NCBI GenBank assembly: GCA_026874595.1
Contig: CM049317.1
Location: 46,772,401 to 46,836,400, forward strand
Direction: 5' to 3'
Source of the DNA: Sipunculus nudus
Taxonomy: Eukaryota; Annelida; Sipuncula; Golfingiida; Sipunculidae
DNA length: 64,000 nt
A model generated the notes under the pieces. The model saw only the letters and a list, made by a program, of their open reading frames with translations, made no database searches and was not told the origin of the DNA. Made by a program: the position numbers and the translations under genes. This document shows positions 1 to 64,000 of this stretch, piece by piece; position 1 is the first letter of the stretch, and each line of letters starts with the position of its first letter.

Positions 1-760
1 TGGTGTTTGTTTCAGCTGTTCTGGATGTTCTGACATTAGCTTTTGGTGTTTGTATCAGCTGTTGTGGACGCTCTGAAGGTAGCTCTGGGTGTTAGATAAG
101 TATGTTTGCATCAGCTGTTCTGGATGTTCTGAAGTTGGCTCTGGGTGTTTGTATCAGCTGTTCTGGATGTTCTGAAGTTAGCTCTTGGTGTTTGTATCAG
201 CTGTTCTGGATGCTATGAGGTTAGCACTGGGTATTTGTATCAGCTGTTCTGGACGCTCTGAAGGTAGCCCTTGGTGTTTGTATCAGCTGTTCTGGACGCT
301 CTGAAGGTAGCCCTGGGTGTTTATATCAGCTGTTCTGGATGCTCTGAAGGTAGCCCTGGGTGTTTATATCAGCTGTTCTGGATGCTCTGAAGGTAGCCCT
401 TGGTGTTTATATCAGCTTTTTTGGACGCTCTGAAGGTAGGTCTGAGTGATTATATCAGCTGTTCTGGATGCTCTGAAGTTAACTCTGGGTGTCTATATTA
501 GCTGTAATGGGTGCTCTGAAGGTAACCCAAGGTGTTTATTAATATCGGCTGTTCTGGATGCTCTGAAGACAAGGGTGTTTGTATCAGCTGTAATGGATGC
601 TCTTAAGATAAAGATGTTTACGTCTGCTGTCCTGGATTCTCTGATGATTGGGGTGTTTGCATCAGCTGTCTTAGACCTTCTTATGATAGTGGTCATTGTA
701 TCAATTGTCCAGGATGCTCTAAAGATAAGGGTGTTTGTATAAGCTGTTGCACACAGTCTA
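1..760. repeat. 43-bp minisatellite, continues off the left edge
   Basis: About 17 tandem monomers of the form GTATCAGCTGTTCTGGAYGC plus CTCTGAAGGTAGCCCTKGGT. The spacing of CAGCTGTTCTGG is exactly 43 bp at 241, 284 and 327. Monomers become more divergent and slightly shorter after about 540. The array is cut by the window start, so its full size is unknown. Short reading frames on both strands here encode repeated LDALK-like or SRTAD-like peptides; they result from the period and I do not call them genes. A stray pair of related monomers lies at about 3215-3262. Confidence 0.9.
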
Positions 761-769
761 TTTGTGACC

Positions 770-2085
770 ACTTTCCTGGATGGTATGGAAATGGAATGTT
801 GGACGTCCATGGTCTTTGTATTTATATTGCGCTGGAATTATTACTTTGACTGGGCTATAAATGTTCATAACTAATGTCAATAATGGTCAAGGAATGAGTA
901 CCGGTAATTCTCTTGACAACACTCAACTCTCTTGATGTCACAGGTCAGGTCTCAGGCTGTTCTTGGCTTTTGGTTGTCTGTTGTAAACTGTACTGACATG
1001 AACTGAACTGCTGTGTCATTCACATGTCTAAACCCAGTCTTTTCAATACATTAAATTCACTTTTTTGATGAATTACAAGAGTTTAGGCTAAATGAGGACT
1101 TGAATCTGAACAACTGACATGATACTCATATAGATCCACACACACAGAAACATTTATTCAGTAAGTTATTCCTCCTTTGTTTCTAAAAAAATTTAAATAA
1201 AATAATAAATCAATTTTTTTTCAAAAATCTAATATGTACATATTTTGTCTCCTCAGTCCTGCAGTATCTTGGCTGAGAGCTATCAAGATATGGGTGTGAA
1301 TTTTTAGTAAAAGACTGTGTCAGTTGTTCACAGTCTGATTCTTAAATTTGTTTTTAATTTCACCCTTAGATTTAAGATTACATTTCCTTGGTTTTGATTA
1401 TTAATAAAGAGTTTACTCCGGGAATTCCACGATTTCTGTAACTGATTATTTACAGTGTCAGGTAATGGTCTGCTGCAACTCTACTTTCAAAACATTCCAG
1501 AAGATAAAAATTTCATGATTTAACAATTTTAATAACTGGTCTGATTTTATATATAGCCTCAGTGCTTCCATCTACCAAAAAGGTAGTTAATCAGTTTAAA
1601 ATTTTAATGCCATTTATATGTTGCATTTTATGACTACATATATATATCATACCCAGTTAAAATCTATGTACATATACCACAAAAACGAGTACTATATGTG
1701 GCTTTTTGTTCAGGGTGGAGGGAGGAGTTTTAAATTTGTGATATTTGTGAAATGGAAATCTTTGTGAAAATGAAACCTTCATGAGTACCATGCCAATCCT
1801 CAGAGGTAAACAGTCATTTATTTTTTAGCCTCATTTGTATCCCATGTATATTATTCATGCCTGAAATGTTGAAAGATAAAATATATAATAAATTTTATCA
1901 TATTTTATGTTACCAATAAATCAATGATAGGTATTATAAATAATATCAGATCTTTTACATCATTTACCGACAATCAACAAGACGTATTCCCTTGTTAAAT
2001 GTTCTCTTGTCTAAGGTTTTGTCTAATTTTTAACATTAAAAACTTTCAAAGAACTTATAAGAGCATATGAAACCTGAACCTTCCA
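770..2085. other. AT-rich stretch with no supported gene
   Basis: Low-complexity AT-rich sequence with short poly-A, poly-T and TA runs. There is no open frame above 60 codons, no exon with coding character and no recognisable element ends. I see nothing here that I can support. Confidence 0.6.
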
Positions 2086-3030
2086 GCAAGAAAAGACTTT
2101 CTGTTAACTAGAAAACGGGCAGTCAACAAGTTACTACAGGTATCCGCAAAATCACAGAGGCATGGGTAAAATTAGGCATTGAATGCTACTGACATGACTT
2201 GACTTTTTTTGTGGCATCAGACAATTCAGAGATGCCAATTAAACTCCTCATATATGTGCAATTTTCACCAAAAACAGATCTACAGATGGATACGAGATGA
2301 AATTGACTGTAGGTGGCCCAAGCAGTCTTGTATACAAGAAATTGCAAATTTTCAGGAGAATACACCAATTTTCACTCAAAGCAAATGCACGGATGGGCGC
2401 CACACAAAAACAATTGCCAGTGGCACCACCAGTCTTTAGTAGGAGATGGAGGTATCCAAGATCTACTGACATGCATAATTTCAGACCAATACCACTAACC
2501 ACTCCTGAGAAAAGGGCATTAATGTATTCTATGAAAACCGGGAGGTAGGTGTTGCAACCTGTCTAGTCTACGAGAAAACTCTCCCTGATGTACTGACTTG
2601 CCAAAATTCAGAGCAATACATTGAACCACTCCGGATGTACCCCGGTAGGAGTGATTTTCACCCAAAGCAAACAGATGGCTGGATGCCACACAAATACAAT
2701 TACAGATGGTGCAACCAGTCTCGAGTACGAGATGGAGGTATCCAAGATCTATGGATATGGACAAATTCAACCCAATACATTTAACCATTCCTGAGATATG
2801 GGCTGTTATCACTAAGACACCAGATTTATACTGCACAAAAAGGATTGCAGGTGCCGTGGCACCACCAGTCTTTGTTAGGCACCAGTTCACATGTGATCGA
2901 ATAATTATACTGGGTTTTAGAAAGATTGGTCTAAGGGTCTCAGAGGAGTTCTCTGGAAATGAATGTGGCGGCTGCAGAACCTGCGTGAAAATAGTATCCG
3001 CATAACTCAGTTTTGGCAGATACAATTATA
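2085..3030 (+). repeat. Interspersed repeat family A, copy 1
   Basis: This block is homologous to 20425-21510 in the same orientation. For example, GCCAATTAAACTCCTCATAT occurs at 2234-2253 and 20551-20570. Inside, diverged subunits of about 150-170 bp repeat the phrases 'caccagtcttg', 'gagatggaggtatccaag' and 'ccactcctgaga'. Reading frames here on both strands are shadows of this repetition. The family is not identified; it looks like a non-coding transposon with internal tandem subunits. Confidence 0.7.
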
Positions 3031-4440
3031 TACAAATACACAATAGATAATGTAATTACAGAACTGTTGTGAAGCTTCTCAATACCACTATTACCACATT
3101 TTGTATTTTGCTAACATGCTAAATTTCAGTCTGGGCAGTTACAAAGTGTATATACACCCCTCACACAGCAGTTATACACTGCCATCATCTGAGATCTCCT
3201 TGGCTATAAACACTGCTTTGTGTTTGTATCCTGGATGCTCTGAACACAGTGGTGTTTGTATCAACTTGAGCAGCCAGGTCCAACTTTTAAACATGTGATA
3301 CCTGCTCCTGTTAGTTTGATTACATCGCCTCTTGCACAGGGCACTGAATCAGACCAATGACAGCGGGTTTTCCAGTGTAATCATGCCAATGAGAATGGGT
3401 GTCGCGTGTTTAAAATCTGGAGCTGGATGCACACTTTGATACCACTCTCTCATTGGTCTGATTACAATACTTTGCTCTGTGCCAAACCTGTTGGTCAGAC
3501 CCAGAGAATCCTTGATTATACAAAGCAGGGGTTATAGCCAGGGAGATGTCAGACGACTGCAGTGTACAGCCACTGTGTGAGGAGTGTAAAGTGTACATTG
3601 ATCATGGTAGCTACAGACTGATGGGACAAATGCTACTTGTTTGGCCCTACTGATGGAATGAAAGCTCAGAATTTCTCTCATAGCCTTTACTGAGCTTAAA
3701 TTGCATACTTGACGGGTTTCAAAGACCTAACTCAGAGACATTCTGGTACTGATTTTCATGATCAAGTCTTCCTATGGCTGTAAAGAGTGAAAAGCATCAG
3801 CATGTATTAATGGACCTGGCCCGTGATTCTCACAGCTATGGCTTCACACAGACTCAGATGCCAGTTGGACACTTAATGTCCTAATGCTTTTAAACCAATA
3901 CCAAAGGCTTTAATGGTTTGACAAGGTGAGTATTTCTAGACAAAGCAATCAGTAGGTACAATCAGCCGTAACAACTCCTATCACACAGACCTCTGTCGAA
4001 AAACACCCAAGTTAGGTTACTACCTGCAAGCTTATCTACACAGTATTAAAATTCACCACCGTCACAGGGAAGCATTAAACCAGGTTAACATGTTCCAATA
4101 CAATACAAGCTGAGCTCAGCCTGGTACCAGACACAGTTTATTACAAACTAATGAAAATATCAGTTGGGCATTTCTAGAAGAAGAGCAACTGTGAGAGAAA
4201 GCCAAACATGACAGTGCTAACACAGAGGCACAGGAAAAAGACTGAGTATGCTTACCGTTACTGTCTGCCAGACAAATAAAAACACAAACAGCCCGGTCAG
4301 TTACTCTGTCAGTTTTAATCTCAATCAATTAACAATTTTTAAAGAATGAAAATTTGCTGAGAAACAGCTTGAAATAAGAATAAGGTCATCAATATTTCAA
4401 TTATAATCATGCATTTGCCTTATCTAGCACATTTTTTGTA
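3030..4440. other. Unassigned sequence with a stray 43-bp minisatellite unit
   Basis: Apart from two diverged monomers related to the 1-760 array near 3215-3262, I see no gene, RNA or element boundary. The open frames at about 3410-3600 and 4116-4328 (minus) have no recognisable protein character. Confidence 0.5.
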
Positions 4441-4442
4441 CA

Positions 4443-5148
4443 TACAGTGGTCCCTGCTTTGAGTGACCACACCCTCTGCCAAAGAAAAAAAATAAGGTCA
4501 GAGATTTCAGGTCAATCATCTGATAAAGGAAAGTGAAAATTGGTTATCATTTACATCTTGTTACAGTTTCACAAGTAAAAATCTGACCAAAGATGGCAAT
4601 AATCCAGCAATAATCAGAGTATTTTTCAAATTATCCAGTATGTTAGTTTCATATTACTTTACGCTACATTTAATATTCAAATAAAGATAATTTTTTATTT
4701 TAAATATGTTATTCACCATTAATTTATCCATACAACGCGTAAGTTGACCATCCGTGTCAGTTGATTTGATACTGATTTTCGCCCACTGAAACGTGCTAGG
4801 ATTAGTTTACAAAAGAAGGTAGTCTGAGTTACTAAAAACGGTCATATCATAAAAACTTGGAGGAGCTCCAATAGACCAATCTTTCGATCATCATTAACAA
4901 CATTATCACCCTATCATCACCTGTTTATGAGTGAATAATCATCAGTTTTTTTTAGAAAATGGTCCCATTACAAACCAGGTAAAATTGAGAATTTTGAAAA
5001 AAATTGGTAGTCAGTGGTCAAGTAAAGCAGGTGGTTACTTAATCAAGATTTATTTTAATTTTAAATATCCTGGAAATGGGAAATTTTGTCATGATTAACA
5101 GTAGATAGTTGCTTGATGTGAGGGTTGCTCAAACCAGAAACCACTGTA
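4443..5148. mobile_element. Non-autonomous DNA transposon, Tc1/mariner-like ends
   Basis: Imperfect terminal inverted repeats of about 28 bp. The left end reads CAGTGGTCCCTGCTTTGAG, and the reverse complement of the right end reads CAGTGGTTTCTGGTTTGAG. Both ends are flanked by TA, which fits a TA target-site duplication. The roughly 700-bp interior is AT-rich and encodes no transposase. The superfamily call rests only on the TA flank and is tentative. Confidence 0.65.
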
Positions 5149-5149
5149 A

Positions 5150-7997
5150 TTATATTTTACCTTACAAACATATACACAAGTTTTACACTAATTATGCAAA
5201 TTGGTTAATGTTCAGTGATACATCTCAAAGATGATTAAGCATAACCAATGATATAAATCTGTTTTTGCAAGCTGGAATGCAAAAGCACTTTAAAAATTGT
5301 AAAAAGTCTACAAAATTGCTTTTAAAAATGGCTAATACATGATAGAGATATGGTATTCAGACTTTTGTTAACATTTGCCAAGGTGACATTAAAGGAATTT
5401 GGATCCTGAAATATAAAGGGTCAGCTCATTTCCACAATTTTTTAAAGAATGGGAAAATCATAAAAATAAGCACAAGTAAATGTTGAAATATGAAATGATA
5501 TATGATCTGTCATGTAATTTAAATATAGATTATATGGTAAAACAATTACATTCAGCAAATTTATAAAAACTGATGAAGGGACAGATACAACAAATCTAAA
5601 GTCCCAGATAATACTGAAACCCAGTCTTTATGTGTGGGCATATTTAAAGCTGTACCCATATATTACTGCACCCATGGTATATATTTTTACTAGGTATGTG
5701 TGTTAAAATGAATGCCTCTTTAACCCTTCCCAACCCAGAAGAGTAGTAAACCATGCATAAATATACAGGGTGCCACAAAAAAAATAAAATCCGGCCAAAA
5801 CAAAAAGAAAATATTAAATGTTTGATCATTACTGAGGAAATTTGTAAAACAAAATATGTAATTTTGGTACAGTGGTTGCTTTATGACTTTCCATCCTTTA
5901 GTGTTGATGGCTGATTTCACTAGTGTTGCCTGTGGCACCAGGGCCCTATGAGGCATTCACAGAATCATTAATTACATATGTCTCTCATGGTTGTAATGTG
6001 GAGACAATATCAAAATGAATATGTTATATTAAATCTTGAATTTACGTCTGTGGCATCAGAGATGATGATATGTGGCACAAGTCTTATGCTGACAGTAAGA
6101 ACAAGAGGGAGAGGTACAATGCTTCAGCCATAACTTTATCAAATGCCTTACTGTTGCTCATTTTACATTTGGAAGGCAACTTTATCAAATGCTTTACAGC
6201 ACTAAAATTAACCTTATGACTGACTTGTAATTTTTGTGTGCAGCTTAAAAAATATTTTCTGGTTTCTTGTGTGGAGATTCTTCACAAAAGAGTTAAAATA
6301 CAGAAAGCACTGTGACCTGTGACAATCGGACATAATGTCTACTGAAAACACCAATGTGAATGACAGTGTCTATGATGTTCAGCAAACACTGTTGTTGAAC
6401 ACATTTTCTTTTATGTTACTGGTGATTTGACCACTGATTAATTTCATATATGTCTTATCACAAACTTTTTCCTGTAATTAATTCAGTGTATATCTGGATT
6501 AGATGTGTTAATTTTTATTTCTTAATATTATGGTTTCACTGGAAAATCCAAGGACCTATTTCTAAGAAAATATAGAACATTCAGAACTATCTGCAGGGTC
6601 TAAAAATGCAAATAACATTATGAGAACAGCAGGTGGTGTTACCTGTAATGTGTAATTGACAAAGTTAAAACCATCAGTGACCACAAGCCAAAAAAATAGT
6701 TTTGTTCAACAACCACAAAAAAAATAACAAAGAATGTAGAATATAAGTTTTTAAGTTTTTGATAAAAATTCAAGCACAACACTTTGACCTAACCTAAGGT
6801 TTTGACAGAGATCTTGCCTAAGACTGTTTGTGTACTTAAGTTTCTTGCCCTGCTTCTAACGAAGGGGTGGTCCTTTACTCAGATACAAGTTAAAAGATCT
6901 AATTTCAAGTATGACGGAACTTGCTCAAAAGAACCTTAACATCAAACAATGAATTGATAGTTGGAAAAGATTGAAAATATGGCTTAGTAAAGGTTATAAA
7001 GATGGATAGCTTGCATGACAGTGAACAGGAGTTCAATTATTTTTGAAAAAAAATGTCTTAAATAACTTTCTGAAAAATAAAGAAACTTTCTGTAGAAGTT
7101 ATTTGTGACCACGGCAAACTTATATAAATACAAGCTCTGAAGAAAAATATTCACAATGACCTAATCTTCATATGACTACATACCTCACCAGTAGTATTAT
7201 AACTGTAATATGAAACCTGAAATAACAAACAGGAGTCTTCAAGCCTAGAGTACACCAACAAATAGCTGCTGATTTCACAGATGACCAAAATAGTGAAACT
7301 GTGCTAGAACAGTCGAGGAAAAGGCCAGGGCAAACTCCCTTTGTTCTACACTGAAGTGACATGAACATTGCAAGAGAATGCACTGGGAATGCAATTTTTA
7401 TTGCCAATTCAAAATGATCTGACTGCCTAGAAATCTAAACTGCACCTAAGTTTTAAATTCAACCTTAATTACATCTACAAAAGAGATCAGACTTGTCTCC
7501 AGTTTCAAATACTAGAAATAGCACTGCAACATACAGTCTGAATAGCCCAGTCTGTAGAGACATTTAAGATATTACAAATAAGTCAGCAATATTAATAAAT
7601 TTTAGAAGGTAACAGAACAATAATGTAGACCTACTTTGTACAAATCCTGATTAAAACACAGAAAACCTCGATTGGAAATTTGAAGGTAAACCCCCATGAT
7701 TGTGTGGTTAGTATAATTCCCACAGTGACAAAACTCAAGCATAATAAAACACAATGCCAATAACACAGGGAGGGCATGGTAAGTTGATGAAGGGGGTGAC
7801 AAAGGTTGCGCATCATTCTTTCAATGATCAACAACAGTTTAGATACAAACTCAGGGTGTAAATATAAAGCAAACAATTATTTAGAGTAAGCAGAGGTTTT
7901 ATAAACACTGACTCATCAGAACATTCTTTTAAAAATAATAATGGCTATATTCCACAAGGAAGCTCACCCTAACAGACAATGCTACAGACTGGGAAAC

Positions 7998-8059
<62 letters not shown>

Positions 8060-9000
8060 TTATAATCACAGAAGTGTATGAGAATAATAAAATTTATCCA
8101 AGACATATGAGCAAACTGTAAAATCTGACAACTATTGTAGCAACTTTAGGTATGATCAGTGCTTCCATTTTTCTAACAAGATATGCAGGTTATTTTTAAA
8201 AACCTGTTTTCTGATTTCCTCATTTTCCTGATTTACATAAGCCTACAAAAAAATACACTGCAGTATAGTAACAGCACCAGTATGCAGGGTGTACAATCAT
8301 TTAGGCCCTGAATACATTTGACCAGCAGCAAAATTTGCTGTGTCATTCTTTCAATAGAGTTATATTCTCTATGGCAAGGGAGAACCATTATAGAAATAAT
8401 ATCTATAAACAATATATCACTGTAACCATACATGTTTGTCAAGGATTTATAAACAGCATTAAAACTGATAATAAACCAAGTAAAATTTTGCAAAAAATTT
8501 TATTTGGTGAAAACTAATTTTGCTTAATAACTCCAAAAATAAAATATTGACCTTGTTGCATTCTACCTGTCCTTGTTTATTGCAAAATCAAGGCATAATC
8601 CTGAATGAAAATCTTTTAAAAAACTTTAATTGTTATACATTAATGTTTATGCAGAACAACAAGTCCAAATGTGTAATAGCTATAACTTATTTATTAATTT
8701 AATGAAACCTGTTATCAGAACTCAGGCACTGGATGATGACAACAGCTCAAATTCACTTTTACATAGTCAGCTTCCCTATATAGCCAAGTAATCTGGACAG
8801 ATACTGCATTGTAAGTTATTAAACACTGATACAAAAGCCAAATACTAATTTGCTGACCAGTCAAAGGAATAATATTGCAACAATTTAACTAATTTTTTGT
8901 TATGTCTACATCTCAAACTGAAATATCTAATGGACATAAGAATCATGTGTTTAAAGGGGCTTATTCTGAAATCTGAAGTCCATTTATAAACTAAAGAAAA
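5150..9000. other. AT-rich intergenic or intronic stretch, no supported gene
   Basis: If GPD1 continues leftward past the window this is part of its third intron; otherwise it is intergenic. It contains a (TA)n tract at 8003-8054. Several 60-80 codon frames exist (for example minus 7168-7407 and 7602-7876), but none shows a known motif or matches the missing GPD1 exons. I looked on the minus strand for the GPD1 motifs MGANIA and GFCDGL and did not find them. Confidence 0.5.
8003..8054. repeat. (TA)n microsatellite
   Basis: Uninterrupted alternating TA of about 52 bp, followed by AATTAATTATAAT. Simple sequence with no coding content. Confidence 0.95.
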
Positions 9001-9216
9001 TCCCTTAAACCTTACAAAAATAGGCGAGGAAACGCCAACCCCACCACACACGCTGTTCACTTTGTTTATAACATGTGGGGGGCCTGCCAAACCCATTCAT
9101 CAAGGACATCTGACAGCAGAGTGAGACAAACCAGGGTTTAAAAAAGGTGTTTTTCAACTGTGACCGCATATAGGCAACCAACCACCTTAGGTTACGTGGT
9201 TTTGCCATTTGTCAAT

Positions 9217-9343
9217 ATGGCTGTGTCTCCCAATAGATTGCCAATAAACAAGCTCAATTTAACATCCATCCAAGAGGAATTACCTCGAGTTCATTCATTT
9301 GAATGCAGAGTAAGTGAGAAATCACGTCAATTCTATAGAAAAG
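9217..9343 (+). other. Candidate unassigned first coding exon
   Basis: An open frame begins with ATG in a fair context (CAATATGGCTG). The peptide starts MAVSPNRLPINKLNL and has a mixed, protein-like composition, unlike the surrounding AT-rich shadow frames. Two good splice donors follow in frame: A|GTAAGTGAG with the exon ending at 9309, and G|GTAGGTG with the exon ending at 9343. I do not recognise the protein and found no convincing second exon. It would be transcribed opposite to GPD1. It may be chance. Confidence 0.25.
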
Positions 9344-9664
9344 GTAGGTGAATCCCTGGCTTTAAGAAGCTGTACCTCTTCCAATGTGTGTTTACCCACA
9401 TATCATCATCCCCCTTGACGTGGCTGTGTATACAGTATGCCTGTCTATACTGTGTACAATGTTTATTGTACACTGGTCAGTGTGCTGTATTAGCAGTATT
9501 TCAAAGTAATACCAATTTTGTTTTATTGAAGAATAAATTAATCATTATTCAATATGGTTAAGGTTTGTAAATGTCAGGTCATTACCATAAATAAGTAGGT
9601 TAGCAAACTCTGGGAAATGGGTGATGCGATGTAGAGGCAAGAGCAGTGGTGGAGAGTAACTTAC

Positions 9665-9805
9665 TTTGATTAATGAGACAGCAATAGCGCCTTGTTTGAC
9701 ATGGCCCAGGACCTGCTTACAGATCCCTCGCATGAACTGGTGGGGCAAGACAAACACCAGGATGTCACTGTCTTTGGTTGTCTCGACAACATCAGGCACT
9801 GCAAC
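9665..9805 (-). CDS. GPD1: GPD1 exon 3 (residues 76-122)
   Basis: The acceptor is TTTCAG|GTT. It encodes [19 protein letters not shown], then the conserved LPHQF segment, and ends SLIK at the donor AAA|GTAAGT. Length is 141 nt, 47 codons. In animal GPD1 the next residues would be GVDEGP-like, so the splice position fits a conserved exon edge. If the donor were not used, the frame would run on 36 codons into the intron before a stop, giving a truncated and presumably inactive protein. Confidence 0.92.
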
Positions 9806-12800
9806 CTGAAACCGAAATATAAAAATTAAATAATATTGAAGAAACAATGCAAGGAATTGCAAGCCCTCAATTAAATTGTAATTGATTTGTATCAATTCAT
9901 ATCTATTATAATTTTTTTGCATGTACCATATAAAGTCCTCTGTGAACTCTCAAATGTGAAGGAGCAGTTTGCAATTTCAAAGCTCTTTGTCTTATATGAA
10001 TCCAAAATCTATCTATATATGTTTTGGTAAAATTGCTTAATTTATTAAAAGTCTGAAATTTACTACTTAAGTAATAATTGAATTCAAGGAAAGAAATAGG
10101 AATTTGAATCAATACTAAGGGCCCTAACAATTCACAGGCCTACCGGCTTATATAACATTGTCTACATTACTGTTATTCCAGGACACTCATTGACCCTCGC
10201 TTTATAACTCACTGACAAAATATGATCCAACTGAATACGGACCTTCCAAGTAATTATTTGTAAATTTATTTTCAACTGGATATATGTCAAACAAAACATT
10301 ATGCAAAGCACCACTGAAGCAGACACTGGCTCTGCTGAATGGACACTCCAGGGAACAGGATTTCTTTATTTTATTTTTTTTTGTTCCTTAATGAAAATGC
10401 TAAAGGAGATAATTACTCCCTGATAGTAATGGCATCTAATAAAATAACATCTCTTGACATGCTCTGTCAAACATTCCATGTGATAAATGCCTGCTTGCAG
10501 TCAGATGAGATCATACCTGCATGCTTAGGAATTTTGTCACCAAGATGTTTAATGCATCAAGCACACGAGAATTAAGAGTACACACCAAGAATATGTTTAA
10601 TGCATCACACAAGAGACTTAAGAGTACACACCAGGATTTTTAATGCATCAAACACACAAGACTTAAGAGTACACACCAAGATGTTTAATGCATCAAACAC
10701 ACAAGACTTAAAGAGTACACACCAAGATGTTTAATGCATCAAACACACGAGACTTAAAAGTACACACCAAGATTTTTAATGCATCAAACACACAAGACTT
10801 AAAGAGTACACACCAAGATGTTAAATGCATCAAACACACAAGCTTGTGAGTACACACCAATCCAATGCATCTTCCTGACAGCAAGGCTCTGGCATTACAT
10901 TTAGCCCATCTCCAAAGTCTGTACTGCCTTTTAAATATTTCAATTTTTTACGGCATATTCCAAAAATGTTGAGCATTGTTAAGATTATCTTGTGTAAAAT
11001 GTAGGGCTGTAATGATTCATCTGTGCACTGTTACTACCGACAAAGTCACATTTTGTATCAGCATTGCCAGGTGTCCTTGTATTGATACAATGAAGATAAT
11101 GGATCATGTGTCAAAACAGCCTCTCAACACCATGTAAAACATTTATAACCTGAAAAGTCATTGGTCAGATTCAAACATCAGATTGGCATCTGATTTGGAT
11201 AAATTTGTAAATCAATTTTATTTATGGTTTTGAAATGTATACAATGGAAAAGTTGGCTCGCAACCTAAATCATAATAATTATATCAAATATGTATCATGT
11301 AGTGTAAATATAGTGAGCAACATAAAATGATATGTTTCATATTTATTTAATTACGAGTGTATCCTTAGAACTGTAATGTAAGGACTACTTACCACATTAG
11401 GAGGAAGCTTATGGCCTGGCAAATATTTGATGTTTTCATGGTCTGTGTTGATAATTTCTGAGAGTTTTCGGCCATTCACTTCTTCCTCATAGACATACAT
11501 TTTGACTTCTTCTACAAACTGTGAACTTCCCTTTACATTGTTGCCAACTATCTTTGCAATAACAGAACCCCTGCAACAAAAAAGTACAGAAACACCATTA
11601 AACACCTCATCTAAAGCAACTGACTACAAATAAGGAACCCAACAAAACCCTGAAAAATCATGAAAATACAGGGCCCATTGATCAATGATATGAAGGCAAG
11701 TACAGTACAGTACATGTATTACATGTTTTATAAAAGCGTAAACTGAGCAGGATCTCAGTGGAACTAGAATATGACATATTAATAAAATTAGGGCAAAAGT
11801 GCAAGGTAAGTGACCGACCAAAAGGACTCATCTGGCAGGTGTTTAATTTTTTTTGTGGAAAAGGTTGCAACTGGCAAATGTCAGATGTGTTTTTTTGTCT
11901 TTAAATATAAATATGTAAGTCAGGTTTTGGTTGATAAATGTGTCAGTCCTGTGACATTTGTTCTGGAAACAAGCCGTTACTGATGGCTGTCACTCTTATC
12001 ATGACATTGACATTGCACTTTGAGGTGCCCACGTCTCTGAAAGGCCAATTACTAATTGGTTGACCAGTAGAGCTTTTACTCCTGGGGACAGGCCGTTTTT
12101 CATAATCCCTCTTTTTATGACTGTGTGACTTCTGTAATGCAATTACATTACGACAATTTTAAATTTAGCAGTACCCTCGGAATATAGCAGCTAGCCAAAG
12201 GCCCATCATCACTCATTGTATATGGCTGGCATCAACAATGATGGTGAATTGGGCCAGCTGCAGACCAATTAACCAATTTTTTTTCAAAGTACATGCCCAA
12301 GTGTGTGTCCCTTTTTGACACCCATTTTTGTGAAAGGACATAGAGGTTGCAGCCAACAAAAAGGGCTGCCCCCACCACCAAACGTGCTTTTGGGTAGGTC
12401 ACGTGTTATTGCACTTTGACCATCAAAAGCAGGGCTCTCAAGATTCTTATACCAACATTGTTTACATGTACCAGGGGCAGATCCAGAATTTAGGAACAGG
12501 GGGGGTCCAACCCAGGAGGACTAATGAAATTCCTAAAAAACTAGATGTGTCGGAATGACACGAATGCCCCCGCCTGGGGCAAATTAGAAACATTTGATAT
12601 TATTTGAAAATTTTTTTAAGTTCAGGAGGTGTCGTATGGTCAAAAGTAGGTCAACAAGGGCAAAATGTAAACTCAATCTGTAACGGGTGATTATCAAGCA
12701 ACACACCAAAAATCAGGCCAGTATCTGCAGGCATTGTGAAAAAAATCCATACATGTGTATTTGTCATGAAAATTTATATTTTTCATGAAATTTTCTTTAT

Positions 12801-15646
12801 GTTCAGGAGCCGTTAAACGGTCAAAAGTAGGTCAACTGGGACGAAACGTGAACTCAATCTGTAACTGGTCTATATCTGCCCACACACCAAAAATCAGGCC
12901 AATATCTGCAGACATTGCGAAAAAAGTCCGTACATGTGTATTTGTCATGAAAATTTCTATTTTTCATGAAATTTTCTAAGTTGAGGCGTTAAACGTTCAA
13001 AAGTAGGTCAACCGTGAAGAAACTCCAACTTGATCTGTAACTGGTCATTATCTGCCTACACACCAAAATTCAGGCCAATATCTGCAGGCATTGTGAAAAA
13101 AAGTCTGTACATGTGTATTTGTCATAAAAATTTCCATTTTTCATGAAATTTTCTAAGTTTAGGAGCCGTAAAATGGTCAAAAGTAGGTCAACCGGGACGA
13201 AACGCGACCTCGATCTGTAACTGGTCATTATCTGCCCACACAGCGAAAATCAGACTAATATCTGCAGGCATTGCGAAAAAAAAGTCCGTACAACTGTTTG
13301 ATTTCAGAATGACGGAAGGACGGAAAGACGGACATGGGTAAAACTATATGCCCCGGCCACTTTGTGGCGGGGGCATAAAAAAGGTCATCAGGTCTGGAAA
13401 AGGGGGGGGGGGTCCAGGCCACAAAATTACGTCTAAAACCCCTTAAAAAAGGTTGCTTCAGGTGAGAAAGGGGGGTCTGGACCCCCTGGAAACCCCCCCC
13501 CCCCAGATCCGCTTCTGTGTACTGTTGATTAATATGATTTTTATACCGTTATGAAAAAACGCTAAAAAAACTAAGTATATTTAATTTCTGACATGAATGA
13601 GTGCAACTAAATAACATCTAATAATGATCAGTGGGGTATCATAATGTGAAACTGATAATGTCAGTGCACAATAAGCTTGACAATGTATAAGCTTGATATT
13701 TTGCAAGTTCCACCAGGTTCATGTTTCCCATGTTAAAACTTTATTAGAGGTACATTTTATTCCTTCCTTGCTGGTGATAACCAACCTGTAAGCACTATAG
13801 AATAGACTGTTCAGTTCATAAACTCAATAAATCAGAAACTAGCACTACTCACACTTCCATAACTTATTTCTATCCCTATTTGAGTTAAGAAAAATTATGC
13901 CCTCAACGGCCGAAAAATTATGAATGTCAAACCATTTTGAACAGAAATGCTATGGGTAAATCCACATTAATATATATATATATATATAGCAGAAAACTGA
14001 CCTCGCTGGTTGGGTGCTATTCAGTGTACAGCGTGTCCATGAGCCAATGCTGTTATATTTTGTTACCACCCAGTCCACATGCTAGACCAAGTGTGCCCTT
14101 GTTAAACAAGTTCTAACAAAATTGGCTCAAGGTGGCCCTAGCTTAAATGCTTTCTCCCTACGCTTTATTTCCCTCTGCTGTGAGAGAGCCCTATTAAAAG
14201 GTGTTTGAAAACTGGAGACCTTCCAGTGGACAATAATACAATAATATCCTGGCTAAAAAGTGTCAGATATAAGAATAAAAACATATTTTATCATATGGTA
14301 ATATAACATGCCACTTTAACATTGTTATGTCCCTTAAACAATTGAATCAGGCAGTCAGTAGTCTCCATCTCAAGTGGTAAAAAGACCTGTCTGGTGGGGA
14401 ATTCCCAGGGTTTCCCCCATATACAACATCATACCAGTAATCAACCTCCAGCACAGAGTCAAGATCTGTTGTGTTTATCCTTGACATTCATGATAAATCT
14501 CCTGCATAGAGAATGATGCAAGTGATCCAACTTGTGGAACAACTGACAGGCCCAGGGAAGTTTAACTTTTGAGTACTATTTTGGCACTAAAGCAAAAATT
14601 TCAGCGAAATTTCTTGTTCATACAAATACATTCAAATGAGTATTTTCTGCCCCAGCATGCACAAGTTTCCCCGTCATACACAATATTTGATTCTATAGGA
14701 TTTTTTGTCCAGTACAGGATTTTTGTTCTCTAGTTTTTGTGAAGCTTTTTCTGCGGAGAGTATCCATGGAACTTGGTACCTACACCGCATAATTTGCAAG
14801 TAGGCTCATGGGTGCTTCAGCAATAAGTGAATCCATGTGAATATGAGCGGACAGCATCCGACCAGCACAGACTATGATTAGACTGTGCTTGTCTGGTGTT
14901 GTTCACATTGATTTACCCCTGGTGTTTAGGTTTACAATGGATTGATTCCAAATTTTTGGGCTGATGGGTGCATGAGTTTCTTACACACAGGCAGGGTTAG
15001 AAATAAGCAGTGGGAGTCCGAGTAGCGCTTTTTCTGATTTAATGAGTTTATGAACTGAACAGTCTATCCTGTACTCTGTAGCTTTCCACATAGTCTAAAC
15101 CAAGACTGAAAGAAAACCGAAAAGTCACATGATTGTTCAATGTCAGAGTTTCATGACAATGTCTGCTAGGCATTTGAAGGCAGGAAACAGTGTCTCTACG
15201 CCTATCATTCACAGACACTCTACGGAGTCTATACTTCAATTCATTACTTTTAAAAGAGGCCCATGTCTTTAATCTCATAATTGCCATATTGGAATGGAAG
15301 CATATCCTTTCGTCCTTTATAAACACTGGTGTGACACCGTAACTGGCTCTTCTCCAATCCTGAGGCACCTTATATTAGACTTTTGACAGACTGAGCTTCC
15401 ACTGTGCACCCCCCCCCCACCCCAACGAGGTAATTAATTGCTGACTGCGTCAGTGATGCGGTCGTGTATGACACTTGACATTATAAACTTAGTGTGCCTG
15501 GATACGCGACCTCCAGCCTTGACAGGTAAAAAATAAGAAACAAAAATAACTTGATAAATTTATCTCAGCGTTCTGCAAAATAACTCAGATATTACTTACC
15601 AGTTCCCGGAGCCTATGATGGATATTCTTTTCAGACTAGAAGCCAT
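9665..15646 (-). CDS. GPD1: Glycerol-3-phosphate dehydrogenase [NAD+], cytosolic, 5' part (3 exons; partial gene)
   Basis: The enzyme interconverts dihydroxyacetone phosphate and sn-glycerol 3-phosphate with NAD(H) in the cytosol. It supplies the glycerol backbone for lipids and the cytosolic arm of the glycerol-phosphate shuttle. Three exons join in frame, 15646-15600, 11570-11393 and 9805-9665 (47+178+141 = 366 nt, 122 codons). The product starts [19 protein letters not shown] with the Rossmann GSGNWG nucleotide-binding motif at 12-17. The family signature [16 protein letters not shown] ends at residue 75, and [13 protein letters not shown] follows in exon 3. Animal GPD1 is about 350 residues, so the catalytic C-terminal domain (about 230 residues) is missing here. 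I found no exon for it in 1-9660, so it is likely off the left edge. The start was chosen because the N-terminus aligns with animal GPD1 and the context is AAAAATGGC. Confidence 0.92.
10535..10870. repeat. 45-bp minisatellite in GPD1 intron 2
   Basis: About seven tandem monomers containing TACACACCAAGATGTTTAAT followed by GCATCAAACACACAAGACTT. TACACACC recurs at 10579, 10625, 10670, 10716, 10761, 10807 and 10851, giving a period of 44-46 bp. It lies wholly within the intron between GPD1 exons 2 and 3. Confidence 0.9.
11393..11570 (-). CDS. GPD1: GPD1 exon 2 (residues 16-75)
   Basis: The acceptor TTTGTTGCAG|G supplies the last base of Trp16. The exon then encodes [11 protein letters not shown] and continues through the conserved [13 protein letters not shown] signature to PNV, where the donor is GTG|GTAAGT at 11392. 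Length is 178 nt. The continuity of the reading frame and the [14 protein letters not shown] match to animal GPD1 make the boundaries secure. Confidence 0.94.
11600..12470. other. GPD1 intron 1, 3' part, nothing assigned
   Basis: Between the exon 2 acceptor and the nested transposon the intron shows no element ends, no RNA gene and no coding exon that I can support. The overlapping minus frames at 11624-11870 have no recognisable character. Confidence 0.5.
12472..13517. mobile_element. Outer DNA transposon with CAGGGGCAGATCCAG-type ends
   Basis: The left end is CAGGGGCAGATCCAG; the reverse complement of the right end is CAGAAGCGGATCTGG (12 of 15 identical). TGTAC directly flanks both ends and is a plausible target-site duplication. 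Next to the ends are G-run/C-run arms (GGGGGGGTCC and CTGGAAACCCCCC). The element is interrupted by a second repeat at about 12540-13378, making this a nested pair inside GPD1 intron 1. Confidence 0.65.
12540..13378. mobile_element. Inner element with four ~180-bp tandem subunits
   Basis: It starts with GTGTCGGAATGACACGAATG followed by CCCCCGCC and ends with ATGCCCCGGCCACTTTGTGG then CGGGGGCATAAAA, so the ends carry inverted GCCCCCG blocks. In between are about four subunits marked by CAAAAGTAGGTCAAC at 12641, 12822, 12998 and 13178, a period of 176-181 bp. It has no coding capacity. Elements of this style are common in bivalve genomes (family knowledge); the superfamily is undetermined. Confidence 0.7.
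15048..15380 (-). pseudogene. Possible decayed reverse-transcriptase fragment
   Basis: On the minus strand the frame reads [19 protein letters not shown]. This resembles the LINE reverse-transcriptase segment of the type LP-DWR-A-VTP-FKKGD that precedes the NYRPISL motif. Similarity is lost about 20 residues in, and no YADD box follows. It lies in GPD1 intron 1. Weak call that could be chance. Confidence 0.3.
15600..15646 (-). CDS. GPD1: GPD1 exon 1 (start codon to residue 15 plus two bases)
   Basis: The ATG is the complement of 15644-15646. The exon encodes [15 protein letters not shown] and the first two bases of Trp16. The donor is ACTG|GTAAGT at 15599. The splice falls within the GSGNW|G loop that binds the NAD pyrophosphate. 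Intron 1 is about 4.0 kb and contains the nested transposon at 12472-13517. Confidence 0.92.
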
Positions 15647-15734
15647 TTTTACCCGTCTGACCTGTTGCCACAAACCGGGAGTAGTCACTCAAACTGACCG
15701 CTCCGCTGCTGTGTCAAACTCCAACACCAGCCTC

Positions 15735-15780
15735 GACCTTTGACACCATTCGAAAAGGTTCATGGGAAAAATGACCTTGA
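15735..15780. promoter_or_regulatory. Nuclear-receptor-like sites upstream of GPD1
   Basis: On the minus strand, TCAAGGTCA (complement of 15772-15780) is a perfect estrogen-related-receptor-type extended half-site. GTCAAAGGTC (complement of 15735-15744) is a second half-site. They sit about 90-135 bp upstream of the GPD1 start codon, where a core promoter or 5' UTR would be. The role is inferred from motif and position only. Confidence 0.4.
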
Positions 15781-16158
15781 CCATGACCATACACGTCACT
15801 GAAAATAGCACAAATTAGTACCGAAACAGGATTTTTATATCAAAACAGAAACACCTGTGAAGTTGTTATATGTGTTTATTACTGAAAAGTAGATTGACCG
15901 CCACTATGACTCACTCCAATAAAGTTAATATATATTTGAGCAGTATGGTTCACTGCTGAACTCCCTTTTTAATATTATTCATTATATCATTATGAGTCAA
16001 AACTGTGAAACATGGCAAGCGATATACGTATTTTTAAAAGGACATTTTTGGATCTAACTTGTTCCATTACAGTTCTCGCATTTTTAATTTTTTTTCATTC
16101 GGGAGAGGTTTTTCATTGCATGGAAATATATAAAAGACGTGACCATGACGTTATCATA

Positions 16159-16171
16159 AGGTCAAAGGTCG
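16159..16171 (+). promoter_or_regulatory. DR1-type direct repeat upstream of GPD1
   Basis: AGGTCAAAGGTCG has two AGGTC half-sites spaced by one base, the arrangement bound by HNF4 or RXR heterodimers. It lies about 515 bp upstream of the GPD1 start. It also falls inside an unassigned plus-strand frame (16012-16257), which I do not call as a gene. Confidence 0.35.
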
Positions 16172-16854
16172 CTCGTAGATTGGTTCCAGTGTCATATCTT
16201 GCAACGAAACGCGTAACCATGACAGATGTAACTTCACTGAGGATGCCACTGAAGTGAAAGCGGACGTGGGCCTAGCCTTCGCAGTACATGATCAGATGGT
16301 TTACAGATTCTCGTGACTAATATAGTTTCCCTTCGAGAAAAAGCCAAAGAGGAAAGAAACCAGCCTAGGCAGCCTGCAAATCCGGTGTTACCGCAACTGC
16401 ATTTTCATTTTTAAATACATGTGCTCTCCTTCGGCCCATGGAAAAAACGAAAACATTAAAATGTATATACGTTGAAGTTTTAGGATAGATCACGAATGTC
16501 TCGTTGCAAACTTCGGGGGTCATTTTTTTGCAATAAACCCAAATGCATGGTCCAGCCATTAAATAAAGGGGCTTAACAGAGTATACAAATTTTGGACTCG
16601 TTCGATGTAGGCATCATCCGACTCGAACTCGAGTGTTCGTTGCCATGGCTACATTGTAAATTAAGACGGTATAAATTTGGCTTTGTGATTGCTTCGAAAA
16701 ATTCACGTTCACCTATTAAGTCCTAATGGAAAAAATAAATGAATTGCATCCCAGGTTCCGATACGAATTATTTAATAAATTTACAAGAAATTCAGGTTTG
16801 GGGCCAATTATTACGGAGCCCGGGAGACGACATGGTGAAAAAAAGGCCTATTTA

Positions 16855-17050
16855 TTAATTCGTGCGCACGAATTACTAATTCGTGGCTACGAATTACTCA
16901 TTCGTGCACACGAATTACTAATCCGTGCGCACGAATTACTAATTCATGCGCACGAATTACTCAGTGTGAAAAAATAAATTTCCAAGGTGGAAAAAATATT
17001 TATTAATTCGTGCGCACGAATTACTAATCCATGCGCACGAGTTACTAGGT
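16855..17050. repeat. Left cluster of palindromic TTCGTGCGCACGAA units
   Basis: About seven copies of the self-complementary 14-mer TTCGTGCGCACGAA, or one-base variants, mostly spaced 24 bp as in AATTCGTGCGCACGAATTAC. The 24-bp period creates an eight-residue LLIRAHE-like repeat in a plus-strand frame, which I treat as an artefact. Confidence 0.85.
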
Positions 17051-17259
17051 GTGAAAAATATATTTCCAAGGTGGAAAAATATTTATTTTAATAGGATAAC
17101 AAAGTAGCCGATAACGCTCCTGCAACTGCTCTCCTGGATATAAAATAAACGAGAGTGAAAAATTAACATGAATGTATATATGTATATATAAATGATCAGA
17201 TTGGAAAAATGCACATATATTCACACACGATAAGGCCAAAATAAAAAAAAGGTATGGTA

Positions 17260-17260
<1 letters not shown>

Positions 17261-17322
<62 letters not shown>
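17261..17322. repeat. (TA)n microsatellite
   Basis: Continuous alternating TA tract inside the inverted-repeat element. It gives a poly-YI frame on the minus strand that is not a gene. Confidence 0.95.
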
Positions 17323-17325
<3 letters not shown>

Positions 17326-17470
17326 CATGTGCAGTTTGCAGGCTATTCAAAGGAAAGAAAAGAAAATTGGAAGGAAAGAAAAGCGACAGTCTTTCCGTGC
17401 GAACCTCGGTATCTTTAGCAAATGCGATTTGCGCGGACTGTATGGGGCTGATCATGAGATAGAGTTTGAG

Positions 17471-18095
17471 TTAATATATTAGCAGAAAATATGGAGCTAG
17501 TCCGTTAATCATTTCATAAAATGTTGATTGTATAGCCAGCCCTCTTCTTATTTTATACTTGACCATTAGAGCTCTTTTACCATAGCTCCAGTGCTGGAAG
17601 TGGAGAGCGCTCCAGTACATGTTAAACATGCTTTCCGTTGTATACTCTGGTTGGTATGACTGACAGAACAATTGTTAAATATTAAAACACCCCACTCCAG
17701 TACTAAACGTTTTAGTGATTTGTACATACGATCTAACACTTTCATAGAGAAAAGGAATTTATAATTCTTTGAAAATTCCCAAACGATTATTGGCTTTCAA
17801 ACATATCATGTTTATGTGTTCCTGTCAGGAAAGTGAATCCCAAATATGACATGAGATACCTCAGTTTCTGTGAAGTTTATTTCACCTAGTTTATGAGTAA
17901 TTTGCAATTTAGCATCATCGTCAAATGGCGATTGAGAACTGTAACTGTAGTTACTTTGTGAAGCAAAATAACTGTAAAAAATTTCAGCCTGATCGGCTTT
18001 GTCTATGATAATGTTCCCATTATGCCCCAACGATGATAAGGTAGGTTGTTGTTCATATACGAGAGAAAGCCTTAGAAGTTTTCCATCATGCACGG
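17471..18095 (-). pseudogene. Internally deleted LINE (non-LTR retrotransposon) remnant
   Basis: Minus-strand 18095-17812 encodes a segment with DKADQAEIFYSYFASQSNYS, the linker between endonuclease and reverse transcriptase in many LINEs (pattern: KA-IFN-YFASQS). Minus-strand 17671-17471 encodes GKRALMVKYK and LAIQSTFYEMINGLAPYFL, resembling the LINE C-terminus (RAL, then IYK-INGLAP-YL). The catalytic reverse-transcriptase core that should lie between them is missing, so this is a dead, internally deleted copy. Confidence 0.55.
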
Positions 18096-18269
18096 CAACT
18101 GGGTCTGTGAGTTTTATATTTATATTCTTTAAGTATCACTTAAAGTCCTTTCTATTTTCAATATTCCGAATTTTTCCAAGGTAGGAAGTCATGGAACTGT
18201 CGGAAGGCCGCTGAAACTGCCAGCCTGTGCCTAGACTGAGTCGTTGTGTGCTTGCTTCTCATTGGCTAG

Positions 18270-18495
18270 TAATTCGTGCGCACGAATTAATAACTCGTGC
18301 GCACGAATTAGCAGCCAATGAGCATTGAGCCAGCAACATAAGAGAGCTGTTCTCATTGGCCACGAATTAGTAATTCGTGCGCAAGAATTGATAAATATTT
18401 TTTCCACTTTTGAAATATATTTTTTCACACCTAGTAATTCGTGCGCACGGATTAGTAATTCGTGCGCACGGATTAGTAATTCGTGCGCACGAATA
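18270..18495. repeat. Right cluster of palindromic TTCGTGCGCACGAA units with CCAAT boxes
   Basis: About six copies of TTCGTGCGCACGAA or close variants, in inverted orientation relative to the left cluster as a whole. Between copies are ATTGGCT and AGCCAAT motifs (18261, 18313 and 18353 regions), that is CCAAT boxes in both orientations. It forms the right arm of the 16811-18535 element. Confidence 0.8.
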
Positions 18496-20261
18496 AATAA
18501 ATATTTTTCACCATGTCGTTTCCCGGGCTCCGTAAATTACATTGAAAAGTAATCATAACAATTAATGATTTCCAAAAACCCAATTACAATTACAAATACA
18601 AATTACTTCAATTTCACAATGTAATGATTAAATCACAATTACTTTATAAATGTAATTAATTATTTTCAATTACTTTATACAAAATCTACAGTTCTAAGCA
18701 TAGTTCGTGAAAAGTGTCATATATATTCATACAAGAAAGGAGAACTTATTAAAATATGTGAAGGGAAAACTACAAACACGCCTTTTAAAGTGCATGAGAC
18801 CTATACCAAAGATAATATATATAATGGCACCATGTTCCTCAAATTTTTGATGGCTGGATAGAACTAATCGATTGCCTGAACAATGAACATCGCTCTTTTT
18901 GCTTGTATATTATTGAGTTGTAACTTTTTTAAATTAGATTTTTTTCATTAAGTATATGTAGGTGTATTAACTAAGTATTTCCTTGAAGACTACAACTATC
19001 ACTTTCAAATATCGTCTGTGTAAAAAAATCATCTGATATTCTTTAACCACATATTATCCTTTACAAATGTATTGATAATATTGGCACTAATAAGATCACC
19101 TGTGAAAACAATTGTTTGCTCAAACCTCTGATGATCTAGAATCCTTAGCTACGGATCCTTCACATTAATCAACACGTAGATCCTAAAGTTTTTATTTACA
19201 ATGTCAATGCCCATTAAAGATATGTCATAAATACTGAAATTTAAATACAATATGAATTTCACAAAACTCAGCAATGTTTATATTTAATATGAATAATATA
19301 TAAAAAATATAAACATGCTGAATATATAATATATTATAATTGATGCAATGAAGTTAATTACAGGGAAAGTGAGCAAAAAATCAGAACATTCATCATGGTT
19401 ATTTTCTTAGTGAATGATAAGTAGTGTACATTGTCGAGAGTCCCCATGCCGTGTATGTCATGCACAGAAAGCAATGAAGATTGTCTGCTACAGTCAGCCA
19501 ACTGAGACAGCGCCGCTATCTTGAATGGCAATCTCTATTTACCTCATGGGCCACCCACTTGAAGTAATTCTGATATCAGCCAGCCCAGATCATTAGAATC
19601 TTTGTCCCAGTAACTCTCTCATCGCAGTTAATTAAATAAGCAGATAAACACTGATGTAATCAGATCAGTAGGAGTATGTTCCTGCCAGATAATCGTTCGT
19701 TCAAGTGAAAGTAATAAATGCAGCAAATTGTACTTGTCCTAGTGTAGCTCTACACATATGTGTGCATTAAAAAAGTCATTAAGATGGCAGCAGAGGCATT
19801 TGCGAGAAAAAAAAAACGAATGCCTCAAATGAAAGACCAGTATATGGCATACTACTTAAGTAGTTCTATTATTTTGTCTTGATAAACAGTACAAATGAAT
19901 GAAGTTTTAAGTACAGTGCTCTATCATGAGTTTTGAAAGTTACTGGAAAGTGATTGAATAATAATTAAACTTGCATCTATTTTCATGTTTGTAATCATTA
20001 CAATTACAATAACTTGTAACTGAATTTTGCCCAATTACTCATAACATTCAATTACTTTAAAAAAATGCAATTAATTACAGGTAATAACAATTACATATTA
20101 CAAATACCCCAACCCTGAATAAATTAACAATAAATTACAAAAGTATGACACATTAAAAACACACTTAAGTGTTGTAAGAAAATTTAAATAATGCAAAAAT
20201 ATATAATAACATATATATAGAATTCTGAAAACCATTTTATCCAAACATGCAGGCATTTTAT

Positions 20262-20283
20262 TATATATATATATATATATATA
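20262..20283. repeat. Short (TA)n tract
   Basis: Alternating TA run just right of the hAT-like element. Confidence 0.9.
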
Positions 20284-20324
20284 ATTATATAATTTATATA
20301 ATTACTGTTTATTCAGTAAAATAG

Positions 20325-20440
20325 GATGGAAAGGAAGAAAGAATTAGAGGAGGGAGAGGAAAAAGGATGAGAGGTAGGAAGGACGGAAGAGAGGACGGAA
20401 GAAAGACGAATAGGATGAGGGATGAAAGAACTAGAACACG
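20325..20440. repeat. Polypurine tract
   Basis: About 100 bp almost purely A and G on the plus strand (AGGAAGAAAGAATTAGAGGA and similar). Simple sequence; could form triplex-like structures, but no function is implied. Confidence 0.85.
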
Positions 20441-21510
20441 GGCAATTGACAAGCGACTTCGTCTTTCCACCAAATCACAGAGGTATGGTAAAGTAAAGCA
20501 CTGAATGTTCCTGACATGACTTGACTCCAAACTAGTGGCATCAGTGATATGCCAATTAAACTCCTCATATATTTTGCAATTTTCACCAAAAAAAAAATCT
20601 ACAGATGCATGGATACACCATACAAACTTCTGACCGAGACACTTATCCACTTCTGAGAAAAAGTGCATCAATTTATTCTATAAAAAAAAAGGAACAGCAA
20701 GTAGCGCCACCTATCTGGTCTACAACAAAGCTATCAAAGACGGATAAACATGCAAAATGTCAGGCTGATACATCCATCCACTCCTGAGATAGTAGCGATT
20801 TTTACCCAAAACAAATGGACAAATGGACTCAACGCGAAAACAATTGCAGATGGCGCCACCAGTCTTGAATACAAGATGGAAGTACCCAAGATCTACGCTG
20901 GACATGCACAATTTCAGGACCATAACGCAAACCATTCCTGAGAATATGGCAGCAATGTACCTTACGAAAACGGTAAGGTAGGTGGTGCTACCTGTCCGGT
21001 CTACGAAAAAACTCTCTAAGATGGATGAAATGCCCAAATTCAGACCAATACATTGAACCACTCCTGAGATATGAGCAATTTTTACTTAAAGCAAACGTAC
21101 GGGTGGACGCCAAGCAAAAAAGATTGCAGTTGCGCCACCAGTCTTGAGTAAGAGATGGGACGTATCCAAGATATATGGACATGCAAAATTTTAAACCAAT
21201 ACATTGAACCACTCCTGAGATATGGGCTGTTATTACTAAGACACCAAGATTCAAATTGCACAAAAAGGATTGCAGGTGGCGCCACCAGTCTTTGTTACGC
21301 ACAACTTCATAAGTGAGCAAATCACTATGCTTGGTTTCGGAAAGATTGATATAAGGGTCCCAGAGGTGATCTCCGGAAACAAACGTGGTGGTGGCAACGG
21401 AACTCGCATGAAAACATAGTATCCACAAAACTGTATGGGCCGAATAATGGGATGCAAACACATGGCAGAGACTCGCATTCCTTAGAATGCGGATTTCTAG
21501 TTTTTAGCCA
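20425..21510 (+). repeat. Interspersed repeat family A, copy 2
   Basis: Homologous to 2085-3030 in the same orientation and better preserved. It has four or five internal subunits of about 150-160 bp, each with GGCGCCACCAGTCTTGAGTA, GAGATGGAGGTATCCAAG or ACCACTCCTGAGA variants. The right end contains GCATTCCTTAGAATGC (21475-21490), which recurs inverted at 35711-35726. No protein-coding capacity is recognised. Confidence 0.75.
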
Positions 21511-21514
21511 TAGA

Positions 21515-24500
21515 ATACATTCACCTGTACTTTTCAGGAATTCGAGGTGACCTCCAATGCTGTAATTAAAATGAAAAAAATTATGTTTTCAAACCGACTT
21601 CTGTTTACAAACAGAACTTGTTATTGAAAATATCTTGCACCCGTTTTAAGTCTGATCATCATATATGTATCAGTAATATGGGAAGGAAGGAAGATATATA
21701 TTCCGATCGCGATTTGGTCTGGACCAGTTCCTGATTGAGATTCTATGGCAGACTAGAGCAGGCCTTTGCTGTAAACATTATATTCCAAAAGGTTAAGACA
21801 TGAAAAAAAACATGTTTTCGGGAAAATTTATTTAATATATTATTATATGTAATAAAAATATGAATATACATATATAGCTGAAAATGTTAATAAGAGAACT
21901 TTTACGCGTGATCAATGAAAGCTTTTCTGGCTTCTACTATAGACATTATTTTTATATTTATAAAATTATGGAAATTAAGATTTATTGATGCTGCACAAGT
22001 GACACTGACACTTATAGCTGGGTTATTGGTAATGTGAATTTAAACAGAAGAAAATAGATTCTAATTAATTTACTAATTTAAAAACAACTGTTTGATTATT
22101 GACAATGTTTACTATGATAATGAAATAATTGTTAACCGATAAAAAAGATAAATAAAATAAAAATTACCAACAGACTACATGAAATATTTTATTGATTATT
22201 AAAAATTTAAAAAGGATATTCTTGACAATATCATGCATTAACAACATTTATCGGGATCTGGGCCTAGACACACACACACATATAATTCATTACCAATAGG
22301 TACGTTTTCATTCCGATATGTACCTTGCATCACCTGACTGTTCGTGTACAGTACATTTGTAATCAAGTATTAAGGTATCAGACGGTTGATGGGTACGTTT
22401 TTGTAAGTGAAAACGAATTTGTTGTAACACACAATGTAAATATTCCGCTTGCAAAACCGAATTTGTACGATAAAATGTCGCTACTTCCTTGTTTGTGTAA
22501 ACAAGAAGGGGAAAACCCTGAGGCAGCCCAACACTTCCATTAAATGTCAAACAGATCTTAATAAATTGAAACTATTGAATATAAATTGATTTAAAGCATA
22601 TATTCAAATGAAAAATCTGTCTTTTGTGTATCCCAGTGCACAATAACCTGTGAAAGTCTTGCCTACCGATGACGTCACTGTTCCCAAATACCCAGTGACT
22701 GGACACATTGACGGAATGAAACACAGACGTACCTCAAATTATTCATCATCTGGCCGTGACTAGACGCATAAAACCAGGACGAAAGTGAGTACGTATGTTA
22801 AACAGAAAAAGTCTAAACTATATTACAGATATATTAAGGGAAACGGTATTATTACAGGCAAGCCAGGGAGGTAAGTTCCACAACACAGATTGTCTGAATG
22901 ATCTGACAGTGGTAATGGCAACATGTAAACAAAAAATATGCCCTTTTGGATATGGAACAGTGCTGTAGTGTAGACATAGTTCACCTTGTCATGGTCAGCT
23001 GTTCAAAGTCATATAACATCATGGACATATAATGTATAATAATTATACTTGGTTTGGATCAAGGTGTTTTACAGTTGGAATTTCCCAGGTAATTCCTTGG
23101 GGAAATGTTTTGGCCTCATGTAAAGAATCTGGTCAGTGTACTGATCAAGGCCCCCAAGGTTTTGCTGCCTATATAATGAACTACAGGTGTGGGCTCTTTA
23201 TATATCCATGGGGCATTTAATTAATTATATTTTCGTAATTGTAAGGACATGCCATTTTATGCAACACCGCCTTACATACCACCTGTGTTTTAACTACATA
23301 ACTATTATCACATAGAATATTTCAGGTACAAGTGTCCTTTAGGGCGTGTTTTGGTGTTCTGACTAAAGTTTGGTTATGTGTTTTATTTCGACAATATGTG
23401 TTTTGTTAAAGATTTTGGTTGAACCCCTGTTTTGACCAAGCTGAACCAAGAATGGCTGTTAGTTGAACTCAGTTCTGTGCAGACAAGAGATGGAAAAGAA
23501 GTCCTTCTTAAGAAATCAGTGTTCTGGGGCCTGTATATCTGTGGACATGGCCATAGAACAAGCATAAGTGTAATTGGGCTTTGATTGAAAATGGGTTGAA
23601 ACATAGTCATGTAAGGGTCATTTTACCTTGGAAAAACACAAAACCACAACAAACTTAACAGGGAAATTGAGAATTGCAGTCTAGCAACCAGCTCTGTTCA
23701 CAACCAACCAAATACATCACTGAAACACACCCTTGGGGAGTTTTTTTTAAGGCTTGTTTCACATTCATGTACACATTTTATAAACATTCTATTTACAAGT
23801 AACAAGTTGTATTATATAGGAGATGTATATATGTATATAAGAATAAAGGTTATATATTAAAATAATATATATGTGTTATTCAGATTGTGTGCTAATATGT
23901 CTTATTCATCACCGAATTCAGTGGTCAGTCATAAGTATAATATTCATGTCATTGACGTCACTGTGCAATGAATGGCCATGATCTGTTGTACACCCAGTTT
24001 AGATGCTCTGTTTTTTTATAAAATAGTAGTACATAAACAGTCACTTAAAAGTCAAAGAAACCTTCATCCAGTGCAATAGGACCATATCCCATGATTGAAG
24101 TAGTTGTGTTAAAGAACAAACACACATACACACACACCAGTTATCTGTTTTGAAAGTCTGTAATTAATACAACTTGTAACTTGCAATGATTTCATCAGTC
24201 TGTCTGATTATTTTTTCCGAGGAACAGTGAGACATGGCCATAAATCTTAATCCCTTATGGATGATATATCTATTTCATGGCTTCGTTGTCAGCTATCCAA
24301 AACAGAAAAACAATCTTTCTTTAAGAAAACTGAACAATCCAGGCATTTTTAACAGTCTTTACAACTGTCTGGTACAAAGCAGAATTTATTTTCTGTGGCC
24401 TGTAATTTTCCCAGACATGTGACCATGAGACATTGGGTGTCACATTTCTTATCTCTACCTTTGGTTTAGTAGTTATTACTCATATCAAAGCCATTGAGAT

Positions 24501-25336
24501 CTGTTGATCTCAGTGAAACAGTGAGCTGACTACGTGATAGGTCAGTTGAAAATTGTGATACATTCTGTAGCCCTTGGTTTGAAAGTCAGTGCTCAAATCA
24601 AAGATCCGGTTGTCTCAGACTGTGAACCTCAGGTCCACAGCTTTTAAGTGAATATCAATACTTTTTAATGTCAAAATAAATAATTTTAGCCATATTGCAA
24701 AGTCCAGTTTTCGTCATACTTTCACTGGTATTACCCAGCTGGCTTCTTTAAATTGAGGTAAAGTGTGAATTTTGCATGTGCTAGTGCTCATTTTGAACCT
24801 GAGCATGTTTTATCTAGACTTGTTGAATACGTTCCTTGTCAGACAATATAGATTTTGGAACTTTGACCTTGTGTTTTCTCCAATTAATCTAGGTTCTGAT
24901 CATATGTAACATACCTCTGTTTTCAAAACAAACATTGATTTTCTCTGTGTAAAATTATTTTGAAAATTAGAGTTTTAAAATTTTATTATTGGCCTGCATG
25001 GTTATGTATATATGAGCATATTTTTATACTGGCGTGTACTTTATGGGTGTTGACCATTAAACCTTGCCACTGTTATGACTGGTTTTATATCCTGATGTAT
25101 GGTTATCTAAATTCTACTGAATGTGTTGTGGTTCATTTGATAAAAAAATGCAGGTGAAATTGAAAAGTATCAGTTTGTCCAGTCTGTAGTGGTTTGATCC
25201 ATATGGCATTTATTCAAGTACCTCTGTGAGCAGCTACCAATATATCATCCAGAACTTTGTGAGCTATAACTTGCATCCACTGGTTCTTTGTCAAGTATTT
25301 CTTGGGAATTAGGAACTGTTTCAGATTCGTTGGTTA

Positions 25337-25368
<32 letters not shown>

Positions 25369-25670
25369 TTGCAGATGAGATAATGAGACGTTAGCCATGA
25401 CAACATGACACTCAGGCCTTCGGAAAAAAACTGATAGGGCCTGGAGTCATGATGGCAGTCACAACAGAACGCCCATTCTAAGGGTCGGATCAAATATTTC
25501 CTGTCTGGTATTATTTGGCATCACAGGCTTATATAGTCGTATTATATGTGCTAAATATCAAAGAAAAAATGTTGTTACACAAAAATAATTACAATTGTTA
25601 CCTCCTTTCATCACTGTGGCACCGATTCACGTGAAGCGGTACTTCTCATTAAAAACTAAATGTGTCATGG
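21515..25670. other. Intergenic stretch, no supported gene
   Basis: Contains short CA/TG simple repeats (24120-24137 and 25350-25369). One perfect CRE is annotated separately. Frames of 60-80 codons such as plus 23032-23220 and minus 23383-23610 show no motif I recognise. A possible donor (GAAAG|TGAGTA near 22788) and a possible 13-bp microexon ending GGGAG|GTAAGT near 22871 lie just downstream of the CRE, but there is no support for a transcript. Confidence 0.45.
22670..22677 (+). promoter_or_regulatory. Perfect CRE, TGACGTCA
   Basis: Palindromic CREB/ATF site in a locally less AT-rich 150-bp stretch, followed by donor-like sequences within 200 bp. It could mark an unassigned promoter, possibly a distal non-coding first exon of the autophagy-receptor gene 7 kb downstream. 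Motif evidence only. Confidence 0.25.
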
Positions 25671-25678
25671 CGCGGTCG

Positions 25679-27698
25679 TGTATGTAAACTTGGAAGCCGG
25701 AAACCAACGAAAGCAGTTTAAAGCATATACAAAATGCTAACGCTTCAATACGGTTTTATTTTTTCCCCAATAGAATAAGATCTTTTTTATTATTCTGTGA
25801 AGAATAATAGTTATCCATTGTTTAATCTAAACGTTATGGAAGATTTTGTGCTCGGAAGCCATCTCGGAAGTCAGTCAGAAGTACTTGGATGTTATCCAAT
25901 GGGTGTAACTCGGAAGTCACAGAGACCCACTGTGCCCAAATGCAGTTTCATTATAATTATAGTTGCATACATATATTAAAATTGCTTATGCATGATTCTG
26001 CTTTTAATGAGTGTATAATACAATACATGATACATAATCGGAAAACTATGTTCTTAATTTTTTTATTTGTAAATTTAATATATATCTATAAATATATATA
26101 TCGTCGGTGTTATTATCGAGAAAAGTGTGATAACGGAAATACTTGCTCTCTCATTATACTAGTATATATTTGGATGCTCTCTCAGTGGAGTAAATCACCA
26201 ATTTATGAATTGGAAAGTAATAAATATAATAATGAAATTGCTAGGGAATAAAAAAAGTAATCTGGAAAAGAAATGAAAATTAAGAGATATCACGTCTGAA
26301 CGAGCTTGCACCCTCTATGGATGCATCACTGAATAATAAATATGGTATTATAAACCCTTATATGGCATTAAAAACAGTTATAAATCAAGATGTCATTCAA
26401 AATAAAAAGTAGTAATATATTTTCCATACGTTGAGCAAATATGAAAATTCAATATATCCCAGAAGGTCATCGCTGGAACAATCATACATGTATCATATAC
26501 AAAACGAAATGTCTTTCAATATGTTAGAGTTCAAAGATATTTAAAATAAAAGTTAAATTTATATCTTAGAAAAGGGATACAACAGTCCAGATAATATATA
26601 ACATACTAATACATGTATTAGTATAAAATCTGATCGATTTACGAATTTAAGCAAATATTTTTTTAAGACTAAAATTCTTTTTCAAGTTTTTGACTCTTTC
26701 TTTCAAGCTTTATAAATCTCGATATTTATATTATAATAATTTCACACCTGATGTTTCAACATCACATTTCAACTTCAAATATATGGATATTTATTAATAT
26801 ATTAAAGTATGTTTGCAACTGATTGCATGATAAGGGCATATAACCAGAATGTGCTCCCTTCAACTTCATATTACTGTACGATAACAAGGATCTCGATAAG
26901 AAATTACAATTTTGTTTACATTATATATATATAAATCAATGTGTGCAACCGGACCATGAAATGTAAAACATAATTTGGCATAAAAAGTATTACATAATAG
27001 ATAAGAGTCTAAGAGATTCATAATCCTGATGATTTTTTTTTGGTTAATGGAAGAGGAAAAGGTTTTTCAATTTATATATTTAAAATAAAATATTTTGTTC
27101 GAAACAACTTGTAAAAACATTAACAGGACGGTTTTTTGGTTCTGTCAAATTTTCTGTTTAAGTCTCTATGATATTATTAGGGTGATTTTTATAGGGGCAC
27201 ATGAATAAAATACTATCAAAACCTTTTTTTTTATATCATGTTTCCACCAACATAAAATGCGGTATCAGCGTAAAATATTGATTAGTTAAAATAATCTTGT
27301 TTTACAAAATGAAATAACATATCAATATAATATATTATTTAAAAAAACAGCATCATGAATGTTACAAAACAGATTGAGTTTATGAAAAATATATGATACT
27401 GAAGAAACTGAAAATGCTTCACACGTTTACTGACGATATGATGACCAGTGCATTTGCCATTACTGGCTTCCGAGTTTTACACATTTGGACCATAACCGGA
27501 CATTTCCGAGCAAAAAATAGTCATTTACTTCGAATGGATAACTGTGATTATTTTACATGATGATAGGAAAGACCTTATTCTATCAATAAAAATAAAAAGG
27601 TACTTTCCATTGATGTAGTAGCATTTTAAATATGCTTCGATCATTGCTTTAAAAAAGTCCTTGCTTCCGACTTCGGACTTCCGAGTTTTACACATAGC
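25679..27698. mobile_element. 2-kb long-inverted-repeat element
   Basis: Arms of about 245 bp are inverted copies of each other (about 25681-25925 and 27455-27696). The right outer end, reverse-complemented, reads TATGTGTAAAACTCGGAAGT, and the left begins TATGTAAACTTGGAAGCCGG. Shared inner landmarks are AGAATAAG, AGTTATCCA and TGTAAAACTCGGAAG. Both ends start at TA, consistent with a TA target duplication. The 1.5-kb interior is extremely AT-rich with no transposase. Non-autonomous foldback or MITE-like element. Confidence 0.7.
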
Positions 27699-27699
27699 C

Positions 27700-27806
27700 G
27701 TTTTGAAATCCCCTACCGGAAGTTATGGTTCTCCCGCTGATAGACGTGGAGACGAGTTTTTGGAGTAAAACCAGCCTCGGAATTAAAAACTGCTGCACGT
27801 TTACAC
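27700..27806 (+). promoter_or_regulatory. Candidate promoter and non-coding first exon of the autophagy-receptor gene
   Basis: The first coding exon begins only one base before its ATG, right after a splice acceptor, so a 5' non-coding exon must exist upstream. ACCGGAAGT at 27715-27723 is a consensus ETS/GABP site. It is followed by about 80 bp of higher GC content ending at a good donor, ACAC|GTAAGT (27807). Position and strand fit, but there is no transcript evidence. Confidence 0.3.
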
Positions 27807-28146
27807 GTAAGTCAACCGTGTATGTAATAATTATTATTTTCCCCAACAGAATAACGACACTTTTTGTCTTAACTCAGGAAAATGACAGTTTGAGAAGTAG
27901 ATGAAAATGAAAAAGTAGTGTCAGAAATGGCGTGCACATCTGCACATACTAGAATTGATGCGAACCCAATAGCTTGTACTGTCACCCCATCGTCTTCAGC
28001 TCATCTAAAATCGACGTTTGGGGTGACAAGCTGTCGCTAATGAGACGTTAGCTGCTCAAATAAATAAATTGATATATTTTATGCCTACACAAAGTACAAG
28101 TGATCAGGTGAATGTTAGTTGAGACAATACCTTTGGACTTGTCTTA

Positions 28147-28483
28147 GGCCAAAAAAAAATTAAAGGTTTGGTTCTCAGGCACCGCCCGCATCAATTTTAA
28201 ACCCCCGCATCAAAAATTTTTATTTTGATTTTCAATAAAAACTTTCCAATTTTGAGCTTCTGCCGCTCCGACATTTCTTTCAAGGAGATAAAACCATACA
28301 ATTTCCTTTTTTTTGTAGTGCTTTTACTTATTTAGCAAAATAAAACTGTTATATTCATGCTTTTCCCTTATCTTCTGACATTTTTATCGAAACATACCAA
28401 AAAATTTAAAATAAAAAAAGCGCCCGCCCGCATTGATTTCTGAAAAAAAATGCCTAAGAACCATACTTTTTTTTATTTTGGCC
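28147..28483. mobile_element. PIF/Harbinger-like MITE, copy 1
   Basis: Terminal inverted repeats of the form GGCCAAAAAAAA.TTTGGTTCTCAGGCA on the left and its inverse on the right (TGCCTAAGAACCATAC...TTTTGGCC). TTA flanks both ends (28144-28146 and 28484-28486), the TWA-type 3-bp target duplication typical of PIF/Harbinger. The interior is 337 bp, non-coding. A second copy in the opposite orientation is at 54788-55074. Confidence 0.75.
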
Positions 28484-28499
28484 TTATAACATCTGTTTA

Positions 28500-29548
28500 T
28501 TGTGTTACACTGAAATATACAATAAGGGAAATATAAAACGAAAGTTGATAACATGTTGTAGAGGTCAGCTCGGGGTCAAGTTCTCCTTCTAGGAAAGCTG
28601 CCAGAGGATTTTTGGGACTGTTTTGTCACAAAATGTCTCCCATTTGTTCTGAATAACCAGGTCAGATTGTTTGCCAGACATTTCCCAATCAGCAGTTTCT
28701 TCTATTGAGAATGCAGCATAGTTACTCAACAGACCATCGTAAATTCTTTACAAGTATTATGAAGACCTGAATTAAGTTAATCCCTTGGAAAAGGAAGTGT
28801 TTGAATTGGTGTTAATAAACATCCCTGACCTTGTAGTAGCTGAATACACTGAACATGTGGGTACATTAAATGGGACCTTGGCAATCAATAGTCCTCTTTA
28901 TGTGTTGGGCATGATTGAAATCATGTGTTTCAGCTTATCTGACCCCTTTCCTTGCTGCATGAACTTGCACACACACAAAAAGGGATGACCACTTTTTCAT
29001 TGTCCTTTTTGTCACTGCAGTGAATGGCTGGTTGTACATTTGTTAGAAGTGTCCAAAACATAAGTGTAAGACCTAGGAAGTTCAGGGGTGACTTTATTCA
29101 ACCTTGATTAATTTTACATGATTATACAACTAGTAATATTAACTAATGCAAGGCACTCCATGGCATGGATGGTGGTGTCTGAAATGTTGGATGAAAAAGG
29201 AGAATATGGAGAAAACCACAGACCTTGGACGGGCCACTACTACCCACTCTCATAGCCAAGTTGACTTGATATCTAAACAGTTCTATTGGAGATATCCCTG
29301 GAATAATATATGAAGTATCAAGTGTTCAGATATTCATAATCAGTGATACCTGTGTATTATTATTAAGACCACCCAAGAGACTGGATAAGGGGTCTTAATT
29401 CACAGGTGGTCTTATTATACTGGTCATTTATAACCAGTGTGAATGCTTTTGGTTCACTCAAGGGTGGTCTTAACAGTCAGATGGTCTTATTAGACAGGTG
29501 GTTTTTAAAACAGGTTTCACTCTGTGTGTATATATATAACAAAAATAA

Positions 29549-29580
<32 letters not shown>

Positions 29581-29700
29581 ATATATATGTATAGTATATA
29601 TATATATATATATACACAAACACACACGTGATATGCATATTTATGTGAACCAGTCTAATATTTCACATTTAATGCTGTATCATCATTATTTGCCCTCCAG
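28500..29700. other. Upstream intron or intergenic stretch before the first coding exon
   Basis: No coding exon supported. At 29340-29525 there is a decayed repeat with several 'ggtggtctta' phrases and a terminal AACAGGTTTCAC, resembling the CAGTGAAACCTG-type MITEs. At 29550-29615 there is an interrupted (TA)n tract. Confidence 0.45.
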
Positions 29701-29701
29701 A

Positions 29702-30002
29702 ATGTCTACTACCAGCTCTGACTACGAGGAAGTGGGGCTGACCACCGACATAAAGATATCCATGGAGCAGTCAGATTTCGCTCAGGTGATTTTCCACAAT
29801 GTAGCGGAGGTTTACCAGACAGACACCCCCATCCAGTGTCACTACACCATCACCCCCAGCCTGCATCCCTCATCCAAGGACTGGGTAGGGATCTATCGCG
29901 TGGGCTGGGGCACCAGTAACGAGTATGTTCACTTTCAGTGGGCCCCGCAGCCTGACAACTATCAGCCTGGTACTGAGGTAGACTGCAGTATTTCTATTCA
30001 AG
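29702..30002 (+). CDS. TAX1BP1-like: Autophagy receptor exon 1: start and first part of SKICH domain
   Basis: The acceptor TGCCCTCCAG|A is followed at once by ATG, so the 5' UTR is spliced. It encodes residues 1-100 plus one base. The SKICH domain begins near FAQVIFHNVAEVY and includes CHYTITP, KDWVGIYRVGW and YVHFQWAP, strongly diagnostic of the family. Donor CAAG|GTAAGA. An in-frame ATG lies 69 bp upstream, but it is before the acceptor and not used in this model. Confidence 0.93.
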
Positions 30003-33000
30003 GTAAGAGTTTATCATGGCCATTTACTTTAAAGCTTTACAATAACAATATTACACTTTGGAAGGTCAGCCTTTAACATAAACTTCATAATCTCAGTTTA
30101 TTTTGCACACACATTTGCATATTCTGAATAAAATAGGACATTGAATCCTCCACGAGGCCTCCTGTATATTGAGTTCTGTGAAAACCTCCATGAGGCCTCC
30201 TATGTATTGAGTTCTGCAGGCTGTCAGTCATGTTGAGCAGTGGTGATGGTTCTGTCACTCTGTCAATCCATTATTAAAACACAAATCGTAACAGTTAAAC
30301 CTAGAAAGTTTTACCTTGATATATATAGGCCGGAAGTGATGAAACATCCGAGGAAACACAAAATTAGGTCACAGACCTATATTTTGTCAGCTTTGGCATG
30401 ACAAAAAAAACAAAAAATACCCTTGGGAGTCAGACTATTCTTGGTGTTCAAGGCTGTTAGACAAAAACTTTTATTAGACCTTTTGATTGAAATAATTTGT
30501 CTCGTTCAAGCATTTATCCCAATGGGCCAGGGGCTGATATTTTGTAAATGTGAGGCAGCCATGTTAGATGTGGCACTGATTTTCTCACAGATGATACTTA
30601 ATATGATAGGAGTTACAAACATTTTTACAACCTCTTCAATGATTTCTGAAGTCAAAGTCTTGGATCATGTCATAGTACTCCTTTTGTTATCAGCCAAGTA
30701 CCTTCCAAAGGAAGATGGGGAATTTTACCAGTTTTGCTATGTGGCTCGGTCGGGACAAGTTCGAGGATCCAGCACACCTTTCCAGTTTCGACAGCAGCGC
30801 TCGGATGATTTTGTTGAAGTTGAAGATGAGGATCATGATGTCTTGATCATCAAGAGCAAATCTGTCGCTCTGGAAGACGACTTGAAGAAAGCTAACAAAG
30901 AGAAGGAAGAACTCATCAAGGTCAGTGTCTCAGCGAATTGCACTCATTCAGTGGAGTCAAGTCCACAGGAAATTTTAAAGTGGAAAATTTCTATTGGAAT
31001 TTATGGAATATTAAAGAATATTTATCATATTCTCAAATTTAGGGAATAGTTATGAAGTAATATTGTCTTTTTACTATGAAAGACCAGGAACATGAAAGCT
31101 GTGGCTTCAAATATTTTTTTCAACCATATTGACTTCAGTGATCACCATGTGTCTATTACTTCACCAGCCAGATGTCCAAGAGCATTTTGTGTTTTAAATT
31201 CAATAGAATAGGGGATTTGATGATTGTATGACATGTTTACTGATATGATTACTTTAATCTGGCCCATGAAATGATCTGACATATAAAGGTAACCTTTTTC
31301 ATCAACCGGGTTTGCTGATATATTGTTAGTCAAAATATTTGGCTAAAAGTATCCTTCATTTAGCTTCTAGAGAGGAATCCTAAAAAATTAAAATATTTGA
31401 AATTAAGTTTTTCATTAAATTATTTTCATGCATCATAAGTCATTCGAGTATGATCCTTTTTAGCAAACCTCTGAGCTTATGTGATGGTGTGGTTTTGTCT
31501 GCCATCCGTACGTTAACCTTTACTATCTCAAAAACGTAATGAGCTAACATCATAAAATTTTACGCAAAAAAATCAGACAACTAAAAATTCTATCAGATTT
31601 GGCTTATTTTATTGCTATCTGTTATGATTTAAATTTTCCAGGGAAAAAGTTAAAACCTTTAATAATCTTCTTCTCCAAAAAACTGGCCTGCCAGTATATA
31701 TTTGTATCCCCAGACAAAGTCGGGGGATACTGTTTTCATACCGGTCCCGCCGCAGCCGCCGCTGTCGCCGCCACCGCATATAAATCTTGTTGGCATGATA
31801 ACCCAAAAAATATTTCACGGAACTTTACCAAACTTGGTATATGTATAGATATGGGTAAGAGGATGACGCCTATTTAAAATGAGGTCATGACCTTTACTAG
31901 GAGAGTGTCCTTGACCTTGAATAGGTCCAATTTTGGGGAAAATAACACAAATTCTTTAATATCTCAAGAAATCTTGCATGGATTTATCCCAAAATCTAGT
32001 TGATGGAAGATCATGGATAGGGTTGTCATGTTCCAGAAACTGGTGGCGCCACCTATTATTCTTTACTTGTTTTCGTGCCGTTTAATACCCCCAAAATTGC
32101 CACCTTACAGTACTGTGAGCATTATAAGTCAAAACTAATGGACAGATTTCTTTTATATTATGCATATACATAGGTATGGGTTATGGGATGATGTTCATTT
32201 AAATTGGGGTCATGACCTTTCCTATGATAGTGGCCTTGACCTTGAATATTGCCATATATGGTGAAAATCACACACCTCTTATGATATCTCCAGTGTTGAT
32301 AGCCATATGGATTTCAAACATGACTTATGTATGGCCCACCACTAAAGTAAGAACCCTATAGGTTCTAGGGTCATGAGGTCAAAGGTCAAGGTCACTGGAC
32401 TGGCATTTTAAAAGATACTGTGGATGCATTTTAAGCCAAACTTTCATCCCAGGTCTTCCATCTTGAATATATAGCTCACTTGCCAATAGTGGATGATCCA
32501 TATAAATTTTGGGGTCACAAGGTCACAGGTCAAGGCCACAGGAGCTATCTGTCCAAAAATTATTTTCTGGATGATAATTCCTGCTTTTATTGATGTATTG
32601 ATTTCAAATTTGACTTATATATGTCCCATTGAAAAAGCAAGACTCCAATTGATTTTGGGTCATGAGGTCAAAGGTCAAGATCACAGGACACATCTTTAAA
32701 AAGATTGTGGATGCATTTTCAGCCAAACATTTCATCTCAGATCTTTCATCTTGCACATATAGTTCACCTGCCAAGAGAGGAAGACCCCTATCAGTTTTGA
32801 GGTCACAAGGTCAAAGTTGAAGGTCACAGGAGCCATCTGTCCAAAAATTTGTTTCTGGATGATAATTCCTTCTTTTATTGATGTATGGATTTCAAACTTG
32901 ACTTGTATTTGACCCATTGGTAAAGCAAGACCCGAATTGATTTCTGGGTCATGAGGTCAAAGGTCAAGGTCACAGGACATATCTTTAAAAAGATTGTGGA

Positions 33001-36000
33001 TGCATGTTCAGCCAAACAATTCATCTCAGGTCTTCCATCTTGAATATATAGTTCTCATGCCAAGTGAGGAAGACCCCTATCAATTTTGAGGTCACAAGGT
33101 CAAAGGTGAAGGTCACACGAGCCATCTGTCCAAAAATAAGTTTTAATGGATGATAATTCCTGCTTTTATTGATGTATGGATTTCAAACATGACTTGTATA
33201 TGTCCCATTGGAAAAGCAAGACCCAAATTGATTTTGGGGTCATGAGGTCAAAGGTCAAGGTCACAGGACACATCTTTAAAAAGATGTGGATGCATTTTCA
33301 GCCAAACATTTCATCTCAGATCTTTTATCTTGCACATATAGTTCACCTGCCAAGAGTGGAAGACCCCTATCAATTTTGAGGTCACAAGGTCAAAGGTGAA
33401 GGTCACAGGAGCCATCTGTCCAAAAAATTAGTTTCTGGATGATAATTCCTGCTTTTATTGATGTATGGATTTCAAACTTGACTTGTATATGTCCCATTGG
33501 AAAAGCAAGACCCAAATTGATTTTGGGGTCATGAGGTCAAAGGTCAAGGTCACAGGACACATCTTTAAAAAGATCAAGGTCACAGGACCAACATTGTTAG
33601 ATGGAAGAAACAATAAATATGCCAAGTGTCAGTATATGCTGCTAAAAATGGGGGTCTATTCTTAAAGGGGGGGGGGGGGGGCCTACTATGTCTGGGGATA
33701 CTCTGGCACCTGCGGTGCCAAGAAATGTCTAGTTATATATGGTTATATTTCACAGAAATAATCCCTGAAATAATCTCTCTCAATTTTGTTCCAGTGGTTC
33801 CAGTTTAGGGATTTTTGGCAAAGTTACAGAAAGCTTAGCTTAATCATTTTGCCAAATAAGCATAACAAAATAATTTACTACTAAAATTACAATCTCAGAA
33901 CTGGCAGGAGCTATGATCAACAGATTTTTTGCAAATGTTGGTCACATGAGTTATATTTGAAATAGATTTTTGGCTGAATGATTGGACCTTTAACAATGAA
34001 AGGACTGTGAGATACTTTGGTAAACAAGGCTAGTAGATTTATATTAGTAACAGACTGAGCTCTGTGTTATATAAACAGTGCTGTACAGGCAACATAAATG
34101 ATTGGTGTCCATATCCAGCCTATGTGTAAGATAAATCCATTGAATAAAATATATCTGTATTCTTACTTTGCTTTCAATAGGCATCTGTTAATTAACATTT
34201 TGATAATAAAACTTAATGAATATGTCAGCTTGAAAAAAGCATTGTAGCCAAAGTCTTTCAGTAATATGTAAACAGATTGACGAACAGGCCAAGATTGTAT
34301 CTGTATCTATAAATATCTGAGTAGAATAGACTGCCAACTATTTCAGATTTGGCAGCAGGCCAAGTTTCAGTCTCTATCTTACATTTATAGCTTTGGCAGA
34401 CTGCCAACTGTATTAGATTAGGCAAAAGGTCAAAAGTTTAGTCAGTACAGCCAGGTACAGGTCAAGAGTTCACCCATTTCAGTAGCTGCACTTTGCGTTA
34501 GTTTCGGTTCTCTTGGGGAGCAGCTGCCTTCCACAGCTGAGCTTGGTCAGACCAGCGCACCTGACTCAAAAGAAGTTTTATGTATCGGCCTGAAATTTTG
34601 ACTTGTCAATGCATCTTTGATGACTTTCTTGTACACTGGACTGGTGTTACCACCTTCTCAGGAGGAATTTGATATATCATCCTGAAATTGTGCCTATCTA
34701 TACATCTTGGATAGCTATCTAGCTTTGTCGTATACAAGACTGGTGGTGCCACCTACAATAAATTTTGCACAGTGTATGTCCCTGCTTATTTCTCAGAAGT
34801 GATTTGACACATCAGCCTGAAATTGTGCATGTCCATACATCTCAGACAGTTTTGTTGTATACAAGACTTGTGGCACCACCTACCATTGTTTTTGGGTTTC
34901 ATGCATCTGTGCACATAGCTCAAGAGTGGTTTGAAGTATGTGGCTGAAAGTTTACAAGTCCATACATCTTTGATGCCACCTACAAGCATTTTATGTGTTG
35001 TTTACAGACATGCCAGTAAAGGGGTGACGTTTATTTAATTGGTGCTTTTACTCAGGTTTAAATGTTTAGTACATGCATTGTACATGTACATGTCACACAT
35101 ATACTTGAGAGGTAACCAAGTACTCTTCAAATAATAGTCAGTCATGTTATCATGGAAGCATTATACCTGATGTATATCCCATTGCACAGGTTCACATAAG
35201 GCCTGTAGGCCTTGTTAAATAAAATATCCTGCATGGTAAGGGAAGTAGTTTTCAGCATTTCTAGCAAACACCTATGTGACTCTTGTGCTTTAACTTCTTC
35301 AAATTCAGAGTATTTGACTTTTTGCGAGACTGACAATATTTGTATTCTCTGCATCTCTTAGGATTAAGATTAAATGAATAATCTGTTTACAGTTGTCAAA
35401 TTTGAAAAATAAAACATAGTTCTTCATTTTAACAATATATATCTTCATATTTGTGTTGCTGATTTATAGAACAAGAGCCTGCTGGAGACAGAGCGAGACA
35501 GTCTGCTGCGCAAGCTGCTGGAGTACAGCAAGAAGCTTCAGACTCAGGTGGACTCCAGCGAAGAACTGAAGGAACTGGTCCAGGTAAACTACTCTGACTC
35601 TCCTTACATATACTGCTTGATCAATTTAAATCTGCCAGATTTGGTGATCAGTTATTAATTAAATAATATTATTTGTCCTTGAGGAAAATTGATTTTTAAA
35701 TTAGAAAACTGCATTCTAAGGAATGCAAGCCTCCACTATGTGGGGGTCCCTACTGTGGGATGCTCCCCAGCCTGTGTTTGCATTCACTTATTTGGCCCAT
35801 ATTCCCAAGTTCATTCATGCATGAATAACTGTACATTTGAGAATAAACATTGGTGATATTCCTGAATCTGGATTGTATGGCACATCCACACCATAATCTT
35901 AGCCTTCGTTGGCCTATTCCCTAAATGCTCTGAGAATTTCATGAGAATCTGTTCATCACTGCATGAGTCACTTTGTGAATAAACACACTGAAACACTTGA

Positions 36001-39000
36001 ATGGGGATGAACATATACCCTCCCATTCAGCAGCTGTGTCAGTAAAGTGGTCAGTAAAGTACCACAATATGGTTTGTGCAGAAAGTGAATGAGGTTTGTG
36101 CAGAAAGTGAATGAGGTTTGTGCAGAAAGTGAATGAGGTTTGTGCAGAAAGTGAATGAGGTTTGTGCAGAAAGTGAATGAGGTTTGTGCAGAAAGTGAAT
36201 GAGGTTTGTGCAGAAAGTGAATGAGGTTTCAGGATATCTTGATAATCTCAGGAGAAGATATCTGTCAGACTGTTAACTGAAGAAACTTTGAATGTTAGAG
36301 CACATCTGTAAATTAAAGTCCTCATGTGTAGACTTGCATTTTTAGCTCAGCTGACTATAAGTCATCTGAGCTATAGTCGTGGTCCATTGTCCGTCATCTG
36401 TCTTGTCTGTCCGTCCGTCCGTCCATAGATGTGGCACGTTTTGAAACCGTAAGACCTAGGAATCCAAAATTTGGCATAATGTTAGATGTCCCCAAGATCT
36501 CCTACCAAGCTGAAAACTGGGTCTTTGCGACTTCATTTCTTTGAGAAATTAAGGAAAAACCTCAATTTTTTATTAAAAACCTATTTTCACACTTCAGGAC
36601 TGCCTAATATCAAAACCACTCATCTGTTTTTCCTCATATTTACCATAAATAATTCTCTATATAGTTCCTATGTACATGCCAGAAATTTGGTCTGTATTAT
36701 ATAATTTAAAAAAGTTATGGGCCCAAACATAATGCATTTTGTAAATAATCAGGAAAGAAATTTGATCACTTAACACAAAACTTGTTAAAGCTAAGCACCT
36801 TTATTCCAGTAATATAACTTTTATTAATCAAAATTGTATAACCAAAATTAGAACAAAATCTTTAAAATTTTTTAAAATATTAGCAAAAATAAAAAAATTG
36901 GTACCTTAAATTTTGCCCAACTTTGACAATGGCACGTTTTTTCCTGTAACTGCTGTGGATTTAATTTTCAAAGAATGTTTTTATTAGCATTTCAACTGTT
37001 AACATCAAAAATTTGAAACCAGTTGATCAAAAACTGTAGATTTTATTCAAGTTTTCAAGCACCATGTCACATATTGTTTACGTCAATCTAGTGTTATGCA
37101 GTTTGCTAGAGCTCAGCTTCCCAGCTTCAGCTCTAAGTTCCTTAAATTTGGCATACAGTTTGATGTCTCCAAATTCCCTACCATGCCAAGAATTTGGTCA
37201 TTAGAACTTAATTCCTTCGAGATATTAATGAAAAACTTCATTTTTCCATTAAAAACCCATTGTTACACTACAGTAATACTTATGTTATTGAAGCTAGAGA
37301 ATTTTTTTCAAGTATATAACTTTTTTTAATTAAGATTCAATTGTATACCCAAAATTAGATCTGTATTTTGTAAATTTTTTAAGTTATTAGCATAAACATA
37401 AAATCAGTACCTTAAATTTTATCCAACTTTGACCAAGGCATGTTTTTTTTCCTGTGAGTACTGTTAATTTAATTTTCACAGCATGTAAACATAAGTATTT
37501 AATTTGTTTAAATCTGAAATTTGAAAATAAAAGGTTGAAAATTAGGCTAGTTATTGAATTTTATCTTGAGGCTCTATTGTAGTCACTTGCTTTGTTCCAG
37601 ATGCAGGTAGGCCACTCCAAGTCACTGAAAGTCAGCTATGCCAGGGTTCCTGATTTGTTACAGTCACTGGGGGAGATCCCCTGCTGTGACAGGTGTACAA
37701 TTGTTCTCATATCACACCCCCTTTCCCCCCCCCCCCCCATGAATATATAAATATACATTTGTATGCCTGATGTGGTGTTATATGACAAGATTGAGATTTA
37801 TGATGATGCAATTTAGAATTATGAATCAACGTTTATATTCAGAAATATATGTTATATTGGAAATGTATAAAAATTAAACTTAAAATAAAAAAATGAGGAT
37901 ATCATACAAGCATGTGTTTATTATTTTCAAGCCTCAGCAGAATTGGAGATCAGGCTTTGTTTGCCCTGAATGCCCCCCCTCCCCCAGCTGTCATTGATCC
38001 TTTGCACCTCACCATCACCTTTGCACTGGGACATTAGTTATTATTGCAAATGTGTACAATTTCTTTAATTTGAAAAATAATTGGATTAGAAATAATTAAG
38101 ATCTAATTGAAACATATTCTTGCCTCAGGAGAATGGAACATTAAGTGATCAGCTCTGTTTGTCCATCATCTCTCAATTATCATTAAATATATATATTAAT
38201 TATGAAATTTTTCCTTTAAGCACTGTTGAAATAACTTTCATATGCTGTATGTGTATGGATTTAAGCTATTAAAGTCTGAAATTTGAAAGCAACTTATGCA
38301 TTCAGATATGTAATATTGCAGATGAAAAACTTTAAAATATTAAAATATATTATCAGCTTTGTTTGTCTAACAGTTTGTCTGTCCTTTTTTAATTATTATG
38401 TAATTGTGAATGAACTGTTTAATCATGTAAGTATTGTTGAATTAAGTGGAAATCCTATATGTATATACACTATATTAATACAGAGATGTTGTAACTCCCA
38501 TCATTCCAGCCCCCCCCCCCCCCCCCCCCCCCCCGACCATTACCACTACCAAGTCCTTGCATCTGGGGACTAGGGACATCAGTTATATTTCAACTATATA
38601 CATTTTATAAAATAATAATACATATATTTAATAATATATATTATGTAAAATAGACCCAATTGAGCAAATGTGTAAACTACTGAACTGTCAACAATTCATC
38701 AAAAAGCCAGCCAATGATCATGGTAATAATATACATCTTCTGTTCACAAACTGCTCACATGCTTCAATTTTGACATTGGAGAATGCATGGTTTGGTCACA
38801 AAATATTATTTGCAACAATTTCTTACTCATCAATACAAAACAATTATGTCAACCAGCTATGGCATATATTGCCTTTTCCTCCTAGACCTTATCTCTATTT
38901 GATATTATTTTAGATTTTACCTTCAAGGTCAACTTCAGCTAAGCACAGTGACCCATATTTATAGCACCATGTCTTGAATGTTTACATCAAGTCATTGGTT

Positions 39001-42000
39001 AACAGTGTTCTAGGCTGTTACATAACACCTTCACTCCTTACTCCAGTAATTACCAGAGAGCCTTTCTCCTCTCTCTCTTTCCCTTTCTCTCTTTCTCTGC
39101 CAGTCTAGTTCTCTTTCTCTCTCTCTCACCCCTATGCCTCCCTTGCTCCCTCCGCCCCTTTCTGTTGACAGGTACTATAAACCTGATTTATTAGATATAT
39201 ATGTTGATGCAATTAAGAAATGTGAATCAACTGAAATATTCACATATACATGTTATACTGTAAAAGTATAGTTACATTTTCAAACCTGGAAAAAGATGAT
39301 ATTATAAAAAAAGGAATTTATGTAAAAATTGTTCATAATTTTCTGGCTCAGAAGAATGGGAATTAAAATGATTTGCTTTGTTTCTCTAGCTTTCTGCTTG
39401 TGTTAAATATTTAATAATTATGAATAAACTTTTTTTTCCTGTAAGCACTGATTAATTAAATTTCATATCCTGTACGTATATGCAAGGGTATTGTAACTCC
39501 CACCATCCCCTTCCCCCACCCCACTAAGTCCTTGCTCTTTGGCACTGTAAACAATATTTCTATTGCTATAGCATAAAATTTAATAATTTGAAGAAAATAT
39601 ATACAGAGAGACAGAGGCGTTGTAACTCTCATCATAACCCCCCCATCAAGTCCTTCCGCCTGTGGAGTGGGGACTTTATAGCAACTGTATACATATCATT
39701 AAATAGAAAAAAAATTTATTAAAAAAATTGGATCTCATTAGACAAATGTGTAAAATGTTGAACTGTCAACAGCCTGTCAGAAAGGTATCCCATGGAAACA
39801 CATGGTCAGATCTTAAAATATTATTTGCAACAATTTCTTCAATCATATAAAACCAACCCATGGCCTAGATTACCTCTTCTCTCAGACTTTATCTACATTT
39901 CATAATATTTTAGATTTTAACCTTCCAGGTGTTTAAGCACTGTTGAATGCTCCGTCCCTCTCTCTCTATCTCCCTCTATCTCTACATCCAACCCTCCTTG
40001 CTGCCCACACTGTTTCCTTCTCCGAACCCCATCCCAATGTCAGCCTCAGTAAATGAGAACAATATGAATCAGATATATTCATATATTCATATATTGTATA
40101 ACTATTTGTTACCTATGTACATGCCAAAAATTATGTCAATATTGTGTAATATGTAGATGTGGTGGGCATCACAATAATGTACCTTGTCAAGACCTAAGAG
40201 ATATAATGTCATACAGTCACAATTCATAAATCCCCTCTTCAGCATAGTTAATCATAACATTATATCTGTCAAATTGAAATCTTGCGGGCTTCCATACACT
40301 ATAGATCCTTCAACAAATAGCCTTATCATCATTCTACCACTGCTTAGTGTACTGTCATTGCATTCATATTTGCTCAAATATATCCCTATTTTCAACAGCT
40401 CCCAAATAAATAAAAAGTAAACCCCTATATTTCTCCCTACTAATCCATCAGTCAGGTAATTTCATACATCATTTACTCACATATTACATTATATTCCTTT
40501 ATAATAGCCTAACATGTCCATGATATTCATAAGGTTTGTCGACTAAAAATAGCATCACAATGGTGATACATTTATAGTCCAATCATGATCAGCTGAGCAC
40601 TGTGACCCATGGGTCCCTTGTTTACAGTTCTTGTGAAATTTTTATATATTATTTATGTTTTGAGTTAGGAATATGACCAGTCATACTGTGAGTGTGAAAA
40701 TCTTACCTGAAAGTTTGTGATGGTTTTACAGGACCAGGAAGACAAGATGACCAAGATGACTGATGAACTTCAGGAGAAGGTTGCCCAGCTACAGAGTCTG
40801 CAGGAGGACCACGTCAGACTTAACGAGGTACATGTAGGCCTATTGTTTCTAGATATTGCGAATGTATCGCATATTGTTGCTCAGGGGTTTGTATGTCCTA
40901 TTGAAAATGTTGGCAAAAAATTACGAGAATTCTACGAATCTAAGTGGCTAGAAGAAATAAAATTAAAGCCAAAACTAAGAACATGCGCATTACTAAAACC
41001 TTCATTCTCTACTGAACCTTATGTCACTCGTTATTTAACGCGAGAAAAGAGATCCTTAATGGCACAGCTTAGATGTGGAATCTTACCGTTAGAAATTGAA
41101 GTTGGGAGGTTTAAAAATATTCGAGACGCAATCACAGGTAAATTTAGAAAATTAAAACCCGAGGAAAGAATATGCACCATGTGTGAGGACAATTCAATTG
41201 AAGATGAAATCCATTTCATATGCTCATGTCCAAAATATGAGGAAATAAGAGAGAAACTTTACAAATCTATTCATAACAGTGAAACCGAGTTGTTAGGATT
41301 ATCTCCTAAAAGTCAATTTATATACCTGCTTCAAAACTGTGTTAAAGAAATCAGTGACTTTGTAGCCAAAGCATGGGAGATAAGAAAGAACTGTTTGTAC
41401 GCCTGTACCACCATTATCGACTAGAGAATTGAGTGTCATATAAACCCCTGCGAGGGTTGGGTACTATAAGCAGACATTTATTATATTTTTCATGTATTAT
41501 TGTACATGACACTATAATAAATAAACTCATACATGTTTAAAAGAGGTTTATATTCATTAAGTCTATAGGCCCTACAAGTATGCAGTATTACTTTATAGAT
41601 TTCCTAACAATGTTTGCCAGTATATATGCCTGTGTGTTTTGTCATACATATTTGCCTTATTTGTTTACATTTCCTTATCTAATTGAATTTTAAACCATGG
41701 AGATAAGCAGTAATTTACAGACTTTTCTGTGGGCATCTTCTGTACATTAAAGGGGCCTATTCACATAACAGGTATGTTTATTATGCATGAAGCATGAAGT
41801 TTTCTCCTTAAAAGTGAATGGTATCATCCAGTACTTAATCTTAACACCACATGCTTACTCCTTTAGAGGAAATATGTAGCACTGGGCACGAACAGTGGCT
41901 CAAACATAATCATTGTGTTTGCTCACACGCAGATCCATAACAATGTATAAAACAGGTGAAATGAGATTATAAGTTCATGTGCTGGGATGGTTTGCTCGGA

Positions 42001-45000
42001 AAATTTTGTATTCAGGGCCAGGCAAAGTAAACAATTGGTCTGACAGAATTCACATATTATTGCAAATGTGTATGTACCTTTAACATAATTTAATAGCATT
42101 CCATCTTCACTCTGTATCCAAAATATAATATCTCTCAAATAAAACTATAGATCAAATGTTATTCACCATATCTAGAATATTAATGGAAAATTAGAGATGA
42201 TTATTTAAAGGGTATGCACTGTCACCTTCGGTTGGATATTTTTTTGTGGCCAATCTTTCTGAAAAACTTTGTTGTAATTGCCTTAGTATATCTGTGGAAC
42301 AATCAGCAATGTATTATTACACAGCTGAAATTTTGCAACATTTTGGTGATGACATCTTATTGCCTGAAAGTTCCTGTTAGTCACATGCAGACAAAAAAAA
42401 CTGTCTTGACATAAAGCGATGATCATCTTCAATGAACTAATAAACAGGAAACAGTTCTTATAAAATTATAAACTCACATCAGCCTAGTTGTCTTACCTTC
42501 CTTTCTCCCCAGAGGCAAGAGGTGCCTGATTTCAGCCTACAGTTTTTCTTGAGTACTTTTAGTCAGGTTTTAATTTATGTGTCAATATATGACACATTTT
42601 AAATTACTCAGGATAGAATCGGTGATAATTTGAAGCATGTGATATCTCTGTCAGTTTGAGCTGCATGTATTTTATTTTCCTTTTTGTATGGTTTTATTAA
42701 GATCAGTTGATTCAAAGTCATCGGTCTAAGTGAAGATCAGCTGAGCGTATTGGTCAGCGTGTCACTTGTTTTACTCATTTGTGAAATGTGATTTATTTAC
42801 TGATTGTCAGTGTTTGTTCTTTAATGATTGAAGGAACTGGCAAGTCTGAACGGTAAGCTGTTAGGCCTACAGGAGACCCTGGACCAGAAAGATGCTGAAA
42901 TTAAATCCCTGACAAATGAAAAAGATGCTCTGCTTGGCAAGTGTCGCCTCCTGGAGGAGGAAAAAGAAATGATCAAAGTAAGTAATACTGTAATCAAATT
43001 TAATCAACGAAAGATTACAAGAAAAGAACAGAATCCCTTATTTCGTGTGCTTATGATATTTTTTCAAAAAATTATGTGGGCGCTTTACTTGGACCATATG
43101 TTTACCATATTCATGTTTATTCATGTAAAAGGGCTATAAATTTAGCCCCTACTGTGTTTGAATATCATGGAGTTGTCATGTTGACAAGATAATGTAAGTT
43201 ATTGCTGGAGTTTAGCAGTCTGCCAGCTATCAGATTGTGACCTTAGTTGCTGAAAGCTCTTACGTTTAATCCACTTATCAGCCATAGTTTGTCACATATA
43301 GCCTTTCATGTTTAAAATATGCTCAGACTACAAGCATTAAGTTAGGTAGAAATGTAAGTGTGAATGCATTATATCTCATAGAACCTCCTGATCAAGTATC
43401 AGTTAAAATCTATATTCACTATTAATTCCATCACCATCTTGTAATCTCAGTTGGATCATATTCCTCATATTTTAGGGTACATGTTATGAACGTGCTTTTA
43501 ATTTCTTCTGTATCCTGTCTCCTGAATGACAGACACACTGTTCAACATCAGAAGATCGTCTCCAAGGTTACATGCAGGAGGTTGACAAGCTTCAGAAAGA
43601 GGTGTATAACCAAGAACAGTCAACAAGAACCCAGACAGAAGAAGTCAGCCGTCTGACCCAGACACTGGCTCAGGAATCTGCTAAGGCGGCCAGTCTGCTG
43701 GAGGCAAAGGAAGCAGACAAGGTAAAGATATCCACTAACAGAAATTGTTTGCAGGAAATGTAGGGTTACAAACAATCCTGGCGGAAAAAAAATTGTGAAA
43801 TCCTAAAATTGTAAACTTGTAAAAATTGTGAAATTGTAAATTTGTAACTTCATTCAAAAGATTCCTCGACTGTCAACATCTGATTAAAGCACATTCAATA
43901 TTCAGTGTACATCTTGAAGCTGTGCACTGCAGCATGGGTAACTCAATATTTGATTGACACATTGAAAAGAAGGCATCCCTGCTCTGTTATACAGTTTGAA
44001 TGATCATAACTATCATGTTTTTTGTCAACAGCAAACTATTGAGGACCTGACCATCAAACTGAAGGATACAGAAGACCAGTTGTCCACGATGGCGGGATGT
44101 ATGGAGATGTCCAAGGAGGAAGTGTCAGCCGTCAAACAGGCTCATGACAAAATGGCTCAGCTCCTTGAGGTAACAGCAATTAGTCAGACAATAAGAATAT
44201 TGGACTGGTCAGTTTTGTGTAGCACATTGTACTCAGTCTACACATTTTATATTCAGCTGGTAGCTTGTGTTGCACAAAATCCTAAAAAAAACATGCATGC
44301 AGTAAATGGAATTACTTCCATGTCACTTACATCCATTTTTACTGGACTTGCTACCCAGACTTTGTTCAATTGCTCCATTTCTGAGTACTAATTCTTGGCT
44401 ACTGTACAGGTGGGCAGAGCTCAAATTTACTCCTAGGGAAAAAGTACCAGTCGAATATGCTTTATCAGATATAATGAGCTCAATATTTGAATATAGCAGC
44501 TGGTTAAACTGTAATTTAGATACATTTGTTTGAAGTTGAAACATTTCCCAGTTACAGCAGAATTGAGTTCAGGAGAGTATGAAGGAAATACATATTTTAG
44601 GTATGGTTGGTTGATATGGCACTAATGAAGAAATGTGCTTCAGTTTATGTTGCTTCAGGATTAAACAATTACACCAAAGTTCCTCTATGGTTTTGTTTCT
44701 ACAGAATTGTTGTCCCAGTTAAACATAACATGTGAGTAAAGCACATAAGGATACATTTGAATCATTTATGGCTCTGATATGTAATACCAGAACACATGAT
44801 CCTTAGATAAATTAAACAGTGTTTTACTAACGTAAACCACATATTACACAAAAATATTGAGTCTATATTGAGCCTATATGTGTCTGTATGTGTTTTTGAC
44901 AAAAGCATACCAGTCATTGGTATGGATAATATTAACTTGTATTGTACAGATCACTGAGGTAAATGAGCCACAAAATTAAGTTAACATCATTCAGAAAATG

Positions 45001-48000
45001 GAACCAGTATATCAGCATTACATAGTGATGATTAACTCTATTGGCTTTTTAACCATATTGCAGCAAGCAAAGACAGAATCACACACACTCAAAGTCCATT
45101 GCGGCCGCTTAGAGACCAAGCAGAAAACCATGGAAACAGAATTTGAAAAGGAGACCAAGACCCTCAAGGATACTCTAAATGAAAAGACAAAGGTATTTTT
45201 TTCACTTGGAAGATCAGAGATGTGTCTAACCACCTTGGTCTCACATACATGTACAAGTTAAAGTCAGCTATTTGCTTATCTTTTCTGTAGAATTCATGTA
45301 ATTTCTGGCTTACTCTGCTAACATATTAATGAACTCTTAGGTAAATCCTGTTAAAAAAAGTTCTTTTATCGCCTCTGTTATGGATACATGTGCTTGTTTA
45401 TCTACAAGCTGTTAGTTAACACAGCAATATTGACAAACAGAAAAACCATATAACTCAAGGTGGTTAGTTGCAGAAATTTAAAGATCACCATTTGCTTTTG
45501 CAAAACTCTGGTTCATGTAACTTGGCACCAGATGACCTTGTTGAATCTTGATAATGTTGTTAATGAATGGATAATGTTGGCAGGCCCACATGTTATAAGC
45601 ACCTAGATATAAACAAAAAATACGAATAGACCCCTTTAAGGACCATAACAGTATCCAGGGAATCATCTGTATCTCCTTCAGAGGAATTCCAGCCATGCTT
45701 ATGTTTAGCTCAGCAATGAGATATTTGAAATTTAAATATGAATTTGTTAAAATGTACAATATTTGATGTACTTATGAATCTCTCTTACAGTGCTAAGTTT
45801 TACAACAGAATATTTTTGTTTTCATGAAATGTTTGAAAGAATATTTGGCCCTAATTGGCCTTCTTCAGGGAAGGACTGACATTTTACAACAAGATTAAAA
45901 ATATATGTTTGTCTGTCTTTCCTTTTCACACCTGTGGCCTTCTTCTTTATTTACGATCAGGAAAAAGAAGATTTAGCATCTATGCTGGCTGAGGTAGAGT
46001 CCAAACTGAAAAGTGAAACTGAGAAACAACAGACATCAGCCAAAGAGAAGGAGACAGAGAGCTCAGCACTCTACCACATGCGCTTGGCCCAGTCTCACTT
46101 GAATGAGAGGTATGCGCGGCTCCAAAAGGAAAATGAGGAGACCAAGCGGCAGCTGGAACACACACTCGAGAGACAGGTCAGAGGTCATTTCAGCTCTGTT
46201 GTTATTGTTACAGTTGTAGCTCTAGAAGATAATGTATGCAGGAGGCAAATATCAATATGGCTTGCTGTGACCACTATAAGTTACAACAAAGCTCTCCAAG
46301 TACACTGATGACACCTGTCTTTTATGACTAACACTTACTCTTCAGGTCTGTTGTACCGGTGAGGAGATCATATTCTGTTTAGTGGTGGGCGGATCATCCA
46401 GTTTTTTTGAAAATCATTCGCTTTGCTGCCACTTTCAAGCGCTCGATTACCAAAGGCAACTATCGATTACATCATAATCATGATTTTTTTTTCCAGAATG
46501 CCTTAATGTAATCAGCAAAAATTATTCTTCAAATTTTTACCACATTCCGCGCTTCATATGACAAGTCTGTGTTCCCAAATAGGTCTTTATAAACCTATGT
46601 GAACTGGCAAGGAGCTGCAGAATTAGTGGAGAGTTTTCTAAACGAGATTTACATTGCAGAATGTCAGTGGTATGGCGTTGAAATGCCCCATAAATTCTCC
46701 AGGTCTTTGCCAATTTTGCGAGAATCTTTTAGAAATAATCTCTTCAACTGATGCCAGGTGCCGCTGCTGCTGTTAAAATTCTTCAATGGGGCTAACCCAG
46801 CCGGTCGAGTATTTGGGTTGCGGCTGAAATTCTTTTTGGACTAGTTTGCAATTTTATTTTGTATGACCTGCCGTAAGCGCACCTGGGCTCGTAAAATCTA
46901 CCTTCATGAGCTAGAAAAAACAGCCCCTCTATAGGCCTAACATTCTTAGATGCTCTTAATATCCATAATGAAAGATATTACCTGACCTTCTCATAGGAGA
47001 ATACCTGCTGGGGAAATTAGAATTATTAAGACATGCGGGCTGGGTTAAGAAAGTACAGTTTCACAGATAATTGCACATTTCTTTATATTTGTCTGAACTG
47101 ATTAATGATTGATCATCGATCAGTTTGAACAAACTGATGATCGATTATGAAAAAGGAACTAACTCCCACCACTAATTCTGTTGATTTCAAATTATAAAAG
47201 TCATGAAAAAAATGCTTTTCTTGAAGGACGAGGTTCCTATTGAAGCTTATATTTTGTATCTGTTCTTAAACTGACAAATTCTGCATAGCTGACTCATTTG
47301 ACCTGAACACAAAAGATAATCATTGCTCAATGCAAGTGCTCTTAGAAAACCTGTGTTATTGTATTACATGTCTGTTGGAAGCTTGTATATGATGATTTAG
47401 TGATCTATGGATCACTTAATTATCATTGCAGTACATGCCTGAAACATTCTTCTAACATATATCATTATATAATACAGTAAAACCTTGCCTAATACCCACC
47501 TCTTTTAAGCAACCACCTCAAAAAAGTGAACACTTTTAACAGTCTCATTACTTTTATTACTCTCTGAATCCAACCTCGCTTAGTAGACCACCTCAAAAAT
47601 GCAACCACCTAATCAAGGTCTCCTTGGTGGTTGTAATTAAGAGGCTTTACTGTATTCCTTTTATATACTGAGAAAAATCAAAATGTACTGCCTGGGATTC
47701 TATGAGAAAGCTGAATATGAAGGTCCATGGAACTTTGTGTTGCAGGCTGCATGGCATGAGGCTGAGGCTGAAATGAAACGCGAGATCGAAGACCTGAAAG
47801 AGAGGCTGCAGATGGGAGCAGAAGAGTACAAGACCAAGTACATTGAATGCCGTAAACTGTCCTTTGAGGTCAAGAAGTTGACCAGACAAGGTAAGTCTCA
47901 AATACAATTTCAGCTCTAAGACAGTTAGAGAGAGTACATCCTTAAGCAGAGTGGAAATTCTAACAGATTTGTTCAGTCCTACACTTGAAGTCAGCTTGAG

Positions 48001-49904
48001 GTCCATGTCTGTCTGTGAAATCAAATTTATAGAGGAAAAATTAAAATATGTTTCTTATTGCCCATAAATGGCCACCCTGCTTTCATGATACATGTAATGG
48101 ATGTTTTTTAGGCAGCATTTTGACAACTTTCTATGCAACATCTTGCAACATTTCCTAAGCATGTGCTGGCCTAGTTATTCATTGTCAGGTGACCATAAGG
48201 TCAGTAGCAAAAAGTAATTGCAAAGAAAAGTCACTAGAAGAACAAATGATGGTTTGACTACCCTCATCACCTCTGTTTGTCCTTACCTTTGACCATAGTG
48301 GCTATGCTGAGAGAAATGCCCATCGCTAGAGGCCAGTCAGAAATATACCTTTTTAAAACACATATCCCAGAATTCATGCATCATATGAAGAGAAGAACCT
48401 CAACCAGTACCTTTAACAAATAGTATCATTAACAGCTGTGAATTTTTTGTATATTTATTGAAAGGTGTCATATGGACTGTAGGTCACTGACTTAGCTAAA
48501 CCAAGACTGAGAGGCATTTGATAAACACTGGCTTCTGTATTCCACAGTGTCTCAAGGTAAGGTCCAGCAGAATGGAGCCGCTGTGGTCGAAAAAGCAGAG
48601 AACCAAGCTGCAGGAGCCCTGGACAAATCTGAGGCAGAAAGCCAGACATCCATTGTATTTGGTGAGTTCTAGTAGATATCTGTCTTTCGGCTTTATTGGT
48701 ATCTTCATCCATTCTCAGGCAGACTAAAAATAGCTCAGCTATGCATGATGTATAGTTGCACCAATGAAAAACATAAACAGCTCACATATATAAATACAAG
48801 TCATACAACATATAGCCTGAACTATAATCTGAGTTATTTATAAGGTATATGCAACTTTTATTTTATCTGATCGGGTATCGCTTTAAGTATATCGTGATAT
48901 GTATTGTACCTGAATAGGCTGACCAATACATATAGCAAACCAGGTGAGTGCGTTATACATAAGAGGTTACCGGGTGAGTCTGGTGTGGGCAATTCACAGA
49001 TCAGGCGAGTGCGCGCACGAGCCTGATCTGTGAATCACCCACACCAGACGAACCCGGTAACCTCTTATGTGTCACGCACAAACCTGGTTTGATATTTATC
49101 ACCCCACTTGAATGTGTTTTTATCTATGAGAATGTGTTTTTATTTCAGTAAATTCAAAATTTTAAGTGGGACTATGTCTTAATAGTAAACATATTATGGA
49201 ATTTCATTGATACCCAACATGTATTACAAGATTAGTATTCCTACACCCATGTGCATATTATTACACCGAACTAAAGTGATCCATATAAACCATAGGAATT
49301 TTAAATCTTTAGTCCTCTCTCACTCTATAAAAGAGCTTATTTTCAGTTTGAAAATTAAGGATGTAATTATCACTCACTAGCTACAATCATATGTGTAATT
49401 TCAAAATAATAAGTAGGACTATGTTTCTTGGTAGTAAATGTTTTTTAAGGAATTTCATTGATGACCTTCACCCACGGTGCGATTCTTCCACACACAGAGA
49501 TCCATTTAAACCATAAGAATAACTAAATGTGTAACCCTCTAGATTGGAGCCAAAAATTGTCCAGAGGAACTCCCCTACATGTTTGATGTTGGGCCGAGCA
49601 GGTGAGGTATATATTAATGAGAAAGTGTGCTGGACTTTTAAAAGCTAAAACAAGTGTTTTCAAGCAGTGAAGACAAACATCAACAGACATACATCATGAG
49701 CACAAACGCAGGTTGCTAAGCGTCCTTGACAACATGAGAACCTGAACGAAACAACTTCAATAAAAAAACTTGTGTTTACATGATCTGACAATCAGTGCTA
49801 AGCTCCCTGTCATGAGTACATGTATGTACGGACGTTAAAAAATACTTAATTTAGTGAGGTTTCTAAGTTTAAGTAGAGAAGACGTTTGTGAATATTTTAT
49901 TTAG

Positions 49905-50002
<98 letters not shown>

Positions 50003-53000
50003 AGTTACAATAATATGTTCTTATAATATGTTTAAAAATATAATTACATTAAAGACTAAAGATGGTAAATTGTATGGTTACAGTTGTGCAATATTTCGTT
50101 ATATCCTGTCATAGGTCTAGATGTCAAAAAAATTCTCATAACATTCTTGTAACATTCTTAGAACATAACTATTAAAACATTTTCTTTAATTTGGACGTAC
50201 TTTGACCGAGCTGTACAACTTATAGTAAAAGTATAATTAAAAGTCAAAGAGACTATTGATATATATGAGTAGATGACTAAACTGCCGGCAATGCCGGCTC
50301 TATTTAATAATGCCAGAAATTGAGCCACTTCCAATTAATATTATGACCTGTTTATTAAATTTCTTAAAACTACATTAAAATTTTACAGAAATTTATTACG
50401 ATTACATACATTTTCTGCCAAGTCACATTAAAATGTCAGTATTATCCATTTCTTAATGAATCTAGACCATCCAAGAAATATTCAGGTAGGCCTAGAAGAT
50501 CATTTGGATAACATTTTCTGCCACCTGAAGTTTCTGCTAGGTGCAGGGTAGGTATTAGTCCATACATGGACCTCTATGTCCTATGATACTTCTGCTGGAC
50601 GGACATCACGTGATGTCCGTCCAGCAGAAGTATCATAGGACATAGAGGTCCATGTATGGACTAGGTAGGTATATGTCTTGGAACAACAGGCAACATATTC
50701 CATGGTGTCAAGCTATATCAGTATATGTATGTTAAAGGGGGCCCATAATTATTTAGTTCCTTTTTTTTATTTTAGTGTATCCTTACGTACATAGATAATT
50801 TTTGGTGAAAATATATTTTATCCGTCCCAAAACCCCTTGTCCGCATGTACTGTTCGCAAATAATATTTTATTTTTAACAATATTACAGTTTGGTTTAAAG
50901 TAATTATACAGATATTCTGCTTATCTTGTGTAAAGAGATATAATATATCATGTAAAAAAATATTTACTTTGCGGCTCTTTTGCGAAATTTATGCTGATGG
51001 ACCGATATTGACTGCTGCAGTGCTTGAAAGTACATTCATCCATAGAACACTGTCCGAACACATTCCATGTCATGGCTGCGTGGTGTTTGTGAGACAATGT
51101 GACGTCACAATGATCGGTTGCGCGTCACCTTCATTGGACTGACGTCATCAGTTTGCCTGGCTTATTATTCAAGCCAAAGAGTGCATCAATCATATTAGGC
51201 CTACACTCTTTGTTCTGGCAATGAAAAAGTCATTCACGCTGTAACCTGTTTTGTCAATTTTTTTCGATTATTGATCTCTTACAAAATCAAAGCAAGGTGA
51301 GGTTTTATTCTTTAGCACCTGCAATCTTTTGACCAGAAAGGTTTACATTGCTTCACCTGTATAAAAAAATTATCCCGGAAAAAACTAGCGGACACCCTCA
51401 CTGGGGCAGACGATACGTCGATACTTCAAAGACTACTGGGTGAAATGTGTTGAGAAAAAAATAGTTCCGACACTAGCATGGTATGGAAAGTAGTTTCGAC
51501 ACTAGCATGGTATGGAATGCCATACCAGGTTAGTTTGAAATCCTTGTATTTTCCCTTGTATCAGGTGACAACATGTGCAGTTGGGGTGATAACAAGCCCT
51601 ACCACGCACTGTTGAGAATCCTGAGTATCTGACAGTCACATTGTGTTGTAGTTGATGAGAGTGAGGTGGCAGACTTGACAAACACAGAGCTGCAGTCACA
51701 GCTGGACGCGCTGGGCCAGGAGCTGGAGCAGAGGCACGCTAAGAAGCAGAAGTACAAGCACATGTACCACGAGGAACGCGAGAAAAACAACCTCCTCCAC
51801 AAACATTATTACGAGGAGCTGCAGCAAAAACAAGATGAAATTGACCGTCTAAACGGCATGTTAGAAGACACTCGCAGTCATGTTGCGAGCCAGGTGCAGG
51901 CCACTCTGGCTGAGGAGTACAGACAGAAGGTACAAGAACTACAGGTAAGGAAGCTTCAGAATGGGGCAAGGAAAAGGCATTTATTGTGAGGGAAGGGGGT
52001 AGGACTTGGCCCAATGGTTAAGGTGGGTTGGATATGGAGTGAAAGATCAATGGTATGAACCCCACCTGTGCCTCATTTTGGTGACATCTCCCTAGAATCT
52101 CAGAGATTTGTTATGTCTTACTCACAGGACATGACTTCTGAGTTTTATACAGGGGAGTGCATCAGATCTGGCCATCTTCATGTAGACATTGTTTGGAAAC
52201 CACAGGTTTCCCTGCCCAAATTATTTCAGAATTTCGCTGAAGCTGATTGAGGTCATTTTCAGTTAATCTTCCTAAATAATATGTTAGATCCTTCTAAAAT
52301 TTACATAATCACACATTTACAGTTAGATTGCATCGTAACAGACATAACACATAGCATCACCAAACAAAGGCCTTCAATGGGCCCTCTCCACCAAGGATTG
52401 AATTGGTGCATACACATATTTATTATATCTTGATTTTACATTCCAAGCTGTAAGCTCTATGACAAACACCAAAGTTAGCAGTGGCAACTTTCAAGACCAC
52501 AACTTTTAAACAAAATAATATATTCATAATGTAATTAGAGCCCAGTGGCTTGGCTCTTAAATGATAAGATATGACATAAGAGTTTCATATTTGTGTCCTG
52601 TAGTGCTTAGGTGTTTCCTGTTTTATTACCAGGCTGTGATAGCTGAACAGAAGAAGGAGATCAATGGGCTGAGGAGGCCCGTGGTTCTGCCCCAGCTACA
52701 GGTATGTTCAGCTGAATCCCTGTCATGTCTCACAATGCCATCAGAAAATCTGTACTGAAATCCTCTAAGTAATGACCTGCTTTGAACCACACAATTTCAA
52801 ATCCGAAATAGTGGACTTTGGGTTAGACTGGTAACCACATAATTGTGCGGGGTACCAGTCTAATTTCTGGGAGGTGGTGTGGTAGGTTCCTGGACAGAAA
52901 CACAATGGCCTTATTGGTTACAGAAGGTGTGGCAGCATGTACGGTGCCCTGGTAATTGTGTCACAGGAACTTGAATGTTACATTTTATTATACCATCTGA

Positions 53001-56000
53001 GTTCTTAACCAGATTGGTACACAAGCTTGTCCTTTTAGTACTATTTACTAAATATAATAGCATCCACGGAATATTTTTCTGTGTTCAGAAAAACAATTAT
53101 TTTCAAGGATAACATGATTTTAGTGATTCACATGAAATTCTTTTGTGAACTCCTCATTATCATTAAATTATTGAACATGTATGGATACAGGTTTGTTTAA
53201 AATAACTGTTTTTCAACAAATTGATAGAATTGTTTTTTGAAAGCTGATCCGAGAACTGTTTGATATAGGTACTAAGTGATGTACAGTAACTTAACTGCTA
53301 GAAATGGAAATGTTTGACAGGACTAAGTGAGGTACAATAATTTATCTGCTGGAAAGGAAATGTTTGACAGGACTCCGTGAGGTAGAATAATTTAACTGCT
53401 GGAAATGGAAATGTTTGACAGGACCAAGTGAGTTACAATAATTTATCTGCTGGAAATGGACATGTTTTACAGGACTAAGCGAGGTACAATAATTTAACTG
53501 CTGGAAATGGAAATGTTTGACAGGACTAAGTGAGGTACAATAATTTAACTGCTATAAATGGAAATGTTTTACAGGAGAACTGTAAGTGAGGTACAATAAT
53601 TTAAATACTGCAACTTTTAAACATTTGATAGGGGAACTAAGTCAAGGACAGTAATTTAACTAACCAGTAAGTGATGGTTAACATATGGACAAAGATGTGA
53701 GATTATAGATGAGAGACTATTAATATGAGACTATAGGTGTGAGACTTTGAAGTGAGACTATAGGTATGAAACTATAGAAGTGAGACTATAGATGTGAGAC
53801 CATAAAAGTGAGGTTAGAAATGAGAGACTATTAATGTGAGACTATATATGTGTGAGACTATAGAAATGGGACTATACTTGTGAGACTATAGATGTGAGAC
53901 TATAGATGTGAGTCTATAGATGTTAGACCATAAAAGTGAGGCTAGAAATGAGACTATAGATGTGAGACTTTGTGTGAGACTATAGATTTGAGACTATAGG
54001 TGTGAGCCTTTAGATTCGAGACTGAATTACAAACATTGTCTTTTTCAGGAGGTGCGCTATCCACCACAAGGAACAGCATTCCCTTCAATCCCATACCCAC
54101 AGCAGGCACCACCAGTCGCCCCAACAGCTCCAACAGATACAACTGGAAAACACATCAGTCAGGTAAAGGAATCCATGTAGCAGTCTTGCTGACTAGTTAT
54201 TTCTTATATGAACCAACTGTAGGTGGGGAGTCTCATCACAAACAATGTTGTCATAATATTACACAGAGTATAAACTGAGGCATGGATATATCATGGTAAG
54301 CCCTGGGTCCTTGATATCATGGAGATTAGGAGTGCATGTAGCATAGTTACGGTTATTCTTTTATAACAAATTTGTGAGGAATGTTAAATGTTTATCATAA
54401 CTGGTAAATATTTAACATGAAAAAGGCTCAAGTGAATTCAGTGGTAAATACCAAGAACATGATACATTTAAAGTTAGACATTCAGTCCATAATCACCTGA
54501 TGTATATAAAACATAAAAATTGATAAAAAGGGATCACAACAAAGGCATTGATAGTGCTATCTTATTTTCTCATGTTAAATAAATCAAATACCTTTTGAAA
54601 GGGAAAACAATAAGTATTTATATTTAATGATATACAAGAAAAAAAAATAATGTATAAACACTGAGTGACATTTCTGATTTCAGTTTTTGGACAAGAAATG
54701 CTAAAAGATAAATTGATTAATCATTGTAGTAAGCATCCTTCCTATATGTGGAAACAGCAGTACCATGACTTATAAATTATTCTGTAAGGCCAAAAAAAGG
54801 TATGTTTCTCAGGCACTTTTTTCCAGAAATCAGTGTGGGTTTGTGATTTTTTTAACCTTTTTTTGGTATGTTTTGATTAAAATGTCATATGGTGAGGGAA
54901 AAGCATGATAATAACAAACTTTTTGGCTAAACATGTAAAAACACAACATAACGAAAGATCTGATCAAAATTGTGTTGTTTTATCTTCTTGAAAGATATAA
55001 ATCAAATCAAAATATTTGATATGGGGGTTAAAATTGACTCAGGTGGTGCCTTAGAACCATACTTTTTTTTGGCCTCAGCAGTGTTTGAGTTGACTGAGTA
55101 GTCACAGTCTGGCATGGCAGTTCATGTTCATAATCAAAAGGTCTAACAGTACAAAGCAAGGCAGTTTATGTTCATAATCAAAGGTCTAACAGTTCACAGC
55201 AAGGCAGTTCATGTTCATAATCAAAAGGTCTAACAGTACATAGCAAGGCAGTTCATGTTCATAATCAAAAGGTCTAATAGTACATAGCAAGGCAGTTCAT
55301 GTTCATAATCAAAAGGTCTAACAGTACATAGCAAGGCAGTTTATGTTCATAATCAAAAGGTCTAATAGTACACAGCAAGGCAGTTTATGTTCATAATCAA
55401 AAGGTCTAACAGTACACAGCAAGGCAGTTTATGTTTATAATCAAAAGGTCTAATAGTACATAGCAAGGCAGTTCATGTTCATAATCAAAAGGTCTAACAG
55501 TACACAGCAAGGCAGTTTATGTTCATAATCAAAAGGTCTAATAGTACATAGCAAGGCAGTTCATGTTCATAATCAAAAGGTCTAACAGTACACAGCAAGG
55601 CAGTTTATGTTCATAATCAAAAGGTCTAATAGTACATAGCAAGGCAGTTCATGTTCATAATCAAAAGGTCTAACAGTACACAGCAAGGCAGTTTATGTTT
55701 ATAATCAAAAGGTCTAATAGTACATAGCAAGGCAGTTCATGTTCATAATCAAAAGGTCTAACAGTACACAGCAAGGCAGTTTATGTTCATAATCAAAAGG
55801 TCTAACAGTACACAGCAAGGCAGTTTATGTTCATAATCAAAAGGTCTAACAGTACACAGCAAGGCAGTTTATGTTTATAATCAAAAGGTCTAATAGTACA
55901 TAGCAAGGCAGTTCATGTTCATAATCAAAAGGTCTAACAGTACACAGCAAGGCAGTTTATGTTCATAATCAAAAGGTCTAACAGTACACAGCAAGGCAGT

Positions 56001-59000
56001 TTATGTTCATAATCAAAAGGTCTAATAGTACATAGCAAGGCAGTTCATGTTCATAATCAAAAGGTCTAACAGTACACAGCAAGGCAGTTTATGTTCATAA
56101 TCAAAAGGTCTAATAGTACATAGCAAGGCAGTTCATGTTCATAATCAAAAGGTCTAATAGTACATAGCAAGGCAGTTCATGTTCATAATCAAAAGGTCTA
56201 ACAGTACACAGCAAGGCAGTTTATGTTCATAATCAAAAGGTCTAATAGTACATAGCAAGGCAGTTCATGTTCATAATCTAAAGGTCTAACAGTACACAGC
56301 AAGGCAGTTTATGTTCATAATCAAAAGGTCTAACAGTACATAGCAAGGCAGTTTATGTTCATAATCAAAAGGTCTAACAGTACACAGCAAGGCAGTTCAT
56401 GTTCATAATCAAAAGGTCTAACAGTACATAGCAAGGCAGTTTATGTTCATAATCAAACGGTCTAATAGTACATAGCAAGGCAGTTTATGTTCATAATCAA
56501 AAGGTCTAACAGTACACAGCAAGGCAGTTTATGTTTATAATCAAAAGGTCTAATAGTACATAGCAAGGCAGTTCATGTTCATAATCAAAAGGTCTAACAG
56601 TACACAGCAAGGCAGTTCATGTTCATAATCAAAAGGTCTAACAGTACATAGCAAGGCAGTTTATGTTCATAATCAAACGGTCTAACAGTACATAGCAAGG
56701 CAGTTCATGTTCATAATCAAAAGGTCTAACAGTACATAGCAAGGCAGTTTATGTTCATAATCAAAAGGTCTAATAGTACATAGCAAGGCAGTTCATGTTC
56801 ATAATCAAAAGGTCTAACAGTACACAGCAAGGCAGTTTATGTTCATAATCAAAAGGTCTAATAGTACATAGCAAGGCAGTTCATGTTCATAATCAAAAGG
56901 TCTAACAGTACACAGCAAGGCAGTTTATGTTCATAATCAAAAGGTCTAACAGTACACAGCAAGGCAGTTTATGTTTATAATCAAAAGGTCTAACAGTACA
57001 CAGCAAGGCAGTTCATGTTCATAATCAAAAGGTCTAACAGTACACAGCAAGGCAGTTTATGTTCATAATCAAAAGGTCTAACAGTACACAGCAAGGCAGT
57101 TCATGTTCATAATCAAAAGGTCTAATAGTACATAGCAAGGCAGTTCATGTTCATAATCAAAAGGTCTAACAGTACACAGCAAGGCAGTTTATGTTCATAA
57201 TCAAAAGGTCTAACAGTACACAGCAAGGCAGTTTATGTTCATAATCAAAAGGTCTAACAGTACATAGCAAGGCAGTTCATGTTCATAATCAAAAGGTCTA
57301 ACAGTACACAGCAAGGCAGTTTATGTTCATAATCAAAAGGTCTAACAGTACACAGCAAGGCAGTTCATGTTCATAATCAAAAGGTCTAATAGTACATAGC
57401 AAGGCAGTTCATGTTCATAATCAAAAGGTCTAACAGTACACAGCAAGGCAGTTTATGTTCATAATCAAAAGGTCTAACAGTACACAGCAAGGCAGTTTAT
57501 GTTTATAATCAAAAGGTCTAATAGTACATAGCAAGGCAGTTCATGTTCATAATCAAAAGGTCTAACAGTACACAGCAAGGCAGTTCATGTTCATAATCAA
57601 AAGGTCTAACAGTACATAGCAAGGCAGTTTATGTTCATAATCAAACGGTCTAACAGTACATAGCAAGGCAGTTCATGTTCATAATCAAAAGGTCTAACAG
57701 TACATAGCAAGGCAGTTTATGTTCATAATCAAAAGGTCTAATAGTACATAGCAAGGCAGTTCATGTTCATAATCAAAAGGTCTAACAGTACACAGCAAGG
57801 CAGTTTATGTTCATAATCAAAAGGTCTAATAGTACATAGCAAGGCAGTTCATGTTCATAATCAAAAGGTCTAACAGTACACAGCAAGGCAGTTTATGTTC
57901 ATAATCAAAAGGTCTAACAGTACACAGCAAGGCAGTTTATGTTTATAATCAAAAGGTCTAACAGTACACAGCAAGGCAGTTCATGTTCATAATCAAAAGG
58001 TCTAACAGTACACAGCAAGGCAGTTTATGTTCATAATCAAAAGGTCTAACAGTACACAGCAAGGCAGTTCATGTTCATAATCAAAAGGTCTAATAGTACA
58101 TAGCAAGGCAGTTCATGTTCATAATCAAAAGGTCTAACAGTACACAGCAAGGCAGTTTATGTTCATAATCAAAAGGTCTAACAGTACACAGCAAGGCAGT
58201 TTATGTTTATAATCAAAAGGTCTAACAGTACATAGCAAGGCAGTTCATGTTCATAATCAAAAGGTCTAACAGTACACAGCAAGGCAGTTTATGTTCATAA
58301 TCAAAAGGTCTAACAGTACACAGCAAGGCAGTTCATGTTCATAATCAAAAGGTCTAATAGTACATAGCAAGGCAGTTCATGTTCATAATCAAAAGGTCTA
58401 ACAGTACACAGCAAGGCAGTTTATGTTCATAATCAAAAGGTCTAACAGTACACAGCAAGGCAGTTTATGTTTATAATCAAAAGGTCTAATAGTACATAGC
58501 AAGGCAGTTCATGTTCATAATCAAAAGGTCTAACAGTACACAGCAAGGCAGTTCATGTTCATAATCAAAAGGTCTAACAGTACATAGCAAGGCAGTTTAT
58601 GTTCATAATCAAACGGTCTAACAGTACATAGCAAGGCAGTTTATGTTTATAATCAAAAGGTCTAACAGTACATAGCAAGGCAGTTTATATTCATAATCAA
58701 AAGGTCTTAAAGTTCATAGCAAGGCAGTTTATGTTTATAATCAAAAGGTTTCCTTACAGTTCACAGCAGGGCAGTTTATGTTCATAATCAAAAGGTCTTA
58801 CAGTACATAGCAAGGCAGTTTATGTTCATAATCAAAAGGTTTTCTTACAGTTCACAGCAGGGCAGTTTATGTTCATAATCAAAAGGTCTTACAGTACATA
58901 GCAAGGCAGTTTATGTTTATAATCAAAAGGTTTCCTTACAGTTCACAGCAAGGCAGTTTATGTTCATTATCAAAAGGTCTAACAGTACACAGCAAGGCAG

Positions 59001-61641
59001 TTTATGTTCATAATCAAAAGGTCTAACAGTACATAGCAAGGCAGTTTATGTTCATAATCAAAAGGTCTTACAGTACATAGCAAGGCAGTTTACGTTCATA
59101 AACAAAAGGTTTCCTTACAGTTCACAGCAAGGCAGTTTATGTTCATAATCAAAAGGTCTAACAGTACATAGCAAGGCAGTTTTTGTTCATAATCAAAAGG
59201 TTTCCTTACAGTTCACAGCGAGGCAGTTTATGTTCATAATCAAAAGGTCTTACAGTACATAGCAAGGCAGTTTATGTTTATAATCAAAAGGTTTCCTTAC
59301 AGTTCACAGCAGGGCAGTTTATATTCATAATCAAAAGGTCTTACAGTACATAGCAAGGCAGTTTATGTTTATAATCAAAAGGTCTTACAGTACATAGCAA
59401 GGCAGTTTATGTTTATAATCAAAAGGTTTCCTTACAGTTCACAGCAGGGCAGTTTATGTTCATAATCAAAAGGTCTTACAGTACATAGCAAGGTAGTTTA
59501 TGTTTATAATCAAAAGGTTTCCTTACAGTTCACAGCATGGCAGTTTATGTTCATAATCAAAAGGTCTTACAGTACATAGCAAGGCAGTTTACGTTTATAA
59601 TCAAAAGGTTTCCTTACAGTTCACAGCAGGGCAGTTTATGTTCATAATCAAAAGGTCTTACAGTACATAGCAAAGCAGTTTATGTTTATAATCAAAAGGT
59701 TTCCTTACAGTTCACAGCAAGGCAGTTTATGTTTATAATCAAAAGGTCTTACAGTACATAGCAAGGCAGTTTATGTTTATAATCAAAAGGTTTCCTTACA
59801 GTTCACATCAGGGCAGTTTATGTTCATAATCAAAAGGTCTTACAGTACATAGCAAGGCAGTTTATGTTTATAATCAAAAGGTTTCCTTACAGTTCACAGC
59901 GTGGCAGTTTATGTTCATAATCAAAAGGTCTTACAGTACATAGCAAGGCAGTTTATGTTTATAATCAAAAGGTTTCCTTACAGTTCACAGCATGGCAGTT
60001 TATGTTCATAATCAAAAGGTCTTACAGTACATAGCAAGGCAGTTTATGTTTATAATCAAAAGGTTTCCTTACAGTTCACAGCAAGGCAGTTTATGTTTAT
60101 AATCAAAAGGTCTTACAGTACATAGCAAGGCAGTTTATGTTTATAATCAAAAGATTTCCTTACAGTTCACAGCAGGGCAGTTTATGTTCATAATCAAAAG
60201 GTCTTACAGTACATAGCAAGGCAGTTTACGTTTATAATCAAAAGGTTTCCTTACAGTTCACAACAAGGCAGTTTATATTCATAATCAAAAGGTCTTACAG
60301 TACATAGCAAGGCAGTTTATGTTTATAATCAAAAGGTCTTACAGTACATAGCAAGGCAGTTTATGTTTATAATCAAAAGGTTTCCTTACAGTTCACAGCA
60401 GGGCAGTTTATGTTCATAATCAAAAGGTCTTACAGTACATAGCAAGGCAGTTTATGTTTATAATCAAAAGGTTTCCTTACAGTTCACAGCAGGGCAGTTT
60501 ATGTTCATAATCAAAAGGTCTTACAGTACATAGCAAGGCAGTTTACGTTTATAATCAAAAGGTTTCCTTACAGTTCACAGCAAGGCAGTTTATATTCATA
60601 ATCAAAAGGTCTTACAGTACATAGCAAGGCAGTTTATGTTCATAATCAAAAGGTTTTCTTACAGTTCACAGCAGGGCAGTTTATGTTCATAATCAAAAGG
60701 TCTTACAGTACATAGCAAGGCAGTTTATGTTCATAATCAAAAGGTTTCCTTACAGTTCACAGCAAGGCAGTTTATGTTCATAATCAAAAGGTCTTACAGT
60801 ACATAGCAAGGCAGTTTACGTTTATAATCAAAAGGTTTCCTTACAGTTCACAGCAAGGCAGTTTATATTCATAATCAAAAGGTCTTACAGTACATAGCAA
60901 GGCAGTTTATGTTCATAATCAAAAGGTTTTTTTACAGTTCACAGCAGGGCAGTTTATGTTCATAATCAAAAGGTCTTACAGTACATAGCAAGGCAGTTTA
61001 CATTTATAATCAAAAGGTTTCCTTACAGTTCACAGCAAGGCAGTTTATATTCATAATCAAAAGGTCTTACAGTACATAGCAAGGCAGTTTATGTTCATAA
61101 TCAAAAGGTTTTCTTACAGTTCACAGCAGGGCAGTTTATGTTCATAATCAAAAGGTCTTACAGTACATAGCAAAGCAGTTTAAGTTTATAATCAAAAGGT
61201 TTCCTTACAGTTCACAGCAAGGCAGTTTATATTCATAATCAAAAGGTCTTACAGTACATAGCAAGGCAGTTTATGTTCATAATCAAAAGGTTTTCTTACA
61301 GTTCACAGCAGGGCAGTTTATGTTCATAATCAAAAGGTCTTACAGTACATAGCAAGGCAGTTTATGTTCTTAATTGAAAGTTTTTCCTACAGTATCCTGA
61401 TGCCCAGGAAGACAGAGCAGGAACTCTGCAGGCCAGAGGGGCTTCGACAGGGACAGGAACTGAGCGCAGAGGTCAGGAACCAGAGGGCGCCTGTGGAGGT
61501 GATTTATCGCAGACTGGCAAAGCGAACCAGGCTGCTTCAGTGTCAGACAGTGCTCTCCCTCCCCCTATTCTCCCAGAAGTACTCCCCTCTGCCAGGCTGG
61601 CAGCTATTCGAGCAGCTTGTAAGTGTCTGAAGGCTTTATAA
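29702..61641 (+). CDS. TAX1BP1-like: TAX1BP1/CALCOCO-family selective-autophagy receptor (SKICH domain plus coiled coil), 15 exons
   Basis: Family members (TAX1BP1, NDP52/CALCOCO2, CALCOCO1) link ubiquitinated or damaged cargo to LC3/GABARAP on autophagosomes; TAX1BP1 also restrains NF-kB signalling. Exons 1-2 encode a complete SKICH domain (residues about 28-133) with KDWVGIYRVGW, EYVHFQW, DGEFYQFCYV and STPFQFR. Residues 149-153 (DVLII) align with the CLIR (LVV) of NDP52/TAX1BP1. Exons 3-13 encode a long Glu/Lys/Leu/Gln-rich coiled coil (residues about 160-715) and exon 14 a Pro/Gln-rich linker. Fifteen exons join in frame: 763 codons to the end of exon 14 and 845 if exon 15 ends at its own stop. 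Human TAX1BP1 has 789 residues. No C-terminal UBZ zinc fingers are visible. The paralogue cannot be settled: length favours TAX1BP1, while absent zinc fingers leave CALCOCO1-like open. Confidence 0.9.
30694..30920 (+). CDS. TAX1BP1-like: Autophagy receptor exon 2: end of SKICH, CLIR-like patch, coiled-coil start
   Basis: Acceptor TTATCAG|CC in phase 1 completes Ala101. It encodes AKYLPKEDGEFYQFCYVARS and then the SSTPFQFR end of the SKICH fold. An acidic stretch (VEVEDEDHD) leads into VLII at 150-153, the position of the non-canonical LC3-interacting LVV in NDP52 and TAX1BP1. It ends KANKEKEELIK at donor AAG|GTCAGT. The exon 1/2 phases add to exactly 176 codons. Confidence 0.93.
31704..33701. 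mobile_element. Transposon with 12-bp perfect terminal inverted repeats and ~290-bp AGGTCA-rich subunits
   Basis: The left end is GTATCCCCAGAC (31704-31715) and the right end GTCTGGGGATAC (33690-33701), perfect inverses. The interior has four to five subunits of about 290 bp, each with GGTCATGAGGTCAAAGGTCA and CCATCTGTCCAAAAA phrases. Near-identical short frames at 33176 and 33465 are products of this repetition. A 12-16 bp G-run precedes the right end. It lies in intron 2 of the autophagy-receptor gene. The AGGTCA style is common in mollusc repeats. Confidence 0.75.
33705..35465. other. Intron 2, 3' part, with family A fragment
   Basis: No exon other than exon 3 is supported here. At 34575-34995 there is an inverted fragment of repeat family A (phrases 'gtatacaagactggtggtgccacc', split here for length, and 'tgatttgacacatcagcctg' recur about every 140 bp). 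Confidence 0.5.
34575..34995 (-). repeat. Interspersed repeat family A, inverted fragment
   Basis: Three subunits of about 140 bp carry ACAAGACTGGTGGTGCCACC and CATCCTGAAATTGTGC variants. These are the reverse complements of the GGCGCCACCAGTCTTG and GCACAATTTCAGG phrases of copy 2 at 20425-21510. Confidence 0.6.
35470..35583 (+). CDS. TAX1BP1-like: Autophagy receptor exon 3: coiled coil (residues 177-214)
   Basis: Acceptor GATTTATAG|AAC. 114 nt, phase 0. Encodes NKSLLETERDSLLRKLLEYS and continues with a Glu/Leu-rich heptad pattern to ELKELVQ. Donor CAG|GTAAAC. Local GC is clearly higher than the flanking intron. Confidence 0.9.
35695..36030 (-). repeat. Interspersed repeat family A, terminal fragment
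   Basis: GCATTCTAAGGAATGC at 35711-35726 is the inverse of the right end of copy 2 (21475-21490). The following 'tgtttgcattcacttatttggccca' region also matches the inverse of 21425-21460. This is a terminal fragment in opposite orientation, 700 bp from the 34575-34995 fragment; exon 3 lies between them. Confidence 0.6.
36071..36230. repeat. 22-bp minisatellite
   Basis: Seven nearly identical tandem copies of GGTTTGTGCAGAAAGTGAAT plus GA, with a spacing of exactly 22 bp (36071, 36093 and on). In intron 3. Near-perfect identity suggests recent expansion. Confidence 0.95.
36343..40625. repeat. Composite interspersed repeat block in intron 3
   Basis: It starts with TAGCTCAGCTGACTATAAGT and GTCCGTCCGTCCGTCC, a start typical of a widespread mollusc repeat. 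It has 3'-like ends GATCAGCTGAGCACTGTGAC near 40590 and a similar CTTCAGCTAAGCACAGTGAC near 38935. The interior is duplicated: 38640-38930 and 39730-39930 share GTCAACA, ATATTATTTGCAACAATTTC and ATATTTTAGATTTTA in the same order. C-runs occur at 37728-37738 and 38510-38534, and a CT-rich tract at 39060-39130. No coding sequence. Confidence 0.55.
40732..40827 (+). CDS. TAX1BP1-like: Autophagy receptor exon 4: coiled coil (residues 215-246)
   Basis: Acceptor TGGTTTTACAG|GAC. 96 nt, phase 0. Encodes DQEDKMTKMTDELQEKVAQL and ends HVRLNE. Donor GAG|GTACAT, which is atypical at +3 to +5; it overlaps the left copy of a LINE target-site duplication (see 40836-41529). If not spliced here, the frame stays open for a further 198 codons into the LINE fragment. 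Confidence 0.88.
40836..41529 (+). mobile_element. 5'-truncated LINE tail with intact C-terminal reverse-transcriptase coding region
   Basis: An uninterrupted frame to the stop at 41422-41424 encodes about 195 residues of a LINE C-terminus. It includes KPKLRTCALLK, RSLMAQLRCGILPLEIEVGR and a Cys/His cluster C-x2-C-x9-H-x2-C (ICTMC...EIHFIC), a pattern typical of the region after the reverse transcriptase in CR1/RTE-like elements. The 3' UTR ends in ATAATAAATAAACTC. TACATGT flanks the insert on both sides (40829-40835 and 41530-41536), a likely 7-bp target-site duplication. The open frame suggests a recent insertion. Confidence 0.8.
41540..42830. other. Intron 4, nothing assigned
   Basis: AT-rich intron. 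Near 42725-42765 a phrase GATCAGCTGAGCGTATTGGT resembles the 3' end of the repeat block at 36343-40625. No exon or RNA gene supported. Confidence 0.5.
42834..42977 (+). CDS. TAX1BP1-like: Autophagy receptor exon 5: coiled coil (residues 247-294)
   Basis: Acceptor ATGATTGAAG|GAA, with a pyrimidine tract a little upstream. 144 nt, phase 0. Encodes ELASLNGKLLGLQETLDQKD and ends EEEKEMIK. Donor AAA|GTAAGT. Clear heptad spacing of Leu. Confidence 0.9.
43533..43721 (+). CDS. TAX1BP1-like: Autophagy receptor exon 6: coiled coil (residues 295-357)
   Basis: Acceptor CTGAATGACAG|ACA. 189 nt, phase 0. Starts THCSTSEDRLQGYMQEVDKL and ends SLLEAKEADK. Donor AAG|GTAAAG. The acceptor has a modest pyrimidine tract; the alternative AG sites nearby would break phase or shift the frame. 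Confidence 0.85.
44032..44169 (+). CDS. TAX1BP1-like: Autophagy receptor exon 7: coiled coil (residues 358-403)
   Basis: Acceptor TTTTTTGTCAACAG|CAA. 138 nt, phase 0. Encodes QTIEDLTIKLKDTEDQLSTM and ends KMAQLLE. Donor GAG|GTAACA. Confidence 0.9.
45064..45192 (+). CDS. TAX1BP1-like: Autophagy receptor exon 8: coiled coil (residues 404-446)
   Basis: Acceptor CCATATTGCAG|CAA. 129 nt, phase 0. Encodes QAKTESHTLKVHCGRLETKQ and ends TLNEKTK. Donor AAG|GTATTT. Confidence 0.88.
45961..46176 (+). CDS. TAX1BP1-like: Autophagy receptor exon 9: coiled coil (residues 447-518)
   Basis: Acceptor TTACGATCAG|GAA, preceded by a pyrimidine-rich 40-bp tract. 216 nt, phase 0. Starts EKEDLASMLAEVESKLKSET; the C-terminal part SHLNERYARLQKENEETKRQ is a strong coiled-coil segment. 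Donor CAG|GTCAGA. Confidence 0.92.
46380..47174. mobile_element. Non-autonomous hAT transposon in intron 9
   Basis: Perfect 10-bp terminal inverted repeats, TAGTGGTGGG and CCCACCACTA, flanked by a perfect 8-bp direct repeat ATTCTGTT (46372-46379 and 47175-47182), the hallmark of hAT insertion. Subterminal inverted ATCGAT/ATCATCGAT motifs occur near the ends. 795 bp with no transposase. The intact duplication suggests a fairly recent insertion. Confidence 0.9.
47473..47654. mobile_element. MITE with TACAGTAAA/TTTACTGTA ends
   Basis: The left end is TACAGTAAAACCTTGCC and the reverse complement of the right end TACAGTAAAGCCTCTTAA. The body repeats 'accacctc' phrases on one strand (ACCACCTCAAAAA occurs twice). 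It starts and ends with TA, consistent with a TA target duplication. 182 bp, in intron 9, 90 bp upstream of exon 10. Related in style to the decayed copy at 29340-29525. Confidence 0.75.
47746..47890 (+). CDS. TAX1BP1-like: Autophagy receptor exon 10: coiled coil (residues 519-566)
   Basis: Acceptor TTTGTGTTGCAG|GCT. 145 nt, ends in phase 1. Encodes AAWHEAEAEMKREIEDLKER and ends SFEVKKLTRQ plus one base. Donor CAAG|GTAAGT. Confidence 0.92.
48548..48661 (+). CDS. TAX1BP1-like: Autophagy receptor exon 11: Ala/Gln-rich segment (residues 567-604)
   Basis: Acceptor CTGTATTCCACAG|TG completes Val567. 114 nt, phase 1 to phase 1. Encodes VSQGKVQQNGAAVVEKAENQ and ends SQTSIVF. It is less coiled-coil-like than its neighbours and may be a hinge. 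Donor TTTG|GTGAGT. Being symmetric (1-1) it could be skipped without a frameshift. Confidence 0.88.
48936..49091. repeat. Near-perfect foldback (inverted repeat) of ~70-bp arms
   Basis: The left arm starts CAAACCAGGTGAGTGCGT and includes AAGAGGTTACCGGGTGAGTC. The right arm ends with the inverse, GACCCGGTAACCTCTT-like and ACGCACAAACCTGGTTTG. The arms are separated by only about 15 bp (GAGTGCGCGCACGA). In intron 11. It may be a small foldback transposon. Confidence 0.85.
49095..49555. repeat. Diverged tandem duplication of ~280 bp
   Basis: About 49130-49300 and 49385-49545 share, in order, 'gggactatgt'/'aggactatgt', 'ggaatttcattgat', 'gatccat' and 'taaaccata'. Diverged copies, non-coding, in intron 11. 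Confidence 0.5.
49905..50000. repeat. (TA)n tract with two TG interruptions
   Basis: About 95 bp of alternating TA with two TG (TATGTATA) interruptions. Intron 11. Confidence 0.95.
50556..50663. repeat. 108-bp spacer-free perfect palindrome
   Basis: 54-bp arms with no loop, centred between 50609 and 50610 on CACGTG. The left arm runs from TAGTCCATACATGG to GGACGGACATCAC and the right arm is its exact inverse ending CCATGTATGGACTA. I checked the arms base by base and saw no mismatch. Flanks (GGTAT left, GGTAGGT right) do not extend the symmetry. In intron 11. Confidence 0.95.
51100..51147 (+). promoter_or_regulatory. Pair of perfect CREs with CCAAT box in intron 11
   Basis: TGACGTCA at 51100-51107 and again at 51140-51147, with ATTGG (CCAAT on the minus strand) at 51133-51137 and a CpG-rich GGTTGCGCGTCACC between. 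The surrounding 200 bp is less AT-rich than the intron. About 500 bp upstream of exon 12, so it could be an internal promoter or an element-borne enhancer. Motif evidence only. Confidence 0.35.
51652..51944 (+). CDS. TAX1BP1-like: Autophagy receptor exon 12: longest coiled-coil exon (residues 605-702)
   Basis: Acceptor TTGTGTTGTAG|TT completes Val605. 293 nt, returns to phase 0. Starts VDESEVADLTNTELQSQLDA and includes KQKYKHMYHEEREKNNLLHK and QQKQDEIDRLNGMLEDTRSH. Donor CAG|GTAAGG. High GC compared with flanks. Confidence 0.94.
52003..52085 (+). mobile_element. Possible tRNA-derived SINE head
   Basis: TGGCCCAATGGTTA (52007-52020) matches the Pol III A box, and TGGTATGAACCCC (52051-52063) is a diverged B box 44 bp later, the spacing found in tRNA-derived SINEs. 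The downstream body boundary is not clear. It does not fold as a functional tRNA. Confidence 0.35.
52633..52701 (+). CDS. TAX1BP1-like: Autophagy receptor exon 13: end of coiled coil (residues 703-725)
   Basis: Acceptor TTTTATTACCAG|GCT. 69 nt, phase 0. Encodes AVIAEQKKEINGLRRPVVLP followed by QLQ. Donor CAG|GTATGT. Confidence 0.9.
53270..53645. repeat. 51-bp minisatellite with acceptor-like TGTTTGACAG
   Basis: About seven monomers containing TTTAACTGCTGGAAATGGAA then ATGTTTGACAGGACTAAGTG. TGTTTGACAG-type motifs lie at 53311, 53361, 53412, 53463, 53514 and 53565, a period of 50-51 bp. In intron 13, upstream of exon 14. Confidence 0.92.
53697..54025. repeat. ~14-15-bp minisatellite (GTGAGACTATAGAT)
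   Basis: Over twenty degenerate copies of GTGAGACTATAGAT or close variants. The array ends about 25 bp before exon 14, directly abutting the TCTTTTTCAG acceptor tract. Confidence 0.92.
54049..54162 (+). CDS. TAX1BP1-like: Autophagy receptor exon 14: Pro/Gln/Thr-rich linker (residues 726-763)
   Basis: Acceptor TTGTCTTTTTCAG|GAG. 114 nt, phase 0. Encodes EVRYPPQGTAFPSIPYPQQA and a Pro/Thr-rich stretch ending GKHISQ. Low-complexity, disordered linker after the coiled coil, as in other family members. Donor CAG|GTAAAG. Confidence 0.9.
54788..55074. mobile_element. PIF/Harbinger-like MITE, copy 2
   Basis: Same GGCCAAAAAAA..TATG.TTCTCAGGCA ends as 28147-28483, in opposite orientation. Shared internal phrases on the inverted strand include AAGCATGATAATAACA (versus the inverse of the 28350 region) and a TTTTATCTTCTTGAAAGATA block. 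Flanks are TAA and TCA, so the 3-bp target duplication has one mismatch. Lies about 35 bp left of the 44-bp array. Confidence 0.7.
55108..61380. repeat. 6.3-kb tandem array of ~140 monomers (44 bp, and 47+44 bp dimers)
   Basis: Left domain (55108 to about 58700): 44-bp monomers AAGGCAGTTTATGTTCATAA + TCAAAAGGTCTAACAGTACA + CAGC with C/T variants. Right domain (about 58700-61380): a 91-bp dimer alternating a 47-bp GGTTTCCTTACAGTTCACAG type with a 44-bp GGTCTTACAGTACATAGC type (for example 59427 to 59518). The last, degenerate monomer contains the functional acceptor of exon 15 (TTTTTCCTACAG). Stops occur in every frame of the 44-bp unit, so it is not coding. Intron 14. Confidence 0.97.
61393..61641 (+). 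CDS. TAX1BP1-like: Autophagy receptor exon 15: Gly/Thr/Ser-rich C-terminal region
   Basis: Acceptor GTTTTTCCTACAG|TAT, phase 0. Encodes YPDAQEDRAGTLQARGASTG, then SVSDSALPPPILPEVLPSAR and LAAIRAA. Two endings are possible. Read through, the frame stops at 61639-61641 (CKCLKAL-stop, 845 residues in all). Spliced, a good donor GCTT|GTAAGT at 61619 gives 75 codons plus one base and joins 61724. No zinc finger is present. A different frame with a 5' ATG at 61364 is a shadow. Confidence 0.82.
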   Translation, partial: YPDAQEDRAGTLQARGASTGTGTERRGQEPEGACGGDLSQTGKANQAASVSDSALPPPILPEVLPSARLAAIRAACKCLKAL

Positions 61642-61723
61642 TAACCAAATACAAGAGACCGCATATATAGTCAAAATTACACCTTAAATAATGAAGAGAG
61701 AGCTTTAGAGGGACCTGTTTCAG

Positions 61724-61917
61724 CCAGCAGTTTGAATCAACCCAACAGCTCTGTACAACCATCACAGACAGCAGTCACTCAGAAAAATGTACCATTACAG
61801 GAAGACCTTTGGTTTACACTGGAATGTTATCAACATTTTCACATATGTTACAAGCCCATGATCCACTGCTGTAATTTGGTCTTAGTAAAACAGATAGACA
61901 AAAACAAGATACACTGA
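61724..61917 (+). CDS. TAX1BP1-like: Possible exon 16 of the autophagy receptor
   Basis: The acceptor GGACCTGTTTCAG|CC fits phase 1 of the exon 15 donor at 61619 (105-bp intron). It encodes SSSLNQPNSSVQPSQTAVTQ, matching the Ser/Gln/Pro character of the preceding linker, then KNVPLQEDLWFTLECY and a stop at 61915-61917, for a 902-residue total. No strong internal donor was found; GTAAAA near 61885 is weak. It could be the real last exon or a lead-in to zinc-finger exons beyond 64 kb. Plausible but unproven. Confidence 0.45.
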
Positions 61918-61919
61918 CT

Positions 61920-62850
61920 GGGAGAAGCTTCATCGTACCCTTGATTGATATCTGGTTTCAGATCTTATGTCTCTTATATCTCCATCCACCTGCCAAATAT
62001 GTCATAGGCTCAGTGTCAAATATTTACTGTAATGTGTTAAAACTTCTACGTTTTCTTACCAAAATTGATACACAATTCATTTAATTCCATTTTGTAAATA
62101 TAATATTGAATTTAATTCTCCAACACTCGTTGTAAGGGTGTTCATCTGTCATAAAATGAGGATAGAGGGCACTATTCATTCATCTGAACTAAACATGTAA
62201 TATACTAAAATACAATGTTAAAGCATATTTAGAAACTGCTTTTAGCCAAATGACTCATTCACGTAAAATTACAAGGTCTACAGAGGTGAATTTTGCATTT
62301 AATGTTTATTCTTTAAATCCAGACTGGCTTTGTCAGAATTTCATTGGAAGCCTAAAAATAAGGTTGGGGTGTCCTTTGTTCTGTGAGTCTGTGAAAGCAT
62401 GATTTTGAGTTTCTTGAGAGTCATGCTCTTTCAAATAGCTGATAAAAAATTTGCTCTGAAGAATAAAGAAATAATGTACATACTTCAAACATGGAAAAAA
62501 AACCCCTTGATTATTGTAACAAAAAATTGCGAAATTATGATGGCCAATTTTGAGCATAATTCCATTCATAAGAATTGCTTTTTGGCAGTATATACATAAA
62601 TTAGCCTTCTATTTTGGTAGCATTATCAGTGGCCTTATGCTGATAGTATTACCTACCATTTCTAAATCTAAAATGTATTTAAATTTATTTTTGAAAATTG
62701 ATAAATCATACTCATGCACAGTTTCAGCTAAAGAATCAAGTACTTTTTATTGAAACATGATATTGTTCCTCATTTAAGCAAATTTCACTGTCAACTTGAT
62801 AGAAACTTGATAGAAAATTGGGCCATCTGATTCTTCAAAATGTTAACACC
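61920..62850. other. Downstream region of the autophagy receptor, nothing assigned
   Basis: AT-rich, with several AATAAA-like words but no decisive polyadenylation site. Frames at 62333-62753 on both strands lack protein character. Probably 3' UTR or intergenic. Confidence 0.45.
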
Positions 62851-62854
62851 TGAC

Positions 62855-63335
62855 TGACACCCCATTTCCTGTCTTGGTAGGCCCCACACTGACAGCACCT
62901 GACTTACAAACCCTGTTCCTGTCTTGGTAGGCCCCATTTTGACAGGACCTGATCATGACTTAGTCCCCTTTTCATGTCTTGGTAGGCCCCATGTTGACCT
63001 CACCTGATCATCACATACTCCCCTTTTCATGTCTTGATAGGTCCCATCCAGACAGCACTGGACTTAAACACCCCTTTTCATGTCTTGGTACGTCCCATCC
63101 TGACAGCACCTGACTTAAACACCCCATTTCATGTCTTGGTAAGTCCCATCATGACAGAACTTGACTAAAACACTTCTTTTCATGTCTTGGTAGGTCCCAT
63201 GTTGACAGCACCTGATCATGACTTATACCCCTTTTCATGTCTTGGTAGGTCTCATGTTGACAGCACCTGATCATGACTTGCACCCCATTTTCATGTCTTG
63301 GTAGGTCCCATGTTTACAGCACCTGATCTTGACTT
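62855..63335. repeat. ~53-bp minisatellite with donor-like CTTGGTAGGT
   Basis: About nine monomers such as TTTTCATGTCTTGGTAGGTC + CCATGTTGACAGCACCTGAT. TTCATGTCTT starts at 62971, 63025, 63077, 63128, 63179, 63233 and 63290 (period 51-57 bp). Non-coding. Confidence 0.92.
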
Positions 63336-64000
63336 ACCGTAAAAACTTGCATATAAGTCGATCTCGCATATAAGTCGAGTATAAATTTTCAGGGTAAATA
63401 TCAGGTAAAAATTTTTTCAAGCCATTCTTGAGGTCATAACAGGTCTGAAGCAGCATACATGACCATCGAGAGTAGTGTGACAGGCCACTGGGGAAAGGTG
63501 AATCATATGACTGGCCACTCGTTTTTTACATTCATACCACTCAAATTTTTTTTTAAACTGTAAAAATGTCATTTGTTTTGTAGTGCAATCTATTGAAAAG
63601 TTATTGGGCATCATAAAGACTCTAAGATTAATAAATATAACAGGTCGATACTTTAAGTATTTTGCAGAAATAAAGATCGTCTGACACCCAGATAGGCAGG
63701 TGCGCGATGATAGAACAGCCAAGGATTTCTCACACTTTCCGTCATTGCTCATTTATTTTAAACTTTTAATGATTGTTTTTGTCAGATATCAATAAAAACA
63801 TGACTATTTAAACGTGTTACTAAAACGGAATTGTCGCGGACTTCTCTACATTTTATATAATCTAAGGTGAAAAGAACGCGCGAAGTTGGACCAAGCGAGT
63901 AGCCTGAAAAGGCCACGTGACAGTGTAAGCTGTCCTCAGCTTGGTCATATCTGTGGATCAAGGGCAGTAATTTTATTATCAGAGATTGTTATTATACATT
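63336..64000. other. Unassigned right edge, possible repeat start
   Basis: Begins with a GTAAAAACTTGCATATAAGT and CTCGCATATAAGTCGAGTAT direct repeat, the style of an interspersed repeat end. The minus frame 63417-63752 has an unremarkable sequence that I do not recognise. The window ends before any partner terminus. Confidence 0.35.

Follow-up and report, generated by a model that had tools for sequence, protein, structure and literature searches.

In an autophagy-receptor-like gene of the annelid Sipunculus nudus, a 6.3-kb tandem array (array A) fills the 3' portion of the intron that separates exons 14 and 15, and the working acceptor of exon 15, as far as sequence allows us to place it, is the most diverged link of that array. 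The last monomer aligns with its neighbours without gaps, in register and through the acceptor AG itself, and the array ends exactly at the splice site. We consider it probable that the last ~37-47 bases of the intron seeded array A by duplication in place, while the end copy stayed the working acceptor, and this reading is favoured over the rival origins weighed below. Positions are those of the window, by which we mean the whole stretch of 64,000 nucleotides that was analysed, and L013 denotes the next 10 kb of the same contig.

Array A and the acceptor of exon 15

The gene joins a SKICH domain (Pfam PF17751, found in two exons with E 2.4e-20 and 2.5e-7), a coiled coil and a zinc finger of the autophagy-receptor type (PF18112, Zn-C2H2_12, E 4.9e-18, in L013). 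With an N-terminal SKICH domain and a C-terminal autophagy-receptor zinc finger both present, its product is predicted to be TAX1BP1/CALCOCO/NDP52-like. Thirteen exons were placed, those before exon 14 by eye, and the chain from the SKICH exons to exon 14 may miss exons; the exon numbers are those of the earlier note. Joined together, exons 14-17 give a single open frame with a stop after the zinc finger. This continuity supports the donor at 61619, the frame, an acceptor at either 61392 or the in-frame AG at 61407, and the TAX1BP1/CALCOCO-like identity of the gene. It favours the frame used but does not tell 61392 from 61407, and the two positions score 0.51 and 3.33, respectively, with a generic splice matrix and 3.66 and -3.62 with a gene-derived one. 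A second frame is open across exon 15, with a third-position GC of 0.71 vs 0.41 in the frame used. We infer that splicing still goes to 61392, and the continuous frame of exons 14-17 lends indirect support to normal splicing despite the repeats. Elsewhere in the gene, directly after an exon, an open frame at 40711-41424 resembles by eye what we take to be the tail of a LINE reverse transcriptase.

The earlier note had placed the array at 55108..61393. The array is real, and its limits shift slightly: its first base is 55112, while 61392 is the last base of the acceptor AG and 61393 the first of the exon. TRF reports a single array (55112-61374, period 44, 140.5 copies), which we parsed into 141 monomers, 112 of them 44 bp long, 27 of 47 bp, one of 43 bp and one terminal (Table 1). 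The left domain carries CTAACAG 58 times and CTAATAG 23 times, and holds exact block duplications of 766 and 433 bp with a spacing of 968 bp. These blocks suggest recent expansion, and show that array A does rearrange. In the right domain, 44-mers and 47-mers mostly alternate as 91-bp dimers. The 25-30 monomers with a pyrimidine tract and ACAG that had been reported from this domain are indeed there, as 27 copies of TTT[CT][CT]TTACAG.

Table 1. Coordinates of the arrays and exons discussed in the text
Feature	Position	Strand	Remarks
SKICH-domain exons	29701..30920	+	PF17751; about 29701-30002 and 30694-30920, limits by eye
Exon 14	54049..54162	+	phase 0; donor GTAAAG at 54163
Array A, 44/47-bp tandem array	55112..61392	+	fills the 3' portion of the intron that separates exons 54049-54162 and 61393-61618
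Left domain of array A	55116..58722	+	monomers 1-82, 44-mers (one 43-mer), nearly all with TCTAACAG / TCTAATAG
Right domain of array A	58723..61355	+	monomers 83-140: 31 44-mers (mostly TCTTACAG) and 27 47-mers (TTTYYTTACAG)
Terminal monomer 141	61356..61392	+	inferred working 3' splice site of exon 15; ACAG ending at 61392
Inferred exon 15	61393..61618	+	226 nt; donor GT at 61619
Array B, first block	62850..63337	+	55-56-bp units with TTGGTAG, then GTCCCATG
Exon 16	L013 1488-1680	+	acceptor at L013 1487
Zinc-finger exon 17	begins L013 2186	+	

Alignment bore out the proposal that the working acceptor is itself an array member that has diverged. Against the 47-mer consensus the terminal monomer has 30/37 identical positions, against individual 47-mers 28-32/37, and it occupies, after a 44-mer, the slot due for a 47-mer. 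A pyrimidine tract and an AG are common to all acceptors, and an array might resemble an acceptor by chance or convergence alone; we give this explanation a negligible probability. Outside the tract and the AG, 18 of the first 22 bases of the terminal monomer also match the consensus. Shuffling the terminal monomer 3000 times yields at most 21/37, and elsewhere in the window 37-mers of either strand reach 23/37 at most. Over the last 15 bases, where the exon-15 acceptor matches at 12/15, none of 2029 CAG sites outside array A (window, both strands) attains at least 12/15. The gene's ten other acceptors are no closer, with 4-9/15 against the consensus (one window, that of acceptor 51651, being placed 1 base off); against the best single 47-mer they reach 5-10/15 with 51651 corrected, and the exon-15 acceptor reaches 13. 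The shuffle, CAG-site and other-acceptor controls together refute a chance resemblance.

The homology stops at the splice site. Past it, 7 of 21 bases of exon 15 match, a level reached by 41% of random stretches. The terminal monomer is also set apart from the rest of the array by its divergence, as it differs from its nearest relative at 5/37 positions. The other 139 comparable monomers show 0-2 differences over their full length to the nearest relative of the same length (119, 17 and 3 monomers, respectively), the single 43-mer being left out of this comparison for want of a same-length partner. This difference suggests that the copy at the exon edge stayed out of homogenisation. Five positions (15, 20, 21, 26 and 32) separate the terminal monomer from monomer 139. 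The difference at position 15 completes a branch-like CTTAAT (61369-61374, with its A at 61373, 19 nt from the AG) that is absent from the 140 other monomers, and the difference at position 26 extends the pyrimidine run from 7 to 8 nt.

Origin of the array and the neighbouring intron

The window maps to C12:46772401-46836400 of a 1.43-Gb assembly. A 26-base core of the monomer, searched across this genome at up to 3 mismatches, has 140 forward and 0 reverse copies, a search that would miss relatives of the monomer more than 3 mismatches away in 26; a control pattern gave 0. The window alone holds the same 140 copies, so no dispersed satellite within 3 mismatches of the core supplied the monomer of array A. 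The terminal acceptor sequence occurs once in the genome, the exact 26-base core has no match in the viral contigs, and there are no Rfam matches at gathering scores. At the mismatch level searched, the monomer thus appears to be a local invention. A dispersed satellite or a transposon-borne array that inserted beside exon 15 and donated its acceptor might be connected with a MITE-like element that ends 36 bp upstream of array A (54787-55075), but outside this locus neither strand of the assembly holds a copy of the monomer core with 3 or fewer mismatches in 26, and we regard such a donation as very improbable. The MITE-like element itself has 30-nt inverted ends, 90% complementary and 229 nt apart, and the window contains no second copy of its 18-base end when as many as 3 substitutions are allowed.

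The next intron stands in the same relation to its exon. Array B continues past the window from L013 1132 and runs across the exon-16 acceptor, with TRF rows in L013 that end at 1499 and 1560. Its units read TTTTCATGTCTTGGTAG before the junction and GTCCCATGTTGACAGCACC after it, and the exon-16 acceptor is the last such unit. Compared with the consensus of 15 upstream copies, the edge of exon 16 matches at 20/24 intron bases and at 17/21 of the first coding bases, a total of 37/45, where the maximum at 4527 other AG sites is 24/45. The unit of array B has 7 matches in the genome (up to 3 mismatches in 38), all at the array B locus.

Both arrays recall the amphioxus 'mirage' minisatellites, which the excerpted texts of PMC3087553 and PMC3902484 describe as tandem repeats of exon-intron boundaries, in Adh3 and the globins BflGb6 and BflGb9, with troponin C and PGBD5 as cited cases. 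According to the same excerpts, many mirage units carry splice signals while splicing is reported to be undisturbed, and units at the edge of the BflGb6 cluster escape homogenisation (PMC3087553, PMC3902484). BflGb6 haplotypes hold 6 and 3 units of 150-160 bp each, and Adh3 units are 10-72 bp long, in the part of PMC3087553 that treats them. Array B fits this description in that its boundary-spanning units (62850-63337 and L013 1132-1487) include coding bases, as in the BflGb6 mirage. Array A is like the mirages, so far as these excerpts describe them, in that its units are built from a splice boundary and take in the intron side of the junction, the terminal monomer running through the AG, and in that its edge unit is excluded from homogenisation as in BflGb6. 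It is unlike them in stopping at the acceptor, in repeating no exon bases, so that its units do not span the boundary, and in counting 141 units over 6.3 kb. Array A is best called a variant, far larger and confined to the intron side. Length instability between haplotypes is a mirage trait, and in the one assembly used here the 968-bp-spaced exact blocks suggest recent change.

The earlier note had offered two possibilities, that the acceptor seeded the amplification or that the array spread over the exon edge. We favour the former on two grounds, and keep the latter as a rival: a search of 1.43 Gb that allowed 3 mismatches places the monomer core at this locus only, and the neighbouring intron is related in the same way to the edge of its own exon. 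Under local seeding, the end of the intron, some 44-47 bases comprising the branch region, the pyrimidine tract and the acceptor AG, would have been copied in tandem where it stood. Through unequal exchange or slippage the copies would then have grown to 141 monomers, dimeric on the exon side and, in the left domain, more uniform and duplicated in blocks. The exon-adjacent copy would have stayed the working acceptor and escaped homogenisation, and the upstream copies would have become intron filler, less well recognised than the real site. The direction of this account (acceptor first), its mechanism and its order of expansion are what we infer from the present state of the locus, and a neighbouring array that converted an older acceptor would leave the locus in the same end state.

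That array A was instead born elsewhere in the intron, spread over the intron end by unequal exchange or conversion and replaced an older acceptor seems to us unlikely. The exact block duplications of the left domain show that the array rearranges, its left edge is without a trace of the seed, and a local copy of at least 26/37 exists for 34% of 1500 intron positions sampled in this gene, so arrays are common near acceptors; all of this is in keeping with a spread. However, a spreading array would have to stop exactly at the AG and yet supply a working order of branch site, tract and AG. In the branch-site model described below, the best acceptor of the array is the terminal monomer, which is also its most diverged member; an original acceptor would account for this more readily than a recent overrun would. 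Array B, moreover, includes coding bases of exon 16, and this would be less expected of arrays born inside introns.

The left end of array A was also compared with the monomer. Similarity of the left flank is at chance, with 1140 of 1500 random windows as good and 615 of 3000 in an end-anchored comparison, and we rejected left-edge homology as proof of seeding for this reason. A TCACAG 6-mer at the left edge, picked out post hoc and with a chance of about 0.004, is only suggestive as a seed trace. Monomer 1 departs from the internal monomers by a single difference and monomer 2 by a few, so the left end shows no visible age.

Splice scoring of the array copies

On sequence grounds, the copies in array A would mostly not act as decoys. 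In a model that combines a branch site, the pyrimidine tract and AG scanning (its weights, like our splice matrices, are approximations rather than a published program), the real acceptor scores 7.93 and the best site in array A 5.3-7.3, so that none of the 694 AGs of the array equals the real site at any of three settings. Eight sites of the array score as high as the median acceptor of the gene (6.77) under two of the three settings. By the same model, 18-22 sites in the 18.1 kb of the gene's other introns score at least as high as the real exon-15 site. The branch-like CTAAC and CTTAC motifs lie 2 nt before ACAG and are thus too close to serve that ACAG. The earlier view of 6.3 kb of decoy motifs as a special load on splicing was therefore overstated, since no AG of array A equals the real site once a branch site is modelled.

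Matrices without a branch site give a less clear-cut picture of how strong the decoys may be. With a generic matrix 38 of the 694 AGs reach the real score, and with a matrix derived from ten acceptors of the gene 5 do, counts that are not independent because the copies are a few kinds repeated. The density of such sites by the generic matrix is 6.1 per kb in array A vs 8.3 per kb in the other introns. A simpler rule-based count agrees with the branch-site model at low sensitivity, 2-5 of 11 real acceptors passing it. Use of 690 of the 694 AGs would lead to a premature stop, and any leak would thus lower the amount of protein. Four pieces of array A show no RNA folding beyond that of shuffled sequence.

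These results also bear on a question of function rather than origin, namely whether array A is a splicing regulator in which AGs and branch-like motifs compete and array length tunes exon inclusion or mRNA level. The AGs that reach the real score without a branch site (38 or 5, by matrix), the eight sites at the gene-acceptor median and the premature stops that would follow from nearly all possible uses are what such a regulator might draw on. We nevertheless hold this role to be improbable, as no AG comes up to the real site under any setting of the branch-site model, other introns hold more such sites per kb, the four array pieces do not fold beyond shuffles, and published mirages are reported, in the excerpts of PMC3087553 and PMC3902484, not to disturb splicing. 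For array B, the AG is kept in 12 of the 15 upstream copies, and 3 of these 12 outscore the exon-16 acceptor (8.28 vs 7.82); by sequence its decoys are about as strong as the real exon-16 site.

Arrays at other acceptors and the growth of introns

Arrays are common in the introns of this genome. Within 10, 20 and 30 nt of an array lie 2, 3 and 4 of 12 acceptors of the gene, respectively, and 28.5-30% of intron positions in the gene are in or within 10-30 nt of an array. We rejected the idea that acceptors are hot spots for arrays, because the counts at acceptors are not above this intron background. A test of right array edges at acceptors gave 1, 2 and 3 of 12 (p 0.14, 0.014 and 0.0014) and was post hoc, and no donor of the gene (0/12) has an array start within 30 nt.

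A wider control was drawn from the CCT family, using 17 of the best 30 of 63 matches and leaving out 13 (the GroEL frames L015-L023, together with L024, L025, L026 and L029). Four of the 17 loci are without a candidate acceptor and 13 have one, some with weak tracts. None of these 13 inferred acceptors has a local copy of at least 26/37 of its last 37 bases, the highest value being 23, compared with 18% of 780 control positions. In the gene of array A, 2 of 13 acceptors have such a copy vs 34% of the 1500 intron positions, and acceptors would on both comparisons look spared rather than hit. The CCT-family sample thus speaks against acceptor-derived arrays being a rule in this genome.

The nine GroEL frames left out of this control (L015-L023, on contigs C61, C62, C66, C72, C73, C75, C89 twice, and C99) are equal-scoring GroEL-family frames of 547 aa. 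Their contigs, of 0.06-3.3 Mb, belong to the same assembly and are probably bacterial, perhaps representing symbiont strains or contamination.

Repeats accompany other exons of the array A gene as well. A third array, with a 51-bp unit (L013 1977-2176), ends 9 nt before the exon-17 acceptor and has no clear homology to that acceptor itself. A 14-bp repeat at 53693-54023 ends 25 nt before the exon-14 acceptor, and each of the last four introns of the gene ends in or beside an array. Other tandem arrays in the window lie at 12612-13292 (181 bp, 3.8 copies) and 32306-33574 (289 bp, 4.4 copies).

Two further systems are useful for comparison. In the Rogers model, as cited in the excerpted text of PMC3087553, introns are gained or grow by tandem duplication of segments containing AG/GT. 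Array A is like that model, as far as it is cited there, in its local duplication around splice signals, and unlike it in that no new intron arises: an intron already present gains length from its 3' end. With ordinary intronic minisatellites and VNTRs array A shares a 44-bp unit, higher-order blocks and homogenisation, and it is unlike them in that its end is the inferred functional 3' splice site. Literature search listings gave no published work on array A.

A broader and rather speculative extension of local seeding is that introns in this genome lengthen from their own 3' splice site. The acceptor would be copied upstream repeatedly, and decayed copies would be kept since only the copy adjacent to the exon has the complete order of branch site, tract and AG. 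Two neighbouring introns would have followed this course independently, and array lengths might vary between individuals and modulate the joining of the last exons; we think this unlikely to hold as a whole. Array A itself is a clear case confined to one locus, in which an intron seems to have grown by several kb through copying its own acceptor, and it comes from an animal other than the amphioxus in which arrays of this kind were described. It makes testable how the splicing machinery ignores more than 100 relatives of a real acceptor, and whether animal introns grow, and become polymorphic in length, by way of arrays at splice sites.
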